64,000 nucleotides of DNA, from NCBI RefSeq assembly GCF_029223285.1, contig NZ_JARHUJ010000005.1:434001-498000 (forward strand), read 5' to 3'. The notes under the pieces were generated by a model. The model was not told the origin of the DNA and did not search any database. It saw only the letters and a program-made list of their open reading frames with translations. Below, in pieces: positions 1 to 64,000 of the stretch; within the stretch, counting starts at the first letter, position 1; each line of letters begins with the position of its first letter. The stretch comes from Paraflavitalea sp. CAU 1676. GTDB lineage: Bacteria > Bacteroidota > Bacteroidia > Chitinophagales > Chitinophagaceae. Both the position numbers and the translations under genes were made by a program.

Positions 1-2785
1 AATTCTTGCCGGTAGCTTCCGATAAAGCTATTTCGCAAGTCTTCGAGCTGGAGTAATACCCATCGTAATTGCATAGGTTCACTTCCGCCGCTTCGGGGGC
101 AGTGGCAGATTTAGTCAATTCGGGAAACAGGAATCCACGATCGCCCGCCATTCCGCAGCAACCGGCATGTACCGGTACTTTCACTTCATGCGCTAGCTGC
201 TGTGCAATTTTCAGGAACATCGTTTCCTGTCCCGTTTTTTGTAATGTACACACGGGGTGCAATACAATGCTTTGCTTTTTGGTACGTATGGGTGCTGCCG
301 GCAACAGGTAGTCGGCCATGAAGTCGACCGTGTCGAGCAGGGTGAGTGCATCGAATTTTGCCTTGTTTTCTTCGCTGAGTTGGTTGCGGCAATTGCGGAT
401 GGTATAGGTACAGGAGCTGAGATCGAGCACCACGGGGTAGCTGCCCTTCGCTGTCCAGTTGTACAGACGTGCTACCGTTTCATTGGCGGTGTGTATGAAT
501 GCCTGGTTGAATCCTTTGGAAGAGAATATCTGTCCGCAGCAAGCACTTTCCAGTTTGTCCGGTATGATCATTTTTATACCGCTTTTGGCGGCTACGTTTA
601 CCATCGTTTCGGCGATGGTCTTTTTATGGGTGGTGGAACCTCCCATAGTTCTATTGATACAGGTCGTGAAATACACAACTGTTTTTGGTGCCTGTACGGT
701 GTTGGCCAGTTTACGGGCAACGCCAATGGAAGAGGGAACTAATTGGTTTGACCAAAGCGGCGTGGCCGGTACTACTTTCTTCAATCCCTTGGTTACCCGC
801 AATACCGTGTTTTTGCCCAGCAGGCGATTGACCAGCGCGGCCGACCTCAATCCTACACTAACACTGGCAGCTACGGTTCCAAAGTTCTTCGCGACCCGCA
901 TGGCCGCGGCATTGGCCGTTTTATCATGGTTCTCATTACGCAGTCTTTTTACCAGCGTGCCTGTGTTGATGTGTACAGGGCAGGCTTCGGCACATAGTCC
1001 GTCGACGGCGCAGGTGGAGAGTCCGTCGTATTGGTATTGATCTAGTAATAGATCGTATTCTTTTTTATTGCCGTTCTCGCGCATCAACGCCAGTTCGCGG
1101 CGCGCCACGATCCTTCGGCGGGGCGTCATGGTGAGGTCACGGCTGGGGCATTTGTGTTCGCAGAAGCCGCACTCGATACATTTGTCTACTTCCTCTTCCA
1201 CGCCGGGCAGGGCCTTGAGGTGTTGTATATGTGCCTGGGCATCACTATTGATCAGTACGCCGGGATTCAACAGGTTCTTAGGGTCGGCCTGCTGCTTCAG
1301 CGTTTTCATGATGCGGTAGATATCGGGCCCCCACTCCGTTTCCACAAAGGGTGCCATATTTCGGCCGGTACCATGTTCGGCTTTCAGCGCTCCCTGGTAT
1401 TGGCGGGTTACCAATTGTACTACTTCGCGGATGAACGCATCATATCGTTCTATCTCTGCGGGTGTATTGAATGATTGGGTTACTACAAAATGGATGTTAC
1501 CATCTTTGGCGTGGCCGAATATGATGGCATCGTGGTAACCATATTTGTCGAACAATACCTGGAGGTTGAGGATGGCATTGCCGAGTTGCGCCACGGGCAC
1601 TGCAATGTCTTCGAGGATAACTGTCGTGCCGCTTTTGCGCATGGCGCCTACCGATGGGAACATGCCCTTGCGGATCTTCCAGAGAAATGCCTGTTCGGCA
1701 GGATCGCTGGTGAATTTAGGTGCTATGGCAAACAGGCTGTCCGGCAGCAGCTCGAGGAATTTCTCATTCTTGCGCTGCACTTCTTCTTTGGTGAAGCCCT
1801 GGTATTCGGTCAGCAGGGCTACGCCGGTAGGTGGCAATGCGGCGAGTATTTCGGGTATGCCGGGTAAATGGGCTACGGAGCGTAAAGAGGCATTGTCCAT
1901 CAGTTCCACCGCTTCCGCACCTGATGCGATGAGTGGCTCGATGGCGCTGCAGGCTTGTTGTATATCGGTGAAGCAGAGCAGTGCCGTTGATTTTTCCGGA
2001 TAATCGGGCACGGTGTGCAACACTGCTTCGGATATGAAGCCGAGGGTGCCTTCGGCCCCTACGAGCAGATGCGCCATGATATCCAGTGGTAGCTCATAAT
2101 CTATCATCGCATTCACCGAGTATCCTACCGTATTCTTGGTTTTGTATTTGCTCCGGATGAGTTCGAAAAGTTGCGGACTGGCGAGTATTTCATGTCGCAA
2201 GGCCGTGAGGCTGGCCGCAAGGGCCGGACATTCACGCATGAAGCGTTCATAATCTGCCGCCACTTCTGTTGTAAAAGTAGCGCCATTGGGCAGCATAAAG
2301 CGTATATGCTGGACGGTATGGTAGGAGTTCTTTTGTACGCCGCAGCACATGCCGCTGGCATTGTTGGAGATGATGCCGCCCATCATGGCCGAGTTGATAC
2401 TGGCTGGATCGGGACCTATCTTGCGGGCGTGTTTTTTAAGGTAGGCATTCACCATGCCGCCGGTGATGCCGGGTTGCACACGCACGAAGGCGCCATTCTC
2501 TTCAATGCGGATCGTGTTCCAGAACTTGCTGAGGTCGACCAGGATGCCATCGGTGATGGATTGCCCGGAAAGACTGGTGCCTGCGGTGCGAAAGGTGAGG
2601 GGAATAGTATGCCGGTGCGAAAAGGCGAACAGGGCGCGTATCTCTTCTTCCGATACCGGGTTGACGACTGCTTTGGGACGCAGCGAATAGAAGCCTGCGT
2701 CGGCCGCAAAGGTTACCAGGTCGATCAGCTTACAACGAATGCGTTCCTTGGGCAATATGGCCTGTAGCGCTACCTCAATGTTCAT
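1..2785 (-). CDS. FAD-binding and (Fe-S)-binding oxidoreductase, D-lactate dehydrogenase type (3' end outside window)
   Basis: Translating the minus strand from the ATG at 2785 gives an uninterrupted frame to the window edge (about 928 residues; the C-terminus is missing). The N-terminus carries an FAD-binding type 4 domain with motifs FRTAGTSLSGQ and PDPASINSAMMGGI. A FAD-oxidase C domain follows, with GHAKDGNIHF and KAEHGTGRN. A two-cluster ferredoxin region comes next (CIECGFCEHKCP near residue 533, then CAVDGLCAEACP), followed by cysteine-rich CCG-type segments (ESACCGQIF, HAGCCGMAGD). This order is that of the large fused D-lactate or glycolate dehydrogenases, which pass electrons to the respiratory chain at the inner face of the membrane. 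The exact 2-hydroxy acid is not determined. A good promoter lies just upstream (2810-2841). Confidence 0.9.
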   Translation of the reverse strand, partial: MNIEVALQAILPKERIRCKLIDLVTFAADAGFYSLRPKAVVNPVSEEEIRALFAFSHRHTIPLTFRTAGTSLSGQSITDGILVDLSKFWNTIRIEENGAFVRVQPGITGGMVNAYLKKHARKIGPDPASINSAMMGGIISNNASGMCCGVQKNSYHTVQHIRFMLPNGATFTTEVAADYERFMRECPALAASLTALRHEILASPQLFELIRSKYKTKNTVGYSVNAMIDYELPLDIMAHLLVGAEGTLGFISEAVLHTVPDYPEKSTALLCFTDIQQACSAIEPLIASGAEAVELMDNASLRSVAHLPGIPEILAALPPTGVALLTEYQGFTKEEVQRKNEKFLELLPDSLFAIAPKFTSDPAEQAFLWKIRKGMFPSVGAMRKSGTTVILEDIAVPVAQLGNAILNLQVLFDKYGYHDAIIFGHAKDGNIHFVVTQSFNTPAEIERYDAFIREVVQLVTRQYQGALKAEHGTGRNMAPFVETEWGPDIYRIMKTLKQQADPKNLLNPGVLINSDAQAHIQHLKALPGVEEEVDKCIECGFCEHKCPSRDLTMTPRRRIVARRELALMRENGNKKEYDLLLDQYQYDGLSTCAVDGLCAEACPVHINTGTLVKRLRNENHDKTANAAAMRVAKNFGTVAASVSVGLRSAALVNRLLGKNTVLRVTKGLKKVVPATPLWSNQLVPSSIGVARKLANTVQAPKTVVYFTTCINRTMGGSTTHKKTIAETMVNVAAKSGIKMIIPDKLESACCGQIFSSKGFNQAFIHTANETVARLYNWTAKGSYPVVLDLSSCTYTIRNCRNQLSEENKAKFDALTLLDTVDFMADYLLPAAPIRTKKQSIVLHPVCTLQKTGQETMFLKIAQQLAHEVKVPVHAGCCGMAGDRGFLFPELTKSATAPEAAEVNLCNYDGYYSSSKTCEIALSEATGKN

Positions 2786-2809
2786 AATGGTTCAGATTGG
2801 TGACCGACG

Positions 2810-2841
2810 CAAATGTAAGGTACAACATTGCGAGTGGCCAA
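2810..2841 (-). promoter_or_regulatory. Bacteroidota-type promoter for the FAD/Fe-S oxidase
   Basis: Read on the minus strand, TTG (2841-2839) is followed after 21 nt by TACATTTG (2817-2810), which fits the Bacteroidota -33/-7 consensus TTG...TAnnTTTG. It lies about 25 nt upstream of the ATG at 2785. Beyond it, the stretch to 3099 holds no convincing gene. Confidence 0.6.
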
Positions 2842-3099
2842 GGGATTGGCGGCCAATTGCACCATAATCTATTCGTAATCAACGATGGTTGCGGGTTCGT
2901 TATGGGATGGGGCGCAAACGGGTCGGTAAATCAGGAGCAGCACGAAAAAAGACGCAGGGGGAATTGGCCGGCCTTCCGTTGAAATAGAAATGCTGTCTTG
3001 GGGCTGAGCACTTGAACCTGCAAACCTTCCTACGGTTTTTTTGAATAGCATGGCGGTTATGACGAGGTGCTTATTGTGAATATCGCAGTGATAGTTGCA

Positions 3100-3564
3100 C
3101 TATTCGCATTTTACGGGAGACAGTTTGATGATGCCATCAAAGTTCAGTGTTTTTAAATCTTTGAACCGTACTCTGTCATTTTCTGTAACCGACTCTCCAT
3201 ACCCTTCAACGAATGTGCCATTGACCAGTTTAAAGGCAACCTGCCTTTCGGATGCCTGCCCTTCGGAAATGAAGGAATAGTTGGCAACAAACAGGCTGTC
3301 CTGCATGTGGCCCTGGATGGTGCCTTTGTTTTGGTCTTTGCCATCGAGTTTATATACCAGTACTCCGGTGATATTGTCTTTAATATGCAGCAGGCGCAGG
3401 ATCACGGTATCGGCCTTGCTGGCATATTGATAGCAGCTCATTACGCTTTCTTTTTCTTCCTGTTTGGTGGAATCTGTTTTAACCTCTTCTTTGGGGGAGC
3501 TATTGGAGGCGCAGGAGGCTAAGAAAATGCAGGTAATGACTGTTGCGGTAAGTTTCATCGACAT
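3100..3564 (-). CDS. small lipoprotein of unknown function
   Basis: A 154-residue protein with a lipoprotein signal: a short hydrophobic stretch ends in the lipobox LASC, and the mature protein would start CASNSSPKEE. A Lys/Glu-rich linker follows, and then a beta-rich domain with regularly spaced strands (TGVLVYKL, DSLFVANYSF, RQVAFKLV). It would be anchored in the cell envelope. A second Met at residue 3 is an equally good start. A -7 box TATATTTG on the minus strand (3617-3610) supports a separate promoter. I do not recognise the family. The domain resembles the compact beta-sheet lipoproteins common in Bacteroidota, but no function follows from it. Confidence 0.75.
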   Translation of the reverse strand: MSMKLTATVITCIFLASCASNSSPKEEVKTDSTKQEEKESVMSCYQYASKADTVILRLLHIKDNITGVLVYKLDGKDQNKGTIQGHMQDSLFVANYSFISEGQASERQVAFKLVNGTFVEGYGESVTENDRVRFKDLKTLNFDGIIKLSPVKCE

Positions 3565-3649
3565 GATTTGCTATTGAATTAAGAATATTGGACCAGCTTT
3601 AATGCGGGTCAAATATAGGTATTTGTAAGGGAGCCGTCGGTTTGCCTGA

Positions 3650-4483
3650 TTATGCTTTGGCAGTGGCGTACACGGAGAATTCATGGATCTTCCGGTAGAT
3701 TTTACGGCGTGTAATGATGGTGGGGCCTTCCTGCCGGTTGGTATATGGTTCGTCGAGGGTATACAACAGGTCGAAAAAATATTTACCAGGGCGGGTGAAA
3801 CGATAGGTGCGGCAATGTTCTTTCAGAGGTGTCCAGGCGGTAGCAGCCGCACCGCTCTGCAGGGGATGGGGCGCGGCAGTGGTGTCGCAGAACCTGCCGT
3901 CGATGTTTTTGGGGTAATGGGCCGCCCAACGGTCGCGCCCAATTTGTTCATGCAGCTTGCCAAAGAAGAAAGCAGGGTTGGGATAACTGAGGATGGTATA
4001 CTGGCTTTTGTTGGTGATATTAAAAGCTGCTTTGTTGCCGGGACTGGTGGTTTCAATCGGGGCAAACTGCAGGTGGTCTGCCTCTTTTTGATAAATGAGG
4101 GTTTTGACCTCTTTGATAAAGTCGTTGGAAGCTGTAGCGCTGAGATACAGGAATATCTCTACCCGTGCTGTGGAGGAATCAATGAGCAGGGTGTCGGATA
4201 CCTGTTCGTCTTTTTCACCGGAAAGGTGGATGGTCGTCATGTATTGCCCGGTTTGAAGCCGTTCGTTGTGTTGGTATAGGTTTGAATTATTATACCGGCC
4301 GTCTTTGCGGAAGTTGTTGTAGTTGAAGCTGATGACGGAGTTGCCGGCCTGAGCGATGTTGAACTGCAGCAGATTGGTCCTTTTGACCCCTGTATCGGTG
4401 ATGAGCGTGATGGTGACCTGTGGCTGCGCCAGTGAGCTGTTGAGAAAGGCGAGGAAGAGGAGGATCGTCAGGCAATATCTCAT
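3650..4483 (-). CDS. secreted protein of unknown function
   Basis: 277 residues with a clear signal peptide (MRYCLTILLFLAFLNSSLAQ), so it is exported to the periplasm or beyond. The remainder is beta-rich, with no motif I can name. Its C-terminal part (residues about 170-275) has several aromatic and basic residues and one Cys pair (FCDTT, EHCRTY) that could form a disulfide. It has its own promoter (4500-4530) and runs opposite to the GH97 gene next to it. No operon partner is evident: the lipoprotein downstream on the same strand has its own promoter. Confidence 0.7.
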   Translation of the reverse strand: MRYCLTILLFLAFLNSSLAQPQVTITLITDTGVKRTNLLQFNIAQAGNSVISFNYNNFRKDGRYNNSNLYQHNERLQTGQYMTTIHLSGEKDEQVSDTLLIDSSTARVEIFLYLSATASNDFIKEVKTLIYQKEADHLQFAPIETTSPGNKAAFNITNKSQYTILSYPNPAFFFGKLHEQIGRDRWAAHYPKNIDGRFCDTTAAPHPLQSGAAATAWTPLKEHCRTYRFTRPGKYFFDLLYTLDEPYTNRQEGPTIITRRKIYRKIHEFSVYATAKA

Positions 4484-4499
4484 GCTTAGGGGTTGTATT

Positions 4500-4530
4500 C
4501 AAATTTACCGCTATTTAAGCTGCTTTTCAA
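4500..4530 (-). promoter_or_regulatory. promoter of the secreted protein at 3650-4483
   Basis: On the minus strand TTG (4530-4528), a 20-nt spacer and TAAATTTG (4507-4500) form a textbook Bacteroidota promoter. The -7 box ends 16 nt upstream of the ATG at 4483. Confidence 0.65.
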
Positions 4531-4619
4531 TAAGTTTAAATCCGCTCATTCCTGGTTAATATCCTACCAATCCATGTTGAAAGGCTGGTGTAAATTGGCG
4601 GTTCTTAAAAGGAATCTCC

Positions 4620-6614
4620 ATGGTATTAGATCAACAACGCTATTTCGGTAAGCTGACCAGCCTGTTTATTGCTTTGTTCTTTTGTGTGGCTGTGGCCCAG
4701 GCTGCCGATCATGAACTGCGCTCACCCGATGGAAATATTGTGATTAAGGTAAGTGCCGGCGGTACGATCACCTGGAGTGTGGTGTACAGGAATGAAGTTA
4801 TTTTAAAGCCGTCGGTTATTTCCATTACTACCAACGGTGAGGTATTTCCCGGCGTCAAAACAAAGCTGCTGAAGCAGTCTGCTACGGCCAATGCAGATAC
4901 TATCTTTTCTGTGGTGCCTGTAAAGAACAGTCGCATCCCCAATACGTATAGGCAGCTGAGGCTTTCGTTTTCGGGTGGTATCGCGCTTACATTCCGTGCT
5001 TTCAACAATGGGGTTGCTTATCGTTTTGAGCTGGATAAAAAGGACGCATCTGTTAAGGTCGATCAGGAAACGGTTAGCTTTCAACTCGATCCGTCCAATC
5101 AGGCCTGGTGGCCCGATGAGAGCAATCCGGAATTCATTTCTCACTATGAGGCATTGTTCAGCAAAAAACAACTCGATACCATTCCGCCACAGAAATATGC
5201 TTACCTGCCTTTGTACCAAACAACTCCTGCCGGCACTAAGGTGGTGATCTCCGAGTCGGATCTATATGATTATCCTAATCTCTTCCTGACACCCAAAGGT
5301 GGCGGCAAGCTGGAAGGCGTATTTCCGCCGGCTGTATTGAAGAGTTTTGTAGCGCCGCGTACCGACCGCCGCGAAGTGCTCGCCGAGAAAGCGGCTTACA
5401 TCGCCAATACGAATGGGAAAAGAACATTGCCCTGGCGTTTGCTGATGATCGCGCCCGATGATGCCGCTTTGTTGTCGAATGAGTTGGTGTTTCAACTGGC
5501 TTCGCCCGTTGTTGCTGGTGACTTCAGTTGGATCAAACCCGGCAAAGTGGCCTGGGATTGGTACAATGCCAATAACCTGTTTGGCGTAAACTTCGAATCG
5601 GGCATCAACAACGACACTTACAAATACTATATAGATTTTGCTGCCCGTTTCGGGCTGGACTATGTGATCCTCGATGAAGGCTGGTCGCGTACCACTACCG
5701 ACGTCAGTGCGCCGCGCAAAGGCATCGATGTACCTGAGCTGGTACGCTATGGGGCCGGCAAAGGTGTAGGTATCATCCTGTGGAGCCTGTGGCGGCCCAT
5801 TGATGAGAAGATGGATTCTGTACTCGATCGTTTTGTGGAGTGGGGCGTTAAAGGGATCAAGGTCGACTTCATACAGCGAGCCGATCAATACACTGTAAAC
5901 TGGTACGAGCGTGTGGCCAGGGCTTGTTTCGACAGAAAGTTACTGGTAGATTATCATGGTGCATACAAACCCGTTGGGCTTAACAGAAAGTATCCCAACG
6001 TCATCAATTACGAAGGTGTGAAAGGATTGGAGAATAATAAGTGGGCCGATTACATCACCCCCGAGCACAACCTTACGCTTCCTTTTACAAGAATGACAGC
6101 AGGGCCGATGGACTATACTCCTGGCGCCATGCGCAATTCGGTGAAGAAGGGATTCCAGGTGTCGTTCAATGAGCCCATGAGCCGCGGTACCCGAGCTCAC
6201 CAGGCTGCTATGTATGTGATGTATGAAGCACCTTTGCAGATGCTCGCAGAAACGCCTTCGCTTTACCTCTTGGATACAGTCTTTACCTGCTTCATTGCTG
6301 GCATACCCACTACCTGGAATAAGACGGTGCCTTTGGCCGGTAAGATTGGCTCCTATGCAGCTGTTGCCCGCCAGCATGGTGACAAATGGTATGTCGGCGC
6401 CATGACCGATTGGGAAGAGCGGACACTGAATGCTACACTCGACTTTTTGCCCGAAGGCAATTACAGGATCGATATCCTCACGGATGGCATCAACGCCGGC
6501 AAATATGCTGTTGACTATAAGATCGAGAGCAGGCAGGTACGTAAGGGCGAGACCATTAAAATGAAAATGGCCTCCGGTGGGGGATGGGTGGCGGTGATCA
6601 GTACGGTGAAGTAA
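4620..6614 (+). CDS. glycoside hydrolase family 97 (SusB family), probably a retaining alpha-galactosidase-type member
   Basis: 664 residues, the usual GH97 length. The order is an N-terminal hydrophobic signal region ending near AQAADHEL, a GH97 N-terminal beta-sandwich (residues about 30-290), a TIM barrel and a C-terminal beta domain. The barrel shows GLDYVILDEGW, VKGIKVDFIQRADQ with Asp416, and NYEGVKGLE with Glu465. In characterised retaining GH97 enzymes the nucleophile is an Asp at the end of the KVDF strand and the acid/base is a Glu about 55 residues later. Both are present here at matching spacing, whereas inverting alpha-glucosidases such as SusB use Glu residues at other positions. 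Retaining alpha-galactoside-like activity is therefore inferred, not proven. It lies 58 nt upstream of the sulfatase and is probably cotranscribed with it. Confidence 0.92.
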   Translation: MVLDQQRYFGKLTSLFIALFFCVAVAQAADHELRSPDGNIVIKVSAGGTITWSVVYRNEVILKPSVISITTNGEVFPGVKTKLLKQSATANADTIFSVVPVKNSRIPNTYRQLRLSFSGGIALTFRAFNNGVAYRFELDKKDASVKVDQETVSFQLDPSNQAWWPDESNPEFISHYEALFSKKQLDTIPPQKYAYLPLYQTTPAGTKVVISESDLYDYPNLFLTPKGGGKLEGVFPPAVLKSFVAPRTDRREVLAEKAAYIANTNGKRTLPWRLLMIAPDDAALLSNELVFQLASPVVAGDFSWIKPGKVAWDWYNANNLFGVNFESGINNDTYKYYIDFAARFGLDYVILDEGWSRTTTDVSAPRKGIDVPELVRYGAGKGVGIILWSLWRPIDEKMDSVLDRFVEWGVKGIKVDFIQRADQYTVNWYERVARACFDRKLLVDYHGAYKPVGLNRKYPNVINYEGVKGLENNKWADYITPEHNLTLPFTRMTAGPMDYTPGAMRNSVKKGFQVSFNEPMSRGTRAHQAAMYVMYEAPLQMLAETPSLYLLDTVFTCFIAGIPTTWNKTVPLAGKIGSYAAVARQHGDKWYVGAMTDWEERTLNATLDFLPEGNYRIDILTDGINAGKYAVDYKIESRQVRKGETIKMKMASGGGWVAVISTVK

Positions 6615-6643
6615 AATTTGTTGGCGGAAATGTAGTCCGGCTG

Positions 6644-6671
6644 GTGTCCTTGTTTATTCAAAACAGGACAC
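6644..6671 (+). promoter_or_regulatory. hairpin abutting the sulfatase start codon
   Basis: GTGTCC (6644-6649) pairs with GGACAC (6666-6671). The stem extends inwards through GTTT/AAAC with small bulges, around an ATTC loop. The hairpin ends one base before the ATG at 6673, and no T-run follows. It looks more like a device that hides the ribosome landing site than a terminator. Function is inferred. Confidence 0.4.
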
Positions 6672-6672
6672 T

Positions 6673-9027
6673 ATGAAACGCACCCTGCGTATGCGGTCGA
6701 TGGCTGTGGCAACGGCATTGACCATTAGTTTTTTATCCTTCGGGCAACAGCCATCTACGCCGCGCATTTTACCAAGACCCGATTTTCATTTTCCCGGCAA
6801 TGTGGGCCGTACCTACCTGGAATCGGATCCGGCACAATTTCCCCAAATGGTGCAGGCGCCCAAGGGGGCTCCGAATATCTTATTGATCCTGCTGGACGAT
6901 GCTGGTTTTGGCCAATTCAGCACCTTTGGCGGGGGCGTGCCATCGCCTACGATGGACAAGCTCGCGGCAGAGGGGTTGCGCTACAATCGTTTTCACACTA
7001 CCGCTTTGTGTTCACCTACACGTGCTGCGCTCATCACCGGCCGTAATCATCATTCGGCTGCGTTTGCAAGCATTACCGAAGTGGCTACGGGCTATGAAGG
7101 ATATACTTGTGTATTGCCCCGGAGTTGTGGCACCGTAGGGGAGGTGTTGAGGCAAAACGGATATTCAACAGCCTGGATCGGCAAAAATCACAATACGCCA
7201 CCCTGGGAGCTAAGTGCTGCAGGGCCGTTTGACCGGTGGGCCAATGGTTTGGGTTTTGATTATTTCTATGGTTTCAATGCAGGCGATATGAACCACTGGA
7301 ATCCTATCCTCTTCGAAAACCGTGATCTTGTGCCGTCGTCCAAAGATCCGGCGTACCACCTTACCACCGACCTGGCCGATCACGCTATAGCCTGGGTGCG
7401 CAAAATGAAAAGCATCGCACCCGATAAACCTTTCTTTCTCTATGTAGCGCCAGGCGCCACCCATGCACCACATCAGGCGCCCAAGTCCTGGATCGATAAA
7501 TTCAAGGGGCAGTTTGATGATGGTTGGGATGCCTACCGGGAAAAGACATTCGAACGGCAAAAGTCCAAAGGCGTTATTCCGGCCGGCACCAAGTTGACGC
7601 CACGACCTGCGAGCCTGCCTGCCTGGAGCTCACTCAATGCCCAACAGAAGAAACTATATGCCCGCATGATGGAGGTATTTGCCGCTTATGGCGCTCAATG
7701 TGACTATGAAATGGGACGCATTGTAGAGGCGGTAAAACAATTGCCGGATGCAGACAATACCATGATCATTTATATCGCAGGAGATAATGGTTCCAGTGCG
7801 GAAGGTGGTCTGGAAGGTTCATTGAATGAGAATCTCTTCTTCAACGGGTTTCCTGAAAAGTGGGAAGATAATTTGAAGGCCTATGATGAGATCGGCGGAC
7901 CTAAACACTTTAATCACTTTACCAGTCAGTGGGCCTGGGCCATGAATACGCCTTTTCAATGGACCAAGCAGGTGGCCAGTCATTTCGGCGGCACCCGCAA
8001 TCCGTTGATCATCGATTGGCCGGCAAAGGTTAAAGATAAAGGTGGCCTGAGAAGTCAGTTTGTGCATACGATCGATATTGTGCCTACTATTTATGAAGTG
8101 TGCAATATAACGGCGCCAGATGTTTTGAATGGTATAGAGCAGAAACCCATTGAAGGGACCAGTTTTGCTTATAGTTTTCCCCGCGATAGTGCTCAGGCAA
8201 AGGACCGTCGCGAAGTTCAGTATTTTGAGTTAGGCGTTAACCGGGGTATGTATAGTCATGGCTGGATGGCCTCTGCGATGTCGTTTGTGCCATGGAATCC
8301 CAATAGGGATAAGTTTGATCCTGACCAGCAGAAGTGGGAACTGTATCATGTTGACGAAGATTTCAGTCAGGCAAACGATCTCGCGGCCAGCAACCCGGAG
8401 AAGCTCCGGCAACTGCAGGATCTGTGGTGGGTAGAGGCGGCGAAATACAACGTTTTGCCGCTCGACTGGCGAGGCACCATTCGCTTCAATGCCGAATTGA
8501 TGGGGCGGCCGAGTCTGATAGGGCATCGTAAGTCGATGACTTATTATCCAGGTACGATTGGCCTTCCTGATGCTGCGTCTCCTCCGATGACGAATAAATC
8601 GTGGACAATTACAGCAGAATTTGAAGTGCCGGCCTCGAATGCCAATGGTATGATCGTTACCCATGGTGGTTTGGAAGGCGGCTATGGATTGTATCTCCGT
8701 GATGGGAAACCGACGTTTGTGTACAATTACCTGGCAGCGGCCCGCCCCACGTTTGCGGGGAAAGCAGCCCTGTCAAAAGGCAAAGTAACCCTGGTGGTCA
8801 ATTTTGCCTATGATGGCGGAGGTTTGGGTAAGGGCGGAACCATCACGATGACGGCCAATGGTAAAGAGGTCGCCAAGGGCCGACTGGAAAAGACGATCCC
8901 TATTCAATTCAGCCTTGGTGAAGGACTGGATATCGGGCAGGATGTAGGTTCGCCGGTCGATTTTACCTATAAAATGCCTTTTGCTTACACCGGGAAGATC
9001 GATAAGGTAACCATTGATCTGAAATAG
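6673..9027 (+). CDS. secreted sulfatase (type I, formylglycine-dependent arylsulfatase family S1)
   Basis: 784 residues with a signal peptide (basic start, hydrophobic core, SFGQQ). The sulfatase domain begins at residue about 65 with the metal-binding motif NILLILLDDAGFG. The activation motif LCSPTRAALITGRN carries Cys113, which an anaerobic or aerobic formylglycine-generating enzyme would convert. Further conserved elements are YIAGDNGSSAEGG and HFGGTRNP. A beta-rich, LamG-like region (about residues 600-784) follows the catalytic part, as in the long arylsulfatase subgroup. It would hydrolyse sulfate esters in the periplasm or outside. The position behind a GH97 gene suggests a sulfated carbohydrate, but the long arylsulfatase group also contains enzymes for small aryl sulfates. 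Confidence 0.93.
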   Translation: MKRTLRMRSMAVATALTISFLSFGQQPSTPRILPRPDFHFPGNVGRTYLESDPAQFPQMVQAPKGAPNILLILLDDAGFGQFSTFGGGVPSPTMDKLAAEGLRYNRFHTTALCSPTRAALITGRNHHSAAFASITEVATGYEGYTCVLPRSCGTVGEVLRQNGYSTAWIGKNHNTPPWELSAAGPFDRWANGLGFDYFYGFNAGDMNHWNPILFENRDLVPSSKDPAYHLTTDLADHAIAWVRKMKSIAPDKPFFLYVAPGATHAPHQAPKSWIDKFKGQFDDGWDAYREKTFERQKSKGVIPAGTKLTPRPASLPAWSSLNAQQKKLYARMMEVFAAYGAQCDYEMGRIVEAVKQLPDADNTMIIYIAGDNGSSAEGGLEGSLNENLFFNGFPEKWEDNLKAYDEIGGPKHFNHFTSQWAWAMNTPFQWTKQVASHFGGTRNPLIIDWPAKVKDKGGLRSQFVHTIDIVPTIYEVCNITAPDVLNGIEQKPIEGTSFAYSFPRDSAQAKDRREVQYFELGVNRGMYSHGWMASAMSFVPWNPNRDKFDPDQQKWELYHVDEDFSQANDLAASNPEKLRQLQDLWWVEAAKYNVLPLDWRGTIRFNAELMGRPSLIGHRKSMTYYPGTIGLPDAASPPMTNKSWTITAEFEVPASNANGMIVTHGGLEGGYGLYLRDGKPTFVYNYLAAARPTFAGKAALSKGKVTLVVNFAYDGGGLGKGGTITMTANGKEVAKGRLEKTIPIQFSLGEGLDIGQDVGSPVDFTYKMPFAYTGKIDKVTIDLK

Positions 9028-9041
9028 TTCGAATAGATAGT

Positions 9042-9075
9042 AAAGCGGCCTCTGTCTTATGATAGAGGCCGCTTT
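9042..9075. terminator. bidirectional terminator between convergent genes
   Basis: AAAGCGGCCTCT (9042-9053) and AGAGGCCGCTTT (9064-9075) form a perfect 12-bp stem with a 10-nt loop. The A/T ends give short T tracts in both directions. It separates the sulfatase from the DUF1254 gene. Confidence 0.8.
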
Positions 9076-9078
9076 GCT

Positions 9079-10476
9079 TTAGGGTAGTTTCTGAATACCT
9101 GGCGGCGTCCATGTTCTGTTGAGCATATCCTCTTTGGGCCAGTAAACCCGCATCAGGATATTGAACGGACCAGGTGGCGCGGGCAACCAATTGCTTTCTT
9201 TCTCTTTGCCGGGATTGTCCTTTTGCAGGTAGATGTCGGTTGATCCATCTGCGTTTACCGTTAGTTTGCTGCGATCGCCGAGCGTGTATCGGTTGATGGG
9301 ATTGCCGACAAAATAACCGGCGGGGTCGTACATCGTGAGCGACCAGAATGCGTTGGCCGGGGGTGTTTTACCTTTCTCAAAATGCAATACATAACGATTG
9401 GCGCCATCGAGCGGCTGGCCGGTAGCATCGAAGCCGGCCGATGGGTAAATGGCATCTTCCCGGAGATTGGCGCCCAATCCGAAATGCGCCACTGCGGCCC
9501 GGCTCAAATAGTCTGTTCCATAAGTGCCGATCACTTTGTGGCCAATGTTCCAGCCGCTTACCAGGCCGGTCTTATCATTAAGGCTTTGGTCGAAAGCATC
9601 AGCGATCTCTTTGGGAAGGGCGCTTACTGCTTCCTGTTCACCCGAGGGGATATGGTGCAGCTCGAATTTTTTGCCGGGGCCTACATTGATATGGGCGAAT
9701 CTGCGCAGTACCGCACTGTCTGCGGCTGGCGGTGGATACTTATACAGCAGGGCGTTGACATACTGGAAAAATGTTTCTACCGGCATAGCTGCCACGATGG
9801 CATTGGGATCGCCTTTGGGGAAGCTGGTGTCGCCGGCGATGACCGGGCCGGTGTTCTTTTGTCCCGGCAGGCCGGAGGGAGCCAGTATGAATTGCTTTTG
9901 AAGCGGGATTACAATACGGTCCCCATCTTGTTTACTATTGACCTGTGTGCGGCCAATGATCCAAACCATATCTGTAGGCGCCTGTATCAATTGCGTGCCG
10001 GCGGGAGTGGCTCCGGCATATTGAGGGCCTGCTACCAGGAAGGTGTGGGCCTGATTGCCCGTGGTGCGCGTGCCGGGTGCGGCGAATACATTGGTGTAGG
10101 CATCCATCATCGGCAACATATAGTAGCGGCCTTTGGTATCGGGCACAGAAAGCGTTAATGGGCCTTTGGAGAGATCCAGAAAAGCAATGGAATAGTAGGT
10201 GTCGGCATTGGGGCGTACCACATTCCGGAAACTGGCATCGGGGAATTCGGAGTTGTGGCGGAAATGGTTTGGTTCGGCATAGAGGGTGCCCGTTTGCGGA
10301 TTGTTCATTTGCCGGCGGGTAATGTCCATCAATACGATCGGTAGCCCGTAGAGGTAAGCCTCTTTGGCAATGGATACTACGTCTTCTCCGGCTTTTGTTG
10401 TGTCGCCTGCAGCGGGGCGGTCGCTACAGGCAGTAAGCAGTGCTACAATAGTTAGGATCAATAGATGAGTCTTCAT
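9079..10476 (-). CDS. DUF1254/DUF1214 domain lipoprotein
   Basis: 465 residues. The N-terminus MKTHLLILTIVALLTACSDRP is a lipoprotein signal with lipobox LTAC. Residues about 60-190 fit DUF1254 (VRPNADTYYSIAFLDLSKGP, then the RYYMLPMMDAYTNVFAAPG segment). Residues about 350-455 fit DUF1214 (FWSLTMYDPAGYFV, LPAPPGPFNILMRVYWP). Proteins with this pair are widespread envelope proteins with no settled biochemical role. The gene stands alone, facing away from the YeiH gene across a 280-nt spacer, with a terminator directly behind its stop. Confidence 0.9.
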   Translation of the reverse strand: MKTHLLILTIVALLTACSDRPAAGDTTKAGEDVVSIAKEAYLYGLPIVLMDITRRQMNNPQTGTLYAEPNHFRHNSEFPDASFRNVVRPNADTYYSIAFLDLSKGPLTLSVPDTKGRYYMLPMMDAYTNVFAAPGTRTTGNQAHTFLVAGPQYAGATPAGTQLIQAPTDMVWIIGRTQVNSKQDGDRIVIPLQKQFILAPSGLPGQKNTGPVIAGDTSFPKGDPNAIVAAMPVETFFQYVNALLYKYPPPAADSAVLRRFAHINVGPGKKFELHHIPSGEQEAVSALPKEIADAFDQSLNDKTGLVSGWNIGHKVIGTYGTDYLSRAAVAHFGLGANLREDAIYPSAGFDATGQPLDGANRYVLHFEKGKTPPANAFWSLTMYDPAGYFVGNPINRYTLGDRSKLTVNADGSTDIYLQKDNPGKEKESNWLPAPPGPFNILMRVYWPKEDMLNRTWTPPGIQKLP

Positions 10477-10711
10477 ATTTAATCGTTTATAGTTGTCGGC
10501 CCGGTGCTATGGTTTACGATTAACCGATCCAACAGATTTTAATTGAATTTTCATGCACAGGACACGACCCTGTTTGGATCAAAGAGTTATGACACTTGCC
10601 GGTGGTAATTTCCGCCAGGTGGCTTGGAAGGATGCCGGATGGAGGCAGCGAGACGGGAGGCGTTGTATCTCTACAAAACAGGTAGAATATGGCTGTTTGG
10701 CAGGCAGACGG

Positions 10712-10719
10712 TATATTTG
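10712..10719 (+). promoter_or_regulatory. -7 box upstream of the YeiH gene
   Basis: TATATTTG matches TAnnTTTG and sits 37 nt upstream of the ATG at 10757. The -33 element is less clear (TTTG at 10696-10699 is too close). The rest of the 10477-10756 spacer shows no gene. Confidence 0.45.
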
Positions 10720-10756
10720 GGCTGATTAACCTTGCACACTGATCAAAACAACTAAG

Positions 10757-12139
10757 ATGTCTTTGGAAAATACCGCCGTACCAACTACCCCCGTTCAGAG
10801 CGAAACCTTAGCGCTGGATGCCCCGCGTAAACCATTCCTGAAAAGCCTTACCGAAGACTGGTGGGCGGTGCTGATTGGCGGCACCATCATATTGACGGCG
10901 CTGGCCGTTGTTTCTTTTGCTACCGGGTTTAAGTTCACAGTTCCTGTTTATCAATGGGCTTCAACGGACGATCTGTTGGGCAAAGTGCTTACGGGCGCCA
11001 ACCTTTCCCTCATTGCAGGTATTGGGGTATTGCTGGCTGTTCTTTCTTCCATCGCCATCGGACTGTCTGGCGGAAGCATCAAAAAATACCTGGCGGGCTT
11101 TAGCCTGGTGTTCATAATAGGAATTGCTTCTCTGATCATTGCCGGTAATAAATCGATCAGTTATTATGGGGTGGAATATGTGGTCTTTGCCCTGATCATT
11201 GGCTTGCTGATTGGTAACCTCACTACCATTCCTGATTGGCTGCGTCAAGCGGCCCGTTCGGAATTCTTCATCAAAACAGGATTGGTGATCCTGGGCAGCA
11301 GTGTATTGTTTACTGATATCGTGAAAGCCGGCTTGCCAGGCATATTACAATCGGTGCTGGTGGTGAGTGTGGTCTGGTTCTTTGCCTTATGGTTTAGCCG
11401 CAAACTTAAAGTAGATGATGAATTTGGTGTGATCCTCGCCTCTGCCGTGGCCATCTGTGGCGTATCGGCCGCTATCGTTGCTGCCGGCGCGATCAAGGGC
11501 GATAAAAAGAAATTATCTTATGTGACTACGCTGGTGTTGCTGGTAGCCATACCTATGATGATATTGCAACCCTGGCTGGTGAAGGTGCTGAATATCCCTG
11601 AAGTAGTAGGAGGCGCCTGGCTGGGTGGTACCCTGGATACAACGGCCACCGTTACAGCTGCTGCTGCGCTGGTAGGCCCTGCGGCGCTCAAGGCGGGCGT
11701 AATTATCAAGTTCTCGCAGAATGTGCTCATCGGCGTTGCAGCCTTCTTTATAGCCATCTGGTGGACGTACCGCAACAATGGCAAGGCGACGGGGCAAAAA
11801 GCCGTTGGTGGTGAGAAACCGGGCCTCGGCGTTGTGTGGGAGCGTTTCCCCAAGTTCGTACTTGGTTTTATTGTAGCCTCTTTACTGTTTTCCTTCTACA
11901 TACCAGCTGATACGGCAAAGTCGGTTGGCGGCATACTCGGCAGCCTTCGCACAGTGTGGTTTTCGCTGGCCTTTGTAGCGATCGGTTTGGAGGCTCGTTT
12001 TGGCGATCTCGTTAAGATCGATGGTGGCCGGCCGGCCCTGGCCTTTATTGGCGCCCAGTTCTTCAATATTCTCTGGACGCTGCTCTGGGCCTTCCTGTTG
12101 TTTGGCGGCATCCTGCTGGCGGTACCGGATATCCAATAA
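10757..12139 (+). CDS. YeiH-family putative sulfate/anion exporter (UPF0324)
   Basis: 460 residues with about ten or more hydrophobic segments, starting after a short cytoplasmic N-terminus that contains EDWWAVLIGG. Family hallmarks are the paired transmembrane motifs ILGSSVLFTDIVKAGLPG, AVAICGVSAAIVAAGAIK and GAWLGGTLDTTATVTAAAAL, with FVAIGLEARFGDL near the end. The family is an inner-membrane transporter group annotated as sulfate or sulfonate exporters on limited evidence. The neighbourhood includes a secreted sulfatase 1.7 kb away, so handling of released sulfate or sulfite is possible, but the genes are not in one operon. Confidence 0.88.
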   Translation: MSLENTAVPTTPVQSETLALDAPRKPFLKSLTEDWWAVLIGGTIILTALAVVSFATGFKFTVPVYQWASTDDLLGKVLTGANLSLIAGIGVLLAVLSSIAIGLSGGSIKKYLAGFSLVFIIGIASLIIAGNKSISYYGVEYVVFALIIGLLIGNLTTIPDWLRQAARSEFFIKTGLVILGSSVLFTDIVKAGLPGILQSVLVVSVVWFFALWFSRKLKVDDEFGVILASAVAICGVSAAIVAAGAIKGDKKKLSYVTTLVLLVAIPMMILQPWLVKVLNIPEVVGGAWLGGTLDTTATVTAAAALVGPAALKAGVIIKFSQNVLIGVAAFFIAIWWTYRNNGKATGQKAVGGEKPGLGVVWERFPKFVLGFIVASLLFSFYIPADTAKSVGGILGSLRTVWFSLAFVAIGLEARFGDLVKIDGGRPALAFIGAQFFNILWTLLWAFLLFGGILLAVPDIQ

Positions 12140-12153
12140 TTTATAAATGGTAA

Positions 12154-12175
12154 GAGCGGGCTACCACACCCGCTC
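12154..12175. terminator. hairpin between convergent YeiH and TonB-receptor genes
   Basis: GAGCGGG (12154-12160) and CCCGCTC (12169-12175) form a 7-bp perfect stem with an 8-nt loop. There is no strong T-run, so terminator function is likely but weak. Nearby, GTATGCA-C-TGCATAC (12213-12227) is a perfect palindrome of unknown role. Confidence 0.45.
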
Positions 12176-12231
12176 CTAACCGTATGAGCATTCGACGTTC
12201 CCGATGTTGCCAGTATGCACTGCATACTTGT

Positions 12232-14688
12232 TTACTGTGCCCTTTCCTTTACATCATCTGCGGTGTTGTCGTTGTAACGACGTTTGCGGGCGAAGGTTTC
12301 CTTGCCAAAGCTATAGCTGAACGAAAGGCCTACACGCTGTGTATCGTTCGTGCTGGTACGTACCATGGTGGCTTGTTTCAATCCTTTTGTTTCTTCCTGC
12401 CACTTCAGGCTGTGGAAGATGTCTTCTACATTCACTTTCAGGTTGCCTTTTCCTTTCAATACTTTCTTTTGCAGTGCGATGTTCACCCAGTAGCGTGATT
12501 GTACCTTTCTTTGCCAGTTGATGTTCGGCGCATTGTAGGCGGCAAAGAGTTCACCGCTCCAGTCTTTGCCAATGCGGAACTGGTTCATCCAGGTGGTGCG
12601 CCAGGTGAGTTGTTTGAGGTCGAGTTTTTCGGAATATAGTTGCCCGCTTGTCCTGAACTGCGCTCCCGCCAGCTGGAAGGTGAAGTTCCACCACTTGGTG
12701 GGGTTCAGAGTGGTGTAGGTAAGCAAGGCAATCATTTGCCGGGTACCGATATTTTCCGACCGGGTGATGATGGTATTGTCTTCAACCCGTTGTGCACCAT
12801 AGAATCCATCCGTAATACGTTCAACGTTGAATATGGCGTTGAAAAGTTGCTTATAGCGGTAGCCGACCTGTAAAGAATTGCCGTATGCTGGTTTCAGTGT
12901 GGGGTTGCCGGTGCTGAACGAATACTGGTCTACAAAGAACAGAAAGGGATTCAGCTGTTGGTAACCGGGCCGATTGATGCGCCTGGAATAGTTTACAGTA
13001 AGGTTATGTTTGGCAAGACTGTCCAGTTTGTACGATAAAAAGACAGTGGGGAACAGTCCGGTGTAATCGTTGCTGAAGGAGGAGCCGGCTACTATTGCAT
13101 TGCCCATTTGTTGGCCGTTGGTATGCGTATGCTCCACGCGCAGACCAAGCTGCATGCCAAATCTTTTCCAGTCTTTACGGCCGTTGATGTAGGCCGCGTT
13201 GATATTCTCGCGGTAAATGAAGTGGTTCGAGCGGCCGTAGTCGGGCAATTCTGTATTCCCCTGCAGGGCGAAATATTCCGAGAGGTTATCGTTTTCTACC
13301 AGGCTCGATTTCCAGCCTCCTGAAATGCTTGCTTTGTTCTTCAGCGGATGAGAGTAGTCGGCCCGGGCGGTATAGATGTCGATATCGGAGGGCAGGCGGT
13401 ACAAGAAGTCGCTGTTGCTGATGGGATCGCCGGAGGGAAGGTTGACTTCGTTTTCCAACAATTGATTCCCCGTACTGTGGTAATTGATATAGTTGATATC
13501 GGCGGTGAACTCCCGACCATTGTTGTCGAACTTATGTTGGAAGTTCAGGTTAACGCCCAATGGTTGCCAGGTGCTGCGGTTGTCGGTAGTGCCCAGGCCG
13601 ATAGAGTCGGTGGTGCCGGCAATCGTGTAACTATTGGTCGTGTATTCGATCTCTTCAAGACGGCGGCGGCCTCCTCCATTTACAATCATGCCGATCGTTG
13701 TTTTTGGTGACAGCGTATAGTCCATGCCCATCCTGCCTGTCCACTCATTGCTGCCGGAAGTGGAGTAGGTGCGGAGTTCTACACCGCTATTCTTTTGGGT
13801 ACTGCCCGTATAGAAGGAGCGATTACTTACGTCGTCATAATAATCTGAATAGCGTCCGTAGCTGAAGTTGCCAAACACGTTGACCTTCCGGTTCACGTAG
13901 TTCAGGTTAAGCGAATTGTAGCTTCTGGCCAGTTTACCCTGGTTGTAGTTGAGGTTAACACTACCCACGTATCCCTGCGTTCTTTTTCGTTTCAGTCTGA
14001 TGTTGATGATGGCGCCGCCATTGGCGTCGTATTTGGCTGGTGGGTTGGGCATCAGTTCTATCTTATCGAGCATACCGCCGGGTAAGGAACGCAGGTAGGC
14101 TGCCAGATCGCGCCCGCTCATATAGGTGGGGCGGCCATCGATCAGTACGTTGACGCCGTTGGCGCCATTGAGGCTGATCTCTCCGTTGGCGTCTACGATG
14201 ATGCCGGGCGTTTTTTCCAGTACTTCGAGGGTGTTACTGGTGGAGGCGCTGACCATAGATTCGACGTTCACAATTGTTTTGTCGATATCCTGTTCGATCA
14301 GCGGTTTTTTAGCCGTTACCGTTACTTCCTGGAGATTCCCCTTTTTATTGGGCACCAGTATGACTGCCGGCAACGAGATGGCGGCGCGTTGATCGGTGAG
14401 GGCAAGGGGGCTGCTGGTATAAGGTTTCATGCCTGCGGCGGTGATGGATAGGAGATACGTTCCTTTGTTCAGGCCGGTAAATTCGAAGCGGCCATTGCCT
14501 TTGGCCATCTTCGTCTGTACTACGGCAGAGTCTGCCGCCTGCAGCAGGCGGATGGTGGCATTTGGCGCCGGTTCATTTTGTATATCTTTGACCAGGCCGC
14601 TGATAGACCGGTTGGTTTCCTGCGCTGGTGCGGTCTGCGACAGGATGAGGAGGCTGAGTGTACTTAAAAGTGTAAAGCAAAATTTCAT
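12232..14688 (-). CDS. TonB-dependent receptor-like outer-membrane beta-barrel protein
   Basis: Starting at the internal Met (14688) gives a proper signal peptide (MKFCFTLLSTLSLLILSQTAPAQ). The longer frame back to 14724 would bury it. The order is a carboxypeptidase-like regulatory domain (ISGLVKDIQNEPAPNATIRLL, residues about 28-110), a plug region (EVTVTAKKPLIEQDIDKT, VLIDGRPTYMSGRDL, KIELMPNPPAKYDANGGAI) and a long beta-barrel ending in LSFSYSFGKETF, of the outer-membrane protein beta-barrel type common in Bacteroidota. No SusD partner is adjacent, so this is not a classical Sus pair. A LytS-type kinase gene is transcribed divergently, which may link the two. Confidence 0.88.
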   Translation of the reverse strand: MKFCFTLLSTLSLLILSQTAPAQETNRSISGLVKDIQNEPAPNATIRLLQAADSAVVQTKMAKGNGRFEFTGLNKGTYLLSITAAGMKPYTSSPLALTDQRAAISLPAVILVPNKKGNLQEVTVTAKKPLIEQDIDKTIVNVESMVSASTSNTLEVLEKTPGIIVDANGEISLNGANGVNVLIDGRPTYMSGRDLAAYLRSLPGGMLDKIELMPNPPAKYDANGGAIINIRLKRKRTQGYVGSVNLNYNQGKLARSYNSLNLNYVNRKVNVFGNFSYGRYSDYYDDVSNRSFYTGSTQKNSGVELRTYSTSGSNEWTGRMGMDYTLSPKTTIGMIVNGGGRRRLEEIEYTTNSYTIAGTTDSIGLGTTDNRSTWQPLGVNLNFQHKFDNNGREFTADINYINYHSTGNQLLENEVNLPSGDPISNSDFLYRLPSDIDIYTARADYSHPLKNKASISGGWKSSLVENDNLSEYFALQGNTELPDYGRSNHFIYRENINAAYINGRKDWKRFGMQLGLRVEHTHTNGQQMGNAIVAGSSFSNDYTGLFPTVFLSYKLDSLAKHNLTVNYSRRINRPGYQQLNPFLFFVDQYSFSTGNPTLKPAYGNSLQVGYRYKQLFNAIFNVERITDGFYGAQRVEDNTIITRSENIGTRQMIALLTYTTLNPTKWWNFTFQLAGAQFRTSGQLYSEKLDLKQLTWRTTWMNQFRIGKDWSGELFAAYNAPNINWQRKVQSRYWVNIALQKKVLKGKGNLKVNVEDIFHSLKWQEETKGLKQATMVRTSTNDTQRVGLSFSYSFGKETFARKRRYNDNTADDVKERAQ

Positions 14689-14928
14689 GGCTTGTTGATT
14701 GTAGCGTGGTATGGAATGAGGCAAATTTGCTTAGGACCGGGAGGTTATGGAAATAAACATGTTGTAACAGGGGCGGAGGCGGACGAAAGGTGGTTTTTGG
14801 CTGATCAAAAGATTCGTCCCGTTGGAGTGAGCGTCTGGCATGGGGGAGCGGCTGTTTGTCAGGCCGGTTTCGTAGTATGAACGGGCCGGGGCACATTTGC
14901 ACCATTCCCTCTACTGTAAAAAAGTATT

Positions 14929-15966
14929 ATGAAGATCAAAGAAGCAATGTCAAAGACAAAGAAGAATACCCTGTACCTGCTGGTCCTGGCTGCTGCCGCT
15001 ATCCCCCTGGCGGTGATTGCCAGTTTTTATGTGGATGCCTTGAACGTCAGGGAGGAAGGGTTGATCGTTTTCTTTATCACGGTTTATTTTATCGTTGGCG
15101 TTTATATCGGTCGCTATGTTTCGCAGATATGGACTAAGCGGTTTTCGAGGATCCCCACCAAGATCTTTATTACGCTGGGCGTCGTAATGCTGGCCAGTTT
15201 ACTCTCCATGTTTATGTTCGGCGCGCTGTCGGTCAACACTAGATTCTTTTTGCCATTCTTCCTGCTGGCGGCAAGTTCGCTGATCCTGAGTATAGCCACG
15301 GGGATCATGATCAAACTGGTACGCTATACGGTATCGGGCCAGTTACAGGATGCACGGGCAGATGCGGCGCAAAGCCATAGTGAGCTCAAGTTGTTGCAAA
15401 GCCAGCTGAGCCCGCATTTTCTGTTCAATACCCTCAATAATATTTACGGTATATCACTTACCCGGCACGAAAAGGTGCCGCCCTTGCTATTGAAGCTCTC
15501 CGATCTGCTGCGCTATTCGGTTTACGATGCGCGCGAGCAGTTTGTGCCGTTGCAGAGCGAGATGGAGTATATTCATAATTATATAGATTTTGAGAAGATC
15601 CGCATCGGAGAGAAGCTTGTGCTTACCACAGAGTTCGAGTATCATATCGATCCAAAGATCAAGATCGCCCCCTTGCTGCTGATCATCTTCATCGAGAATG
15701 CTTTCAAGCATGCCAAGAATACGACTCAACAGGAGATCTATATCGATATCAAGCTGAAGATCTGGGGTAATTCCATTCTTTTTGCCATTAAGAATTCCAA
15801 CAAGACAGATAAAGGAGAAAGGGGTATATTGAATGTGCATAGCGGCTTTGGCCTCGATAATGTGCGCAAGCGCCTTGAGCTATTGTATGAAAATCAGTAT
15901 CAGCTCGATATTGAAGATGAGGATGACAGTTATAAAGTGTCCTTGCAATTGAGGATCAAAAAATAA
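14929..15966 (+). CDS. LytS-type sensor histidine kinase
   Basis: 345 residues. Four hydrophobic segments occupy residues about 14-130, with no sizeable sensor domain between them. A short coiled region (DARADAAQSHSELKLLQSQL) leads into the His_kinase motif SPHFLFNTLNNIYG with the predicted phosphoacceptor His163. An ATPase domain follows with IFIENAFKHA (N box) and GFGLDNVRKRLELLY. It is an inner-membrane kinase. The response regulator gene follows after 8 nt, so both are surely one operon. The stimulus is unknown. The shape matches kinases that pair with LytTR regulators in Bacteroidota. Confidence 0.92.
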   Translation: MKIKEAMSKTKKNTLYLLVLAAAAIPLAVIASFYVDALNVREEGLIVFFITVYFIVGVYIGRYVSQIWTKRFSRIPTKIFITLGVVMLASLLSMFMFGALSVNTRFFLPFFLLAASSLILSIATGIMIKLVRYTVSGQLQDARADAAQSHSELKLLQSQLSPHFLFNTLNNIYGISLTRHEKVPPLLLKLSDLLRYSVYDAREQFVPLQSEMEYIHNYIDFEKIRIGEKLVLTTEFEYHIDPKIKIAPLLLIIFIENAFKHAKNTTQQEIYIDIKLKIWGNSILFAIKNSNKTDKGERGILNVHSGFGLDNVRKRLELLYENQYQLDIEDEDDSYKVSLQLRIKK

Positions 15967-15974
15967 CGAATCGC

Positions 15975-16685
15975 ATGAACAGGTATGATTGTCTTATTGC
16001 CGATGATGAACCGATTGCGCGGGAGATCATTGAAAGCTATTGCAAACACCTGCCACATCTCAACGTGGTGGCGAGTTGCGCCAATGCGCTGGAAGCCAAA
16101 GCGGTGCTGGAGCAGCAAAAGATCGATATTCTCTTTCTCGATATCAATATGCCAGTATTGGATGGTATTGCGTTCCTGAAAACACTGAAGGATCCACCTG
16201 AAGTGATCTTTACGACAGCCTATAAGGAATATGCGGTCAATGCCTTCGATCTGGCGGCCTGCGATTACCTGCTAAAGCCTTTTTCGCTCGACCGGTTCAT
16301 TGTAGCGGTCGACAAGGCGATCGCCCAACTCAGCAGGCCACCACTAGGTACCTCCGCCATTGCGGATGTAAAAGAAGAGGACTATACGTTTATCCGCATC
16401 GATAGTAAGATCTATAAAGTGCTGTACAACGATATACTTTATGCCGAGGCGAACGGCAACTATACGAAGATCGTCCTGAAGCAACAGACGCTGATGCCGG
16501 CCATGACCTTTACGGCTGTGGAGCAACAATTGCCAGGCAGTCGTTTTATCCGCGTTCACCGGTCTTTTATCATCAATAAGGCTGCTATCTCCCATATCGA
16601 GGGCAACAGGATCTTTATCGGGCGGATTGAAGTGCCGATAGGGAGCAACTATAAGGAGGCTTTTCTGCAGGCCATCGGTTTGTAA
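15975..16685 (+). CDS. LytTR-family response regulator
   Basis: 236 residues. The receiver domain (residues 1-120) has the acidic pocket DDE (10-12), the phosphoacceptor Asp56 in LFLDINMP and the conserved Lys in YLLKPFSLDRF. The LytTR DNA-binding domain (about 140-236) has FIRIDSKIYKVLYNDILYAEA, RVHRSFIINKAAI and PIGSNYKEAF. It is the cognate partner of the kinase immediately upstream. The target genes are unknown; the divergent TonB-receptor gene is the nearest candidate. Confidence 0.93.
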   Translation: MNRYDCLIADDEPIAREIIESYCKHLPHLNVVASCANALEAKAVLEQQKIDILFLDINMPVLDGIAFLKTLKDPPEVIFTTAYKEYAVNAFDLAACDYLLKPFSLDRFIVAVDKAIAQLSRPPLGTSAIADVKEEDYTFIRIDSKIYKVLYNDILYAEANGNYTKIVLKQQTLMPAMTFTAVEQQLPGSRFIRVHRSFIINKAAISHIEGNRIFIGRIEVPIGSNYKEAFLQAIGL

Positions 16686-16709
16686 AGCCCCGGGGCGATG
16701 ACGATGGCG

Positions 16710-17954
16710 TTACCTGATCTGCCCCTTGCCGCGAATTACCCATTTTTCGGTTACAAGTTTCTCAAGCGCGAACGGTCCGCGTGCATGCAGTTTCTGTGTG
16801 GAGATGCCGATCTCGGCCCCGAGGCCAAACTCCTCACCGTCGGTAAAACGGGTGGAGGCATTGCTGTATACAGCGGCTGCATCTACTTCGCGGATAAAGC
16901 GTTCGCTCACTGCTTTATCGGCCGATACAATGGCTTCGGAATGTTTGGTAGAGTGGATCGCGATATGGGCCAGTGCTTCCTCAATGTCGTCCACAACTTT
17001 AATGGCGCATTTCTGGCTCAGGAACTCCCGGTCGAAGTCGGCCGGTTTTGCTTTTTGCAGATGAGGATAGTTCTTCAGTATTGCGTGTGCCTTTGTATCA
17101 GCAAATACTTCTACTTCTTTTTCTTTGAAACCAGGTTGGATAAGCTTTAGCACCTTGCCGGCAATGCTTTTGTCGATCAGGAGGGTATCCATAGCATTGC
17201 AAACGGATGGGCGGGAGGTTTTGGCATTGACCACGATCTGCGCCGCCATCTGCGCATCGGCCTTGCTGTGTACGTACACATGGCAAACGCCGGCGCCCGT
17301 TTCAATCACGGGTACCAGGCTGTTCTTGCGAACATATTGGATGAGGCTATCCGACCCGCGGGGTATCAATACATCGATGTATTGGGTGGCGGTGAACAGT
17401 TGATCCACTACTTCCCTGGCAGGAGGTAGTAATGCTACCACTTCGGGATTGATGCCCTGGTCTTTCAATACTTTCTTTATGATCTTCACACCGGCTTCGT
17501 TGGTATGGGCGGCTTCGCTGCTTCCCTTCAGTACGCAGGCGTTGCGGCTGCGCAGGCAAAGCGCTGCGATATCAAATGTTACATTGGGCCTTGATTCATA
17601 GATGGCGCCCACTACGCCGAGTGGTACGCTGATCTTTTCCAGTTGCAAGCCGTTGGGCAGGGTGCGCTTGGCCAATACCTGACCGGTAGGGTCGGGGAGG
17701 CCGGCCACCTTCTTAATGCTGCTGGCGATATTTTTGATGCGTTCTGGGGTGAGCAGTAAGCGGTCGTTGCGTGGGTTGCCTGGATCCTGTTTAGCGAGAT
17801 CAAGGGCATTGGCTTTGAGTAGTGTGGCGGATTGCTTCACCAGCTCTTCTGCCAGTGAGCGTAATGTTTGCTGCAATTGTTTGCCGCTGAGTGCCTGTAA
17901 GCTGGTAGCGGCCTTGTGTGTCTTCGCGAGGAGGGGTAATATCGTTTTCATCAC
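16710..17954 (-). CDS. proA: glutamate-5-semialdehyde dehydrogenase (gamma-glutamyl phosphate reductase)
   Basis: 414 residues, the standard ProA length. It reduces gamma-glutamyl phosphate to glutamate-5-semialdehyde with NADPH, the second step of proline synthesis in the cytoplasm. Seen motifs are GVVGAIYESRPNVTFDIAALCLRS, ETGAGVCHVYVH and KTSRPSVCNAMDTLLID, which holds the catalytic Cys. The C-terminus has STRFTDGEEFGLGAEIGISTQKLHARGPFAL, given here by its ends only as the family signature. Two Met codons in tandem open the frame. The gene begins 5 nt after the proB stop, so proB-proA is one operon. Confidence 0.97.
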   Translation of the reverse strand: MMKTILPLLAKTHKAATSLQALSGKQLQQTLRSLAEELVKQSATLLKANALDLAKQDPGNPRNDRLLLTPERIKNIASSIKKVAGLPDPTGQVLAKRTLPNGLQLEKISVPLGVVGAIYESRPNVTFDIAALCLRSRNACVLKGSSEAAHTNEAGVKIIKKVLKDQGINPEVVALLPPAREVVDQLFTATQYIDVLIPRGSDSLIQYVRKNSLVPVIETGAGVCHVYVHSKADAQMAAQIVVNAKTSRPSVCNAMDTLLIDKSIAGKVLKLIQPGFKEKEVEVFADTKAHAILKNYPHLQKAKPADFDREFLSQKCAIKVVDDIEEALAHIAIHSTKHSEAIVSADKAVSERFIREVDAAAVYSNASTRFTDGEEFGLGAEIGISTQKLHARGPFALEKLVTEKWVIRGKGQIR

Positions 17955-17959
17955 TGATC

Positions 17960-18994
17960 TTAATAGAATAATACAATATCGTCTGCATGGGCAGCGATCA
18001 CATTCTTTACGGTGAGCTGACTATTGATGGCTTTTACATCGGCCTTTGTTTTGGCTACGCCGAGGATCGTTCCTTCTTCATCAACTATCTGCACTACTTC
18101 ACCTGCGCCAAATTTCCCTTTGGCCTGGGTAATGCCTACCGTCAGCAAGCTTTTGCGGGCCTGCAAGGCTTTGGCGGCTCCTTTATCTACATGAATGGTA
18201 CCCAGGGTTACCGAGCCACTAGCCAGCCATTTCTGGCGGGCGCCGAGCGTAGAGGCTTGCGGTACGAAGTAGGAGCCATTGCGACCTTCGAGTGCAGACG
18301 ATAAAGGTTTTTCACCTTTCAGTCCGCAGATCACTACCTGTATACCCAGCGAGTTGGCCAGTCGCGTAAAAGTGAGTTTGGAGATCATGCCGCCCAGACC
18401 GAGCCCGCTTGTTTCGGTGCTTACGTATTTCATCACGGAAGCTACTTTGTCGATGCGTGGTATCACCTGTTTCTTGTCGTCGAGCAGGCCGCCTGAAGAA
18501 GTACATAGTATCAGGGCTGAGGCATCGAAACCGATGGCGATGAGTGTAGCCAGTTCGTCGTTGTCGGAGAATTTGATCTCCACATTACTGACGAGGTCAT
18601 TCTCATTCACAACGGGTACAATGCCATTTTCCCAGAATGTGGTGAAGGTCTCTTTCAGTTGGAGGAACTGCTTGCGGTTGGAGAAGTGTACTCTTTCGCA
18701 CAAGGCCTGGGCTACGGTGATGCCATGCGGTCGGAAGTATTGGGCATATAGTTGAATGAGAATGGGGTTGCCTACTGCGGCAGCGGCTTTGCGTTCGGAC
18801 AAGGTTCCTTTATAATCTTTCAGAAACTTCTTTCCACTGCCTACGGCACCGCTACTTACCAGTACGAGGCGGTATTTTTTGCTGAGCAGGGCAATCTCTT
18901 CAGCTACTTTCTTAATGATGCCGGTATCGATATTTCCATCCTGGTTACTGATGACAGCTGTTCCTAACTTGACAACTAAGACTTTCACGGCCAT
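17960..18994 (-). CDS. proB: glutamate 5-kinase with PUA domain
   Basis: 344 residues from the Met at 18994 (MAVKVLVVKLGTAVI). The open frame extends further upstream to 19267, but that part has no family resemblance and would run through the promoter region. Kinase motifs are LVLVSSGAVGSG, VVNENDLVSN and FSDNDELATLIA, then GLGLGGMISKL. A C-terminal PUA domain (about 265-344) contains GKFGAGEVVQIVDEEG. The enzyme phosphorylates glutamate, the first and feedback-controlled step of proline synthesis. It is followed directly by proA. Confidence 0.96.
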   Translation of the reverse strand: MAVKVLVVKLGTAVISNQDGNIDTGIIKKVAEEIALLSKKYRLVLVSSGAVGSGKKFLKDYKGTLSERKAAAAVGNPILIQLYAQYFRPHGITVAQALCERVHFSNRKQFLQLKETFTTFWENGIVPVVNENDLVSNVEIKFSDNDELATLIAIGFDASALILCTSSGGLLDDKKQVIPRIDKVASVMKYVSTETSGLGLGGMISKLTFTRLANSLGIQVVICGLKGEKPLSSALEGRNGSYFVPQASTLGARQKWLASGSVTLGTIHVDKGAAKALQARKSLLTVGITQAKGKFGAGEVVQIVDEEGTILGVAKTKADVKAINSQLTVKNVIAAHADDIVLFY

Positions 18995-19298
18995 TTCTAT
19001 ATAATTTTTATAGAATAATGGGCGTAAAAATAGCAAATAACCGGCGAATGGGCGGGCCTTTGCAGGCAATTGAAGAATATTGAGCTTACTAAATAGCCAA
19101 TGCAGGGTACAAATCGGATAATATTGTTGACTATCTTTCTTTCTATGCCGCGCCGCTTGCCGTTTTTCCCAGGCGCAGCAGTGTTCATCTTTCCTCAAGT
19201 GATTTGCTACCGAAACGCCCGCCCGGGCGAATGCAAGCCCGTATACATCTGTATGGTCTTGTCTCAATTATATTCCTATCCAATTAAATGAAGAAAAA

Positions 19299-20174
19299 AT
19301 GCAAATCAAAACCAGCAAACACCATGTAACGGCTGCATGCCTGCTTATCCTTTGTTTATCCATTGTGTCCTGTCAAAAACAATCGATCAAGGAGCAACCT
19401 GCCGAGGATGCTGTCGCAGGAGGCACTCCTGAAGACGTGGAACTGAATGCCATCAACAGTAGCTTTTCCGAGAACTGGGACAGCTACACCCATGGCAGCC
19501 AGTACACAACAGCTCAGGCTTCGGCCGATTTCGGCAACATCAGCGGATGGAACCAGGGACGTTCAATGATCTCCAACGGTAACCTGCGTGTTACCCTCGA
19601 ACCCAATGCGCTGTCTGGCGCAGGTGGTATCGTTAGCAATATCGACGTATCGGATGGCTCGGCCTACGAACTCGATTACGATATCCGTTTTCACAGTGCC
19701 TTCGACTGGAGCCGCGGCGGCAAGCTGGGTTTCGGCTTTGCGATTGGCGAGGGTAATGCGGGCGGTGACCCGGCATGGGATGGCAATGGCGGTACGTTGC
19801 GCCTCATGTGGTACAATAACAATGGCCGCGTGTATTTCCATCCTTATGTGTATTACAGGGATCAGCCAGGCCAGTATGGCGACAACTTCGGTAAATCGTA
19901 TCCATCATCGGGCAGCCTCAACAAAAGTCAGACCTACCATGTACATATGTACATCAAGAGCAACACCGGTAGCAGCACCAATGGACGCGCCCAGATCATC
20001 ATCGATGGTACCACCCTGCTGGATATTCCAATCCGGTGGACGACCAACGATGCACAGCGATTGATCAGGAATGTTACCTTCCACACGTTCCGTGGTGGCA
20101 GCCAGGATTACTGGATGTCATCGACCGTGGGATACATCTACTATGATAACCTTGTTGTAAACAAGATCAGTTAA
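19299..20174 (+). CDS. PL14-like polysaccharide lyase-fold lipoprotein, copy 1
   Basis: 291 residues. The lipoprotein signal ends in SIVSC (lipobox), followed by a flexible linker to about residue 50. The rest is a jelly-roll domain with FDWSRGGKLGFGF, GGTLRLMWYNNNGRVYFHPY, TYHVHMYIKSNT, NGRAQIIIDGTTLL and VTFHTFRGGS, and then an IYYDNLVVN ending. This pattern (GGKL.G, RLMW, DG, TF.GG, YDN) resembles polysaccharide lyase family 14 (alginate or glucuronan lyases). The substrate is not established, and a binding-only role cannot be excluded. A paralogue of the same length follows 336 nt downstream. The start at 19299 is favoured because an upstream ATG at 19288 falls in a different frame in copy 2, where the A-run is one base shorter. 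Confidence 0.75.
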   Translation: MQIKTSKHHVTAACLLILCLSIVSCQKQSIKEQPAEDAVAGGTPEDVELNAINSSFSENWDSYTHGSQYTTAQASADFGNISGWNQGRSMISNGNLRVTLEPNALSGAGGIVSNIDVSDGSAYELDYDIRFHSAFDWSRGGKLGFGFAIGEGNAGGDPAWDGNGGTLRLMWYNNNGRVYFHPYVYYRDQPGQYGDNFGKSYPSSGSLNKSQTYHVHMYIKSNTGSSTNGRAQIIIDGTTLLDIPIRWTTNDAQRLIRNVTFHTFRGGSQDYWMSSTVGYIYYDNLVVNKIS

Positions 20175-20218
20175 GCGGATAGAATAACTAACTGCGCACC
20201 GGCAAGACCATAACCAAA

Positions 20219-20252
20219 CGGGGCTGTCTCTATGAGGCAGCCTCGTTTTTTT
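20219..20252 (+). terminator. intrinsic terminator after lyase copy 1
   Basis: Arms 20219-20230 and 20234-20245 form a 12-bp stem with two G-U pairs and a TAT loop, followed by seven T residues. Confidence 0.85.
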
Positions 20253-20510
20253 GTTAGTTTCGGCTGAAACGCTTTAGCAAGAGCGGTTGCATATCCGGAT
20301 GACAATATTGCCAAAAAGGCTTGCCGTATCAGTTGAGTGGTTGAATATCTTTACTGTCTACTGCGCTTTGCAACGACCATTCAGGGTGCATTCTTGTACA
20401 TCTAACTTCAATTGACTTTACTGCCGATCGCTCTCGCGGGCGCATTAATGCCTGTGTATATCTGTATGGTCTTGTCTCAATTATACATCTATCCAAGTAA
20501 ATGAAGAAAA

Positions 20511-21386
20511 ATGCAAATCAAATCCAGCAAACAATTTTTTACGGCAGCTTGCCTATTTGTTCTTAGTTTATCAATTGTATCCTGTCAAAAACAATCTGCC
20601 GTGGAGGAACCAGCAGATGTATCGGCTGTTCGGGGAACTCCTGAAGACGTCGAAATCAATGCCGTCAACAGCAGTTTTTCAGAGAACTGGAATAGTTATG
20701 CCAATGGCAGCACGTACACGACGGCCCAGGCTTCGGCCGACTTCGGCAACATCAGCGGATGGAATGAAAGTCGTTCCATGATCTCGAATGGTAATCTGCG
20801 TGTTACCCTTGAACCCAATGCGCTATCGAGCGCCGGTGGCATCATCGGCAACATCGATGTATCGGACGGTTCGGCCTATGAGCTCGACTTCGATATCCGC
20901 TTTCACAGCGCCTTTGATTGGAGCCGTGGCGGCAAACTGGGCTTTGGCTTCTCGGTGGGTGAAGGCAATACCGGCGGCGATCCCGGATGGGATGGCAACG
21001 GCGGGTCTCTCCGGCTTATGTGGTACAATAATGGTAGCCGCGTCTATTTTCACCCTTATTTGTATTACAAAGATCAGCCCGATGATTTTGGCGATAACTT
21101 CGGTAAATCTTATCCCTCCACGGGCAGCCTTAACAAAGGGCAAACCTACCATGTGCATATGTACATCAAGAGCAATACCGGTACGAGCACCAATGGCCGC
21201 GCCCAAATCATTATCGATGGCACTACCTTATTGGATATCCCCATCCGGTGGACGACCAACGACGCACAGCGATTGATCAAGAAGGTTACTTTCCATACGT
21301 TCCGTGGTGGAAGTGAGGCTCATTGGATGTCCTCGACTACTGGATATATTTATTATGATAACCTGGTTGTAAACAAGATCAGTTAA
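20511..21386 (+). CDS. PL14-like polysaccharide lyase-fold lipoprotein, copy 2
   Basis: 291 residues, aligned without gaps to the copy starting at 19299, with about 49 differences by hand count (roughly 83% identity). Lipobox SIVSC is conserved. Differences cluster in the linker (residues 30-45) and at a few surface positions, while RGGKLGFGF, RLMWYNN, IIIDGTTLLDIPIRW and TFRGGS are kept. The promoter-side sequence and 37 nt after the stop are also conserved, so the duplication unit included flanking DNA. Two anchored enzymes with slightly different specificity are the simplest reading. Confidence 0.75.
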   Translation: MQIKSSKQFFTAACLFVLSLSIVSCQKQSAVEEPADVSAVRGTPEDVEINAVNSSFSENWNSYANGSTYTTAQASADFGNISGWNESRSMISNGNLRVTLEPNALSSAGGIIGNIDVSDGSAYELDFDIRFHSAFDWSRGGKLGFGFSVGEGNTGGDPGWDGNGGSLRLMWYNNGSRVYFHPYLYYKDQPDDFGDNFGKSYPSTGSLNKGQTYHVHMYIKSNTGTSTNGRAQIIIDGTTLLDIPIRWTTNDAQRLIKKVTFHTFRGGSEAHWMSSTTGYIYYDNLVVNKIS

Positions 21387-21427
21387 GCGGATAGAATAAC
21401 TAACTGCGCACCGGCAAGACCATCAAG

Positions 21428-21461
21428 AAGCGGGGTCGTCTTTCAATAGATGGCCCCGCTT
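21428..21461 (+). terminator. hairpin after lyase copy 2
   Basis: AAGCGGGGTC (21428-21437) pairs with GGCCCCGCTT (21452-21461) with one G-U pair. No long T-run follows, so termination may be incomplete. Confidence 0.55.
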
Positions 21462-21606
21462 CCCATTTCAGAGATTCCTGGCATTCTAAGCGATTATCCT
21501 ACGCTTATCCTTCCCTCATCCCGGTTTTGGAACAGGTGCCTGTAATGACCGGCCATTTGCTTATCCGGCGCGCCCCGACCCGTTAAGAAGGAATTAACAA
21601 AGAATA

Positions 21607-21639
21607 TTTGGAATGATCGTTCCAGTATTTGTAGCTTTG
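21607..21639 (+). promoter_or_regulatory. promoter and TetR operator of the SDR gene
   Basis: TTTG (21607-21610), a 21-nt spacer and TAGCTTTG (21632-21639) form a Bacteroidota promoter. Inside the spacer, GGAATGATCGTTCC (21610-21623) is a near-perfect 14-bp palindrome. A related one lies upstream of the TetR gene (22437-22450). A repressor bound here would cover the space between the two promoter boxes. Confidence 0.7.
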
Positions 21640-21657
21640 TTTTATCAAACAGAAAAA

Positions 21658-22419
21658 ATGAACATCATGAAAGGTCTTACAGGAAAAATGGCCGTTGTTA
21701 CCGGTGGTAATAGTGGTATTGGTTATGCAGCTGCAAAAGCCTTGATCGACAGCGGTGCACAAGTAGTTGTGACCGGCCGTAATGGAGCCGCTACCGAAAA
21801 GGCTGCCAATGAGTTGGGTGCAAAGGGGGTAGTTGCCGATCAGTCAAATCTTGCTTCCATAAAGGAACTGGAATCTGAGGTGCGTAACCAATTCGGAAAA
21901 ATTGATGTCCTGTTCCTGAACGCCGGCGCTGCTGCTTTTGCACCTATCCAGGACGTAACGGAAGCACATTATGATCAACTGATGAATGCCAACGTAAAGG
22001 GTACTTATTTCACACTGCAACAATTGTTGTCCCTGCTGAATGATGGTGGCTCGGTAATCTTCAATACTTCTGTAAATGCTACCCTGGCAGCTCCCGGCAG
22101 CAGTATCTATGCGGCCTCTAAAGCAGCTTTGCTGTCGATCAGCAAAGTATTGGCCGGTGAACTGGCAGTGAGAAAGATCCGCGTAAATGCCATCTCTCCC
22201 GGCCCGGTTGCTACTCCCTTATACGGCAAACTGGGTCTTGAAAAAGAACAGGTGGAGGGTCTTGGTAATGCATTGGGACAGAAGATATTGCTGAAACGGT
22301 TTGCCCAGCCCGAGGAGATTGCCAAAGCGGTTTTATTCCTTGCCTCAGACGATTCCAGCTTTATCACAGGTACTGAGCTGGTGGTAGATGGCGGCCTGAC
22401 TGTCAATACCGTGATGTGA
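21658..22419 (+). CDS. SDR-family NAD(P)-dependent oxidoreductase
   Basis: 253 residues from the Met at 21658. An upstream ATG at 21613 lies inside the operator and in front of the -7 box, so it cannot be the start on this transcript. A classical short-chain dehydrogenase: nucleotide-binding TGGNSGIGYAAAKAL, NAG motif LFLNAGAAAF, catalytic Ser in FNTSVNATLAAPG, YAASK with the Tyr/Lys pair, and the C-terminal signature GTELVVDGGLTVN. Cytoplasmic; the substrate is unknown. It shares operator type with, and precedes, the TetR gene. This arrangement is typical of small stress- or xenobiotic-induced oxidoreductase loci. Confidence 0.93.
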   Translation: MNIMKGLTGKMAVVTGGNSGIGYAAAKALIDSGAQVVVTGRNGAATEKAANELGAKGVVADQSNLASIKELESEVRNQFGKIDVLFLNAGAAAFAPIQDVTEAHYDQLMNANVKGTYFTLQQLLSLLNDGGSVIFNTSVNATLAAPGSSIYAASKAALLSISKVLAGELAVRKIRVNAISPGPVATPLYGKLGLEKEQVEGLGNALGQKILLKRFAQPEEIAKAVLFLASDDSSFITGTELVVDGGLTVNTVM

Positions 22420-22433
22420 TTTTTTTGCCTTAA

Positions 22434-22465
22434 TCTGGAACATTCGTTCCTGATTAGTAATTTTG
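22434..22465 (+). promoter_or_regulatory. promoter and TetR operator of the regulator gene
   Basis: GGAACATTCGTTCC (22437-22450) shares the outline GGAAYRWTCGTTCC with the SDR operator. It is followed by TAATTTTG (22458-22465), a match to TAnnTTTG, 18 nt before the ATG at 22484. The layout is the same as upstream of the SDR gene, so autoregulation is likely. Confidence 0.65.
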
Positions 22466-22483
22466 GTTCATAAATGACCACGT

Positions 22484-23065
22484 ATGGCACGTACTAAAGT
22501 TTTTGATGAGCAGGAGGTGCTGAAGAAGGCTATGCAGCTTTTCTGGAATAAAGGATACAATGGAACTTCGGCGCAGGATCTGGTAGATTATGTTGGTTTA
22601 AGCCGGTCGAGCCTGTATGATACGTTTGGCGACAAGCACGGGCTTTTCATAAAAGCTTTGGAATTGTACCGTACCATCAATGAGGCTGTATTGGAAGATA
22701 AGCTTGGCCATGCGCCGGATGTTCGGGTGGCTATTCAGCAAATATTGATGCAGGCCGTGGAAGAGAGTCTTGCCAGGCGCTTTACACAGGGTTGTTTTAT
22801 GGTCAATACCACCAGTGAACTCGCTTTGCACGATTCAAAGGTAATGGCGATCGTGACGGCCAACCGTAACAGAACGGAGGTCATCTTTGCAACGGCCATC
22901 CTGCGGGGGCAGGACAAGGGGCAGATCAGCAAGATTCATAGTCCCACAGCACTTGCCAGTTTTCTCTTCAATACCTATACAGGCATCAGGGTGGCTGCCA
23001 GGTCTGAAACTGCCAGCCGAGATATGCTGGAGAACATTGTGCAGGTAGCCATGTCTGTACTATAG
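22484..23065 (+). CDS. TetR/AcrR-family transcriptional regulator
   Basis: 193 residues. The N-terminal helix-turn-helix is clear (TSAQDLVDYVGLSRSSLYDTFGDKHGLF, residues about 27-54, the family signature). The C-terminal part is an all-helical ligand-binding domain of the type with CFMVNTTSELA. It likely represses itself and the SDR gene through the paired palindromes. The ligand is unknown. Confidence 0.93.
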   Translation: MARTKVFDEQEVLKKAMQLFWNKGYNGTSAQDLVDYVGLSRSSLYDTFGDKHGLFIKALELYRTINEAVLEDKLGHAPDVRVAIQQILMQAVEESLARRFTQGCFMVNTTSELALHDSKVMAIVTANRNRTEVIFATAILRGQDKGQISKIHSPTALASFLFNTYTGIRVAARSETASRDMLENIVQVAMSVL

Positions 23066-23072
23066 CCGCTAC

Positions 23073-23912
23073 TTATTTTTTTCTTTTAGACTTGCCCATC
23101 CACTTCAGGGTATTGAGAATGAGCTGGCGCTGGAATGCGTTGGCATAGGTGAACGATAGTTCCTTATTGGTGCGTCCTTCGTAGTCGATATCATTGTGTC
23201 CCATGTTCACGTACACCATGCGGTATTTTTTGTTGGTCCAGGCCACGGGGAAGTAACCACTGTGCCAGATCTCCCAACTTTTAGGGCCGGTGCCTAAGGG
23301 AAAACTGGTAGAGTCGATGGAAAGGAGGATATTGATATCGGGATTCTTGCGCAGGTCGAGCTGCCAGCTATACCATTCGTTGGGGGCCGATGAGAAGGTG
23401 GTGGGCAATCCTTTCACGGAAGGGTGTTTTTTATCTTCCACGCGTAATACTGCCGATGTTGGTCGCCAGGTATTGCCTTTGTATTGGCCCGCGCCGATGA
23501 ATTGATTGTGGTACCAGTCCCAGTTTTGCGGATAGGCTGAGGGACTAAGGGCAAAGCCGGCAAAGTGGAAGCCGATCCAGGCGCCGCCGTTTTCCATGTA
23601 TTGCTGGAAGGCGGTTCGCTGACTGGCCGAGTCGGGCCGGGTATCTAAAAACAAGACTACCTGGTATTGTGCCAGGTAGTCTGTATTCATATTGTTCCAA
23701 TTGTTGGTGGAGTCGTACTGAAAATTGTTTTCGGCGGCTGCCTGTGCCAGCCATTTATTGGCTTCGTGCACATAGCTGATATGGGCCTGGTCGTTTTTTG
23801 CGGTATAAAAGCCGATCACTTTAAAGCGTGGGCCTTTTTGCTGTGCCTGCAAGGGGCTTAGATAAAGAGTAATGGTTAGTACTGTTACAATGGCGCGCAA
23901 AAGATGGTTCAT
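23073..23912 (-). CDS. secreted ThuA domain protein
   Basis: 279 residues from the Met at 23912, which gives a clean signal peptide (MNHLLRAIVTVLTITLYLSPLQAQ). The longer frame adds eight polar residues. The ThuA-like glutamine-amidotransferase fold is recognisable: KVIGFYTAKNDQAH at the start, YQVVLFLDTRPDS, NGGAWIGFHFAG in the middle, and RMVYVNMGHNDIDYEG and LNTLKWMGK at the end. ThuA proteins occur in carbohydrate utilisation loci, and their biochemical function is still debated. The GH29 gene upstream is on the same strand about 200 nt away. A GAAAACGTTTC palindromic element (23974-23984) lies between them. Confidence 0.87.
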   Translation of the reverse strand: MNHLLRAIVTVLTITLYLSPLQAQQKGPRFKVIGFYTAKNDQAHISYVHEANKWLAQAAAENNFQYDSTNNWNNMNTDYLAQYQVVLFLDTRPDSASQRTAFQQYMENGGAWIGFHFAGFALSPSAYPQNWDWYHNQFIGAGQYKGNTWRPTSAVLRVEDKKHPSVKGLPTTFSSAPNEWYSWQLDLRKNPDINILLSIDSTSFPLGTGPKSWEIWHSGYFPVAWTNKKYRMVYVNMGHNDIDYEGRTNKELSFTYANAFQRQLILNTLKWMGKSKRKK

Positions 23913-24116
23913 GAGCAATGGGTCTGTTTGGCCCAAATTAAATCTTTTTGCATCGCCGGAAAGAACTGATCACGAAAACGTTTCAGTTTGCTAAAATAAC
24001 ATACTCTGCCCATTAAGCGAAGGGTGCCGGCAGTCGGGCTTAGTTCAACTCTTTCAAATCATGCCGGGCTTGTGCCACGCAATGACACCCCTATGCCGGT
24101 TGCTGCCGCCTCTGGT

Positions 24117-25580
24117 TTAATAAATGGCCAGGTTGGATATGACAGGACAGGCTTTTGAACCTGTGATGTTTATCCGGATCTTGCCGATGCTGACGGGATC
24201 TATCTTCAGAATGCGTTTATAGCCGATGGTGGTGCCATCGGTTATTTTTTTCCACGTTCCATCCTGCCAGGCTTCTATTGTAAAGGATTGTACGCGCTGC
24301 CCCAGTTTAATGTATTCCTGCAACACAATATAGCTGACAGTGGAATTGGCCGGCAATGTTACTTCGAGCTGGCCGGTGGTTATATCATCGTTGGTGGTCC
24401 AATAGGTTTCTTTGTTGCCATCGGTGAGGTTACGGGCTGCGAAGGCGGTCTGGTTGCCCCGGTAACTATCGGCTTTTACAGGAGCCTTTACCGCGAGGTT
24501 TTTGGAGAACCTTTGCTTTACCAAAGTTGCAAAGCCATAGAGTGATTTGACATCGTTCTCGTGGAACAGGCCGCGACGATCGGGCGGTACGTTGAGCAGC
24601 AGGGTAGAGCCTCGGCCAACTGAGGTGAGGTAGATATCGAACAGTTGCTCGGGTGTTTTTACCTCCTTGTCTTCTTTGGCATGATAGAACCAGCCTGGTC
24701 TGATCGATACATCTACTTCGGCCGGTACCCATTTGGTGCCATCGGGCGAGCCTGTATTGAGTAGTTTTTCGATATTGGGCTTGCCTGCATATAACGTATC
24801 TGTTGTGATGGTGTTCCAATTCGTTTCTCCGGCCACGCCGCGTTCGTTGCCCACCCATCTTACGCCCGGACCAGCATCGCTGAAGAAGATTACGTTTGGT
24901 TCCATCTTGCGCACCATGTCGAGCGTTGTGGGCCAATCATAATACGTGGCTCCTTTGATGCTCCTTTTCTCTTTGGCACCGCCGTAGTAGCCATCGCCGC
25001 CATTGGCGCCATCGAACCACATTTCAAAGACAGGGCCGTACGTGGTAAACAATTCTTTCAGTTGGTTGCGGTAATATTCGACATACGAGGGCTGTCCGTA
25101 ATCGGCGCGGTTTCGATCCCAGGGGGAGAGGTACACGCCAAACTGAAGTCCGTATTTCTTTGCGGCATCTCTGGCATCGCGTACGATATCGCCCTTGCCA
25201 TTTTTATAAGGGCTGTTTTTCACAGAGTGTTCTGTGTATTTGCTGGGCCAGAGACAAAATCCATCGTGGTGCTTGCAGGTAAGGATCATGGTCTTGAAAC
25301 CGGTCTCTTTCAATGTACGTGCCCATTGGCCCGCATCGGCCTGGGTAGGGTTGAAGATGGATGGTTGTTCATCGCCATAGCCCCACTCTTTATCTGTGAA
25401 GGTGTTGGTGGTGAAATGCACAAAGGCATTCATTTCCATTTCATGCCATTTGAGCTGGGCGGAGGATGGAACAGGCAATACTGCGGCAGGCGCCTTGGTA
25501 TTGTTTTGAGCCATCAGCCCAAGGGGCAGCATAGATGCCAGCAATAGCGAACGATTCAATAATGCACACATTGGATTCAA
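24117..25580 (-). CDS. alpha-L-fucosidase, GH29, with C-terminal discoidin-like domain
   Basis: 487 residues with a signal peptide ending near LMAQ. GH29 barrel landmarks are WHEMEMNAFVHFTTNTF, TCKHHDGFCLWPSKYT, GVYLSPWDRN and FEMWFDGANGG with the expected nucleophile Asp190. GSTLLLNVPPDRRGLFHENDV follows. After residue about 350 an F5/8 type C-like carbohydrate-binding domain begins (NLTDGNKETYWTTND to KIRINITGS). It would remove alpha-L-fucose from glycans in the periplasm or outside. The SMP-30 gene lies upstream on the same strand, so a small fucose-linked set is plausible. Confidence 0.92.
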   Translation of the reverse strand: MNPMCALLNRSLLLASMLPLGLMAQNNTKAPAAVLPVPSSAQLKWHEMEMNAFVHFTTNTFTDKEWGYGDEQPSIFNPTQADAGQWARTLKETGFKTMILTCKHHDGFCLWPSKYTEHSVKNSPYKNGKGDIVRDARDAAKKYGLQFGVYLSPWDRNRADYGQPSYVEYYRNQLKELFTTYGPVFEMWFDGANGGDGYYGGAKEKRSIKGATYYDWPTTLDMVRKMEPNVIFFSDAGPGVRWVGNERGVAGETNWNTITTDTLYAGKPNIEKLLNTGSPDGTKWVPAEVDVSIRPGWFYHAKEDKEVKTPEQLFDIYLTSVGRGSTLLLNVPPDRRGLFHENDVKSLYGFATLVKQRFSKNLAVKAPVKADSYRGNQTAFAARNLTDGNKETYWTTNDDITTGQLEVTLPANSTVSYIVLQEYIKLGQRVQSFTIEAWQDGTWKKITDGTTIGYKRILKIDPVSIGKIRINITGSKACPVISNLAIY

Positions 25581-25655
25581 CTGGTGTTGGTGAGTAATAA
25601 TGATTTATGAAACAGATAAGTGGGGGGATGATCTGCTCCGGGCTTCAGGATATGT

Positions 25656-26576
25656 TTATTCGATGCCTTTCACCTGCATTTGTAAAGTGTATACTGCGGT
25701 GGAGGCGGTGATGAATAGTACGTCTCTTTTGGGTCCGCCAAAACAAAGGTTGGCTGTCCACTTTTCAGGGATAGGTATATGCTGGATCTTTTCTCCTTTC
25801 GGGTTGTACACTGTAACGCCATTGCCGGCTGCATAGAGGTTGCCCTGGTTGTCGAGCGTGATGCCATCGGCGGTTTGTGATGCAAACAGGGTACGGTTGG
25901 TGAGGCGGGCATCTTTTTCAACGGTGTACTTATAGATCTTTCCGGCGCCGATATCAGCTACGTACATGATCTTACCGTCTTTGGAACCTACGATGCCGTT
26001 AGGGCGTGCAAAGCTGTCGGCCACCACCACCGGTGTGCGCGTGCCGGCTGCGAGATAGTACACGTGCATTTTGTCGAGCTCGGGTGTTTTGCGGGTCCAG
26101 TAGTCACGTTGATAATAGGGATCGGTAAAGAAGATGCCGTTCGTTTTATCGATCCAGAGGTCATTGGGGCCGTTCATCTTTTTACCTTGATAGTTGTCCA
26201 TGAGGATGGTTGACTTTCCTTCGGGTGTTATGGACCATAGTTCGTTGTTGGCATCGGCACAGGCGATGAGCTGGCCTTTGCGATCGAAATACAAGCCATT
26301 GGCACGGCCGGTTTTATCGAGGAAGAGGCTGAGCTTGCCTTCGGTATCGTATTTCCAGATCTTATCATTGGGTTGATCGGTAAAGAAGATATTGCCCGCT
26401 TTGTCGACGGCGGGGCCTTCGGTAAAGCTGAATTGTTTGGACACCAGTACTGGCTGAGCACCTGGCGCTACGGGTGTTGCAGGAGCGCTGCCGGTTGACT
26501 GTCCGCCCGATTTACAGGCAACACTGGTCAGTATGCTCATGGATAAGAGGGACAGTAATAAGGACCGGCTTGTCAT
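25656..26576 (-). CDS. SMP-30/gluconolactonase-type beta-propeller lipoprotein
   Basis: 306 residues from the Met at 26576; a Met three codons upstream (26585) is an alternative. Signal MTSRSLLLSLLSMSILTSVAC ends in a lipobox, so the protein is membrane-anchored. The propeller shows the SMP-30 motifs FTEGPAVDKAGNIFFTDQPN, NGPNDLWIDKTNGIFFTDPYY and ARPNGIVGSKDGKIMYVAD, which bring the divalent-metal ligands together. Likely a sugar lactonase. It would fit hydrolysis of an aldonolactone made outside or in the periplasm. The neighbouring GH29 and ThuA genes point to sugar use. Confidence 0.9.
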   Translation of the reverse strand: MTSRSLLLSLLSMSILTSVACKSGGQSTGSAPATPVAPGAQPVLVSKQFSFTEGPAVDKAGNIFFTDQPNDKIWKYDTEGKLSLFLDKTGRANGLYFDRKGQLIACADANNELWSITPEGKSTILMDNYQGKKMNGPNDLWIDKTNGIFFTDPYYQRDYWTRKTPELDKMHVYYLAAGTRTPVVVADSFARPNGIVGSKDGKIMYVADIGAGKIYKYTVEKDARLTNRTLFASQTADGITLDNQGNLYAAGNGVTVYNPKGEKIQHIPIPEKWTANLCFGGPKRDVLFITASTAVYTLQMQVKGIE

Positions 26577-26719
26577 GGTGTGCAATTTGAGGCTACAATG
26601 CTAAGCATTTCGGCCGGAATATGGCGGCGGGGCAGGTGATTATATTCAGCTATTTTGGCATTCCATTCAGCGGTATGGCCGGTTAGCAGTTCAATAAAGT
26701 TGAATGAAGTTATTGATGA

Positions 26720-27304
26720 TCAAAGCTGCTGAAGCCTTTCGTAATCTTCCGGTGTATCAATATCAAAGCCACCCAATGGGAAAGGTATGCTGGCTACATC
26801 ATCGGGGTTCTGTTGCACGAGTTTCTTAGCGCCATGCTGACCGCCGAGCTGGGCGAGCAAAGGGAAATAGGTGGGCGTAAAGAGTACCGGTGTGCCGATG
26901 GTGTCGTTGTAGGTGCAGGCGATGATCCCCTTACCGGATCTCTGCAGGGTGTTGATCATTTCCTGTAGTAAGTTGTCATCGATGAAAGGCTGGTCGCAAA
27001 CGGTGATGAGGATGGCGCCGGGGGTAATGCCGGCTTGCGCAATGCCTTCCATGCCGGCTGCTATGGATGATCCCATGCCGTTTTGCCACAGGGGATTGTT
27101 AATGACCTTCACGTTGTAAGGGCGCAAGGCGAGGGTGATCTCTCCGGCTAATGAACCTGCCACTGCATAACATTGGTCGCTTACTGCTGTGGCAGCTTCG
27201 GCCGTTCTTTGCAGAAAGGTCTTGCCCTTATAAGTAAGAAACATTTTGGGTTGGCCCATGCGTGTTGAAGCGCCTGCTGCCAACATCAGGACGGCTGTAT
27301 TCAT
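26720..27304 (-). CDS. MobA-like nucleotidyltransferase
   Basis: 194 residues. MLAAGASTRMGQPKMFLTYKGKTFLQ is the NTP-transferase signature near the N-terminus. ITVCDQPFIDDNLL is the metal-binding aspartate region, and GGFDIDTPEDYERLQQL closes the fold. It resembles molybdopterin cytidylyl- or guanylyltransferases (MocA/MobA type), which finish the cofactor of molybdenum hydroxylases. It overlaps the XdhC gene by 4 nt, so the two are translationally coupled. No molybdoenzyme is in the window. Confidence 0.88.
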   Translation of the reverse strand: MNTAVLMLAAGASTRMGQPKMFLTYKGKTFLQRTAEAATAVSDQCYAVAGSLAGEITLALRPYNVKVINNPLWQNGMGSSIAAGMEGIAQAGITPGAILITVCDQPFIDDNLLQEMINTLQRSGKGIIACTYNDTIGTPVLFTPTYFPLLAQLGGQHGAKKLVQQNPDDVASIPFPLGGFDIDTPEDYERLQQL

Positions 27305-28533
27305 ACTGTTGATGCATTAGGATCGTGTAGCTCACTGGTAACGGCGCAGGTGATGGGGTCGCTGTTCCTTTTTTCAGTACTGCTTATCTTTTCCGGCAGG
27401 GTAGTTTTGACTGGCTCGTGGATGGCTCCGTCTTTATCGCGCAGGGGCAGGCCCGATTTTCCCTGCATGACCATCTTGATCTCGGCCATGATGGACAGGG
27501 CTATTTCTTCCGCGGTTTCGGCGCCGATATCGAGACCGGTAGGTCCATAGATATTTTGCCGGGCACCCGCGTCGATGGTGCGCCCTGTTTCCTCTTCCAG
27601 CTCCTGGAACATCCTTTCCAATTTGCGCAGCGGGCCCAGTACGCCGATATACCCAAGCTGTTTTTGCAGCAAGCCGTTCAGCATCGCCTTGTCGTAGTTG
27701 TAATTGTGCGTCATCAGCACAACGGCTGTTTGCAGGCCGGTGGTCATTTGTTCCAATACCGCTTCGGGTTTGGCGGTGAGCAAATGCCTCACCTCGGGAA
27801 AACGCTGGCGATTGGCATGGCTGGGCCGGCCGTCGGCTACGGTGATATGCCAGCCGGCGATCTGTGCCATCTTTACCAGTGGAAATACATCGTTGCCGGC
27901 GCCGGCAATGATGAGCGAGACCGGTGGAGCTACCCATTCTACAAGGGCGCTCACGGTATGCAGGTCAAACTGGTATTGATGAATATAAGAGGTGCGGCAG
28001 TCGAGCGTATGCTGTACATCGGGCAGCAGGGCTGCCATGAGGTGTGGATCGGTGATGCGACTATTGAGTACACCGTGCGCCTGCAAGGCACAGGTGCCAG
28101 GCTGTATGCCGTCGTAAGCGTCGAGCGAAAACAGGGTTACCATGACCGTTGCTTCGCCTGCCAGCGAGGCTTTTTCGAGCAATGCGATGGGGTGCAGGGG
28201 ATCGGCGGCGTTGATGGGTTCAAACAGGATGTGCACGATGCCATTGCAGCCCAGCTGAACGCCAAACTGCAGGTCGTCTTCGTCGGAAGTGTCGTAGGTA
28301 ACGAGCTTGTTCTTTTGTTGTGCAATGGCCAGCAGCGCTTTCCGCAGGGCGTCGCCTTCGAGGCAGCCGCCGCTGATGGCGCCGGTGAGTTGTCCGTCGT
28401 CGGTAACGAGCATCCGGGCGCCTGGCCGGCGGTAGGAGGAGCCTTCTACGTGTACTACGGTGGCCAGGGCAGTTTGCTTGCCTGCCTCACTTGCCTTCCT
28501 GTATGCTTGTATGATATCTTCGATCTCTTTCAT
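27301..28533 (-). CDS. XdhC/CoxI-family molybdoenzyme maturation protein
   Basis: 410 residues. The XdhC_CoxI domain comes first, with GSSYRRPGARMLVTDDGQLTGAISGGCLEGDAL (its ends are the family landmarks). A Rossmann-like XdhC C-terminal domain follows (SLIIAGAGNDVFPLVKMAQIAGW, MTHNYNYDKAML, YIGVLGPLRKLERM, GLDIGAETAEEIALSIMAEI). The family inserts sulfurated cofactor into xanthine dehydrogenase-like enzymes. The last 50 residues are a divergent tail with a charged segment. The gene sits between a Nudix gene and the MobA-like gene, all on one strand with short gaps. Confidence 0.92.
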   Translation of the reverse strand: MKEIEDIIQAYRKASEAGKQTALATVVHVEGSSYRRPGARMLVTDDGQLTGAISGGCLEGDALRKALLAIAQQKNKLVTYDTSDEDDLQFGVQLGCNGIVHILFEPINAADPLHPIALLEKASLAGEATVMVTLFSLDAYDGIQPGTCALQAHGVLNSRITDPHLMAALLPDVQHTLDCRTSYIHQYQFDLHTVSALVEWVAPPVSLIIAGAGNDVFPLVKMAQIAGWHITVADGRPSHANRQRFPEVRHLLTAKPEAVLEQMTTGLQTAVVLMTHNYNYDKAMLNGLLQKQLGYIGVLGPLRKLERMFQELEEETGRTIDAGARQNIYGPTGLDIGAETAEEIALSIMAEIKMVMQGKSGLPLRDKDGAIHEPVKTTLPEKISSTEKRNSDPITCAVTSELHDPNASTV

Positions 28534-28560
28534 AACCTGCGGTAATTTACTAAAACAGGT

Positions 28561-29022
28561 TTAACTGCCGATTATTTGTGCCAATTCTTCCAGCAGCGGC
28601 AACTGGCGTTCGTTGATCTTAAGACTGGCCGCTTCTACCGTGAACCAGGCAGCTTTGGCTATTTCGGGATAGGTTTGCCGCCTGCCCGATGCCGGCGGCC
28701 ATTCCAGCTCAAAGGTATTACTTATGATAGCGGTTTCGTCGAGGTTGCCTTCGTGGGCCCAGCAATGAGCAATCTTGCCGCCTTTTTGTTTAATGGGCGT
28801 TAATTCGATGAAGTCGCCGTTGGTGCGGTAACCGGTCTCTTCTTCCAGCTCACGGATGGCGGCCTGCAAGGGTGCTTCAGTAGGTTCAAATTCCCCTTTG
28901 GGAATGGTCCAGCTGCCGTTGTCTTTCTTCGAGAAATAGGGCCCGCCCGGAAAAACCAGTAGTACTTCCAGCTTGTTGTGGATGTTCCTGTACAGAAGGA
29001 TTCCTGCGCTCTGTTTTGCCAT
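28561..29022 (-). CDS. Nudix hydrolase
   Basis: 153 residues from the Met at 29022 (MAKQSAGILLYR). The frame stays open to 29136, but the extra 38 residues are unlike the family. The Nudix box is complete: GEFEPTE, seven residues, then RELEEETGY, matching G-x5-E-x7-REUxEExGU. PGGPYFSKKDNGSWTIPKGE precedes it, as in the diadenosine polyphosphate or RNA-cap-type Nudix group. It hydrolyses nucleoside diphosphate-linked compounds; the substrate is unknown. The XdhC gene starts 27 nt after its stop, so it heads the Nudix-XdhC-MobA operon. Confidence 0.92.
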   Translation of the reverse strand: MAKQSAGILLYRNIHNKLEVLLVFPGGPYFSKKDNGSWTIPKGEFEPTEAPLQAAIRELEEETGYRTNGDFIELTPIKQKGGKIAHCWAHEGNLDETAIISNTFELEWPPASGRRQTYPEIAKAAWFTVEAASLKINERQLPLLEELAQIIGS

Positions 29023-29076
29023 TACAATGGTAAAGTTAAAATTTACCTGGCTACCCCGCGCATAACTGATTTCCCT

Positions 29077-29084
29077 TAACTTTA
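29077..29084 (+). promoter_or_regulatory. possible -7 box of a short transcript
   Basis: TAACTTTA differs from TAnnTTTG only at the last base. It lies about 22 nt upstream of a strong Shine-Dalgarno sequence. No clear -33 TTG is present, so this is weak. Confidence 0.3.
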
Positions 29085-29118
29085 GTCTTCCCAATAACCA
29101 AAGAAAAAGGAGGTATTC

Positions 29119-29166
29119 ATGAAATCTACAGATCATTCATGGACACTTCAGGTTAGTATCGCCTAA
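29119..29166 (+). CDS. 15-codon small ORF with a strong Shine-Dalgarno sequence
   Basis: AAAGGAGG (29106-29113) sits 5 nt before an ATG that opens MKSTDHSWTLQVSIA and then a TAA. Such a perfect Shine-Dalgarno is unusual in Bacteroidota, where most genes here have none. The reading frame lies between two minus-strand genes and is followed by two hairpins, the second a terminator. It could encode a micropeptide, or the ribosome site could serve an RNA-based function. No homologue is recognised. Confidence 0.4.
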   Translation: MKSTDHSWTLQVSIA

Positions 29167-29210
29167 CCGGAGTATGTTCCATCAAAATATCTGCTGACCA
29201 TAGGGTCAGG

Positions 29211-29247
29211 AAAGTCATCCCGCTTACTTGCAGGATGGCTTTTTTTA
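29211..29247 (+). terminator. intrinsic terminator of the short transcript
   Basis: AAAGTCATCC (29211-29220) pairs with GGATGGCTTT (29233-29242) with one G-U pair around a 12-nt loop, and a T-run extends to 29246. The T-run shows that it works on the plus strand, although the flanking genes are on the minus strand. A smaller hairpin (CTGACC 29194-29199 / GGTCAG 29204-29209) precedes it. Confidence 0.75.
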
Positions 29248-29287
29248 TTGGTGGCCATTGAAAGGTAGATGGGCTGGAGTGTATAAT

Positions 29288-30451
29288 TCAGGTGGTGAGT
29301 TTCACTATTATTTTACGCGGTAGCCTCACATGAATGAGTGGCTCGAATTCGATCGTTTGATCGTACAATTCAATTCTCCTGTAGCGGGCAAAGATCCAGG
29401 TGAGCATATCGGCAGCGAGCGGCACGATGATATGCCGGGCGATACAGGCGTGCGCACCTGTACCGAATGCGATATGATCATTGTTGTTGCGGTATGGATC
29501 GAACTGTTCCGGGCGGATAAATTGATTGGGATCGCGGTTGGCGGCAGCGAGTACCAGTACCACCATGGCGCCCTGCGGAAGCACCTGTCCTTTTAACTGA
29601 ACAGGAGCCTGCAGTAGGCGGCGGGTGTGGTGATTGGGCGCGCGGTAGCGAAGCGTTTCCGTAATGAACCGGTGCACATACTTGTGTTCCTGAAATGTTT
29701 GATGGTGATCATTCTGCTGTGTTGCCAATGCCTGCAGCAGGGCATGGCTCAATAAGCCGTTTCCGGCATCGTAACTTTGGATCAGCAATCCCAACAGGTT
29801 GGCCGTGGCTATTTGCATGGTGTGCGCGGGATCACCTGCCGGGTTGCTGCTCGCGTTGATGGTTAGTTTTTCATGGCTGCCGATATGCTGGCTTACTATA
29901 GGATACAGTATTTGTGCTGCTTCATTGATCTCCTTTACCTGTTCTTCGCTCTTCGCCGGCAACATGATCTGCACCAGGGCGGGTAAATAGCCGAGTATGG
30001 TTTCCTGCTGCTGTGGTGTAAACCCGAATCCATCTACCAGTTGTAACGCCGGCAGTCGTTTGGATACAGTGCATACCCAATCCAGCGGTACGTGTAAGTT
30101 TATCCCTTTAAGGAGTTTTTCGAGTAACTGACCGGTTGGTGAAGGTTGAAATACCTTGAATAACTCCATGGCGATCTCCCGGTGTGCGGCGTGCCGGGGA
30201 GGATTGCCCAGCCGGATGAGGAAACGCAAGAGTAATTGTGCTTCGTTGTTATAGGTTCCTTTTTCAGGTTCTGCAGGTTGAGGTATGTAAGCTTGCGGGT
30301 GATGAAGCAGGGATGTGCAATCGTTGTACCCATACAGGATCCACAACTTGTTCGGAGCATCGAACCAAACAGGGTGTTGATCAAGATATTGCCTGTAATA
30401 AGCGTACGGGTCGTTGATCTCCGATTGCCGGAATAATACCGGTTGATGCAT
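29288..30451 (-). CDS. cytochrome P450
   Basis: 387 residues from the Met at 30451; the frame runs eight codons further to 30475. The heme-binding loop AFGTGAHACIAR carries the axial Cys (residue 336), and the K-helix ExxR is ETLRYRAP. The usual I-helix acid-alcohol pair is not obvious: the region reads LLIQSYDAGNGLL instead of AGxET. There is no membrane anchor, so it is a soluble bacterial P450. The substrate is unknown. An ArsR-type regulator gene is divergent, 68 nt away. No ferredoxin or reductase gene is nearby. Confidence 0.92.
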   Translation of the reverse strand: MHQPVLFRQSEINDPYAYYRQYLDQHPVWFDAPNKLWILYGYNDCTSLLHHPQAYIPQPAEPEKGTYNNEAQLLLRFLIRLGNPPRHAAHREIAMELFKVFQPSPTGQLLEKLLKGINLHVPLDWVCTVSKRLPALQLVDGFGFTPQQQETILGYLPALVQIMLPAKSEEQVKEINEAAQILYPIVSQHIGSHEKLTINASSNPAGDPAHTMQIATANLLGLLIQSYDAGNGLLSHALLQALATQQNDHHQTFQEHKYVHRFITETLRYRAPNHHTRRLLQAPVQLKGQVLPQGAMVVLVLAAANRDPNQFIRPEQFDPYRNNNDHIAFGTGAHACIARHIIVPLAADMLTWIFARYRRIELYDQTIEFEPLIHVRLPRKIIVKLTT

Positions 30452-30482
30452 GATTGTATCGTTTTTCGGAAACAATAATAGC

Positions 30483-30490
30483 TACCTTTG
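30483..30490 (+). promoter_or_regulatory. -7 box of the ArsR-type regulator gene
   Basis: TACCTTTG matches TAnnTTTG, 29 nt upstream of the ATG at 30520. On the opposite strand TATTATTG in the same 68-nt spacer could serve the P450 gene, so the two promoters interleave. Confidence 0.5.
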
Positions 30491-30519
30491 GTGGTATACA
30501 ATTCATTCAACAATGAAGT

Positions 30520-31206
30520 ATGGAATCCATTGACCGGTTTACCTCCATTGCCAGCCTGATCGGGGAGCCTGCCCGGGCGCGTATTCTCTGGAGTTTACTG
30601 GATGGCAGGGCTTATACGGCCGGCGAACTGGCGCTCACCGCTAACCTGTCGCCGCAGTCGGCCAGCAATCACCTGTCCAGGATGATCGACGCCGGCTTGC
30701 TGAAAGTAGAAAAGCAGGGGAAGCACCGCTACTATCGTTATGCAAAAGACAAAGTAGCGTATGCTGTTGAAGCATTGAGTAACCTGATGCCTTCCCCAAT
30801 GAAGGAAGGGCCGGCACCCGTGCTGAACAATGGTGATATACGGTTTGCCCGCACCTGCTACGATCACCTGGCGGGAAAGGTGGCGGTAAAGATCACCCAT
30901 GGTTTGTTGGTGCAAAAGATCATCCGTCCGGAGGAAGATGAATATCGCCTCACCACCCGTGGCGTTCAATGGTTTGAGGATCTGGGCATCGGCATCGCCG
31001 GCCTGCAGCAACAGAAACGGCATTTTGCCAAACCCTGTCTTGACTGGACGGAGCGGAAACATCACCTGGCCGGGGCTTTGGGAGCTGCACTGCTTGACCA
31101 TATGCTTAACCAGAACTGGCTGCGCAGGAAACCCCAGGAGCGCACGGTTATTATGACGGGTAAGGGGGAAAAAGCATTGGCCGGACTTGGTATTTCCCTG
31201 ATCTGA
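30520..31206 (+). CDS. ArsR-type winged-helix regulator
   Basis: 228 residues. The N-terminal winged helix is clear: PARARILWSLLDGRAYTAGEL, ANLSPQSASNHLSRMIDAGLL and the wing KQGKHRYYRYA (residues about 15-80). The C-terminal 140 residues are longer than in metal-sensing ArsR proteins. They include a Cys-containing segment (RFARTCYDHLAGKVAVKI) and KPCLDWTERKHHLAGALGAAL, as in the larger ArsR-like proteins near oxidoreductase genes. It probably controls itself and the divergent P450. Confidence 0.9.
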   Translation: MESIDRFTSIASLIGEPARARILWSLLDGRAYTAGELALTANLSPQSASNHLSRMIDAGLLKVEKQGKHRYYRYAKDKVAYAVEALSNLMPSPMKEGPAPVLNNGDIRFARTCYDHLAGKVAVKITHGLLVQKIIRPEEDEYRLTTRGVQWFEDLGIGIAGLQQQKRHFAKPCLDWTERKHHLAGALGAALLDHMLNQNWLRRKPQERTVIMTGKGEKALAGLGISLI

Positions 31207-31633
31207 TGGCGCCGGTGCGGATGGCGGTTGATCGTCTTTGGCACCTCTGCGATTAGCTATTGCCGGGAACGATTGCGTAAATAAAGCCCGGTATATTTAG
31301 CGTTGCCGTTAGGTTTCTGTATAACTTAATATTCGATTTATTTCCTGTAGTTGTGCAACGGTGAGCAGGTGTAGTTTACCAAAACAGGCCGCAGGACTCC
31401 TTAGCAACTTCTCCACTCCATACTTGATTGGCCTAACAGCGATTGCTTGTTCGTGTTCAGGAACAGGATAACCCCTCTTTATCTTTCCTATCGCTTAACA
31501 GCTGATCTTTTACCGGCATAGAATACCAAGCAGCAAACTGTTTTGCAGAACATTTTGCCCTCGGATGCTTATGCATGCAGGCTGCCTGTTATACAGACCT
31601 TTTATTTATTTAATCATTAAAACAGCTTGTTGC
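31207..31633 (+). promoter_or_regulatory. 427-nt leader and intergenic region of the pectate lyase gene
   Basis: No gene is seen. It holds a possible -7 box TATATTTA (31292-31299) and, nearer the gene, a dyad CAGCAAA...TTTTGCAG around 31532. The long distance to the ATG suggests a long untranslated leader or distal control sites, but no known riboswitch is recognised. Confidence 0.3.
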
Positions 31634-34075
31634 ATGAAAAAACATCTATGCCTCATGCTGGGCATGCTATGCGTTGTTATGAGCGCTATGGCCCGGCAAA
31701 CTTTGTATGTTTCTCCTACCGGAAGTGCGTCGAACAGCGGTACTTCCATTTCGGCTCCCACTACTTTACAGAACGCTATTGCCACTGTTGGAGCGGGTGG
31801 TACCATTTACCTACGCGGCGGCACTTACAACATTACGGCTACGGTCGTTATTGCTGAAGCAAACAGCGGATCGTCGGGCGCTACCAAGAAGATCTTTGCG
31901 TACAACAGCGAAGTGCCGGTGCTCAGTTTTGCGGGGATGGCTATCTCTACTTCCAACAGAGGGATTGTCCTCGATGGCAGTTACTGGCACCTGAAAGGGC
32001 TGATCATTGAAAGCGCCGGTGATAACGGGTTATTGCTTTCGGGTGATAACAATACCATTGAAAGCTGCATCTTCCGAAAGAATGCGGATAGTGGGTTGCA
32101 GCTAAGCCGGTACAATACCAATTACACTACTATCAGTCAGTGGCCTTCGAACAACCTGATCCTGAATTGCGAGGCCTACGACAACAAAGATCCCGATAAT
32201 GAAGATGCTGATGGTTTCGCTGCGAAACTCACAAGCGGCAATGGCAATGTGTTCCGCAATTGTGTTTCGCACCACAATATCGATGATGGGTGGGATCTGT
32301 ATACGAAACCTGATACGGGGCCAATTGGCGCTGTGACTTTAGAAGGCTGTATTGCGCATTCCAATGGCCGGCTTACGGATGGGTCTACTTCGGGCAACGG
32401 GGATAAGAATGGTTTCAAACTCGGCGGGGAGGATATCTCCGTTAATCATATCGTGCGCCGCTGTGTTGCTTTCAGCAATGGTAAACATGGTTTCACGTAC
32501 AATAGAAACCTGGGCACCATCGAGATGACCAACAATACCGGTTACAGCAATACGGAGCGCAACTTCAACTTCGATGGCGGCACCAGTGTGTTCAAGAACA
32601 ATCTTTCGTACCTGAGCGGCTCCAATGATCGCATCATAGGCACTGCTACAGCGCCTAATTCCTTTCAGGGTGCGGCTGGTGGTTTTACGGTGACGGCGGC
32701 TGATTTTGTGAGCTTGTCGCCGGGTGCCAATGCGAGCCCTGTGAGCGGTGGGTTCCTTAACCTGGCGAGCGGCAGTGACCTCATCAATACCGGTGTTACG
32801 TCTACCGGTATTACGTACAATGGGTCGGCACCTGACCTGGGAGCGATTGAATCGGGGGCCACTACTACGACCTATACGCTTACTACGAGTGCATCGCCTG
32901 CGGCGGGCGGCAGTGTAGCGCGGAGTCCGAATGCTACTTCGTATAATTCAGGAACCGTGGTTACGCTGACAGCTACTGCTGCGAGTGGTTACACATTTAC
33001 CGGCTGGAGTGGTGATGCTTCGGGTAGTGCTGCCTCGGTGACTGTGACGATGAACAGCAACAAGACGGTGACGGCCAATTTCACCAATAGCGGTGGAAGT
33101 ACCTTTACGCTGACGACGACTGCTTCGCCTGCGGCGGGTGGTACGATCACGAGGAGTCCGAACGCTGCTTCGTATGCGGCGGGCACGGTGGTGACACTCA
33201 CGGCCACTCCGGCCAGTGGCTATAGTTTCAGCAGCTGGAGTGGGGGAGCGAGTGGTTCCAGTGCTACCACGACGGTTACGATCAATGCGAATACTTCGGT
33301 GACTGCCAACTTCATCACTTCGGGCGGCGGTGGTACCACGTTGCGGATCGATGATAAATCGGGCACGGGTACTGGTTATTGCAGTGCGGATGGTTCGAGG
33401 CAGAATACCTATACAGGCGCGGATGGCGGCTACTATGTTAACCTTAGTAATGCGAGTGCCAAAGGCATCACCTGGGCGGTGCGGGCCGGTGCTGCGGGCA
33501 GCTATACCCTGCGCTGGCGGTATGCCAACGCGGGTTCGCAAAGTGCCACCACTGCACGCCTGTTGGTCAATGGCGCTGAAGTGAATGGTGCGGCGGCCTT
33601 CCCGAAAACGAGTGCCTGGACAACCTGGACTACGACTGGTAATATCACCGTGAACCTGGTAGCCGGTACGAATAAGATCCGCATTGAAACGACGGCGGCG
33701 GCAGAATTTGCGAATATCGACTGGATCGAGATCACGGGTAATACCCCGACGGAAGCGTTGTGCAGCGGTGCGGTGGGCAGCAGGGTCGCTACGAGTGCAG
33801 CGACTGTTCCTGCGATCGATGCTTCGCCGGTGGTTTTCCCGAACCCGGCAACCGGTATGTCGACGGTAAAGCTATCGCTGGCAACAGCGCAACAGCTGCG
33901 GGTGAGCTTAATGGGAGTTGACGGAAGGCTGGTGCATCAGTTGGCGAATAAGGTGTTTGCTGCGGGTGTACATTATGTGCCGGTGGCTGTGAAGGGGGTG
34001 AAGGCAGGTGTATACTTTGTTACTGTGAGCAATGGCAGCGGTGGCAGAAGTATCCAGCCGTTGGTAGTGCAATAA
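31634..34075 (+). CDS. modular secreted pectate lyase (PL9-like) with InlB-type repeats, CBM6/35-like domain and type IX sorting signal
   Basis: 813 residues from the Met at 31634 (MKKHLCLMLGMLCVVMSAMA is the signal; the longer frame adds an unrelated leader). Residues about 20-390 form a right-handed beta-helix with DADGFAAKLTSGNGNVFRNC, DDGWDLYTKPDTGPIG and NGDKNGFKLGG, matching the Lys and calcium-binding Asp region of PL9. Two tandem repeats of about 75 residues follow (SASPAAGGSVARSPNATSY, then TASPAAGGTITRSPNAASY), of the Listeria-Bacteroides InlB type. After them comes a CBM6/CBM35-like module (about 560-690). The C-terminal domain with VFPNPATGMSTVKLSL and GVYFVTVS is the type IX secretion signal. 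It would be exported across the outer membrane to cleave polygalacturonate. Confidence 0.85.
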   Translation: MKKHLCLMLGMLCVVMSAMARQTLYVSPTGSASNSGTSISAPTTLQNAIATVGAGGTIYLRGGTYNITATVVIAEANSGSSGATKKIFAYNSEVPVLSFAGMAISTSNRGIVLDGSYWHLKGLIIESAGDNGLLLSGDNNTIESCIFRKNADSGLQLSRYNTNYTTISQWPSNNLILNCEAYDNKDPDNEDADGFAAKLTSGNGNVFRNCVSHHNIDDGWDLYTKPDTGPIGAVTLEGCIAHSNGRLTDGSTSGNGDKNGFKLGGEDISVNHIVRRCVAFSNGKHGFTYNRNLGTIEMTNNTGYSNTERNFNFDGGTSVFKNNLSYLSGSNDRIIGTATAPNSFQGAAGGFTVTAADFVSLSPGANASPVSGGFLNLASGSDLINTGVTSTGITYNGSAPDLGAIESGATTTTYTLTTSASPAAGGSVARSPNATSYNSGTVVTLTATAASGYTFTGWSGDASGSAASVTVTMNSNKTVTANFTNSGGSTFTLTTTASPAAGGTITRSPNAASYAAGTVVTLTATPASGYSFSSWSGGASGSSATTTVTINANTSVTANFITSGGGGTTLRIDDKSGTGTGYCSADGSRQNTYTGADGGYYVNLSNASAKGITWAVRAGAAGSYTLRWRYANAGSQSATTARLLVNGAEVNGAAAFPKTSAWTTWTTTGNITVNLVAGTNKIRIETTAAAEFANIDWIEITGNTPTEALCSGAVGSRVATSAATVPAIDASPVVFPNPATGMSTVKLSLATAQQLRVSLMGVDGRLVHQLANKVFAAGVHYVPVAVKGVKAGVYFVTVSNGSGGRSIQPLVVQ

Positions 34076-34103
34076 GAAGATTCGGGGGCCTATAAAATGC
34101 AAA

Positions 34104-34130
34104 AGGGCTTAACTGGTTTGGTTAAGCCCT
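34104..34130. terminator. terminator between convergent genes
   Basis: AGGGCTTAAC (34104-34113) and GTTAAGCCCT (34121-34130) form a perfect 10-bp stem with a 7-nt loop, flanked by A residues on the left. It serves the lyase gene and, on the minus strand with its TTTT end, the SDR gene. Confidence 0.7.
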
Positions 34131-34152
34131 CTTGATTATTCTTAAAGGAGTG

Positions 34153-34887
34153 TTATGGCAATTTAGCGACGAGGCTTTCGGGCAGGAGTTGGAGGATGTT
34201 GTAGATGATCTTCCATTTGAAGCCGGGCACGATGGTGAATCGTTTGGGGGCATGGACGATGGCGTTGGCGATGTAGGACGGTTCGAGCAGGAGCGACTCG
34301 GGCAGGTCGAGGTGGGCCGTCATTTTACTGCGGATGTATCCGGCCACGATTGCGTTGACGGTGATCTTACGTGTGGAAAGGTATTGACGCAGTCCGGCGA
34401 GGTAAGTAGTAAATGCCGCTTTGGTGCTTCCGTATACAAAGTTGCTTTTGCGGCCGCGCACGCCAGACAGCGAGCTTAGGCCAATGATGCGTTCCAGCTT
34501 TTGATTGGATGCATCCATGGCAATGATGTTGAGGATTGATACCGCACCGCCATAATGCACTTTCATCATCTGGAATGTACCGGGCCAGCTTACCAGCGCT
34601 TCGTCATTCGTGACCTGGAATCCAGCTGCATACAATACGATCTGCGGTTTGGCCGGCAGGTTGTCATAAAACGCCTGGTGGGTGTCGAAGTCCGTGGCGT
34701 CGAAATAACGCACCTCTACCTGTGCGGGCACCGGTATTTGGGTGGCTACAAACCGGTTCAGCTCGTTGGTACTGCGGGAGGCGGCGACTACCTGGTGTCC
34801 CTGTGCCACATAGAGCTTTATGGCTTCTTTAGCTACATCGGAGTTGGCGCCTAATACCAATACTTGTTTGCCGGTTATTGTTTGCAT
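34153..34887 (-). CDS. SDR-family oxidoreductase
   Basis: 244 residues. The cofactor loop is VLVLGANSDVAKEAIKLY, a variant of the usual TGxxxGIG with Asp-Val that is also seen in DprE2-like ketoreductases. The catalytic Ser lies in GLSSLSGVRGR and the YxxxK in YGSTK. The C-terminus has a hydrophobic stretch (WKIIYNILQLLPESLVAKLP). Cytoplasmic or membrane-associated; the substrate is unknown. The -7 box TATCTTTG (minus strand 34900-34893) ends only 5 nt before the ATG, so the mRNA may be leaderless. Confidence 0.88.
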   Translation of the reverse strand: MQTITGKQVLVLGANSDVAKEAIKLYVAQGHQVVAASRSTNELNRFVATQIPVPAQVEVRYFDATDFDTHQAFYDNLPAKPQIVLYAAGFQVTNDEALVSWPGTFQMMKVHYGGAVSILNIIAMDASNQKLERIIGLSSLSGVRGRKSNFVYGSTKAAFTTYLAGLRQYLSTRKITVNAIVAGYIRSKMTAHLDLPESLLLEPSYIANAIVHAPKRFTIVPGFKWKIIYNILQLLPESLVAKLP

Positions 34888-34892
34888 GGGCG

Positions 34893-34900
34893 CAAAGATA
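34893..34900 (-). promoter_or_regulatory. -7 box of the SDR gene at 34153-34887
   Basis: TATCTTTG on the minus strand matches TAnnTTTG. Transcription would begin at or within a few bases of the start codon at 34887. Confidence 0.5.
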
Positions 34901-34991
34901 ATATTCCACCGGTAAGGTCACCATGCGGGGAAAAATAATCAATAGCTCTGCTGCCTGTTTGCTATTTTTAACGCCGTAATAAACGATTCAT

Positions 34992-35987
34992 ATGGAGAAG
35001 ATCATTCGCTGGGGCATCCTTGGATGCGGGCATATCGCCAAAAAGTTTGCTGCCGACCTCCTGCTCATCAACGACGCCAAACTGGTGGCCGTTGGTTCGC
35101 GCAGCATCGACAAGGCTAAAGCCTTTGCCGAAGCATTTCCTGTAGAACATTTGCATGATAGTTATGAAGCGCTGGTGAACAACCCGGAGGTAGATGTCAT
35201 CTACATCGCCACGCCGCATAGTTTGCATTTTGAGCATACCCTGCTGTGCCTTGACCATGGTAAGGCGGTGTTGTGCGAGAAACCTTTCGCATTGAATAGC
35301 CGGCAATCGAGGGTTATGATCGATAAAGCCCGAGAGAAGAAGGTGTTCCTGATGGAAGCGCTTTGGTCGAAGTTTTTGCCCCAATACTCTACCCTGCAGG
35401 CGTTACTGAAGGATGGGAAGCTGGGTACGATCAAAAGTGTGCTGGTTAATTTTGGATTCAGGCCACTGCCCCCTATCTCTCCGCGACTATACGATCCTGC
35501 GCTGGGTGGTGGTAGCATCATGGACATCGGCATTTACAATGCTTTCCTCGCGCTGAGTGTGCTTGGTAAGCCCGATTCGATCGAGGCTACCATGACGCCG
35601 GCTGCGACGGGTGTGGATGAACAGTGTGCTGTTTTGTTTAAGTATAAGGACGGCGCTGTGGCGCAACTCTTTTCCACCTTTGCCACGGACCTGGCCACCG
35701 AAGCGGATATATGTGGCTCGGCCGGACGTTTGCGCCTCACCACCCGCTTTTTCGATACCGCTGCCAGGCTGGAATGGTATCCGGGAAGGCTCGATACCAG
35801 GGAAGTGATAGAGGTGTCGAAAGCGGAAGGGTTCGGCTACCATTACGAGGCCCGGCACGTGAACGATTGTTTGCGGAAAGGGTTGACGGAGAGCCCTGTT
35901 ATGAGCTTTGTGGATACGCTGTTGCTGATGGATGTGCTCGATAAAATCCGTAATGCTGCCGGTATTCACTATCCCGCTGACAAATAA
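34992..35987 (+). CDS. Gfo/Idh/MocA-family oxidoreductase
   Basis: 331 residues. The Rossmann domain starts with WGILGCGHIAKKFAADL and has the EKP motif in AVLCEKPFALNSRQS. The C-terminal alpha/beta domain contains GGGSIMDIGIYNAFLALSVLG, the usual active-site GxxxDxGxY. The closest described subgroup is the dihydrodiol dehydrogenase/D-xylose 1-dehydrogenase type. It is a cytoplasmic NAD(P)-dependent sugar or diol dehydrogenase of unknown substrate. It faces away from the SDR gene and precedes cvfB by 51 nt, but cvfB has its own promoter. Confidence 0.93.
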   Translation: MEKIIRWGILGCGHIAKKFAADLLLINDAKLVAVGSRSIDKAKAFAEAFPVEHLHDSYEALVNNPEVDVIYIATPHSLHFEHTLLCLDHGKAVLCEKPFALNSRQSRVMIDKAREKKVFLMEALWSKFLPQYSTLQALLKDGKLGTIKSVLVNFGFRPLPPISPRLYDPALGGGSIMDIGIYNAFLALSVLGKPDSIEATMTPAATGVDEQCAVLFKYKDGAVAQLFSTFATDLATEADICGSAGRLRLTTRFFDTAARLEWYPGRLDTREVIEVSKAEGFGYHYEARHVNDCLRKGLTESPVMSFVDTLLLMDVLDKIRNAAGIHYPADK

Positions 35988-35991
35988 GACC

Positions 35992-35999
35992 TACCTTTG
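35992..35999 (+). promoter_or_regulatory. -7 box upstream of cvfB
   Basis: TACCTTTG, a full TAnnTTTG match, lies immediately after the upstream gene and 39 nt before the cvfB ATG. Confidence 0.5.
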
Positions 36000-36038
36000 C
36001 GCCGAATTATTGTGCCGAAAGGCCATTGTTGAAATTTT

Positions 36039-36875
36039 ATGATCAGAGTTGGAGAATATAACACCTTGAAGGTGATACGTACCGTCGAGTTTGGCGTGTA
36101 CCTGGAAGATGGCGATAAGGGCATCCTGTTGCCGAAGCGTTTTGTGCCCCGTGGGGCCAAGGAAGGCGATGAGCTTTCCGTTTTTTTATACCATGATTCC
36201 GAGCAGCGTTTGATCGCAACTACGCAGAAGCCTTTCGGTGTGGTGGGCGAGATCGTGATGCTTGAAGCTGTTTCAGTGACCCCGCAAGGGGCTTTCCTGA
36301 ACTGGGGTTTGATGAAGGATATTTTCGTTCCCAAATCGAAGCAACTTATGGGTATGCGTCCCGGTGGCCGCTACCTTGTCAAGATCTATATCGATGACCA
36401 AACAGGGCGTGTGGCCGCTACGGAAAAGATCGACCCGTTCCTGAGCAACGATGACCTTACCGTGAAGGAAATGGATATCGTTGACCTCACGGTGTGGCGC
36501 CGTACGGACATCGGCTATGTGATGATCATCAATCATAAGCATACCGGTGTGCTGCATCATAATGAGATCTACCGCCACCTCTCGGAAGGGTATGTGTTCA
36601 AAGGATATATCAAGCGCATTCACCCCGATAACCTGATCGATGTGGTGCTGGGCAAACCAGGCTTTCAACGCGTAGAGGACGAAGCGGCCAAGGTGCTGCG
36701 GTTGCTGAAAGAGAATGATGGTTACCTGCCTTATAACGATAAATCATCGCCCGATGAGATCTATGGCTTTTTCGGTATGAGCAAGAAGACCTTCAAGATG
36801 ACGACGGGTGGTTTGTACAAGCAACGGAAGATCGAGTTCACGAACGGCGGCATCAAGGCGCTGGATGGCGAGTAA
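36039..36875 (+). CDS. cvfB: CvfB-type S1 RNA-binding protein
   Basis: 278 residues. Three S1-like OB folds lie in tandem: the first begins EYNTLKVIRTVEFGVYLEDGDKGILLP, the second has VSVTPQGAFLNWGLMKDIFVPKSKQ, and the third has VWRRTDIGYVMIINHKHTGVLHHNEIY. A C-terminal winged helix with SSPDEIYGFFGMSKKTFK and GGLYKQRKIEF completes the CvfB architecture. It is a cytoplasmic RNA-binding protein; in other bacteria the family affects virulence-factor expression, but its molecular role is not settled. A strong terminator follows. Confidence 0.93.
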   Translation: MIRVGEYNTLKVIRTVEFGVYLEDGDKGILLPKRFVPRGAKEGDELSVFLYHDSEQRLIATTQKPFGVVGEIVMLEAVSVTPQGAFLNWGLMKDIFVPKSKQLMGMRPGGRYLVKIYIDDQTGRVAATEKIDPFLSNDDLTVKEMDIVDLTVWRRTDIGYVMIINHKHTGVLHHNEIYRHLSEGYVFKGYIKRIHPDNLIDVVLGKPGFQRVEDEAAKVLRLLKENDGYLPYNDKSSPDEIYGFFGMSKKTFKMTTGGLYKQRKIEFTNGGIKALDGE

Positions 36876-36904
36876 GGAATTGGAGGACTGCCTTTAAATA
36901 TGTA

Positions 36905-36937
36905 GGGCTGACCGGTGATGCCGGTCAGCCCTTTTTT
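36905..36937 (+). terminator. intrinsic terminator after cvfB
   Basis: GGGCTGACCGG (36905-36915) and CCGGTCAGCCC (36921-36931) form a perfect 11-bp stem with a 5-nt loop, followed by six T residues. Confidence 0.88.
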
Positions 36938-36956
36938 ATGCGATCGCTTTAATTGC

Positions 36957-38195
36957 TTAGATCTTCTTGAACACCACGATACCATTGTGGCCACCAAAGC
37001 CGAAGGTATTGCTCATGGCAACATCTACGTTCTTTTCGATGGTGGTTCCCTTCACAATATCGAGCCAGGTTGGAATCGCAGGATCGGGATTGGTGAGGTT
37101 GATTGTAGGCGGTATCAATGAACGCTGGATGCTCAGGATAGCCGCGATGGCCTCGATGGCGCCCGCTCCGCCGAGCAGGTGACCGGTCATCGACTTGGTA
37201 GCGCTGATCGACACGTTATCCTTTTCTGAAAAAAGGCGTGCCACGGCCGATACCTCACTGAGGTCGCCTACAGGTGTAGAGGTGGCGTGTGTGTTGAGGT
37301 AGTCTACATCTTCTGTGTTAAGACCTCCGTCTTCGAGTGCGAACTTCATGCCCATGTATGCGCCCAGGCCTTCGGGGTGGGTGGCTGTCATGTGGTAGGC
37401 GTCGGCGGTCATTGCTGCGCCGGCCAGTTCGGCATATATTTTTGCACCACGTTGTTTGGCGTGTTCGTATTCTTCGAGGATGAGGGCGCCGGCGCCTTCA
37501 CCCATTACAAATCCGTCGCGGCTAACGTCGAAGGGACGAGAGGCTGTTTCCGGTTCCTCATTACGGGTGGAAAGTGCTTTCATGGAGCTGAATCCGCCGA
37601 TGGATGCTTCGGTGACGGGGGCTTCCGATCCGCCAGTGATCATTACTTTGGCTTTGCCCCAACGGATATAGTTGAAGGCATCCATGATGGCGGTGTTAGA
37701 AGTAGCGCAAGCGGATACTGTGGCATAGTTGATGCCCATTAATCCGTACTTCATGGAGATGAGGCCGGCCGCTATGTTTACGATGATCTTAGGGCAGAAA
37801 TAAGGACTGAAGCGTGGTACGAAGTTGCCCGTGGCATATTCCTTTACCTGCTCTTCGAAGGTGGCCATTCCACCATTGCCTGAGCCCCAGATCACGCCGG
37901 TTGCGAACGGATCCATTTTGGAAAAATCGAGGCCTGAATCTTTTACTGCCTGATCGGCAGCTACCATGGCGTATTGTGTAAAGGCATCTGATTTGCGGAT
38001 GTCGCCCTTGTCGAGGTGATCGGCTGCGTTGAATCCTTTCAGTTCGCAGGCGAAACGGGTCTTGAACAGGGTAGCGTCGAACCGGGTGATTGGTCCGGCG
38101 CCGCTTTTCCCGGCAAACAGATTATCGCCAAAGGTGGCTACATCATTGCCCAGTGGGGTAAGTGCCCCCAGGCCGGTTATTACGACTCTTTTCAT
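36957..38195 (-). CDS. fabF: beta-ketoacyl-ACP synthase II
   Basis: 412 residues from the Met at 38195 (MKRVVITGLGALTPLGND); the longer frame to 38240 runs through the promoter. It elongates acyl-ACP with malonyl-ACP in type II fatty acid synthesis. The catalytic triad is in place: Cys163 in ATVSACATSNTAI, His in DYLNTHATSTPVGD and His in KSMTGHLLGGAGAIEA. A TFGFGGHNG motif closes the active site. The usual acpP neighbour is missing, and an HxlR-type gene is divergent with two shared operator-like sites. This suggests a regulated, perhaps specialised, copy rather than the housekeeping one. Confidence 0.93.
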   Translation of the reverse strand: MKRVVITGLGALTPLGNDVATFGDNLFAGKSGAGPITRFDATLFKTRFACELKGFNAADHLDKGDIRKSDAFTQYAMVAADQAVKDSGLDFSKMDPFATGVIWGSGNGGMATFEEQVKEYATGNFVPRFSPYFCPKIIVNIAAGLISMKYGLMGINYATVSACATSNTAIMDAFNYIRWGKAKVMITGGSEAPVTEASIGGFSSMKALSTRNEEPETASRPFDVSRDGFVMGEGAGALILEEYEHAKQRGAKIYAELAGAAMTADAYHMTATHPEGLGAYMGMKFALEDGGLNTEDVDYLNTHATSTPVGDLSEVSAVARLFSEKDNVSISATKSMTGHLLGGAGAIEAIAAILSIQRSLIPPTINLTNPDPAIPTWLDIVKGTTIEKNVDVAMSNTFGFGGHNGIVVFKKI

Positions 38196-38205
38196 AAAAA
38201 TAAAC

Positions 38206-38224
38206 CACTTGTATTTTACAAGTG
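38206..38224. promoter_or_regulatory. HxlR-type operator, site 1
   Basis: CACTTGTATTTTACAAGTG is a perfect 19-bp inverted repeat (8-bp arms, TTT centre). It overlaps the expected start of the fabF transcript. Aligned with site 2, the outer YACTT and CAAGTR elements coincide. Confidence 0.7.
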
Positions 38225-38229
38225 AATAG

Positions 38230-38262
38230 CAAAAGTACAAAAAAACTACTTTACATTTGCAA
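38230..38262 (-). promoter_or_regulatory. fabF promoter
   Basis: On the minus strand TTG (38262-38260), 22 nt, then TACTTTTG (38237-38230). The -33 box lies within operator site 2, and site 1 lies just downstream of the -7 box. Confidence 0.55.
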
Positions 38263-38265
38263 GTA
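38247..38265. promoter_or_regulatory. HxlR-type operator, site 2, overlapping the hxlR -7 box
   Basis: TACTTTACATTTGCAAGTA shares the pattern of site 1, with centres 41 bp apart (about four helical turns). The surrounding AAACTACTT (38243-38251) and AAGTAGTTT (38261-38269) extend it. TACATTTG (38252-38259), a perfect TAnnTTTG box for the regulator gene, lies inside. Confidence 0.65.
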
Positions 38266-38270
38266 GTTTA

Positions 38271-38690
38271 ATGTTTGTGCCTATGCGGTCTGACTGCCCC
38301 CTGAATTATGGGTTGGAGATCTTTGGTGATAAGTGGACGCTGCTTATTATCCGGGATCTGATGTTCTTCGGGAAGCGCTATTACAGCGAGTTCCTGGAGT
38401 CGGCAGAGGGTATTTCCACGAATATCCTGGCCGACCGGCTCAACACGCTCGAACAACAAAAGATCATTACCAAGAAGAAGAGCAAACTGCACAAACAAAA
38501 GGTGATCTACAGCTTAACACAGAAAGGGATTGACCTGTTGCCGGTGATCGTGGCGATCGGTTTATGGTCGGATGAATATGCGGACAACCTCAACCCGCAC
38601 CGGGACATCGTGATCGGCGAGGCGAAGCGGAATTATACCCAGGGCATCAAGTCGGTGAAACTCAGGTTACAGAAAATGCATTTGGAGTAG
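38271..38690 (+). CDS. HxlR-family transcriptional regulator
   Basis: 139 residues. The HxlR winged helix is typical: CPLNYGLEIFGDKWTLLIIRDLMFFGKRYYSEFL, then ISTNILADRLNTLEQQKII and the wing KKKSKLHKQKVIYSLTQKG. One Cys (residue 9) lies at the position used for redox or electrophile sensing in several HxlR members. ATG codons at 38271 and 38283 are both possible starts; the first is only 11 nt after the -7 box. It faces fabF and probably controls both. Confidence 0.92.
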   Translation: MFVPMRSDCPLNYGLEIFGDKWTLLIIRDLMFFGKRYYSEFLESAEGISTNILADRLNTLEQQKIITKKKSKLHKQKVIYSLTQKGIDLLPVIVAIGLWSDEYADNLNPHRDIVIGEAKRNYTQGIKSVKLRLQKMHLE

Positions 38691-38844
38691 GGGTAGCTGG
38701 TATGCCTATATCGGATACGGGTATAGGCAGTGACTTCAACCATTAGGGTAGTCTGTCTGGCGCGGGTGAACGTTCTAAATAATTGCCCTATCTTGGCCGG
38801 GATTTCCGTTGGTAATCCGGAATCGTTTAACCGCCACCTACTGT

Positions 38845-41838
38845 ATGTCTGTTTATTTCCGATCCTTTTTATTGGTTTCCTTCCTATTAACCTTTGCTGG
38901 TGAAGCACTCCATGCGCAGGCCCCTGTTTCCCGGAAATTTACGATGAAAGATGGCCTGCCAGGAGCTGTGGTGTATCATTGCACTCAGGATCGCCAGGGG
39001 TTTATCTGGTTTGCCACCAACCAGGGTGTGAGCCGGTTTGACGGGCGTACGTTCAGGAATTTTTCCAAAGTCGATGGTTTGCCTGACAACGATATTCTCA
39101 AGTTGTTTGTGGACCTGCATGGTGCTGTGTGGTTTATTACTTTGTCGGGCGTTCCGGCAGTTTATTGGAATGGGACCATCACCAGCCTGGATTGCCAGGG
39201 TGTCTATTCTATTGCGGAGGACCTGATGACTGACTCTATTCACCTGCCTGCCTTTTATATGAAAGACAATGTTTCTTACTGTGGAAACTATATCTCTAAG
39301 AGCGATCCGGGGCATTGGCAATTCTCCGGCAGGTTTAAAAAGGCTGAAGTCTTTCAGGACATGTTCAATAAGCCGTTCCTGAGAGCTTCGGGCGAAGGGG
39401 TTAATTATTACTATACAGTTTTGAATGATAAGACATCGCTGGTTAGTTTGCGGACCAGGCGGACAACCAGGGACTGGGCCTTTGACAACGAAGGAGATGC
39501 TTTTCTTGCTGCTTACACGGCTGTCTCTTTCCAATCCGTTTTGAAAGGTGCACGGTCTGCCGTTTTCCACAATGGGAAGTCGTTGTTTTATGCAGACTTC
39601 AATGGTATTCAACGGCTCTTATCTTTCAAGGACCTGGGATTGAATATCGACCGGGAAAATGATGTCAATTACCTTTTGTGTGAAAACGATTCTACAATGT
39701 GGATGTGCACGCGTAACAAAGGCCTGATCAGGATCGATCATTTCAGACAGCCGGACAGACAAGTAAGGTATTATTTGCCGAATAGCTATTGTACTTCTCT
39801 CCTGAAAGATAAAGAGGGAGGGTATTGGGTTACCACGGCCAGTGAGGGGGTGTTTTATCTTCCTAATCTTGATTTTTATTCGCTGGCCAGCGACAAGAGC
39901 GTGGGTGAAAGCGATATCAAATGCATAAAGGTTGTGGGGCCACATTCATTGGCTGCAGGATTTACCGATGGGAATATTGTGCTGATCGACCCTGCCACGT
40001 ATGTTACCCGGCCACTATTGGCCTGGGCTGAGCGTAATAAGTTTAACCGGGTGTTGGATATTAAGCCGCTACATAAGGATCTTGTGGTGACTACCGATGG
40101 CGGTGTCTTCCGCCTTATGCCTGATCAATTTGTAGAGAGGGCCTGGAAATTGGGTGGCTTTAAAGAAACGCTGATCGAGAGCGATTCCGTTGTGCTGATG
40201 GCGGGTGCTTCCGGTGTGATGCGGTATCGTTGGGGATCGCCGGTGATCTCGCATCCGTACAAGGGCCGGGCTACGAGTATTGCGGGTACGGGCGACCGAT
40301 ACTATTTTAGCACTTTGCAAGGTGTTTATCTATCGGATCATGGGGTAATGAGCAGAATGGGAGCGGGCGATTCCCTGCTATCGGGTATTGTGAACCAGGT
40401 TGCGGTTGGGCCGGACAGTGTGCTTTGGGCAGCGACCCAGCAGGGCGTTGTGGTATACCGGAAAGGCCGGTCAAGAAGTATTTCGATGCGCGATGGTTTG
40501 TTGAGCAATAACTGCCGGCATGTGTTCCTCGAAGGATCAACGGCCTGGGTTTCGACGGATAAGGGCATTGCGAAGATCACCTATCAATGGTTGAAAGATA
40601 GTCTGGACTTTTCGCTGTTATCGATCACTGAAAACGACGGTCTTGTATCGGATGCCGTGAGCCAGGTGGCTGCAGCCGATGATCATATTTGGGCTGCTAC
40701 GGCGCGGGGTATTTCTTATTTCCCAAAGAGTTATCGAGGTACGTCTTTTTTCTCTCCCACCATCGTGATCGATCGCGTGCTGGCCGATAATGTAAGCATA
40801 CCGGTTGAGGATAGTTTATTGCTTAAGCAGCAAAAGAATCTGACGGTAGAGTTTGCCAGTATTGCTTTTCGACATGGAAGCAATGTGTACTATCAATACC
40901 GACTGGACGGCGCAGACGACCAGTGGTTTCCGTTGATCAACAATAAGATCTCCCTTTCGGCTCTTCCCTATGGAGAATATGCACTGCAGGTTGCGGCCTT
41001 CAGCAAGCAAACCAATGTGGCAGTTGCGAGTAAAAGTCTTTTTATTGCCCATCAACCCCCTTTCTGGAAACAGGGATGGTTTATTATGTTATCGTACCTG
41101 CTAAGCGTTTCGATCGTGGGATTCCTGATTTACCTGTTTTACCGCCGGCGGCAACAAAAGAAAGAGGAGCTGTACCAGGTAAATAAGAAATTGTATGACC
41201 TTGAGATCATGGCGCTGCGGGCGCAAATGAATCCGCATTTCATCTTTAACTGCCTCAATTCGATCCAGCATTATATACTGACAGCAGACGTTGAAAATGC
41301 TAACCTATACTTGCACCGATTTTCCCTGTTGATCCGAAAAACGCTGCAGATGAGTTCTTCGGCCCTGGTACCACTCGAGGATGAAATAGGCATGCTGGAA
41401 CTTTATCTCGAACTGGAGCAGATGCGGCTGGGTGAACGGATGTGCTATGAGATCCTGGTTGGGCCGGGTGTCAGGAAGCAGGATTTTTTCGTTCCTTCCA
41501 TGATCCTGCAACCATATGTAGAAAATGCCATCAAACACGGTATTTCGCCACTCCGAAACCGGATGGGTACCGTAAGCGTGCAATTTTCGATGAAGGGAGA
41601 TTGCCTGGAGTGCCTGATCGTGGATGATGGAGTTGGTTTACATGCCTCCCAGAGTATGAAGGCGAAGGCTGGTTACCGCCACTTGTCGATGGGGCATCGT
41701 GTAACGGAGGGGCGCATTCAACTGATCAACAGTATCCGAAAAAATAAGATAATATTGCAGGTCACCGACCGCCGTGATCATGCGACGCCGGCAGACGGTA
41801 CTGAAGTGCAAATCATTTTTCCCGCTGAAAACGAATAG
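38845..41838 (+). CDS. beta-propeller sensor histidine kinase (LytS-type kinase core)
   Basis: 997 residues from the Met at 38845, which opens a signal peptide ending near LHAQ. The long periplasmic part contains two-component propeller repeats (KFTMKDGLPGAVVYHCTQDRQGFIWFATNQGVSRFDG and several later ones such as DSTMWMCTRNKGLIRID), followed by a Y_Y_Y domain (about 650-730). One membrane segment follows (WFIMLSYLLSVSIVGFLIYLF). A short coiled linker leads to MNPHFIFNCLNSIQHYIL with the predicted phosphoacceptor His798, then an ATPase domain with YVENAIKHG and a C-terminal GTEVQIIFP. Unlike hybrid HTCS proteins it has no AraC output. The regulator is the next gene, 2 nt downstream. Confidence 0.92.
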   Translation: MSVYFRSFLLVSFLLTFAGEALHAQAPVSRKFTMKDGLPGAVVYHCTQDRQGFIWFATNQGVSRFDGRTFRNFSKVDGLPDNDILKLFVDLHGAVWFITLSGVPAVYWNGTITSLDCQGVYSIAEDLMTDSIHLPAFYMKDNVSYCGNYISKSDPGHWQFSGRFKKAEVFQDMFNKPFLRASGEGVNYYYTVLNDKTSLVSLRTRRTTRDWAFDNEGDAFLAAYTAVSFQSVLKGARSAVFHNGKSLFYADFNGIQRLLSFKDLGLNIDRENDVNYLLCENDSTMWMCTRNKGLIRIDHFRQPDRQVRYYLPNSYCTSLLKDKEGGYWVTTASEGVFYLPNLDFYSLASDKSVGESDIKCIKVVGPHSLAAGFTDGNIVLIDPATYVTRPLLAWAERNKFNRVLDIKPLHKDLVVTTDGGVFRLMPDQFVERAWKLGGFKETLIESDSVVLMAGASGVMRYRWGSPVISHPYKGRATSIAGTGDRYYFSTLQGVYLSDHGVMSRMGAGDSLLSGIVNQVAVGPDSVLWAATQQGVVVYRKGRSRSISMRDGLLSNNCRHVFLEGSTAWVSTDKGIAKITYQWLKDSLDFSLLSITENDGLVSDAVSQVAAADDHIWAATARGISYFPKSYRGTSFFSPTIVIDRVLADNVSIPVEDSLLLKQQKNLTVEFASIAFRHGSNVYYQYRLDGADDQWFPLINNKISLSALPYGEYALQVAAFSKQTNVAVASKSLFIAHQPPFWKQGWFIMLSYLLSVSIVGFLIYLFYRRRQQKKEELYQVNKKLYDLEIMALRAQMNPHFIFNCLNSIQHYILTADVENANLYLHRFSLLIRKTLQMSSSALVPLEDEIGMLELYLELEQMRLGERMCYEILVGPGVRKQDFFVPSMILQPYVENAIKHGISPLRNRMGTVSVQFSMKGDCLECLIVDDGVGLHASQSMKAKAGYRHLSMGHRVTEGRIQLINSIRKNKIILQVTDRRDHATPADGTEVQIIFPAENE

Positions 41839-41840
41839 CT

Positions 41841-42590
41841 ATGCTGATCAAGACAGTGCTGATCGAAGACGATCAAAAAAATGTGCAGGTGCTGGAGAAC
41901 CTGATCCAACGGCTGGCGGAAGACCTGCAGGTAAACGGCCACGCGGGGCATGTGGCGGAGGCTGTGGCTCTGATAGAATCGACCATGCCCGATCTCGTAT
42001 TTATGGATATTCAACTGGCAGACGGTACCTGTTTTGATGTGCTGAAGAAATTATCGTTCCGTAATTTTTCGCTCATCATCGTTACCGCTTATGATCACTA
42101 TGCGCTGGAGGCCATTCGATACGCTGCTGTAGATTATTTACTGAAACCTATCGGCATCGCTCAATTTGAAGAAGCGGTGAGCCGGGCCCGGAATAGTCTT
42201 TCCCTGAAGGTGCGTCAACAAACCATTGAATCGTTGATCCAGAACCTGGGGCAACCCGGCGGGCAAGGAAAAAAGATCAGCATTTCTACGCTGAACGGGT
42301 ATGAATTTATCGAGACTGCGGACATCGTATGGTGCCAGTCGGATAGTTCTTATACTGTCTTTTACCTGGCCGACAAGACCAAGATCGTTTCTTCCCGCAA
42401 TATTGGTTATTATGAAGAGGTGCTGGATGCCAACAGTTTCTGCCGCATCCATCACGGTACGATCATTCATCTGCGCTTTATCAAGAGTTACCGTAAAGGT
42501 AAAATTGGCATCGTGGTGATGTCGGATGGCACTGAACTGGAGATCGCCCAGCGCCGCAAAGGGGCGTTCCTGGATAAACTGGCGCTCTGA
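41841..42590 (+). CDS. LytTR-family response regulator
   Basis: 249 residues. The receiver has the acidic EDD (9-11), phosphoacceptor Asp56 in LVFMDIQLADG, and the Lys in YLLKPIGIAQFEEA. The LytTR domain (about 150-249) includes ISTLNGYEFIETADIVWCQSD, CRIHHGTIIHLRFIKSY and ELEIAQRRKGAFLDKL. The start codon follows the kinase stop by two bases, so the two are coupled. The targets are unknown. Confidence 0.93.
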   Translation: MLIKTVLIEDDQKNVQVLENLIQRLAEDLQVNGHAGHVAEAVALIESTMPDLVFMDIQLADGTCFDVLKKLSFRNFSLIIVTAYDHYALEAIRYAAVDYLLKPIGIAQFEEAVSRARNSLSLKVRQQTIESLIQNLGQPGGQGKKISISTLNGYEFIETADIVWCQSDSSYTVFYLADKTKIVSSRNIGYYEEVLDANSFCRIHHGTIIHLRFIKSYRKGKIGIVVMSDGTELEIAQRRKGAFLDKLAL

Positions 42591-42666
42591 CCCTCCGTTT
42601 TTACTTCACTTATTGGTTTTAGGCTGCAGTTATTAGAATCCGCTGGACGAGAAGGCGGCCCGGAGT

Positions 42667-42674
42667 TAAATTTG
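42667..42674 (+). promoter_or_regulatory. -7 box of the type IX-secreted protein gene
   Basis: TAAATTTG, a full TAnnTTTG match, 28 nt before the ATG at 42703. Confidence 0.45.
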
Positions 42675-42702
42675 TTTTCCATTTATGATTTAATATTTAA
42701 AT

Positions 42703-44013
42703 ATGAAGAAAATTTTCTACCTATCGTTTGCTTTGATCTGTTGTAACCAGGCGTTTTCACAAGGCTGGGTGAGCGCGGATACCAACCGGCTATACCCGGT
42801 AAATAAGTCCTTGGGACTTAGTCCGGTGTCGGTGGGTATTGGCACGAATGCGCCAGCTGCACAATTGCATACGACCGGTACGTTGCGCTTTGGCGGCCTT
42901 TTGCAAAATAGTACCTACAACCGGGTGATGGTTCAGGATACGGCAGGAAATGTGTTCTGGCGGGATGCTGCAACGCTTGGCAGCGGTGGTGGCTGGTCTT
43001 TGACCGGTAATAGCGTCTCTGCTTCCAACTTCCTGGGCACGTTGAATGCGGAGAAGCTTCGTTTTCGCACCAACAATACCGAGAAGATGGTGATCGATAC
43101 GGCGGGCAATGTAGGACTGGGTGTTGCCAGTCCCAACCATGTTTTGACCATTAAAAGCAATGGCCACAGTTATGGTACTGTTGACCGGCGTTTCCTGATC
43201 AGTCTGAACAATACCTCTACCGGCAATGATGCGCTTACCGGCATCCGGTTTGAATCGATGGACGGCAATGCTGAACATATTGGGACGCTGGCTTTGCATG
43301 GTCCAACTTACAATGTGATCAATGATTTCAAGAATACCCTGTTGTTGAAGAACCATGTTGATAGTGGACTGGCCTTTGTTGCCGGGCCAGAATACTATGA
43401 CGGTCTAAAGCCCAATTTTGGCAAGATCCGATTCTATACGGGTTCTCAATCGTTTACTGCGGGCGGCAATCCCTTTATCGAGCGGATGCGTATTGCAGAG
43501 GGTGGTAATATTGGTATTAATACGAAGAGTCCGACCGCCAAATTGCATGTAAAAGAGACTGTGCGTTTTGAGCAACTGCCGCAGGGTAGTGGTGATGCTT
43601 TGGTGATCGATGCGGCCGGCAATGTGTACAGGAGTACCCTAGCGGTTCAATCGACCAATGCAGAAGTGACGGCTTTGCAAAAGGAGGTCGTTGAACTGAA
43701 AGCGCAACTGGCCAACCTGATCGCCAACCGCCTGAGTGCTTTGCAGACAGCTGACCGCCTCGTATTGAGCGCGATCAGCCCCAATCCTTCTTCTTCGAGT
43801 ACCAGCTTCAAGTATTTTGTGCCCGGCGCCGTCAATAATGCCACGTTGCATATCTACAATATGCAGGGGGTAGAAGTAAAAAGCTATAAGCTGCCGGCAC
43901 GCGGACAGGCTGATTACGCTGTACAAACCGGCCTGAGCAATGGCATTTACCTTGCACTGATCACCGGCGATGGTCAGGTGAGTGAAGCAGTAAGGTGGGT
44001 TGTTGCACGTTAA
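42703..44013 (+). CDS. secreted protein with type IX sorting signal and tail-fibre-like repeats
   Basis: 436 residues with a signal peptide (MKKIFYLSFALICCNQAFSQ). The body contains repeated stretches of the kind found in tail-fibre or adhesin-like proteins: SVGIGTNAPAAQLHTTGTLRF, NVGLGVASPNHVLTIKS and NIGINTKSPTAKLHVKETVRF, each a GIGT.SP..KLHV-type turn. A short coiled coil (EVTALQKEVVELKAQLANL) precedes the C-terminal type IX domain (ISPNPSSSSTSFKYF, GIYLALITGDGQ). It is a surface or released protein, probably structural. No enzymatic motif is seen. Confidence 0.8.
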   Translation: MKKIFYLSFALICCNQAFSQGWVSADTNRLYPVNKSLGLSPVSVGIGTNAPAAQLHTTGTLRFGGLLQNSTYNRVMVQDTAGNVFWRDAATLGSGGGWSLTGNSVSASNFLGTLNAEKLRFRTNNTEKMVIDTAGNVGLGVASPNHVLTIKSNGHSYGTVDRRFLISLNNTSTGNDALTGIRFESMDGNAEHIGTLALHGPTYNVINDFKNTLLLKNHVDSGLAFVAGPEYYDGLKPNFGKIRFYTGSQSFTAGGNPFIERMRIAEGGNIGINTKSPTAKLHVKETVRFEQLPQGSGDALVIDAAGNVYRSTLAVQSTNAEVTALQKEVVELKAQLANLIANRLSALQTADRLVLSAISPNPSSSSTSFKYFVPGAVNNATLHIYNMQGVEVKSYKLPARGQADYAVQTGLSNGIYLALITGDGQVSEAVRWVVAR

Positions 44014-44031
44014 ATATATTACATATGATGT

Positions 44032-44065
44032 GTGGCCGCCGGCGCAGCCGGCGGCCACTTTTTTT
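44032..44065 (+). terminator. strong intrinsic terminator
   Basis: GTGGCCGCCGGC (44032-44043) and GCCGGCGGCCAC (44047-44058) form a perfect 12-bp GC-rich stem with a GCA loop, followed by seven T residues. Confidence 0.92.
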
Positions 44066-44163
44066 GTGTCTGGCCGTTGAATTTCGGCTTCTTTAGTATT
44101 ACTTTCGTAACGGCCGGGGGTAGACCCTGGGCCAGCTCATTTCGACACCCCAAACCGAACGTT

Positions 44164-45201
44164 ATGCGCCTGCACCTCCCTGCTGTTACTGCTGCCTTGT
44201 TTTTAGGCACCTGTTTTACTTCCATAGCTCAACGGACCAGCGAAGATTTCAACATCACCCTGCCCGAGCAGAAGGTGGCTCATAGCCGGTATAATTCATT
44301 CCGTTTAGTAGATGGCAGGGCCGACAGTAGCGATATGGGTATCGTGCAGCTGGGTGCTTTTAACCGGAAGGCCTTTGTGCGGCCGGTAACGCCCATCGCC
44401 GCTCAGATGCAGCATGTATTTCGTGAGCTCATCGATACGTCTGCCGCAAATGGCGAACTGGTTTTGCTGCTGCGCAGCCTGAGCTTTGCCGAGGTAACGA
44501 AGGCCATGAGTGAAAAGGGGTATTGTTATTTCAGGGCCGATCTGTTTGCTCAATCACCGGCAGGCTACCGGGCTATCGACCGCATCGATACCGTGATCCT
44601 AGTGAGTTCTATGGACGTTACCCGCGCCATGTTCAGAAGGGGCAGTAAAACGATCGGTGATTTTTTAGCGCAGAACCTGGTCAAGGAACCTACCGACCAG
44701 CAGGACTACAGTTTAGCCGATATTATTGCCTACGACAGCGTGCAAAAGCGCAAGCTGCCCGTGTACAATACGGCTACTTACCGTGAAGGTGTATACAGGT
44801 CATTCGAGGCCTTCGTGCAGCAGCAACCCGAGGTTACGAATGCTACAGTCGCTTTGGGCAAGAACGGTATTCCCGAAAAAGTAAGTATCCCCGATTCTGC
44901 GGCCGGCAAGCCGGTGAAAGTAAAGTCTAAAGACCTATACGCCCTGGTATATGAGGGCAAGCCTTATATCGCCACCGACTACGGTTACTATCCTCTTGAA
45001 AAGAAGAACGATGACTTCCTTTTTACCGGCAAGGCCAAAGTCAATGCGGCGTCTGGCGATGTGATGATGGCCAGCTTTTTCTTCGGCATCATCGGCGGCC
45101 TGCTCGCTTCTTCGCCCCATGATGCGGTGTTCGATATGAAGATCGATCACCTGAGCGGCGGCTTCGTGCGCCTGAAGCAGGTTCCGCAGTCCACCAACTG
45201 A
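44164..45201 (+). CDS. secreted protein of unknown function
   Basis: 345 residues from the Met at 44164 (signal MRLHLPAVTAALFLGTCFTSIAQ). The longer frame back to 44032 would begin inside the terminator and is not credible. The N-terminal two thirds are mixed alpha/beta with no family I recognise. A hydrophobic segment near the C-terminus (VMMASFFFGIIGGLLA, about residue 300) could span or touch the membrane. It stands alone between a terminator and the CoA-transferase operon. Confidence 0.7.
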   Translation: MRLHLPAVTAALFLGTCFTSIAQRTSEDFNITLPEQKVAHSRYNSFRLVDGRADSSDMGIVQLGAFNRKAFVRPVTPIAAQMQHVFRELIDTSAANGELVLLLRSLSFAEVTKAMSEKGYCYFRADLFAQSPAGYRAIDRIDTVILVSSMDVTRAMFRRGSKTIGDFLAQNLVKEPTDQQDYSLADIIAYDSVQKRKLPVYNTATYREGVYRSFEAFVQQQPEVTNATVALGKNGIPEKVSIPDSAAGKPVKVKSKDLYALVYEGKPYIATDYGYYPLEKKNDDFLFTGKAKVNAASGDVMMASFFFGIIGGLLASSPHDAVFDMKIDHLSGGFVRLKQVPQSTN

Positions 45202-45253
45202 TCTTTGTTGCCCCTTCATACCTCTCTGTCTTTTTACTTGCTATGACCTGCTC

Positions 45254-45321
45254 ATAGTAAAATATTCCATCATTTCAGTAAGACCTGACATTGGTAGCCC
45301 ATCCCGCTGCTACTAACTTCA
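45254..45321 (+). promoter_or_regulatory. conserved control element and promoter of the CoA-transferase operon
   Basis: ATAGTAAAATA, one base, TCCATCATTTCAG (45254-45278), then 7 variable nt and TGACATTG (45286-45293). TTG of the last element, a 20-nt spacer and TAACTTCA (45314-45321) form a -33/-7 pair. The same blocks in the same order stand before the GH28 gene (58872-58938). The -7 box is only 7 nt from the ATG at 45329, which would make the mRNA leaderless or nearly so. Confidence 0.65.
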
Positions 45322-45328
45322 TTGTATT

Positions 45329-45772
45329 ATGTTCCTGAAAAAATACTTTGAAGCGTTTGATATTGGCGAGTTGCGTACGACGATGGGCCGAACGATCACG
45401 GAGACGGACATTGTTTTGCATGCAGGACAATCGGGCGATTTCTTTCCGCACCATATGGATGAGGAATGGTGTAAGACCCAGCCTTTCAAAAAGCGCATCG
45501 CGCATGGTACGCTGATCTTTACCGTTGCGGTGGGGCTTACGGCCCATGTGATCAATGAGGTATCAATGACCTATGGTTACGAGCGCCTGCGATTTACGCG
45601 GCCTGTTTTCATTGGCGATACCATCTCGGTAAAGGTGACCATCAGCAACAAGGCCGATCATAAGAAACCGCAATATGGACTTGTGACTGAATTGGTAGAG
45701 GTCTTCAATCAATACCAGGAACTGGTGATGGTATGCGAACATTTATTACTCGTGGAAAAACAAGCTCAATAG
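45329..45772 (+). CDS. MaoC-family dehydratase
   Basis: 147 residues, a single hot-dog fold. [29 protein letters not shown] contains the Asp/His hydratase dyad of the family, and [17 protein letters not shown] follows as the second signature. Such enzymes hydrate enoyl-CoA esters or dehydrate 3-hydroxyacyl-CoA in the cytoplasm. It opens an operon with two CoA-transferases. No acyl-CoA dehydrogenase or thiolase is present, so the substrate is not ordinary fatty acid. The next gene starts 5 nt after its stop. Confidence 0.9.
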
Positions 45773-45777
45773 CTGTT

Positions 45778-46944
45778 ATGGCAAATATTACGCTTAAAGG
45801 CATTACCTGGTCGCACAGCAGGGGCATCACCCCGTTGCTGGCGGCCTCTCAACGATTCCATGAATTGTTTCCCCATACGGAGATCGTTTGGGAGAAGAGA
45901 AGCTTACAGCACTTCGCAGATTATCCGCTGGAGAAGCTGACGGGACTGTACGACCTGCTGATCATCGATCACCCGTGGGTGGGCTGTGCAGCGGCCACTG
46001 AATGTGTGCTGCCTCTCGACCAGCATCTTTCCAAAACCTATCTCGACGAGCAGGCCCGCAACTGTGTTGGCCTCTCGCATGTAAGCTATTATTACAAGGG
46101 TCACCAATGGGCGCTGGCCATCGATGCGGCTACACCGGTGGCGAGCTACCGCCAGGACCTGCTGCATGCGAATGATACCCCTGTGCCGCAAAGCTGGCAG
46201 GAGGTGATTGCACTGGCGGCGAAAGGGAAGGTGGCGGTGCCTGCCATACCCATCGACCTGCTGATGAACTTCTATACTTTTTGTATTGCCTGCGGGCAGG
46301 AGCCTTTTCAACAGCCCGATGAAGTGATCGACAAAGCTACGGGGCTGCAGGCCCTTGCGGTGATGCGGCAGTTGTATGCCAATATCGATCCGCTGTTCTT
46401 TACCTGTAACCCTATTGCGGTGGCAGAGCGCATGAGCCGTACCAATGACTATTGGTATTGTCCTTTTGCGTATGGTTATTCAAACTACGCGCGCTCGGGT
46501 TATGGGCAGCACCTGTTGCATTATGCAGATGTGGTGAATTTCGGGCTGGGGCAAAAGCTGCAAACGACCCTGGGTGGCACAGGTCTCGCGATTTCGGCTT
46601 CCAGTGTGCATCATGAAGCGGCTTTGCGTTTTGCGGAGTTGCTGGCTTCCCCGACCTGGCAGGCGGGCATCTACGCGCAAAATGGCGGACAGCCGGGGCA
46701 CCTGAATGCCTGGGTGAACGATGAGGCCAACCGTATTACACACCGTTATTTTCAGCATACGCTGCCGGCGTTGCAGCGGGCCTATATGCGTCCGCGTTAT
46801 CATGGCTATCTCTATTTTCAGGACCATGCCGGCGATCCGCTGCACCAGTATTTGCGCGATGGTGGCAACCCGGCGAGTGTGCTGGAGGCGATGAATAAAT
46901 TGTACAGGCAGAGCCTGGCTAAAAAAGAAACTTTGGCTCTATGA
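45778..46944 (+). CDS. extracellular solute-binding-protein fold without export signal
   Basis: 388 residues from the Met at 45778; the frame extends to 45733, but that overlaps the MaoC gene. The protein shows type 1/8 solute-binding features: YDLLIIDHPWVGCAAATECVLPLDQHL, DAATPVASYRQDLL, PVPQSWQEVIALA, and GGTGLAISASSVHHEAALRFAELLASPTWQAGIYAQNGGQPG near the C-terminal lobe. It has no signal peptide and no lipobox, and no ABC permease or ATPase genes are present. It is therefore likely cytoplasmic, perhaps a ligand sensor or a delivery protein for the CoA-transferases. Its last 4 nt overlap the first CoA-transferase start, so the two are coupled. Confidence 0.82.
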   Translation: MANITLKGITWSHSRGITPLLAASQRFHELFPHTEIVWEKRSLQHFADYPLEKLTGLYDLLIIDHPWVGCAAATECVLPLDQHLSKTYLDEQARNCVGLSHVSYYYKGHQWALAIDAATPVASYRQDLLHANDTPVPQSWQEVIALAAKGKVAVPAIPIDLLMNFYTFCIACGQEPFQQPDEVIDKATGLQALAVMRQLYANIDPLFFTCNPIAVAERMSRTNDYWYCPFAYGYSNYARSGYGQHLLHYADVVNFGLGQKLQTTLGGTGLAISASSVHHEAALRFAELLASPTWQAGIYAQNGGQPGHLNAWVNDEANRITHRYFQHTLPALQRAYMRPRYHGYLYFQDHAGDPLHQYLRDGGNPASVLEAMNKLYRQSLAKKETLAL

Positions 46945-48089
46945 AACCTTTACCACTTGATGGCTTGATCGTGCTGGAGTTCAGTCAATACCTTTCGGGG
47001 CCTTCGGCCGGTTTGCGCCTGGCCGACCTCGGCGCTCGCGTGATCAAGATCGAGCGGCCGGGCGTAGGGGATGCAGGTCGCAAGTTATCGATCAAAAACC
47101 TGTGGGCCGATGAGAGCTCGATGCTGTTCCATACCATCAACCGCAATAAGGAAAGTTTTACGGCCGACCTGCGTAATTCGGAAGAACTGGAGCTGGTGAA
47201 AAAGCTGATCCGTAAGGCCGATGTGGTGACACATAATTTCAGGCCCGGGGTAATGAAGCGTGCGGGCCTCGACTATGCTGCCGTGCAACAGATCAATCCG
47301 CGCATCGTGTATGGGGAGATCTCCGGTTATGGAAAGGTAGGCCCCTGGAAAGATAAGCCGGGGCAGGACCTGCTGGTGCAGTCGCTGGCCGGGTTGATGT
47401 ATACTACGGGCAACGATGATAACGATCCGGTACCCTTTGGCTTATCGATCGCCGATAGTTTGTGCGGCGCTCAATTGGTGCAAGGCATTCTTGCCGGGTT
47501 GATCAGGCGACACAAAACGGGGAAGGGCGCGCTGATAGAAGTGAGCCTGCTGGAATCGTTGCTGGACTTTCAATTCGAATTACTGACTACGTATCATAAT
47601 GGCGGGCAACTGCCGAGGCGGAGCAGTGTCAACAACGGTCACCCGTTGCTGAGCGCACCCTATGGCTTGTATGCGACGGCCAATGGCTTTATTGCGATCG
47701 CTATGAGCGATCTGGCTACACTGGCCACGGCTTTACACTGCATTGAACTATCGAACTATACAGCGGCGCATGCTTTTGTGAACCGCGATGAGATCAAGCG
47801 GATCATTTCGGCCCATGTGGTGCATCATAGTTCGCAGGTGTGGCTGGCGAAGCTGCACGAACATCATTTGTGGGCCATGGAAGTGCTGGACTGGAAGAAG
47901 CTGACGGGCCACACGGGTTACCAGCATTTGCGGATGGAACAAACGATCCATGCGTCGAACCGGAAAGAGATCGTTACCACGCGTTGCCCCATCCGTATCA
48001 ATGGAAAGATATTGACCTCGGGCAAAGCAGCTCCCGGTTTGGGGGCGCACAACGAGGACATCATCCAAAACTTACTCAACGAAAACTGA
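46941..48089 (+). CDS. CaiB/BaiF family III CoA-transferase, copy 1
   Basis: 382 residues. The family III fold is clear from [72 protein letters not shown] and the active-site region GLSIADSLCGAQLVQGIL with the predicted catalytic Asp172, which would form the acyl-anhydride intermediate. It moves CoA between carboxylic acids. It starts by an ATGA overlap with the solute-binding-like gene, and the second transferase follows after 3 nt. The acid substrate is unknown. Confidence 0.93.
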   Translation: MKPLPLDGLIVLEFSQYLSGPSAGLRLADLGARVIKIERPGVGDAGRKLSIKNLWADESSMLFHTINRNKESFTADLRNSEELELVKKLIRKADVVTHNFRPGVMKRAGLDYAAVQQINPRIVYGEISGYGKVGPWKDKPGQDLLVQSLAGLMYTTGNDDNDPVPFGLSIADSLCGAQLVQGILAGLIRRHKTGKGALIEVSLLESLLDFQFELLTTYHNGGQLPRRSSVNNGHPLLSAPYGLYATANGFIAIAMSDLATLATALHCIELSNYTAAHAFVNRDEIKRIISAHVVHHSSQVWLAKLHEHHLWAMEVLDWKKLTGHTGYQHLRMEQTIHASNRKEIVTTRCPIRINGKILTSGKAAPGLGAHNEDIIQNLLNEN

Positions 48090-48092
48090 GCC

Positions 48093-49262
48093 ATGCAATT
48101 ATTGCAGGATATCATAGTACTTGATTTCAGTCAGTTCCTGTCGGGGCCATCGGCGGCTTTACGCCTGGCAGATATGGGCGCGCAGGTGATCAAGATCGAG
48201 AAACCGGAAACCGGCGATATCTGCCGGTACCTATATGTATCGGACGTGATGATCGAAGGTGAGTCGACGATCTTCCATGCGATCAACCGCAACAAACAAA
48301 GTTATGCGGCGGACCTGAAGCAGCCGGAAGACCTGGAGAAGATCAAGAGGCTGATCGCAAAGGCGGATGTGATGATGCACAATTTCAGGCCCGGGGTGAT
48401 GGAGCGTATCGGGCTGGATTATGAAACGGTGAAGCGTATCAATCCCTCGATCGTTTACGCTGAAGTGAGTGGATATGGTACAGAAGGGCCGTGGAATCAT
48501 TTGCCCGGACAGGACTTGCTGTTGCAGGCGGTTTCGGGACTTACCTGGCTGAGCAATAACGATAAGGAAGCGCCTACCCCGATGGGGGTGGCGGTGGTAG
48601 ATATTTTTGCCGGCACGCATATCGCGCAGGGCATTCTGGCCTGTTTGTATCGCCGCACCATCAGTGGCGAGGGCGCGCTGGTACAGGTGAGTATGCTGGA
48701 AAGCATTCTTGATTTCCAATTTGAGGTGTTGACAGCGTATTTCAATGATGGTGGTCAGCTACCGGTGCGTAGTGCGGTGAATGCGGCGCATGCTTATATC
48801 GCTGCCCCGTACGGCGTTTACAAAACCGCCAACGGTTATTTGTCGCTGGCGATGGGCAATATCCTTACGCTGGCGAGCCTGCTGGGTTGTAAGCCGCTGG
48901 AGCAATTTGCCCAACCGGCCGACTGGTTCAGCAAGCGGGATGAGATCAAGTCGATCCTGGCGTCGCACCTGGTGAGCGAACCAACGGAACATTGGCTCGG
49001 CATCCTGGAGCCGGCCGACATCTGGTGTGCGCGGGTGCTGAACTATGAAGAGTTACTGAATGAAGAAGGATACAAGGTGCTCAATATGGAGATGGTGGTG
49101 AAAACGAGCAATGGTTTGAGCATTACTACAACGCGGTGTCCCATCCGTGTAGATGGTCATCTACTGGTTTCCAAAACCGGTGCTCCCGTACTGGGCGAGC
49201 ACAATGCCGTGATCGAACGCCAGTTTGGTTTGGTTGCCCTCGATAGTGCTGTACGTTTGTAA
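48093..49262 (+). CDS. CaiB/BaiF family III CoA-transferase, copy 2
   Basis: 389 residues, clearly paralogous to the preceding gene along its whole length: [65 protein letters not shown]. The predicted catalytic Asp170 in [18 protein letters not shown] is kept. Two adjacent intact copies recall two-subunit CoA-transferases such as the malate enzyme of Chloroflexus, so a heteromeric enzyme is one option. The other is two enzymes acting on successive acids. Twenty nt separate it from the amidohydrolase gene. Confidence 0.93.
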
Positions 49263-49282
49263 GCTTTGCTTTATATTGCCAT

Positions 49283-50137
49283 ATGAATGTCATCGATACA
49301 CATATTCATATCTGGGATCTTTCGAAGGTCCGCTATTCCTGGCTGGAAGGCAATACCTCTATTCTGAACCGCAATTATTTACTGGGTGAACTGGAGCCTG
49401 CGCGGCTGGTGGCTGGTGTTACCGGCGGCGTGCTGGTGCAGGCGGCCAACAATACGGAGGAGACCGATTATATGCTGCGGGTGGCTGCGGCACATCCCTG
49501 GCTAAAGGGGGTGGTGGGCTGGTTGCCACTGACGGATCCAGTACTTACTGAACGATTACTAAAGGAACAATATGGACTTAATCCCTTGTTCAAGGGTGTG
49601 CGTCACCTTATTCATGATGAGGCGGATGTGCGCTGGCTGTTGCAGCCGACGGTGATCGAGAGTCTTGGTATTCTGGCGCGTCATGGTATTAGCTATGACG
49701 TGGTGGGTGTTAAGCCTGAACATATCGAAACCGCGCAAGCGGTAGCGGAGAGAGTGCCAACGCTTTCGATGATCTTCGATCATTGCTGTCAGCCCCCTAT
49801 TGCCAGTGGCGAACGTTTTGGCCTCTGGGGGGAATTGATGAAGGCAGCGGCGGCGCATTTGCCATTTCATGTGAAAGTATCCGGATTGGGTATTACTGCA
49901 CAGAAAGGGGCGGATTGGACGGCCGATGATATTGCGCCGTATGTGGAATTTGTGCTGGAGCATTTTGGCGTGAGCAGGGTTTGCTGTGGCGGTGACTGGC
50001 CGGTGTGTTTGCTGGCTGGCAGCTATGCGGATGCCTGGCGCAATTATAAGGAGGTTTTAACCTCGCTGCTGGATCGATCTTCGCTGGAAAAAGTATTTTA
50101 CACCAACGCATTATCCTACTACCGATTGCAACCTTAG
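49283..50137 (+). CDS. amidohydrolase-2 family lactonase
   Basis: 284 residues. The metal-binding HxH lies at the start (IDTHIHIWDLSKVRYSWL), a TIM barrel follows, FDHCCQPP carries a further His, and CGGDWPVCLL the catalytic Asp. The subgroup includes L-rhamnono-, L-fucono- and 2-pyrone-4,6-dicarboxylate lactonases. In this operon, next to a RhaT-type symporter and a sugar dehydrogenase, hydrolysis of an aldonolactone in the cytoplasm is the natural reading (inference). The gene is packed between its neighbours with gaps of 20 and 23 nt. Confidence 0.9.
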   Translation: MNVIDTHIHIWDLSKVRYSWLEGNTSILNRNYLLGELEPARLVAGVTGGVLVQAANNTEETDYMLRVAAAHPWLKGVVGWLPLTDPVLTERLLKEQYGLNPLFKGVRHLIHDEADVRWLLQPTVIESLGILARHGISYDVVGVKPEHIETAQAVAERVPTLSMIFDHCCQPPIASGERFGLWGELMKAAAAHLPFHVKVSGLGITAQKGADWTADDIAPYVEFVLEHFGVSRVCCGGDWPVCLLAGSYADAWRNYKEVLTSLLDRSSLEKVFYTNALSYYRLQP

Positions 50138-50160
50138 TGCGATCATAAATCCCGTAAACC

Positions 50161-51300
50161 ATGGAAGTATTGGCCGGTGTGCTGTTTCATTCTGTAGGCG
50201 CTTCTAGCGCGGCGCTTTGTTATACGCCGCAGAAGAAGGTGCTGGGCTGGTCGTGGCAAACCTACTGGCTGGCGCAGGCTTCGGTGTGCTGGCTGTTGTT
50301 GCCGGTGATCGTTGCGTGGCTCACCATCCCGCAACTGGGGACGGTATTGCGGGAGGCGCCGGCGGATGTGTTGTGGAAGACCTTTGCGCTTGGGATGGCA
50401 TATGGCGTAGGCGGTACAGCTTTTGGCATGGCGATCCGCTATGTTGGGTTCTCGCTTACCTATGCTATTTCTGTTGGTATTTCGTGTGTGCTGGGAACGC
50501 TGATTCCGCCGTTGGTGCGGGGCGAACTCAGTGCGGTGTTTGATAAAACGGGGGCAGGCTGGGTGATGACGGGTATTGCGCTGGGCGCTTTGGGCATTGC
50601 TATATGCGGTGTTGCGGGAAGGAGTAAAGAGAAGGACCTTGCGCAGGCGCATGTTGCGGGCGGCGGTTTCTCCTTGAGCAAAGGGTTGCCTTTGTGTTTG
50701 CTGGCAGGCATTCTTTCTGCCGTGTATGGCTTTTCGCTGGACCAGGGTAAACCGATTGCCGATATTGCTGCGCGTTATGGTGCGGGCAATTTTCAGGGCA
50801 ATGTGATCTATATCTTTTCGAATGCAGGAGCATTTGTTACAACGTTGTTGTATTGTTTATATCTCCATAACAAGGAGAAGACCTTGGGTGAATATACCGG
50901 TGGAGGTGTTCTAGCGGGCGCTGGCCATGATGCCAGTGCGAGCGGGGATAGAAAACCTGTAAGTGCTTCGGTGGGAGCCGCGCGGGCAACTGTTGGCGTA
51001 AGTGGTGTGCTGGGCATGAACTTTGCGATGGCGGCACTGACGGGCCTGTTGTGGTATGGCCAATTCTTCTTTTATGGATTGGGACATTTGCGCATGGGCA
51101 GTTATAAATTCAGCAGCTGGGCTATTCACATGATCATGCTGGTATTGTTGAGTTCCATTGCAGGCATTTTGCTGAAGGAGTGGAGCAGTAGCAGCAAGGC
51201 GACCAGGCTAAAGCTGGGGACTGCGCTCTTTGTATTGACTGTTGCGGTGATCGTGCTCACGGTGGGTAATTACCTGGGTGATGATGCGGTTTCGCACTAA
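50161..51300 (+). CDS. rhaT: L-rhamnose/proton symporter family protein
   Basis: 379 residues with about ten transmembrane segments. The similarity to RhaT runs along the length: FHSVGASSAALCYTPQKKVLGWSWQTYW, GMAYGVGGTAFGMAIRYVGFSLTYAISVGIS, LSAVYGFSLDQGKPI and GLLWYGQFFFYGLGHLRMGSYKFSSWAIHMI all have close counterparts in the E. coli protein. A cytoplasmic loop (about residues 240-275) is longer than usual. It would import L-rhamnose or a related sugar with protons. No rhamnose isomerase or kinase gene is nearby, which suggests a different route or substrate. Confidence 0.9.
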   Translation: MEVLAGVLFHSVGASSAALCYTPQKKVLGWSWQTYWLAQASVCWLLLPVIVAWLTIPQLGTVLREAPADVLWKTFALGMAYGVGGTAFGMAIRYVGFSLTYAISVGISCVLGTLIPPLVRGELSAVFDKTGAGWVMTGIALGALGIAICGVAGRSKEKDLAQAHVAGGGFSLSKGLPLCLLAGILSAVYGFSLDQGKPIADIAARYGAGNFQGNVIYIFSNAGAFVTTLLYCLYLHNKEKTLGEYTGGGVLAGAGHDASASGDRKPVSASVGAARATVGVSGVLGMNFAMAALTGLLWYGQFFFYGLGHLRMGSYKFSSWAIHMIMLVLLSSIAGILLKEWSSSSKATRLKLGTALFVLTVAVIVLTVGNYLGDDAVSH

Positions 51301-51315
51301 AAGATCTGCATATTA

Positions 51316-52359
51316 ATGAGTTCTCCTTTTATTTATATTATCGGGGCGGGTGGTATTGTTAATGACGCGCATTTGCCGGCTTATCAGCTGGCGGGTTACC
51401 CGGTTGCGGGCATTTATGATATCGACGTGGCGAAGGCGCAAGCTACTGCGGATCGATTTGGCATTCCCGCGGTGTTTGATACCCTTGGCGGCCTGGTGGC
51501 TGCGGCGGGGAGTAGCGGTATCTATGATATTGCGGTGCCGGCCGATCATCTTACGAAGTTGTTGACGGTGTTGCCGGCCGGCTCGTTGGTGCTGATGCAG
51601 AAGCCGATGGGGATGGATTATGCGCAGGCGAAAGAGATAGTGGCACTGGCAAGATCAAAACAACTGGTGGCGGCTGTCAACTTTCAACTGCGGTATGCTC
51701 CCTTTATCGAGGTGGCGCGTGCGCTGATCGATGCCGGTACGATCGGTGAGTTGTGTGATATTGAAGTGAATGTAAATGTGCATACGCCCTGGAACCTCTG
51801 GCCATTTCTTTTTTCTTCTCCCCGCGTAGAAATTCTCTATCATAGTATTCATTACATCGACCTGATACGCCAGTTGGCCGGTAATCCTGTGGGTGTGTTT
51901 GCCAAAACGGTGAAGCATCCTTTGATGCAGGAGCTGGCTTCGGTGCGCAGCAGTATCGTGCTGGATTATGGCGATTGGCTGCGTGCCAATATTCTTACCA
52001 ATCATTGTCATGTATATGGCTTGCAGCACCAACATTCGTTCATTAAGCTGGAAGGCACGAAGGGAGCTATCCGTATTCACCTGGGTGTGTTGATGGATTA
52101 TCCCCACGGGCAAGCAGACAGGCTGGAGTATGTGGTGTTGCAGGAAGGTGTTGAACCAGTGTGGCAGTCTGTTGCTTTGGAAGGGAACTGGTTTCCTCAT
52201 GCTTTCATGGGCTGCATGCGCCAACTGATGGAGGTGGCTGCGGGCAAGCGTGAGCGCCCGGATAATTCCGTAGAAGATGCTATCGATACCATGGCCTGCG
52301 TGGAGGCTGCCTATCGCTCGGATGGCAAACAATCTATTTTATTGGCTGATATTCTCTAA
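51316..52359 (+). CDS. Gfo/Idh/MocA-family dehydrogenase
   Basis: 347 residues. The Rossmann start IYIIGAGGIVNDAHLPAYQLAGYPVAGIYDID is standard, but the usual EKP motif reads QKP (VLMQKPMGMDYAQ): Lys is kept and Glu replaced by Gln. The C-terminal domain has FLFSSPRVEILYHSIHYIDLIRQLAG, where the family active site lies. A cytoplasmic NAD(P)-dependent sugar or sugar-acid dehydrogenase. In this operon it could oxidise an imported sugar to the lactone used by the amidohydrolase (inference). The secreted glycosidase-like gene starts 11 nt after its stop. Confidence 0.9.
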   Translation: MSSPFIYIIGAGGIVNDAHLPAYQLAGYPVAGIYDIDVAKAQATADRFGIPAVFDTLGGLVAAAGSSGIYDIAVPADHLTKLLTVLPAGSLVLMQKPMGMDYAQAKEIVALARSKQLVAAVNFQLRYAPFIEVARALIDAGTIGELCDIEVNVNVHTPWNLWPFLFSSPRVEILYHSIHYIDLIRQLAGNPVGVFAKTVKHPLMQELASVRSSIVLDYGDWLRANILTNHCHVYGLQHQHSFIKLEGTKGAIRIHLGVLMDYPHGQADRLEYVVLQEGVEPVWQSVALEGNWFPHAFMGCMRQLMEVAAGKRERPDNSVEDAIDTMACVEAAYRSDGKQSILLADIL

Positions 52360-52370
52360 TCGATCGACTT

Positions 52371-55118
52371 ATGATGCGTTGGATGTGCAGGTATTTCCTG
52401 ATCTTATCAGGCGTAGTGATGGCGGCTCCGGTGTGGGCGCAGAAGAAGCCTTTTGCTGTGGTGGTGCGCCATGATGCCGTGGCGCGTATTGCCTATGGCA
52501 CGGAACAGATCAGCAAGGCTTTGCAGGAAACGGGTTACCAGGTGGTGATCGCGAAGAAAGCCAGTTATGGTGGTCGCACGCCGCAGATACTGGCGGGTAC
52601 GCTCAAGGAAGCCGCGGTATTGGCGTACGTGAAGCAGTTTGGGGTAGATACGGCAAAGCTGGGCAAGGAGGGCTTTGTGATCAGGCGGCGATCGAATGTG
52701 ATCCTCATTGCGGGAGCTGATGCTTCGGGGGCTTTGTATGGTTGCCTGGAGCTGGCTGAGCAGGTGCGGCGCGCGAAAGCGTTGCCCGATGCCATCGATC
52801 TGCGTGATCGTCCGCAGATGGTTTTGCGGGGCACCTGCATTGGTGTACAGAAGCCTTATTACCTGCCGGGTCGTACGGTATACGAGTACCCTTATACGCC
52901 CGAAACATTCCCCTGGTTCTATGATAAGAAATTGTGGTTGCAATATCTCGATACGCTGGTAGCCAACCGGTACAATTCGCTGTACCTGTGGAATGGTCAT
53001 CCTTTTGCTTCTTTGGTGAAGCTGAAGGATTATCCTTATGCAGTGGAAGTGGATGAGGCTACTTTTAAAAAGAATGAAGAGATGTACCGCTTCCTTACGC
53101 AGGAGGCCGATAAGCGCGGCATCTGGGTGATCCAGATGTTTTACAATATCATCGTGTCCAAACCTTTTGCGGAACATCATGGCATCAAGACGCAGGACCG
53201 GGAGCGACCCATCACCCCACTCATTGCCGATTATACGCGCAAGTCGATCGCTGCTTTTGTAGAGAAGTATCCGAACGTTGGCTTGCTTGTTTGTCTGGGC
53301 GAAGCGATGGAAGGGGTGGGCAAAGATGATGTTGAGTGGTTTACCAAGACTATTATTCCCGGTGTACGGGATGGGCTGAAAGCCTTGGGCAGAACGGATG
53401 AGCCGCCGATCGTGTTAAGGGCGCATGATACGGATGCGCCGGCGGTGATGAAGGAGGCCTTGCCTTTGTACAAGAACTTATATACTGAGGCGAAGTTCAA
53501 CGGTGAAGCGTTGACGACCTATACGCCACGCGGCCCCTGGGCGGAGTTGCATCGTACCCTGAGCCGTATTGGTACGGTGCAGATCGAGAATGTACATATC
53601 CTCGCCAACCTCGAACCTTTCCGGTATGGGTCGGCGGATTTTATACAAAAGTCGGTGCAGGCGATGCACTCGACGTATGAAGCAAATGGTTTGCATTTGT
53701 ATCCGCAGGCTTCTTACTGGGACTGGCCATATGCGGCGGATAGCACGTCGCATGGTTTGCTGTTGCAGGTGGAGCGTGATTGGATCTGGTACCGCGAGTG
53801 GGCGCGCTATGCGTGGGATGCTCAGCGTGAGCGTGGTGGTGAGGTGGATTACTGGGCGGGCCAGTTGGCGGAACGCTATGGTTGCAGTGTGGAGCAGGGG
53901 AAGCAGCTATTGAAAGCCTACGAGGAGTCGGGCGAGATTGCGCCGAAATTGTTGCGCCGATTTGGGATTACGGATGGTAACCGGCAAACGCTGACGCTGG
54001 GTATGACGATGCCGCAGCTGGTGAACCCAAAACGGTTTGGGCTCTTTGAGTTGTTGTATAATTCGGAAGGTCCGGAGGGAGAGATGCTGATCGAATATGC
54101 CGAGAAAGACTGGAAGGGGTTGCCGCATATTGGTGAAACACCGCTGACGGTGATCAGTGAGGTGCGGGCGCATGGCCAACTGGCGGTGGACGCCATTGAA
54201 GCGGCCGGGGAAGGTGTTACGCGCAACCAGGAAGAATTTATCCGGCTGAAGAATGATATGCTGATCTACCAGGCTTTGGCCAATCACTATGCTTATAAAG
54301 CATTGGCGGCCATGAAGGCGCTGCGGTATAAATACAGTGGTGATCTCAATGACCTGAAGCAGGTGGTGAGTCCGCTGGAGGCGAGTGTTTCGTGGTACAG
54401 GAAACTCACCGATCTTACCAAAAGCACTTACCGATATGCGAACAGTATGCAAACGCAACAACGCAAAATTCCTTTCAGAGGGGTGAATGCAACTTATAAG
54501 AACTGGTGGGAGGTTTTGCCGGAGTTTGAAAAGGAATTGGTGCAACTGAACAGGCGCATCGATTCGCTGGGGACTGCTGTGAATGCCGTAAGGGTGGCTG
54601 ACCCGGTGCTGGCTGCGGCGTTGGTGGATGTGCGGGGTGTTGTGGTGGGGCGCTATGCGGCGGTGCCCGGTGCACGCACGTTTGGCGATAGTTTGTTTAC
54701 GCTCAAGCGCGTGATTCCTGAGCTGGCGCAACTGGAGGGGATCCAAACCAACTGGGCACAGCAGGTGCGGGAGGGGACTACGGTTTCGTTCACTACGGAG
54801 AAGCCGGTGAAATTACTGGTGGGATTCTTTGCCGGCAAAAAGCCGGGGTTGCTGCCTGCGCCGGAACTGGAGACAAATGCGGCGGCCAATGATTATGGGC
54901 AGGCAGAGGTGAAGGTGGCGAATGGTGTGTTTATCGAGGGGCTGCCGGCGATCAACATCCATACTTACTCTTTTAAACCGGGTAAGAATGTGTTGCAGCT
55001 GGCGAAGGGCGCGTGCCTGTTGCTGGGATTTGCGGCAGAGGAGGCGCCGCTGCGGGTGTATGATGCGGGCCTGCAGGATAAAAGCAGCAGGCAGGAAGTT
55101 GATTGGATCTTCGAATAA
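52371..55118 (+). CDS. large secreted glycosidase-like protein (alpha-glucuronidase/galacturonidase type)
   Basis: 915 residues with a signal peptide (MMRWMCRYFLILSGVVMAAPVWAQ). Residues about 25-140 form the small alpha/beta domain that precedes the barrel in GH20, GH67 and GH84 enzymes (YGTEQISKALQETGYQVVIA, ADASGALYGCLELAEQV). A TIM-barrel-like region follows (DRPQMVLRGTCIGV, LWLQYLDTLVANRYNSLYLWNGHPF, GLLVCLGEAMEGVG, PIVLRAHDTDA, ILANLEPFRYG). CLGEAME carries an acidic pair suitable for catalysis. The last third is helical, then beta. The family is not certain: an alpha-uronidase acting on pectin fragments is the best guess. As the last gene of the CoA-transferase operon it would supply the sugar taken up by the symporter. 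Confidence 0.72.
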   Translation: MMRWMCRYFLILSGVVMAAPVWAQKKPFAVVVRHDAVARIAYGTEQISKALQETGYQVVIAKKASYGGRTPQILAGTLKEAAVLAYVKQFGVDTAKLGKEGFVIRRRSNVILIAGADASGALYGCLELAEQVRRAKALPDAIDLRDRPQMVLRGTCIGVQKPYYLPGRTVYEYPYTPETFPWFYDKKLWLQYLDTLVANRYNSLYLWNGHPFASLVKLKDYPYAVEVDEATFKKNEEMYRFLTQEADKRGIWVIQMFYNIIVSKPFAEHHGIKTQDRERPITPLIADYTRKSIAAFVEKYPNVGLLVCLGEAMEGVGKDDVEWFTKTIIPGVRDGLKALGRTDEPPIVLRAHDTDAPAVMKEALPLYKNLYTEAKFNGEALTTYTPRGPWAELHRTLSRIGTVQIENVHILANLEPFRYGSADFIQKSVQAMHSTYEANGLHLYPQASYWDWPYAADSTSHGLLLQVERDWIWYREWARYAWDAQRERGGEVDYWAGQLAERYGCSVEQGKQLLKAYEESGEIAPKLLRRFGITDGNRQTLTLGMTMPQLVNPKRFGLFELLYNSEGPEGEMLIEYAEKDWKGLPHIGETPLTVISEVRAHGQLAVDAIEAAGEGVTRNQEEFIRLKNDMLIYQALANHYAYKALAAMKALRYKYSGDLNDLKQVVSPLEASVSWYRKLTDLTKSTYRYANSMQTQQRKIPFRGVNATYKNWWEVLPEFEKELVQLNRRIDSLGTAVNAVRVADPVLAAALVDVRGVVVGRYAAVPGARTFGDSLFTLKRVIPELAQLEGIQTNWAQQVREGTTVSFTTEKPVKLLVGFFAGKKPGLLPAPELETNAAANDYGQAEVKVANGVFIEGLPAINIHTYSFKPGKNVLQLAKGACLLLGFAAEEAPLRVYDAGLQDKSSRQEVDWIFE

Positions 55119-55154
55119 TTAACCGTCTGTATATTGATTGTTAAGTAGTTTATG

Positions 55155-55191
55155 ATGGCTGATCTGCCTTTTGGGGTGATCGGCCATTTTT
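55155..55191 (+). terminator. terminator of the CoA-transferase operon
   Basis: ATGGCTGATC (55155-55164) pairs with GATCGGCCAT (55178-55187) with one G-U pair, followed by TTTTTAT. Confidence 0.7.
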
Positions 55192-55214
55192 ATGTGCTAA
55201 GTTTTTCTGTACGC

Positions 55215-55549
55215 TTGTGGCACCGATCGGTTTTTTTGATATATTTATCGTGTATCGGGTTTTAAACTAACTGTCACATGAGAGAATGCCTTGGATCTTC
55301 CAATGTATTGTCATTACTGCACCTATGCGCTACTTTCTGTACTGCTGATGCTTTACCATTCATAAGACGGTTATTTTTTGCATTCGAGATAAGATTCCTG
55401 ACTAACAGGGTTTCTGCGGCCGGGCCTGCGTGTCTGGTTCTGCCGCGCATTTGTGTTGCTCAACCGGGTTCCGGTTGTTGAAGAATGTTTTTCTCTTCTC
55501 TGTTAGTTTTAAGTGCAGGGCTGCCCTTTTGGGCGGCCCTCAGTTTTTT
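55215..55549 (+). other. possible short transcription unit in a 770-nt gene-poor stretch
   Basis: TTG (55215-55217), 22 nt and TATATTTA (55240-55247) resemble a promoter. A terminator (AGGGCTGCCC 55517-55526, TTTT loop, GGGCGGCCCT 55531-55540, then six T) closes the unit. Inside, a 67-codon frame (55278-55481, MRECLGSSNVLSLL at its start) has six Cys and no recognisable family. Shorter frames overlap it. It may be a small RNA rather than a gene. From 55550 to 55888 I see nothing. Confidence 0.35.
55517..55549 (+). terminator. intrinsic terminator of the short unit
   Basis: A 10-bp stem with one G-U pair and a TTTT loop is followed by CAG and a run of T. Confidence 0.75.
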
Positions 55550-55888
55550 AGGGTGGGGTGGGGGAGCGGGGCATAAAGTGGATCGCCATATGGCGCTTCG
55601 GGTGGACCTGGAGGCGCTTTAGTTGGGGCTGGGCGGTCTTTGTTTTGTGCGATTCTGATCAAGTCCGCTATGGGGCTGGGTTTGCCAGTTTAATTCGGAG
55701 AATTTCCGCATTGGGCCTGCTTTTGAGGGCAGTTGCTTCACGGTTCCTTTTGAGTTCCCTCGCGGTTCGTATTGAGTTCCTGTTGAGATGACCACGACTT
55801 ACCCGGGGAGTACCCGGGAATTGAACGGGGAGTGAATAGACGGGGGCCAGGGAGGTGGCGGGAGGTGGGCAGGGGGAGAGCCCCCTGA

Positions 55889-56758
55889 TCATTTGTTCAA
55901 TACTTTCATCACATTGAGTTTATCGAGAATGAGCAGCAGGAATAATACAGTGAGCGCTGCCCCAAACAAACAAACCATCAATACGGCGTAATAATCGATG
56001 GTCCATTCGAGGGCTACTTTTAACCGTTGGATAAATGGTACGCCTTTGTGCGTGGCGCCTTCGTAGAGCGAAAACTTCACCGTGCAAAACTCATTTTCCG
56101 TATCAAAATTACCCAGTTCTACCCCCAGTGCCTGCAGCTGGGTTTCTATTTCCAGGATCTTATCGTGCAGGGCCACAAAATCACTGATCACGCCGCCTTT
56201 GGCTTTGAGTTCATTTAAGGAGGCGAGCGTTTTCTCCAGCGATGCCTTTTTGGCATTCAACTGCCGGTATTCATTTGTTTTATCAACCTTGGTTACTTCT
56301 TTTGCTTTAACATCGCCGATGTGCTGGATCTTCACATAGAAACTGTCGAACTTATCAGGGCTGATCCCGATCAGCAAGTGAATTTCCCGATTGCCTTTAT
56401 TGCCCGTATTCTTTTCATATTGAACAACTCCTCCAAATTTGCTGGTCTCGCTATTGATCTGTTTTACACCTTCCTCAAACTGAGCGCTCTTCGATTTTAT
56501 CGAGGCCGTTTTCTCGTATTTCTGGGAGGATGCGTTTTGGGCATCTGCGGGAACGTCGTTTTTTAAGTATTGCTTTTCACTGGCATAGTTTTTCCGCAGG
56601 TTCGCTACCCCGTCAAAATAGTCGGAAGAATAATCGCCACCCTGCGACAGGCTGCTGGTAATGTATCCATAGGCAAGCCTGAAAATGAGCATGGCAAAAA
56701 ACAATACGACAAACCATTTGCCGTAGTTCCAGAAGCGTCCTTTGAAGATATTTTTCAC
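55889..56758 (-). CDS. DUF4349 membrane protein
   Basis: 289 residues. A membrane segment lies at the N-terminus (WFVVLFFAMLIFRLAYGYI). The extracytoplasmic part (about 40-245) contains the DUF4349 core: EKTASIKSKSAQFEEGVKQINSETSKFGGVV, NREIHLLIGISPDKFDSFY, and a coiled coil EYRQLNAKKASLEKTLASLNELKA followed by ILEIETQLQALGVEL. A second membrane segment lies at the C-terminus (YYAVLMVCLFGAALTVLFLLLIL). The family role is unknown; the two anchors and the coiled coil suggest an envelope structural protein. The promoter TAGATTTG (minus strand 56791-56784) sits 25 nt upstream. Confidence 0.9.
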   Translation of the reverse strand: MKNIFKGRFWNYGKWFVVLFFAMLIFRLAYGYITSSLSQGGDYSSDYFDGVANLRKNYASEKQYLKNDVPADAQNASSQKYEKTASIKSKSAQFEEGVKQINSETSKFGGVVQYEKNTGNKGNREIHLLIGISPDKFDSFYVKIQHIGDVKAKEVTKVDKTNEYRQLNAKKASLEKTLASLNELKAKGGVISDFVALHDKILEIETQLQALGVELGNFDTENEFCTVKFSLYEGATHKGVPFIQRLKVALEWTIDYYAVLMVCLFGAALTVLFLLLILDKLNVMKVLNK

Positions 56759-56783
56759 GGTGTGGGTGGGGGTTATAGGTAGG

Positions 56784-56791
56784 CAAATCTA
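56784..56791 (-). promoter_or_regulatory. -7 box of the DUF4349 gene
   Basis: TAGATTTG on the minus strand matches TAnnTTTG. Confidence 0.5.
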
Positions 56792-56969
56792 CCTCTTTTG
56801 TTTTTCCGTATTCTAACTGTATCGTTAAAACAGATAGTAGTGAAAAAAGATATGTTTTATTTATGGAATATGGGTGGGTTTTGCATCCTATTAAGATAGG
56901 GATGTCTTCCGTTTGGTGAATCCGGGCGGTTGGTGCAGTACGGTATTATTCATCATTAAAACTTATCAC

Positions 56970-58358
56970 ATGGCAAAGGTTGTTGGTCTTTTAAAGTTGC
57001 GGGGTTCCGCCGGGGGCTTCAGCTTTTATGAGTTTGAGGGAGAAACCTATTGTAAAGAAAAGGGGAGTCCGAACGCCTGGCAGATGAAGCATGGGCATCA
57101 GTTTGCCGGCTCGCGGCGGCAGGCAGCGGAATTTGGCCGGGCTTCGGCGGCGGGTAAGCTTTTCAGGCAGGCGATGGGCAATGCGGCTGACGGCCTGCGG
57201 CTGCACAGTTTATCGTGGCGGATGTGCACCTGGCTGCTGGGCGCTTTGCAGCGCGATCCCGTGAGTGGTTGGGGTGAGCGGAAACTGACGGAGACGGACC
57301 TTAGCCTATTGGATGGTTTCGAATTCAACAAGAAGACTTCATTGGATGACCTGTTGCCGGTGAACCTGCCCGATAGTCACCGGATACAGGATGACAGGGT
57401 ACGGGTGTCGATGCCGGGTTTCCGCCTCAGGCGTAAAAAGAAAATGCCTGAAAGGGCCACGCATTATAGAATTGTATCCGGACTGGTCTATATCGACTTC
57501 GGGAAGCGGAACTTTGTACGTGACCTGATCCACAGTGAATATCATCCGATCGGCAATAAGCATTGCGCGTCTTTCGAGGTGGAACACCTGCTGCAGGAGC
57601 ATGCCGGCATGGCGGGGTTCTGGCTTTGGGGCATCGAGTATTACGAGACGACGGCGAAAGGGTGGAAAGAGGTGAAGGGCGGTTCGATGCGGATGATGAA
57701 ATGCTGGAATGTGCAGGAAGTGCAGCAGATTGAACTGAACCGGGCGGAGATGGCGGCGTTGTTGGTGCAGGAGCAGCCGTGTTTTGCCTGCGCGGTGGAA
57801 CCGGCCTGGGTGGCGGCTTTGGAGGATGCTGCTGGGGGCGATAATGGGGTGGCGGCCACGGAGGTGGACATGGGTAGGGCCGATCGGTCTTCGGAAGCGG
57901 TGACGGAGGAGGAGCTGAGCGGAACTTCGCAGGAGAAGATGGTGCGGGAGGTGAGGGAGATTACGCCGGAAATGACGGACCACGAAACGGAGCTGGTATC
58001 GACGGAGGTGGGGGATCTGAAAGTGGGGCTGCTATCGCCGGACGTAATGGAACAGGAGACGGAATTGCTTTCGCCGGAGGTCATTGAACTGCAGGCGGAG
58101 TTGCTGGCGGAATTTGACAGGCGGGTGGCGGCTATTGCGAGCGCTGCACCTGCTGAGTTGGTAGTAGACGCTGAAGGCATACTGGTGCTCAAACCGGAAG
58201 AAGGACCTTTGGCGATGGAGGTAGTGGCAACGGCGGAAGCAGCTGAAGCCCCGCCGGGCTTACTACTTACTGCCAACAATAAACCCGGCCTTTGTTACGA
58301 GCCGGGTTCTAGTGCTGGTGTTGGGGTTTCGAATGTTGATGGTCTATGCCTCTGGTAA
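56970..58358 (+). CDS. Bacteroidota-specific protein of unknown function with acidic repeat tail
   Basis: 462 residues from the Met at 56970 (MAKVVGLLKLRGSAGGFSFYEFEGETYCKEKG). This opening resembles a group of Bacteroidota proteins of unknown function that start with MAKxxGxLKxxGxxGGxSFY and carry a basic DNA-like or filament-like N-terminus. The middle (about 75-290) is mixed alpha/beta. From about residue 290 the protein becomes strongly acidic. Residues about 332-378 form four degenerate 12-residue repeats of the form S-P-E-V-x5-E-L-L. No signal peptide. The gene ends 15 nt inside the convergent AraC gene. Function unknown. Confidence 0.75.
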   Translation: MAKVVGLLKLRGSAGGFSFYEFEGETYCKEKGSPNAWQMKHGHQFAGSRRQAAEFGRASAAGKLFRQAMGNAADGLRLHSLSWRMCTWLLGALQRDPVSGWGERKLTETDLSLLDGFEFNKKTSLDDLLPVNLPDSHRIQDDRVRVSMPGFRLRRKKKMPERATHYRIVSGLVYIDFGKRNFVRDLIHSEYHPIGNKHCASFEVEHLLQEHAGMAGFWLWGIEYYETTAKGWKEVKGGSMRMMKCWNVQEVQQIELNRAEMAALLVQEQPCFACAVEPAWVAALEDAAGGDNGVAATEVDMGRADRSSEAVTEEELSGTSQEKMVREVREITPEMTDHETELVSTEVGDLKVGLLSPDVMEQETELLSPEVIELQAELLAEFDRRVAAIASAAPAELVVDAEGILVLKPEEGPLAMEVVATAEAAEAPPGLLLTANNKPGLCYEPGSSAGVGVSNVDGLCLW

Positions 58359-58697
58359 TATTTTCTTCCGGAGGTCACTGGGAAGCATCTGGAACTTTCT
58401 GCGGAATGCGGCCGTGAGGTTCGTGGCATGATTGTAGCCACAACGATGCGCGATCTCTGCAATGGGCAGGTCGGTCTCTTTAATGAGCGAGGCTGCTTCT
58501 TTCAGTCGGGCCACCTGCAGGTACTCGTAGGGGCCAGTGCCATACATCTGCTTGAACCCATACTTAAGGGTGGGCTCATCGAGCTCGACGATGCGGCTCA
58601 GCTGGGGTATGGAATAATGAATGTGGATGTCCTTCAGGATGAGGACGGCGGCGGTCTTTAATTTCTCCTGCGCCGCTTCGGCAATTTTCTTTTGCAT
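58344..58697 (-). CDS. AraC-family regulator consisting of the DNA-binding domain only
   Basis: 117 residues. Two helix-turn-helix units cover nearly the whole protein: SIPQLSRIVELDEPTLKYGFKQMYG and PIAEIAHRCGYNHATNLTAAFRRKFQMLPSDLR. A sensor domain is absent, so it is not a normal 280-300-residue AraC protein. A short helical N-terminus with Lys/Glu residues precedes it. Its promoter TAAATTTG (minus strand 58751-58744) and a GTTGGA-GTAT-TCCAAC palindrome (58777-58792) lie upstream. It faces the GH28 operon and is a candidate activator of the shared element at 58872 and 45254. Confidence 0.88.
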   Translation of the reverse strand: MQKKIAEAAQEKLKTAAVLILKDIHIHYSIPQLSRIVELDEPTLKYGFKQMYGTGPYEYLQVARLKEAASLIKETDLPIAEIAHRCGYNHATNLTAAFRRKFQMLPSDLRKKILPEA

Positions 58698-58743
58698 AGC
58701 GATAAGGTTTTTTGGTTTTACAGAAAAAGGATAGCTGCTATAC

Positions 58744-58792
58744 CAAATTTATCATTAATCAATGTTGCAAACAGGAGTTGGAGTATTCCAAC
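58744..58792 (-). promoter_or_regulatory. AraC gene promoter region with a palindrome
   Basis: Minus-strand TAAATTTG (58751-58744) is a full -7 match. A 16-bp perfect inverted repeat GTTGGA-GTAT-TCCAAC (58777-58792) sits just upstream, at a position fit for control. Confidence 0.45.
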
Positions 58793-58871
58793 CCGCACTT
58801 TAAGTTTCTGGTTTACGGCCAGTTGCGAGGATGCGAAACGGCCTTTTGCGTGCCGCCCGGGCCGCCGGAGA

Positions 58872-58938
58872 ATAGTAAAATAGTCCATCATTTCAGCCAT
58901 TCGTGACATTGCCTGAGGACGCCAGTCTACTACCTTTA
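58872..58938 (+). promoter_or_regulatory. conserved control element and promoter of the GH28 operon
   Basis: ATAGTAAAATA, one base, TCCATCATTTCAG (58872-58896), 7 variable nt, TGACATTG (58904-58911), a 19-nt spacer and TACCTTTA (58931-58938). All blocks recur in the same order and nearly the same spacing before the CoA-transferase operon (45254-45321). The 25-nt upstream block would sit at about -40 to -75, the usual place for an activator. Confidence 0.7.
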
Positions 58939-59007
58939 ATGCGAATAGGTTGGGGCTCATGATGTTATCAGGTGTGCCCGATTGTTTTGAATCTTCATCA
59001 TTGCCAT

Positions 59008-60369
59008 ATGAAATGTGTTCTGCCAATCCTTGTTCTCTTTTCCTGTCTGGCCGTTTCTGCCGGTAGCTTTGGACAATCTTATTATAACGTCGTCAAGTAT
59101 GGCGCGCACAACGACAGCAGCCGCAAGGCCACTGCCGCCATCGCCAAAGCCATTGCCGCCGCTTCCAAGGCAGGCGGCGGTACGGTGTACTTTCCTGCCG
59201 GGAAATACCTTACCGGGCCGATCCACCTGAAAAGCAATATCACCATCCTGATCGATGCCGGTGCTGAGTTGCATTTCAGCGACGACTTCGACGACTACCT
59301 GCCCATGGTGAAGAGCCGGTATGAAGGTGTTGATGTGACCAGCTTTTCGCCCCTGTTCTATGCGTATGAGGCGGAGAATATTGCCATCAAAGGGCGTGGT
59401 ATCATCGATGGCCATGGCCGTAAGTGGTGGCATTTTGTGGAAGGCTACAAAGAAGGGCAGGAGCGTAGTAAGTGGCAGTTGATCTTTGATGGTCTGAACA
59501 AAGACATCCTGCTGCCCGATGACCCAAAACAAATGAAACGGGGCTTTCTGCGTCCCCCGTTTATTCAGCCCATGTTCTGCAAGAACGTGTTGATCGAGGG
59601 CATCACCATTCGCAACTCGCCGTTCTGGACCGTGAATCCGGAGTTCTGCGAGAATGTAACGGTGACCGGTGTTACCATCAACAATCCTCCTTCGCCCAAT
59701 ACAGACGGCATCAATCCCGAGTCGTGCAAATACGTGCACATCAGCAATTGCCATATCAGTGTGGGCGATGATTGTATCACGATCAAATCGGGCAAGGATG
59801 TGCCGGGCCGCACCAAGGCAGCGCCCGCACAGAACTATACCATTACGAATTGTACTATGCTTAGCGGACATGGCGGCGTAGTGATCGGCAGCGAAATGAG
59901 CGGCGGTGTCAGGAATATTACCATCAGCAATTGTGTGTTTGACGGTACCGACCGTGGCATCCGCATCAAAACGGCGCGTGGCCGTGGTGGTGTGGTGGAA
60001 GTTATCCGGGTGGACAATATCATCATGAAGAATATCCGCGACCAGGCGATCGTACTGGATATGGAATATGCCAAAGTGCCGGTTGAACCAGTGAGTGAAA
60101 GAACGCCGGTTTTCCGCAATATCCGGCTCAGCAATATTACTGCCTATACCAAGACGGCACTTTACATCAATGGCCTGGAAGAAATGCCGGTGCAGGAATT
60201 CAGCTTGAGTGATGCCTACTTTGAAGCTGAGCAGGGCATTACGATACGCAAGGCCAAAGATGTTGAGTTGCACAAGGTGCGGATCAATGTAAAGCGGGGC
60301 AGTCCGTTAGTTACTGAAAATGTGCAGGGTTTGTCGGTGGATGGTTTTACCAGTGGTCCGAAGTTATAG
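59008..60369 (+). CDS. polygalacturonase-type glycoside hydrolase, GH28
   Basis: 453 residues from the Met at 59008 (MKCVLPILVLFSCLAVSAGSFG is the signal; the longer frame to 58972 adds unrelated residues). The right-handed beta-helix carries all GH28 landmarks: NTDGINPESC, VGDDCITIKSGKD, the GHG in LSGHGGVVIGSE, and RIK in GIRIKTARG. It hydrolyses alpha-1,4-galacturonosyl bonds in pectin; family members also include rhamnogalacturonases and xylogalacturonases. The envelope location suggests an oligomer-degrading exo-enzyme. It opens an operon with a GH43-like and a GH2 gene. Confidence 0.94.
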   Translation: MKCVLPILVLFSCLAVSAGSFGQSYYNVVKYGAHNDSSRKATAAIAKAIAAASKAGGGTVYFPAGKYLTGPIHLKSNITILIDAGAELHFSDDFDDYLPMVKSRYEGVDVTSFSPLFYAYEAENIAIKGRGIIDGHGRKWWHFVEGYKEGQERSKWQLIFDGLNKDILLPDDPKQMKRGFLRPPFIQPMFCKNVLIEGITIRNSPFWTVNPEFCENVTVTGVTINNPPSPNTDGINPESCKYVHISNCHISVGDDCITIKSGKDVPGRTKAAPAQNYTITNCTMLSGHGGVVIGSEMSGGVRNITISNCVFDGTDRGIRIKTARGRGGVVEVIRVDNIIMKNIRDQAIVLDMEYAKVPVEPVSERTPVFRNIRLSNITAYTKTALYINGLEEMPVQEFSLSDAYFEAEQGITIRKAKDVELHKVRINVKRGSPLVTENVQGLSVDGFTSGPKL

Positions 60370-60521
60370 GTCTTTTATCTTGCATGGAAAGGAACAGGTT
60401 GTTTATATTGCCAACGATAAAGGTACTATTGACACTAAAATGCAGGTGGGGTGGCGGATGATTATCCCTGACCCTGCAATACAATTGGGCTGTGGATGGT
60501 ATGGATTTTCAATAATAACTT

Positions 60522-61625
60522 ATGCTTAGAAGAGACTATCTAATTGCGTTGCTGGCTTGCTGGATTGGCTGTATGCTGGGGGCTCAAGGTCAGCAGTTGG
60601 TGGCCGATTCGGTGATGCAACGTATTTACGGGGAGATCAAAACTCCTTTCAAATATGGTATGGTCGTAGTGCCGGCGGATGATTCGAAGAAGATCGACTG
60701 TCCGACAGTTTTTCGCAAAGGCGATACCTGGTACATGACCTATATCGTGTTCGATGGCCGTGGCTATGAAACCTGGTTGTCGGAAAGCAAGGACCTGTTG
60801 CAATGGACGCCCAAAGGTAAACTGCTTTCGATGGCTGACTCCTCCCAATGGGATGGTAACCAGCGGGCGGGTTATCCCGTTTTGCAGGACATGACCTGGG
60901 GTGGTAGTTATGCATTGCAAAAGTATAGCGGCAAATACTGGATGTCGTATATCGGTGGTGCAGAAAAGGGGTATGAGGCGGGCCTGTTGTCGATCGGGAT
61001 GGCTTATACCAAGGGGTCGCCCTGGAAGGCGCATGAGTGGCAACGGTTGCCGGCTCCGGTTTTGACCTCAAAGGATACCGATGTACGGTGGTGGGAGAAT
61101 AAAAAGCAATTCAAGAGTACGGTGATCTGGGATAAAGAAAAGAAAACGGGTTATCCTTTTGTGATGTATTACAATGCCAATGGCGATTCGGCGGTCAATA
61201 ATATCAAGACGCGCTGGTTTGAGCGCATCGGTATGGCCGTTTCGAATGATATGGTGCACTGGAAGCGATTTGAGGTTGAGCCGGTGATGCATCACCCAGC
61301 GGGGATTACCGGCGATGCGGTGATCCAACGGATTGGTGATGTGTATGTGATGTTCTATTTCGGTGCTTTCTGGACGGGGCGCAAAGATGCTTTCAACCGG
61401 TTTGCGTGTTCGTACGACCTGGTGCACTGGACCGACTGGCAGGGCGATGACCTCATCAAGAGCAGTGAACCGTATGATGACCGTTTTGCCCACAAGTCAT
61501 TTGTGGTAAAACACAAAGGCATTGTATATCATTTTTACTGTGCGGTGAACAAGAAAGATCAGCGTGGTATTGCGGTGGCAACGTCTGTTGATCAGGGTAA
61601 AAGCAATATTTCGTTTGTAAAGTAA
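60522..61625 (+). CDS. secreted five-bladed beta-propeller glycosidase (GH43-like)
   Basis: 367 residues with a signal peptide ending near GAQGQ. The propeller signature repeats are visible: DCPTVFRKGDTWYMTYIVFDGRGYETWLSES, SKDLLQWTPKG, KYWMSYIGGAEKGYEAGLLSIGMAY, MVHWKRFEVEPVM, VYVMFYFGAFWTG, SYDLVHWTDWQ. These are the strand pairs of GH43, GH32 and GH62 type enzymes. Acidic residues (Asp in DCPTVF and GDAVIQ, Glu in SSEPYDDRF) are candidates for the catalytic set. An arabinosidase, galactosidase or related activity on pectin side chains fits the context. The gap to the GH28 gene is 152 nt, with no terminator seen. Confidence 0.82.
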   Translation: MLRRDYLIALLACWIGCMLGAQGQQLVADSVMQRIYGEIKTPFKYGMVVVPADDSKKIDCPTVFRKGDTWYMTYIVFDGRGYETWLSESKDLLQWTPKGKLLSMADSSQWDGNQRAGYPVLQDMTWGGSYALQKYSGKYWMSYIGGAEKGYEAGLLSIGMAYTKGSPWKAHEWQRLPAPVLTSKDTDVRWWENKKQFKSTVIWDKEKKTGYPFVMYYNANGDSAVNNIKTRWFERIGMAVSNDMVHWKRFEVEPVMHHPAGITGDAVIQRIGDVYVMFYFGAFWTGRKDAFNRFACSYDLVHWTDWQGDDLIKSSEPYDDRFAHKSFVVKHKGIVYHFYCAVNKKDQRGIAVATSVDQGKSNISFVK

Positions 61626-61648
61626 GGTGTGGGCTCAATCTTTCTATT

Positions 61649-64000
61649 ATGGTTTCTGCTAAAAAATATACGGCTTTCCTGTTGGTGTTCTTTTGTGTGG
61701 GTGTTGTGTGTGCCCAACGAAGGGTTATTGATTTCAACTATGGCTGGAAGTTCAGGCTGGGGAATGATAGTGCGGCCTTCGCCGCTGCTTACAACGATGC
61801 AAGCTGGCGGGTACTGGATGTGCCGCATGACTGGAGCATCGAGGGCAGCTTCGACGAGAAGCATCCTGCTACCAATCAGGGTGGTTCGTTGCCCGGTGGT
61901 TTCGGCTGGTACCGTAAAAAGTTTGTGTTGCCGGCCGGATTGGCGGGTAAACAGGTGGCCATCGAGTTTGATGGCATTTATCGCAACAGTGAAGTATGGA
62001 TCAATGGCCATTACCTGGGCAAGCGGCCCAATGGCTACATCTCTTTCGGATATGACCTGACGCCTTACCTGCAGAAGCCGAACGTGGCTAATGTGATCGC
62101 GGTGAAGGTGGATAATAGTCAGCAACCTAATTCGCGGTGGTACACAGGGTCGGGCATTTACCGCAATGTGCGCGTAGTGGTGACGGATCGGGTGGCGGTG
62201 GATCAATGGGGTAGTTATGTTACGACACCGGTTATTACCAAGCAGGCTGCCAGCGTTCGCGTTGCGTTGCAGTTGCGCAGGGTGGGGCAGCAGGCGCCAT
62301 ATGTTGAAGTGATCACTAAGATCATCGATGCAAAGGGCAGGGTAGTAGCTGAAAAGGGTTTGAAGGATGTGGTGTTACATGACTCTTTGCAGGCCGTAGT
62401 GGTGCCTTTGCAGGTTGCTGCGCCTCAATTGTGGTCGGTGAACAGACCCTATTTGTACAGGGCGGTAACCAGTATAGTGCAGGGCGGTAAAGTGATCGAC
62501 AAATATGCTACGACATTTGGCGTGCGGTATTTCCGGTTCGACGCCGATAAAGGATTTTTTCTGAATGACGAGCCGTTGAAGATCCTGGGTGTGTGTATGC
62601 ACCATGACCTGGGCGCTTTGGGCGCGGCGGTGAACGTGCGGGCGATGGAGCGGCAACTGGAGATCATGAAAGCGATGGGCGCCAATGCGATCCGTACGGC
62701 GCACAATCCACCGGCGCCGGAGCTGCTGGACTTATGCGACAGGATGGGATTACTGGTGATCGATGAAGCGTTTGATATGTGGCGGAAGAAGAAAAACAAG
62801 TTCGACTATTATGCCGATTTCCCCGAGTGGCACCGGCGCGACCTGGAAGACCAGGTGAAACGCGATCGCAACCATCCTTCGGTGTTTTTGTGGAGCATAG
62901 GCAATGAAATAAGAGAGCAATTCGATAGCACGGGCATCACGCTTACGCGGGAGCTGGTGGATATTGTGAAAGCACTGGACACTACGAGGCCGGTGATCGC
63001 TGCGCTGAGCGAATGGAACCCAGCGAAGAACTTCATGTATCAGTCGGGCGTATTTGATGTGGTGGGGTTGAACTATCATCACGAAGTGTATGCCGACTTT
63101 CAAAAGCATTATCCCGGCAAAGCCTTTTTGGCCACGGAAAATATGTCGGCCCTGGCTACGCGGGGGCATTATGATCTTCCTTCGGATACCATGAAATTCT
63201 GGCCGCAGAAATCTCCCATGAAATATGTGGAAGGCGGGAATGCTGATCTTACCGTATCGGCCTTTGACCAGGTGGCTGCCTATTGGGGATCTACCCATGA
63301 AACGACGTGGAAGATCATCAAAAAGCATCCTTTTCTATCGGGGCTGTTTGTGTGGACGGGTTTCGATTATCTCGGCGAGCCGGTGCCTTATCCCTGGCCG
63401 GCGCGGAGTTCGTATTATGGCATTGTGGACCTGGCGGGCTTTCCCAAAGACGTGTATTACCTGTATCAAAGTGAGTGGACGAATAAGCCGGTGCTGCATG
63501 TGTTTCCGCATTGGAACTGGCAGCCGGGGCAGGTGGTGGATGTGTGGGCGTATTATAACCAGGCCGATGAGGTGGAGCTTTTTCTCAACGGCCGGTCGCT
63601 GGGTGTGCAACGGAAAAATGGTGATGACCTGCATGTGATGTGGCGGGTGCCTTTCGAGGCCGGCGAGCTGCGGGCGGTGTCGCGCAGGGGCGGTGAAACA
63701 GTGCTGGAAAAGACGATCAAAACTGCCGGAAAAGCTTTCCGGCTGGAATTGATACCCGACAGGAAGATTATCCATGCCGACGGCAAGGATCTTTCTTTTA
63801 TAACCATCCGTATTTTGGATGAAAAGGGCAGCATAGTACAGGATGCGGACCCTTCGATAAAGGTAAATCTGACAGGTAACGGTTCGCTGGCTGCCATGGA
63901 CAATGGTTACCAGGCCAGCCTGGAATCGTTTAAAGGCAAGGAACACAAGGCGTACCATGGTTTGTGCCTGGCGATCATCCAATCGGGCAGGGTAGGCGGC
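61649..64000 (+). CDS. GH2 beta-galactosidase-type glycosidase (3' end outside window)
   Basis: Read from the ATG at 61649, which lies 23 nt after the previous stop, the frame is open to the window end (784 residues seen). A signal peptide (MVSAKKYTAFLLVFFCVGVVCA) is followed by the sugar-binding domain (VIDFNYGWKFRLGNDSA, DVPHDWSIEG, GFGWYRKKF, VWINGHYLGKRPNGY), an immunoglobulin-like domain and the TIM barrel. The acid/base Glu lies in VFLWSIGNEI and the nucleophile is probably in FLATENMSALA. The C-terminal part (TNKPVLHVFPHWNWQPGQVVDVWAYYN) has the start of a DUF4982-like domain. It would remove terminal beta-linked galactose or glucuronate from pectin side chains. Confidence 0.92.
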   Translation, partial: MVSAKKYTAFLLVFFCVGVVCAQRRVIDFNYGWKFRLGNDSAAFAAAYNDASWRVLDVPHDWSIEGSFDEKHPATNQGGSLPGGFGWYRKKFVLPAGLAGKQVAIEFDGIYRNSEVWINGHYLGKRPNGYISFGYDLTPYLQKPNVANVIAVKVDNSQQPNSRWYTGSGIYRNVRVVVTDRVAVDQWGSYVTTPVITKQAASVRVALQLRRVGQQAPYVEVITKIIDAKGRVVAEKGLKDVVLHDSLQAVVVPLQVAAPQLWSVNRPYLYRAVTSIVQGGKVIDKYATTFGVRYFRFDADKGFFLNDEPLKILGVCMHHDLGALGAAVNVRAMERQLEIMKAMGANAIRTAHNPPAPELLDLCDRMGLLVIDEAFDMWRKKKNKFDYYADFPEWHRRDLEDQVKRDRNHPSVFLWSIGNEIREQFDSTGITLTRELVDIVKALDTTRPVIAALSEWNPAKNFMYQSGVFDVVGLNYHHEVYADFQKHYPGKAFLATENMSALATRGHYDLPSDTMKFWPQKSPMKYVEGGNADLTVSAFDQVAAYWGSTHETTWKIIKKHPFLSGLFVWTGFDYLGEPVPYPWPARSSYYGIVDLAGFPKDVYYLYQSEWTNKPVLHVFPHWNWQPGQVVDVWAYYNQADEVELFLNGRSLGVQRKNGDDLHVMWRVPFEAGELRAVSRRGGETVLEKTIKTAGKAFRLELIPDRKIIHADGKDLSFITIRILDEKGSIVQDADPSIKVNLTGNGSLAAMDNGYQASLESFKGKEHKAYHGLCLAIIQSGRVGG

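Follow-up and report, generated by a model that had tools for sequence, protein, structure and literature searches.

The window, by which we mean the whole 64,000-nucleotide stretch of the Paraflavitalea sp. CAU 1676 genome analysed here (part of contig C19), contains two operons on the forward strand. The first begins with a MaoC-like hydratase (45329..45772; PF01575) and continues through a solute-binding-protein-like gene (45733..46944; PF01547, 30.8 bits), two family III CoA-transferases (46941..48089 and 48093..49262; PF02515), a fuconolactonase-like amidohydrolase (49283..50137; PF04909, with 149 bits to NF052480, below its cut-off of 400), a RhaT-like sugar transporter (50161..51300; PF06379) and a Gfo/Idh/MocA oxidoreductase (51316..52359; PF01408), ending in an alpha-D-galacturonidase (52371..55118; NF049878, 1452.8 bits against a cut-off of 1300). 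The second begins with a GH28 pectinase (58972..60369; PF00295), followed by a glycosidase resembling the N-terminal part of a beta-glucuronidase/beta-L-arabinofuranosidase (60522..61625; NF049877, 542.8 bits over residues 18-366, below the cut-off of 1800) and a GH2 enzyme that runs past the window end (61649..64000, in full C19:495649-498072; PF02836). A gene for a stand-alone AraC DNA-binding domain of 117 amino acids (58344..58697; PF12833) lies on the reverse strand before the second operon.

Both operons are preceded by the same block. Positions 45254-45278 and 58872-58896 share 24 of their 25 bases, and each stretch is followed by seven variable bases and TGACATTG (45286-45293 and 58904-58911), and then by TAACTTCA after 20 nt (45314-45321) or TACCTTTA after 19 nt (58931-58938). 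The original prediction had described these blocks, in this order and at these coordinates, and it was accurate; the pattern matches the window twice and 100 dinucleotide shuffles not once. It also understated the observation, since a third copy lies past the window and relatives reveal a longer operator. With up to three mismatches allowed, the 8.84 Mb genome contains three matches to the 25-mer, all on one strand within a 19 kb span, and the pattern read backwards has none; hence the element is not a dispersed repeat. The third match (C19:498106, equivalent to window coordinate 64106 and so 106 bp beyond the window end; operator copy C19:498105-498147) lies 3' of the GH2 gene and 5' of a DUF3826-SusC-SusD operon.

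Among relatives the element resolves to a 39-bp operator of two head-to-tail half-sites with a period of 21 bp, the first having the consensus TAGTAAAATnnTCCATCA (weight matrix columns 3-20) and the second YAGTnAAACCTkACATTG (columns 24-41); the predicted blocks are real, with their layout reinterpreted as a pair of half-sites at this period. Compared with itself, the matrix peaks at a shift of 21 (z 4.8), the other 16 of 17 shifts not rising above z 1.7; an inverted-repeat reading, with a best axis of z 2.3 against 4.8 for the direct repeat, was dropped. On the forward strand of the window, half-sites 1 and 2 are TAGTAAAATATTCCATCA (45255..45272) and CAGTAAGACCTGACATTG (45276..45293) before the MaoC/CoA-transferase operon, both identical in three species, and TAGTAAAATAGTCCATCA (58873..58890) and CAGCCATTCGTGACATTG (58894..58911) before the GH28 operon. 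The last bases of half-site 2 form a -33-like CATTG, with TAnnTTTA 19-20 nt downstream of it at 57 of the 63 sites, a rule that marks TAACTTCA (CATTG +20 nt) and TACCTTTA (CATTG +19 nt) as -7-like boxes; the 63 sites omit four matches below 18 bits from the 67 that score at least 10 bits in 1.6 Mb, where the reversed matrix has none. The omitted matches include two in genome G135, of 14.2 bits before MaoC and 16.1 bits before the alpha-galacturonidase homologue. The matrix was trained on regions picked for containing pattern matches, and region genes are simple longest-frame calls. The half-sites are direct repeats about two helical turns apart, as in AraC-type operators, and the one nearer the promoter abuts or overlaps its upstream box, as in class II activation. 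Judged by these sequence features, the architecture is that of an AraC-type operator; this architecture is already known, while the motif, regulator and regulon are apparently new.

The MaoC-side copy is identical at 39 of 39 positions across three species of the genus, against 10 of 80 in the 80 nt upstream of it; the GH28-side copy agrees at 28 of 39 and the DUF3826-side copy at 36 of 39. Of 19 element-bearing genomes, 18 have a MaoC homologue in their regions, and for 17 of these 18 a site lies no more than 500 nt 5' of the gene. In genome G004 the counterpart of the GH28-side site stands 1.5 kb 5' of a GH43/GH130-like gene, with no GH28 homologue clustered there. The weight matrix adds two copies in the source genome, C19:533423 (33.6 bits), in which half-site 1 alone is well kept, and C21:378449 (40.8 bits). 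Profile R1 gives them borderline scores of 17.0 and 22.6 bits, compared with a genus noise level of 20.1 bits, set by G002:C7:1622, the best score in a congener without the regulator; that site (25-mer, two mismatches), having no half-site 2, was taken as chance. The SusCD trio carrying the C21 site is 47-60% identical to a trio within another genome's locus. All five copies seen in the genome stand 5' of glycan-utilization genes, and not before the many unrelated genes expected of a repeat family. We regard the repeated block as a real, conserved control site, and the view that one regulator-type element precedes both operons is upheld by the sequence comparisons.

The wider locus contains alpha-galacturonidase, apiosidase and BT_1020-like domains, GH141, GH106, GH127 and GH78 types, together with DUF3826 and SusC/SusD, families known from the utilization of rhamnogalacturonan-II (RG-II). 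From this gene content the locus looks like an RG-II utilization locus, RG-II being the most complex plant pectin. The MaoC-like hydratase, the two CoA-transferases, the lactonase-like protein and the Gfo/Idh oxidoreductase might, as a tentative proposal that we hold at less than even odds, constitute a CoA-ester pathway, not described so far, that acts on a sugar acid specific to RG-II, for which aceric acid or DHA would be a guess. Such a route would run from oxidation to the lactone, through hydrolysis and CoA transfer, to hydration. If this is correct, a common switch would tie an undescribed intracellular pathway to RG-II breakdown at the outer membrane. The analysis also sets a conserved MaoC/CoA-transferase operon within the proposed regulon, where its function can be put to the test.

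The best candidate regulator, on comparative grounds, appears to be a full-length AraC protein encoded at C19:539577-540485, approximately 41 kb past the window. It has about 303 amino acids, with cupin and HTH domains only. In all three subfamily members scanned, the C-terminal DNA-binding domain, with its two helix-turn-helix motifs, exceeds the cut-offs for PF12833 and PF00165 (two stretches) and the N-terminal sensor domain that for the AraC-type cupin PF02311; the closest solved relative of the N-terminal part is BgaR (6nwh). No second gene of the subfamily was found in the genome at E 1e-20. In the source genome the candidate has no element directly 5' and lies 41 kb from the third site. 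Across 394 genomes of the family, an orthologue occurs in 62 (with at most five candidates per genome fully scored), the element pattern in 70, both in 60 and neither in 322, a co-occurrence for which the Fisher test ignores kinship; the pattern read backwards has two matches in 59 genomes and four in 394. The two orthologue-only genomes have weaker elements, found as profile matches (G008, 25.9 and 22.2 bits; G183, 30.4 bits). Among the 10 pattern-only genomes, G032, G263 and G381 carry a paralogue-type site, single matches with three mismatches in G034, G094, G222 and G366 were taken as chance, and G188, G216 and G319 have strong sites but lack an orthologue, which counts against the candidate. 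The co-occurrence is partly linkage; among the matches listed, the nearest site is within 105 kb of the regulator in 41 of 49 genomes, a count covering 49 of the 62 orthologue genomes and selected sites, those of G011 and G290 coming from the matrix scan.

The regulator gene is directly divergent from an element at 6 of 72 named orthologue loci, including G104 and G135, and the same arrangement is seen in the regions for G290; at 58 of the 72 there is no site within the flank examined (at most 10 kb). Some named loci belong to genomes of the survey (such as G001, G104 and G135), hence the orthologue count and the locus scan are not independent. Diverged paralogues, 34-46% identical, have a divergent site of at least 12 bits no more than 200 bp upstream at 11 of 25 loci, the reversed matrix giving none at the 25 and the other 14 having no adjacent site. 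Eight of the 11 positive loci come from one genus (g29), whose genomes G032, G263 and G381 have no R1 profile match at E 0.01. In the seven paralogue-site sequences checked, the boxes are 21 bp apart in all seven, and the gene neighbours are unlike those of the RG-II locus. The operator thus seems to travel with one AraC subfamily across different loci.

The operator could instead be read by a hybrid two-component system (HTCS), since these proteins have an AraC-type output domain and direct-repeat motifs in Bacteroides, some of 21-bp period. PMC3878776 attributes the rhamnogalacturonan loci of B. thetaiotaomicron to HTCSs and describes the HTCS_Man motif as a pair of 16-bp sites separated by 5 bp. 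Among solved structures, the DNA-binding domains closest to that of our candidate also come from HTCSs. However, AraC-domain frames of the size of an HTCS are confined to 3 of the 20 regions (G000, where the nearest site is about 76 kb away, G107 and G145), and it is the cupin-type regulator whose occurrence follows that of the element over 394 genomes and whose gene lies next to it at orthologue and paralogue loci. The candidate itself does not combine sensor, histidine kinase, receiver and AraC domain as an HTCS does, and we consider this explanation unlikely.

Single-domain AraC activators are known, and the original prediction had favoured the stand-alone AraC protein (58344-58697), whose gene is divergent from the second site and about 170 bp away; it might also serve as a DNA-binding-only competitor or constitutive activator. 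Furthermore, in P. pollutisoli (G001) a short frame with an AraC domain lies about 0.8 kb from the corresponding site, but the window protein does not match that frame at E 1e-15. Twenty other genomes were searched with the window protein, 18 of which carry the element; the best match there is 45% identical and none lies beside an element, and BLASTP of the window protein against the element-tracking AraC protein gave no meaningful alignment. Not being conserved with the element, it was dropped as the regulator, and any such role is very improbable. Still less credit can be given to the idea that the block is only a conserved promoter for a sigma factor, without a dedicated regulator: it does end in a -33-like CATTG with a TAnnTTTA box at fixed spacing, but half-site 1, where conservation is highest, lies wholly 5' of the promoter boxes, so that the element exceeds a promoter consensus, as predicted, and three strong copies in 8.84 Mb are far too few for a general promoter. 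Least probable of all are mobile repeat copies or a recent duplication, for the two blocks are near-identical and 13.6 kb apart but share no flanks, the conservation of the element does not extend into the 80 nt upstream, and the element stands 5' of homologous genes in many genera.

We consider, with a probability of about 0.82, that the element is the operator of the AraC/XylS-family regulator encoded at C19:539577-540485, bound by a dimer and mediating RG-II-responsive activation. We infer direct binding by a dimer of this protein, which would occupy both half-sites of the head-to-tail repeat, on the same face of the helix and with a 21-bp period. Because half-site 2 runs into the -33-like CATTG, we propose that the bound protein adjoins RNA polymerase and recruits it to the promoter with the TAnnTTTA -7 box; the regulator would thus probably act as an activator and not as a repressor. 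The inducer would be an RG-II breakdown product sensed by the cupin domain. In this way one sugar-sensing protein probably switches on several separate pectin-use gene groups, namely the operons for uptake and for the hydrolases, that of the CoA-transferases and the SusCD transporter on another contig. The literature searched, which covered few subscription papers, yielded no described regulator for an RG-II-type locus in Chitinophagaceae; for such a locus in this large family of soil and plant-associated bacteria, the present analysis defines a precise operator and names a candidate regulator.

At E. coli araBAD, the AraC half-site is TAGC-N7-TCCATA; the half-sites form a direct repeat with a 21-bp period, and the downstream half-site overlaps the -35 box. 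The element described here is similar in its 21-bp direct half-sites and in TAGT-N7-TCCATC, whereas its promoter is of the Bacteroidetes -33/-7 type and the similarity of the candidate to AraC is limited, being in the DNA-binding domain (2k9s) only. For the AraC-family RhaR regulators of Bacteroides, Bacillales and Enterococcus, PMC3870299 gives predicted direct-repeat motifs of 21-bp periodicity, unique to each group, and regulons controlling L-rhamnose catabolism; 21-bp direct repeats and local plant-sugar regulons are common to both systems, but here a large RG-II-type locus in Chitinophagaceae takes the place of L-rhamnose catabolism. HTCS_Man and HTCS_Rgu of B. thetaiotaomicron likewise have an AraC-type DNA-binding domain, direct-repeat operators and SusC/SusD loci, although they are membrane-bound sensor kinases (PMC3878776), unlike the soluble cupin-type AraC protein proposed here. 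The RG-II utilization enzymes of B. thetaiotaomicron include BT1017 (with DUF3826), BT1018, BT1012 and BT1001, according to PMC7939467, and the DUF3826, alpha-galacturonidase, apiosidase and rhamnosidase families are present here too; in the present locus, the MaoC/CoA-transferase/lactonase-like block shares an operon with the alpha-galacturonidase.

The original prediction placed the same ordered sequence blocks before a MaoC gene (45254-45321) and before a GH28 gene (58872-58938); they are present in the window as described and are shared beyond chance, with two matches against none in 100 shuffles. A whole-genome search allowing up to three mismatches returned three matches in 8.84 Mb, and none with the pattern read backwards; all three lie on one strand of contig C19, which carries the window, within 19 kb. 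The third (C19:498106), just beyond the window, is followed by a DUF3826 gene, SusC, SusD, a pectate-lyase-like gene (PelZ model, under its cut-off) and a DUF6298 gene. Among relatives, the first 25-nt block was found in 8 of 59 genomes, our own included, and the 39-base pattern of the entire element in 70 of 394 Chitinophagaceae genomes (28 of 101 genera), while the same pattern read backwards gave four matches across the 394, as counted from the table of hits. The MaoC-side element is unchanged across three species of the genus (39/39 positions), and the preceding 80 nt agree at 10/80; the GH28-side element is less conserved (28/39), and its counterpart in the family genome G004 precedes another gene order.

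A weight matrix of 43 columns was built from 63 sites in 20 regions drawn from 19 genomes (1.6 Mb in all), and scanning those regions identified 67 places at 10 bits or more, compared with none for the reversed matrix. The matrix resembles itself only at a shift of 21 columns (z 4.8, runner-up 1.7; 17 shifts tested), and this repeat resolves two half-sites, TAGTAAAATnnTCCATCA and YAGTnAAACCTkACATTG. Hence the 25-nt block comprises half-site 1 and the beginning of half-site 2, the remainder of which consists of the seven bases first regarded as variable plus TGACATTG. A TAnnTTTA box stands 19-20 nt after CATTG in 57 of 63 sites; counted more strictly, there are 41, compared with a mean of 0.78 in shuffled sequence. 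Only 8 nt separate the -7-like box from the MaoC start codon (45314-45329), so the transcript of the MaoC operon may be nearly leaderless; most other genomes have a longer distance between site and gene.

The MaoC operon encodes MaoC, a solute-binding-like protein, two family III CoA-transferases, a fuconolactonase-like amidohydrolase, a RhaT-like transporter, a Gfo/Idh oxidoreductase and an alpha-galacturonidase. The second operon encodes GH28 and GH2 and, between them, a protein similar to the first quarter of a beta-glucuronidase/beta-L-arabinofuranosidase; the remaining locus contributes apiosidase and BT_1020-like domains, GH141, GH127, GH106, two GH78-type rhamnosidases and a further GH2. 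Judged from this gene content, it looks like a rhamnogalacturonan-II (RG-II) locus; the RG-II-acting proteins of B. thetaiotaomicron described in PMC7939467 include BT1017 (DUF3826 module), BT1018 alpha-galacturonidase, BT1012 apiosidase and BT1001 rhamnosidase. A 1339-aa protein (C19:509053-513072; L004:15053-18997 in the fetched region) carries apiosidase, BT_1020-like and sialidase-like domains in the 1315 residues scanned from its start, an apparent fusion of RG-II enzymes. A MaoC homologue occurs in 18 of the 20 regions (18 of 19 genomes), with a site at most 500 nt upstream in 17 of these 18, one of which scores just 14.2 bits; in G104 the site is 4.4 kb upstream, in front of a CoA-transferase gene. 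The solute-binding-like gene (45733-46944), which has homologues in 15 of 20 regions, sits amid cytoplasmic CoA-transferase genes, and by eye its start lacks a signal peptide. In some loci, as at G290:C1:873164-877582 (L090), PdxA-like and four-carbon-acid-kinase-like genes (by eye) lie between element copies, which suggests sugar-acid catabolism in the same regulon; their homologous families occur in four regions.

Two further sites were found in our genome. That at C19:533423, upstream of a GH106 gene, has counterparts before GH106 in G004 and P. pollutisoli; in these copies half-site 1 is well kept and half-site 2 is poor. The other, C21:378449 (L262:6449), scores 40.8 bits by the matrix and 22.6 by a separate profile; the SusC-SusD-lipoprotein trio downstream is 58%, 60% and 47% identical to one within the G290 locus, and by sequence is apparently a displaced transporter retaining its predicted operator. 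A near-identical copy in P. pollutisoli (C15:2082429; L263:6429) also precedes transporter genes, in an unrelated place of this sister genome; downstream come an ORF that by eye looks like a FecI-type sigma factor and SusCD-like genes, with genes similar to an ECF sigma/anti-sigma pair lying between the site and the transporter genes.

A stand-alone AraC protein (117 aa; 58344-58697, minus strand), encoded beside the GH28-side site, was the candidate regulator originally put forward, and this did not survive comparison: across 20 other genomes, 18 of them element-bearing, no orthologue lies near any element. A paralogue 121 kb off in the same genome is its closest match, at 68%, all others being at 45% or less, and BLASTP against the regulator proposed here gave nothing of note. 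In P. pollutisoli a different short AraC-domain frame lies about 0.8 kb from that genome's copy of the GH28-side site.

We propose instead a full-length protein with an AraC-type cupin and a double HTH, encoded at C19:539577-540485, where it closes the locus; no second gene of its type was found in the genome at E 1e-20. A purpose-built profile search for AraC-domain frames across the 20 regions recovered full-length proteins in seven, all of one family (63-70% identity to ours, five compared), and frames the size of a hybrid two-component system (HTCS) in three, one of them, in our genome, about 76 kb from the closest site. In G104, G135 and G290 the regulator gene is directly divergent from the element. 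Orthologues (at least 56% identity; next match 46%) occur in 62 of 394 genomes, and the pattern accompanies them in 60; another 10 genomes carry the pattern without an orthologue, and 322 lack both (Fisher p 1.3e-57, taking no account of kinship). At least eight genera include both pair-bearing genomes and genomes with neither. The two orthologue-only genomes have weaker profile sites (G008, 25.9 and 22.2 bits; G183, 30.4 bits), the comparison level being a best of 20.1 bits in G002, a congener without the regulator. Co-occurrence is due in part to genomic linkage: the nearest site among those listed is within 105 kb of the regulator in 41 of 49 orthologue genomes, at least 182 kb away in three, and in five, all draft assemblies, on a different contig. 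Strong copies without an orthologue at E 1e-60 occur at G188:C146:3397 (42.5 bits), G216:C47:1448 (44.2) and G319:C244:7790 (41.7); the G216 and G319 assemblies are incomplete and G188 is rated 100% complete.

Paralogues of the regulator (34-46% identity) have a divergent site of at least 12 bits no more than 200 bp upstream at 11 of 25 loci, and none by the reversed matrix; an adjacent site of that kind is absent at the other 14. The box distance is 21 bp in all seven sequences checked, and the neighbouring genes differ (DUF5107 with SusC-like, LUD-domain, TonB-receptor). Eight positive loci belong to one genus, g29, and three to another Chitinophagaceae genus, a Bacteroidales assembly and a Muribaculaceae assembly; the g29 genomes G032, G263 and G381 have no profile match at E 0.01. 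From these sequences, the element tends to go with the AraC subfamily and not with RG-II genes, the support coming from few lineages.

The operator architecture is already known, since 21-bp direct repeats of AraC-family rhamnose regulators (PMC3870299) and HTCS motifs with a 21-bp period (PMC3878776) are described, and both share the period of the element here. The literature searched yielded neither an RG-II or pectin regulator in Chitinophagaceae nor a description of a CoA operon in an RG-II setting. The chief novelty lies in what a common switch implies for the MaoC/CoA-transferase operon.
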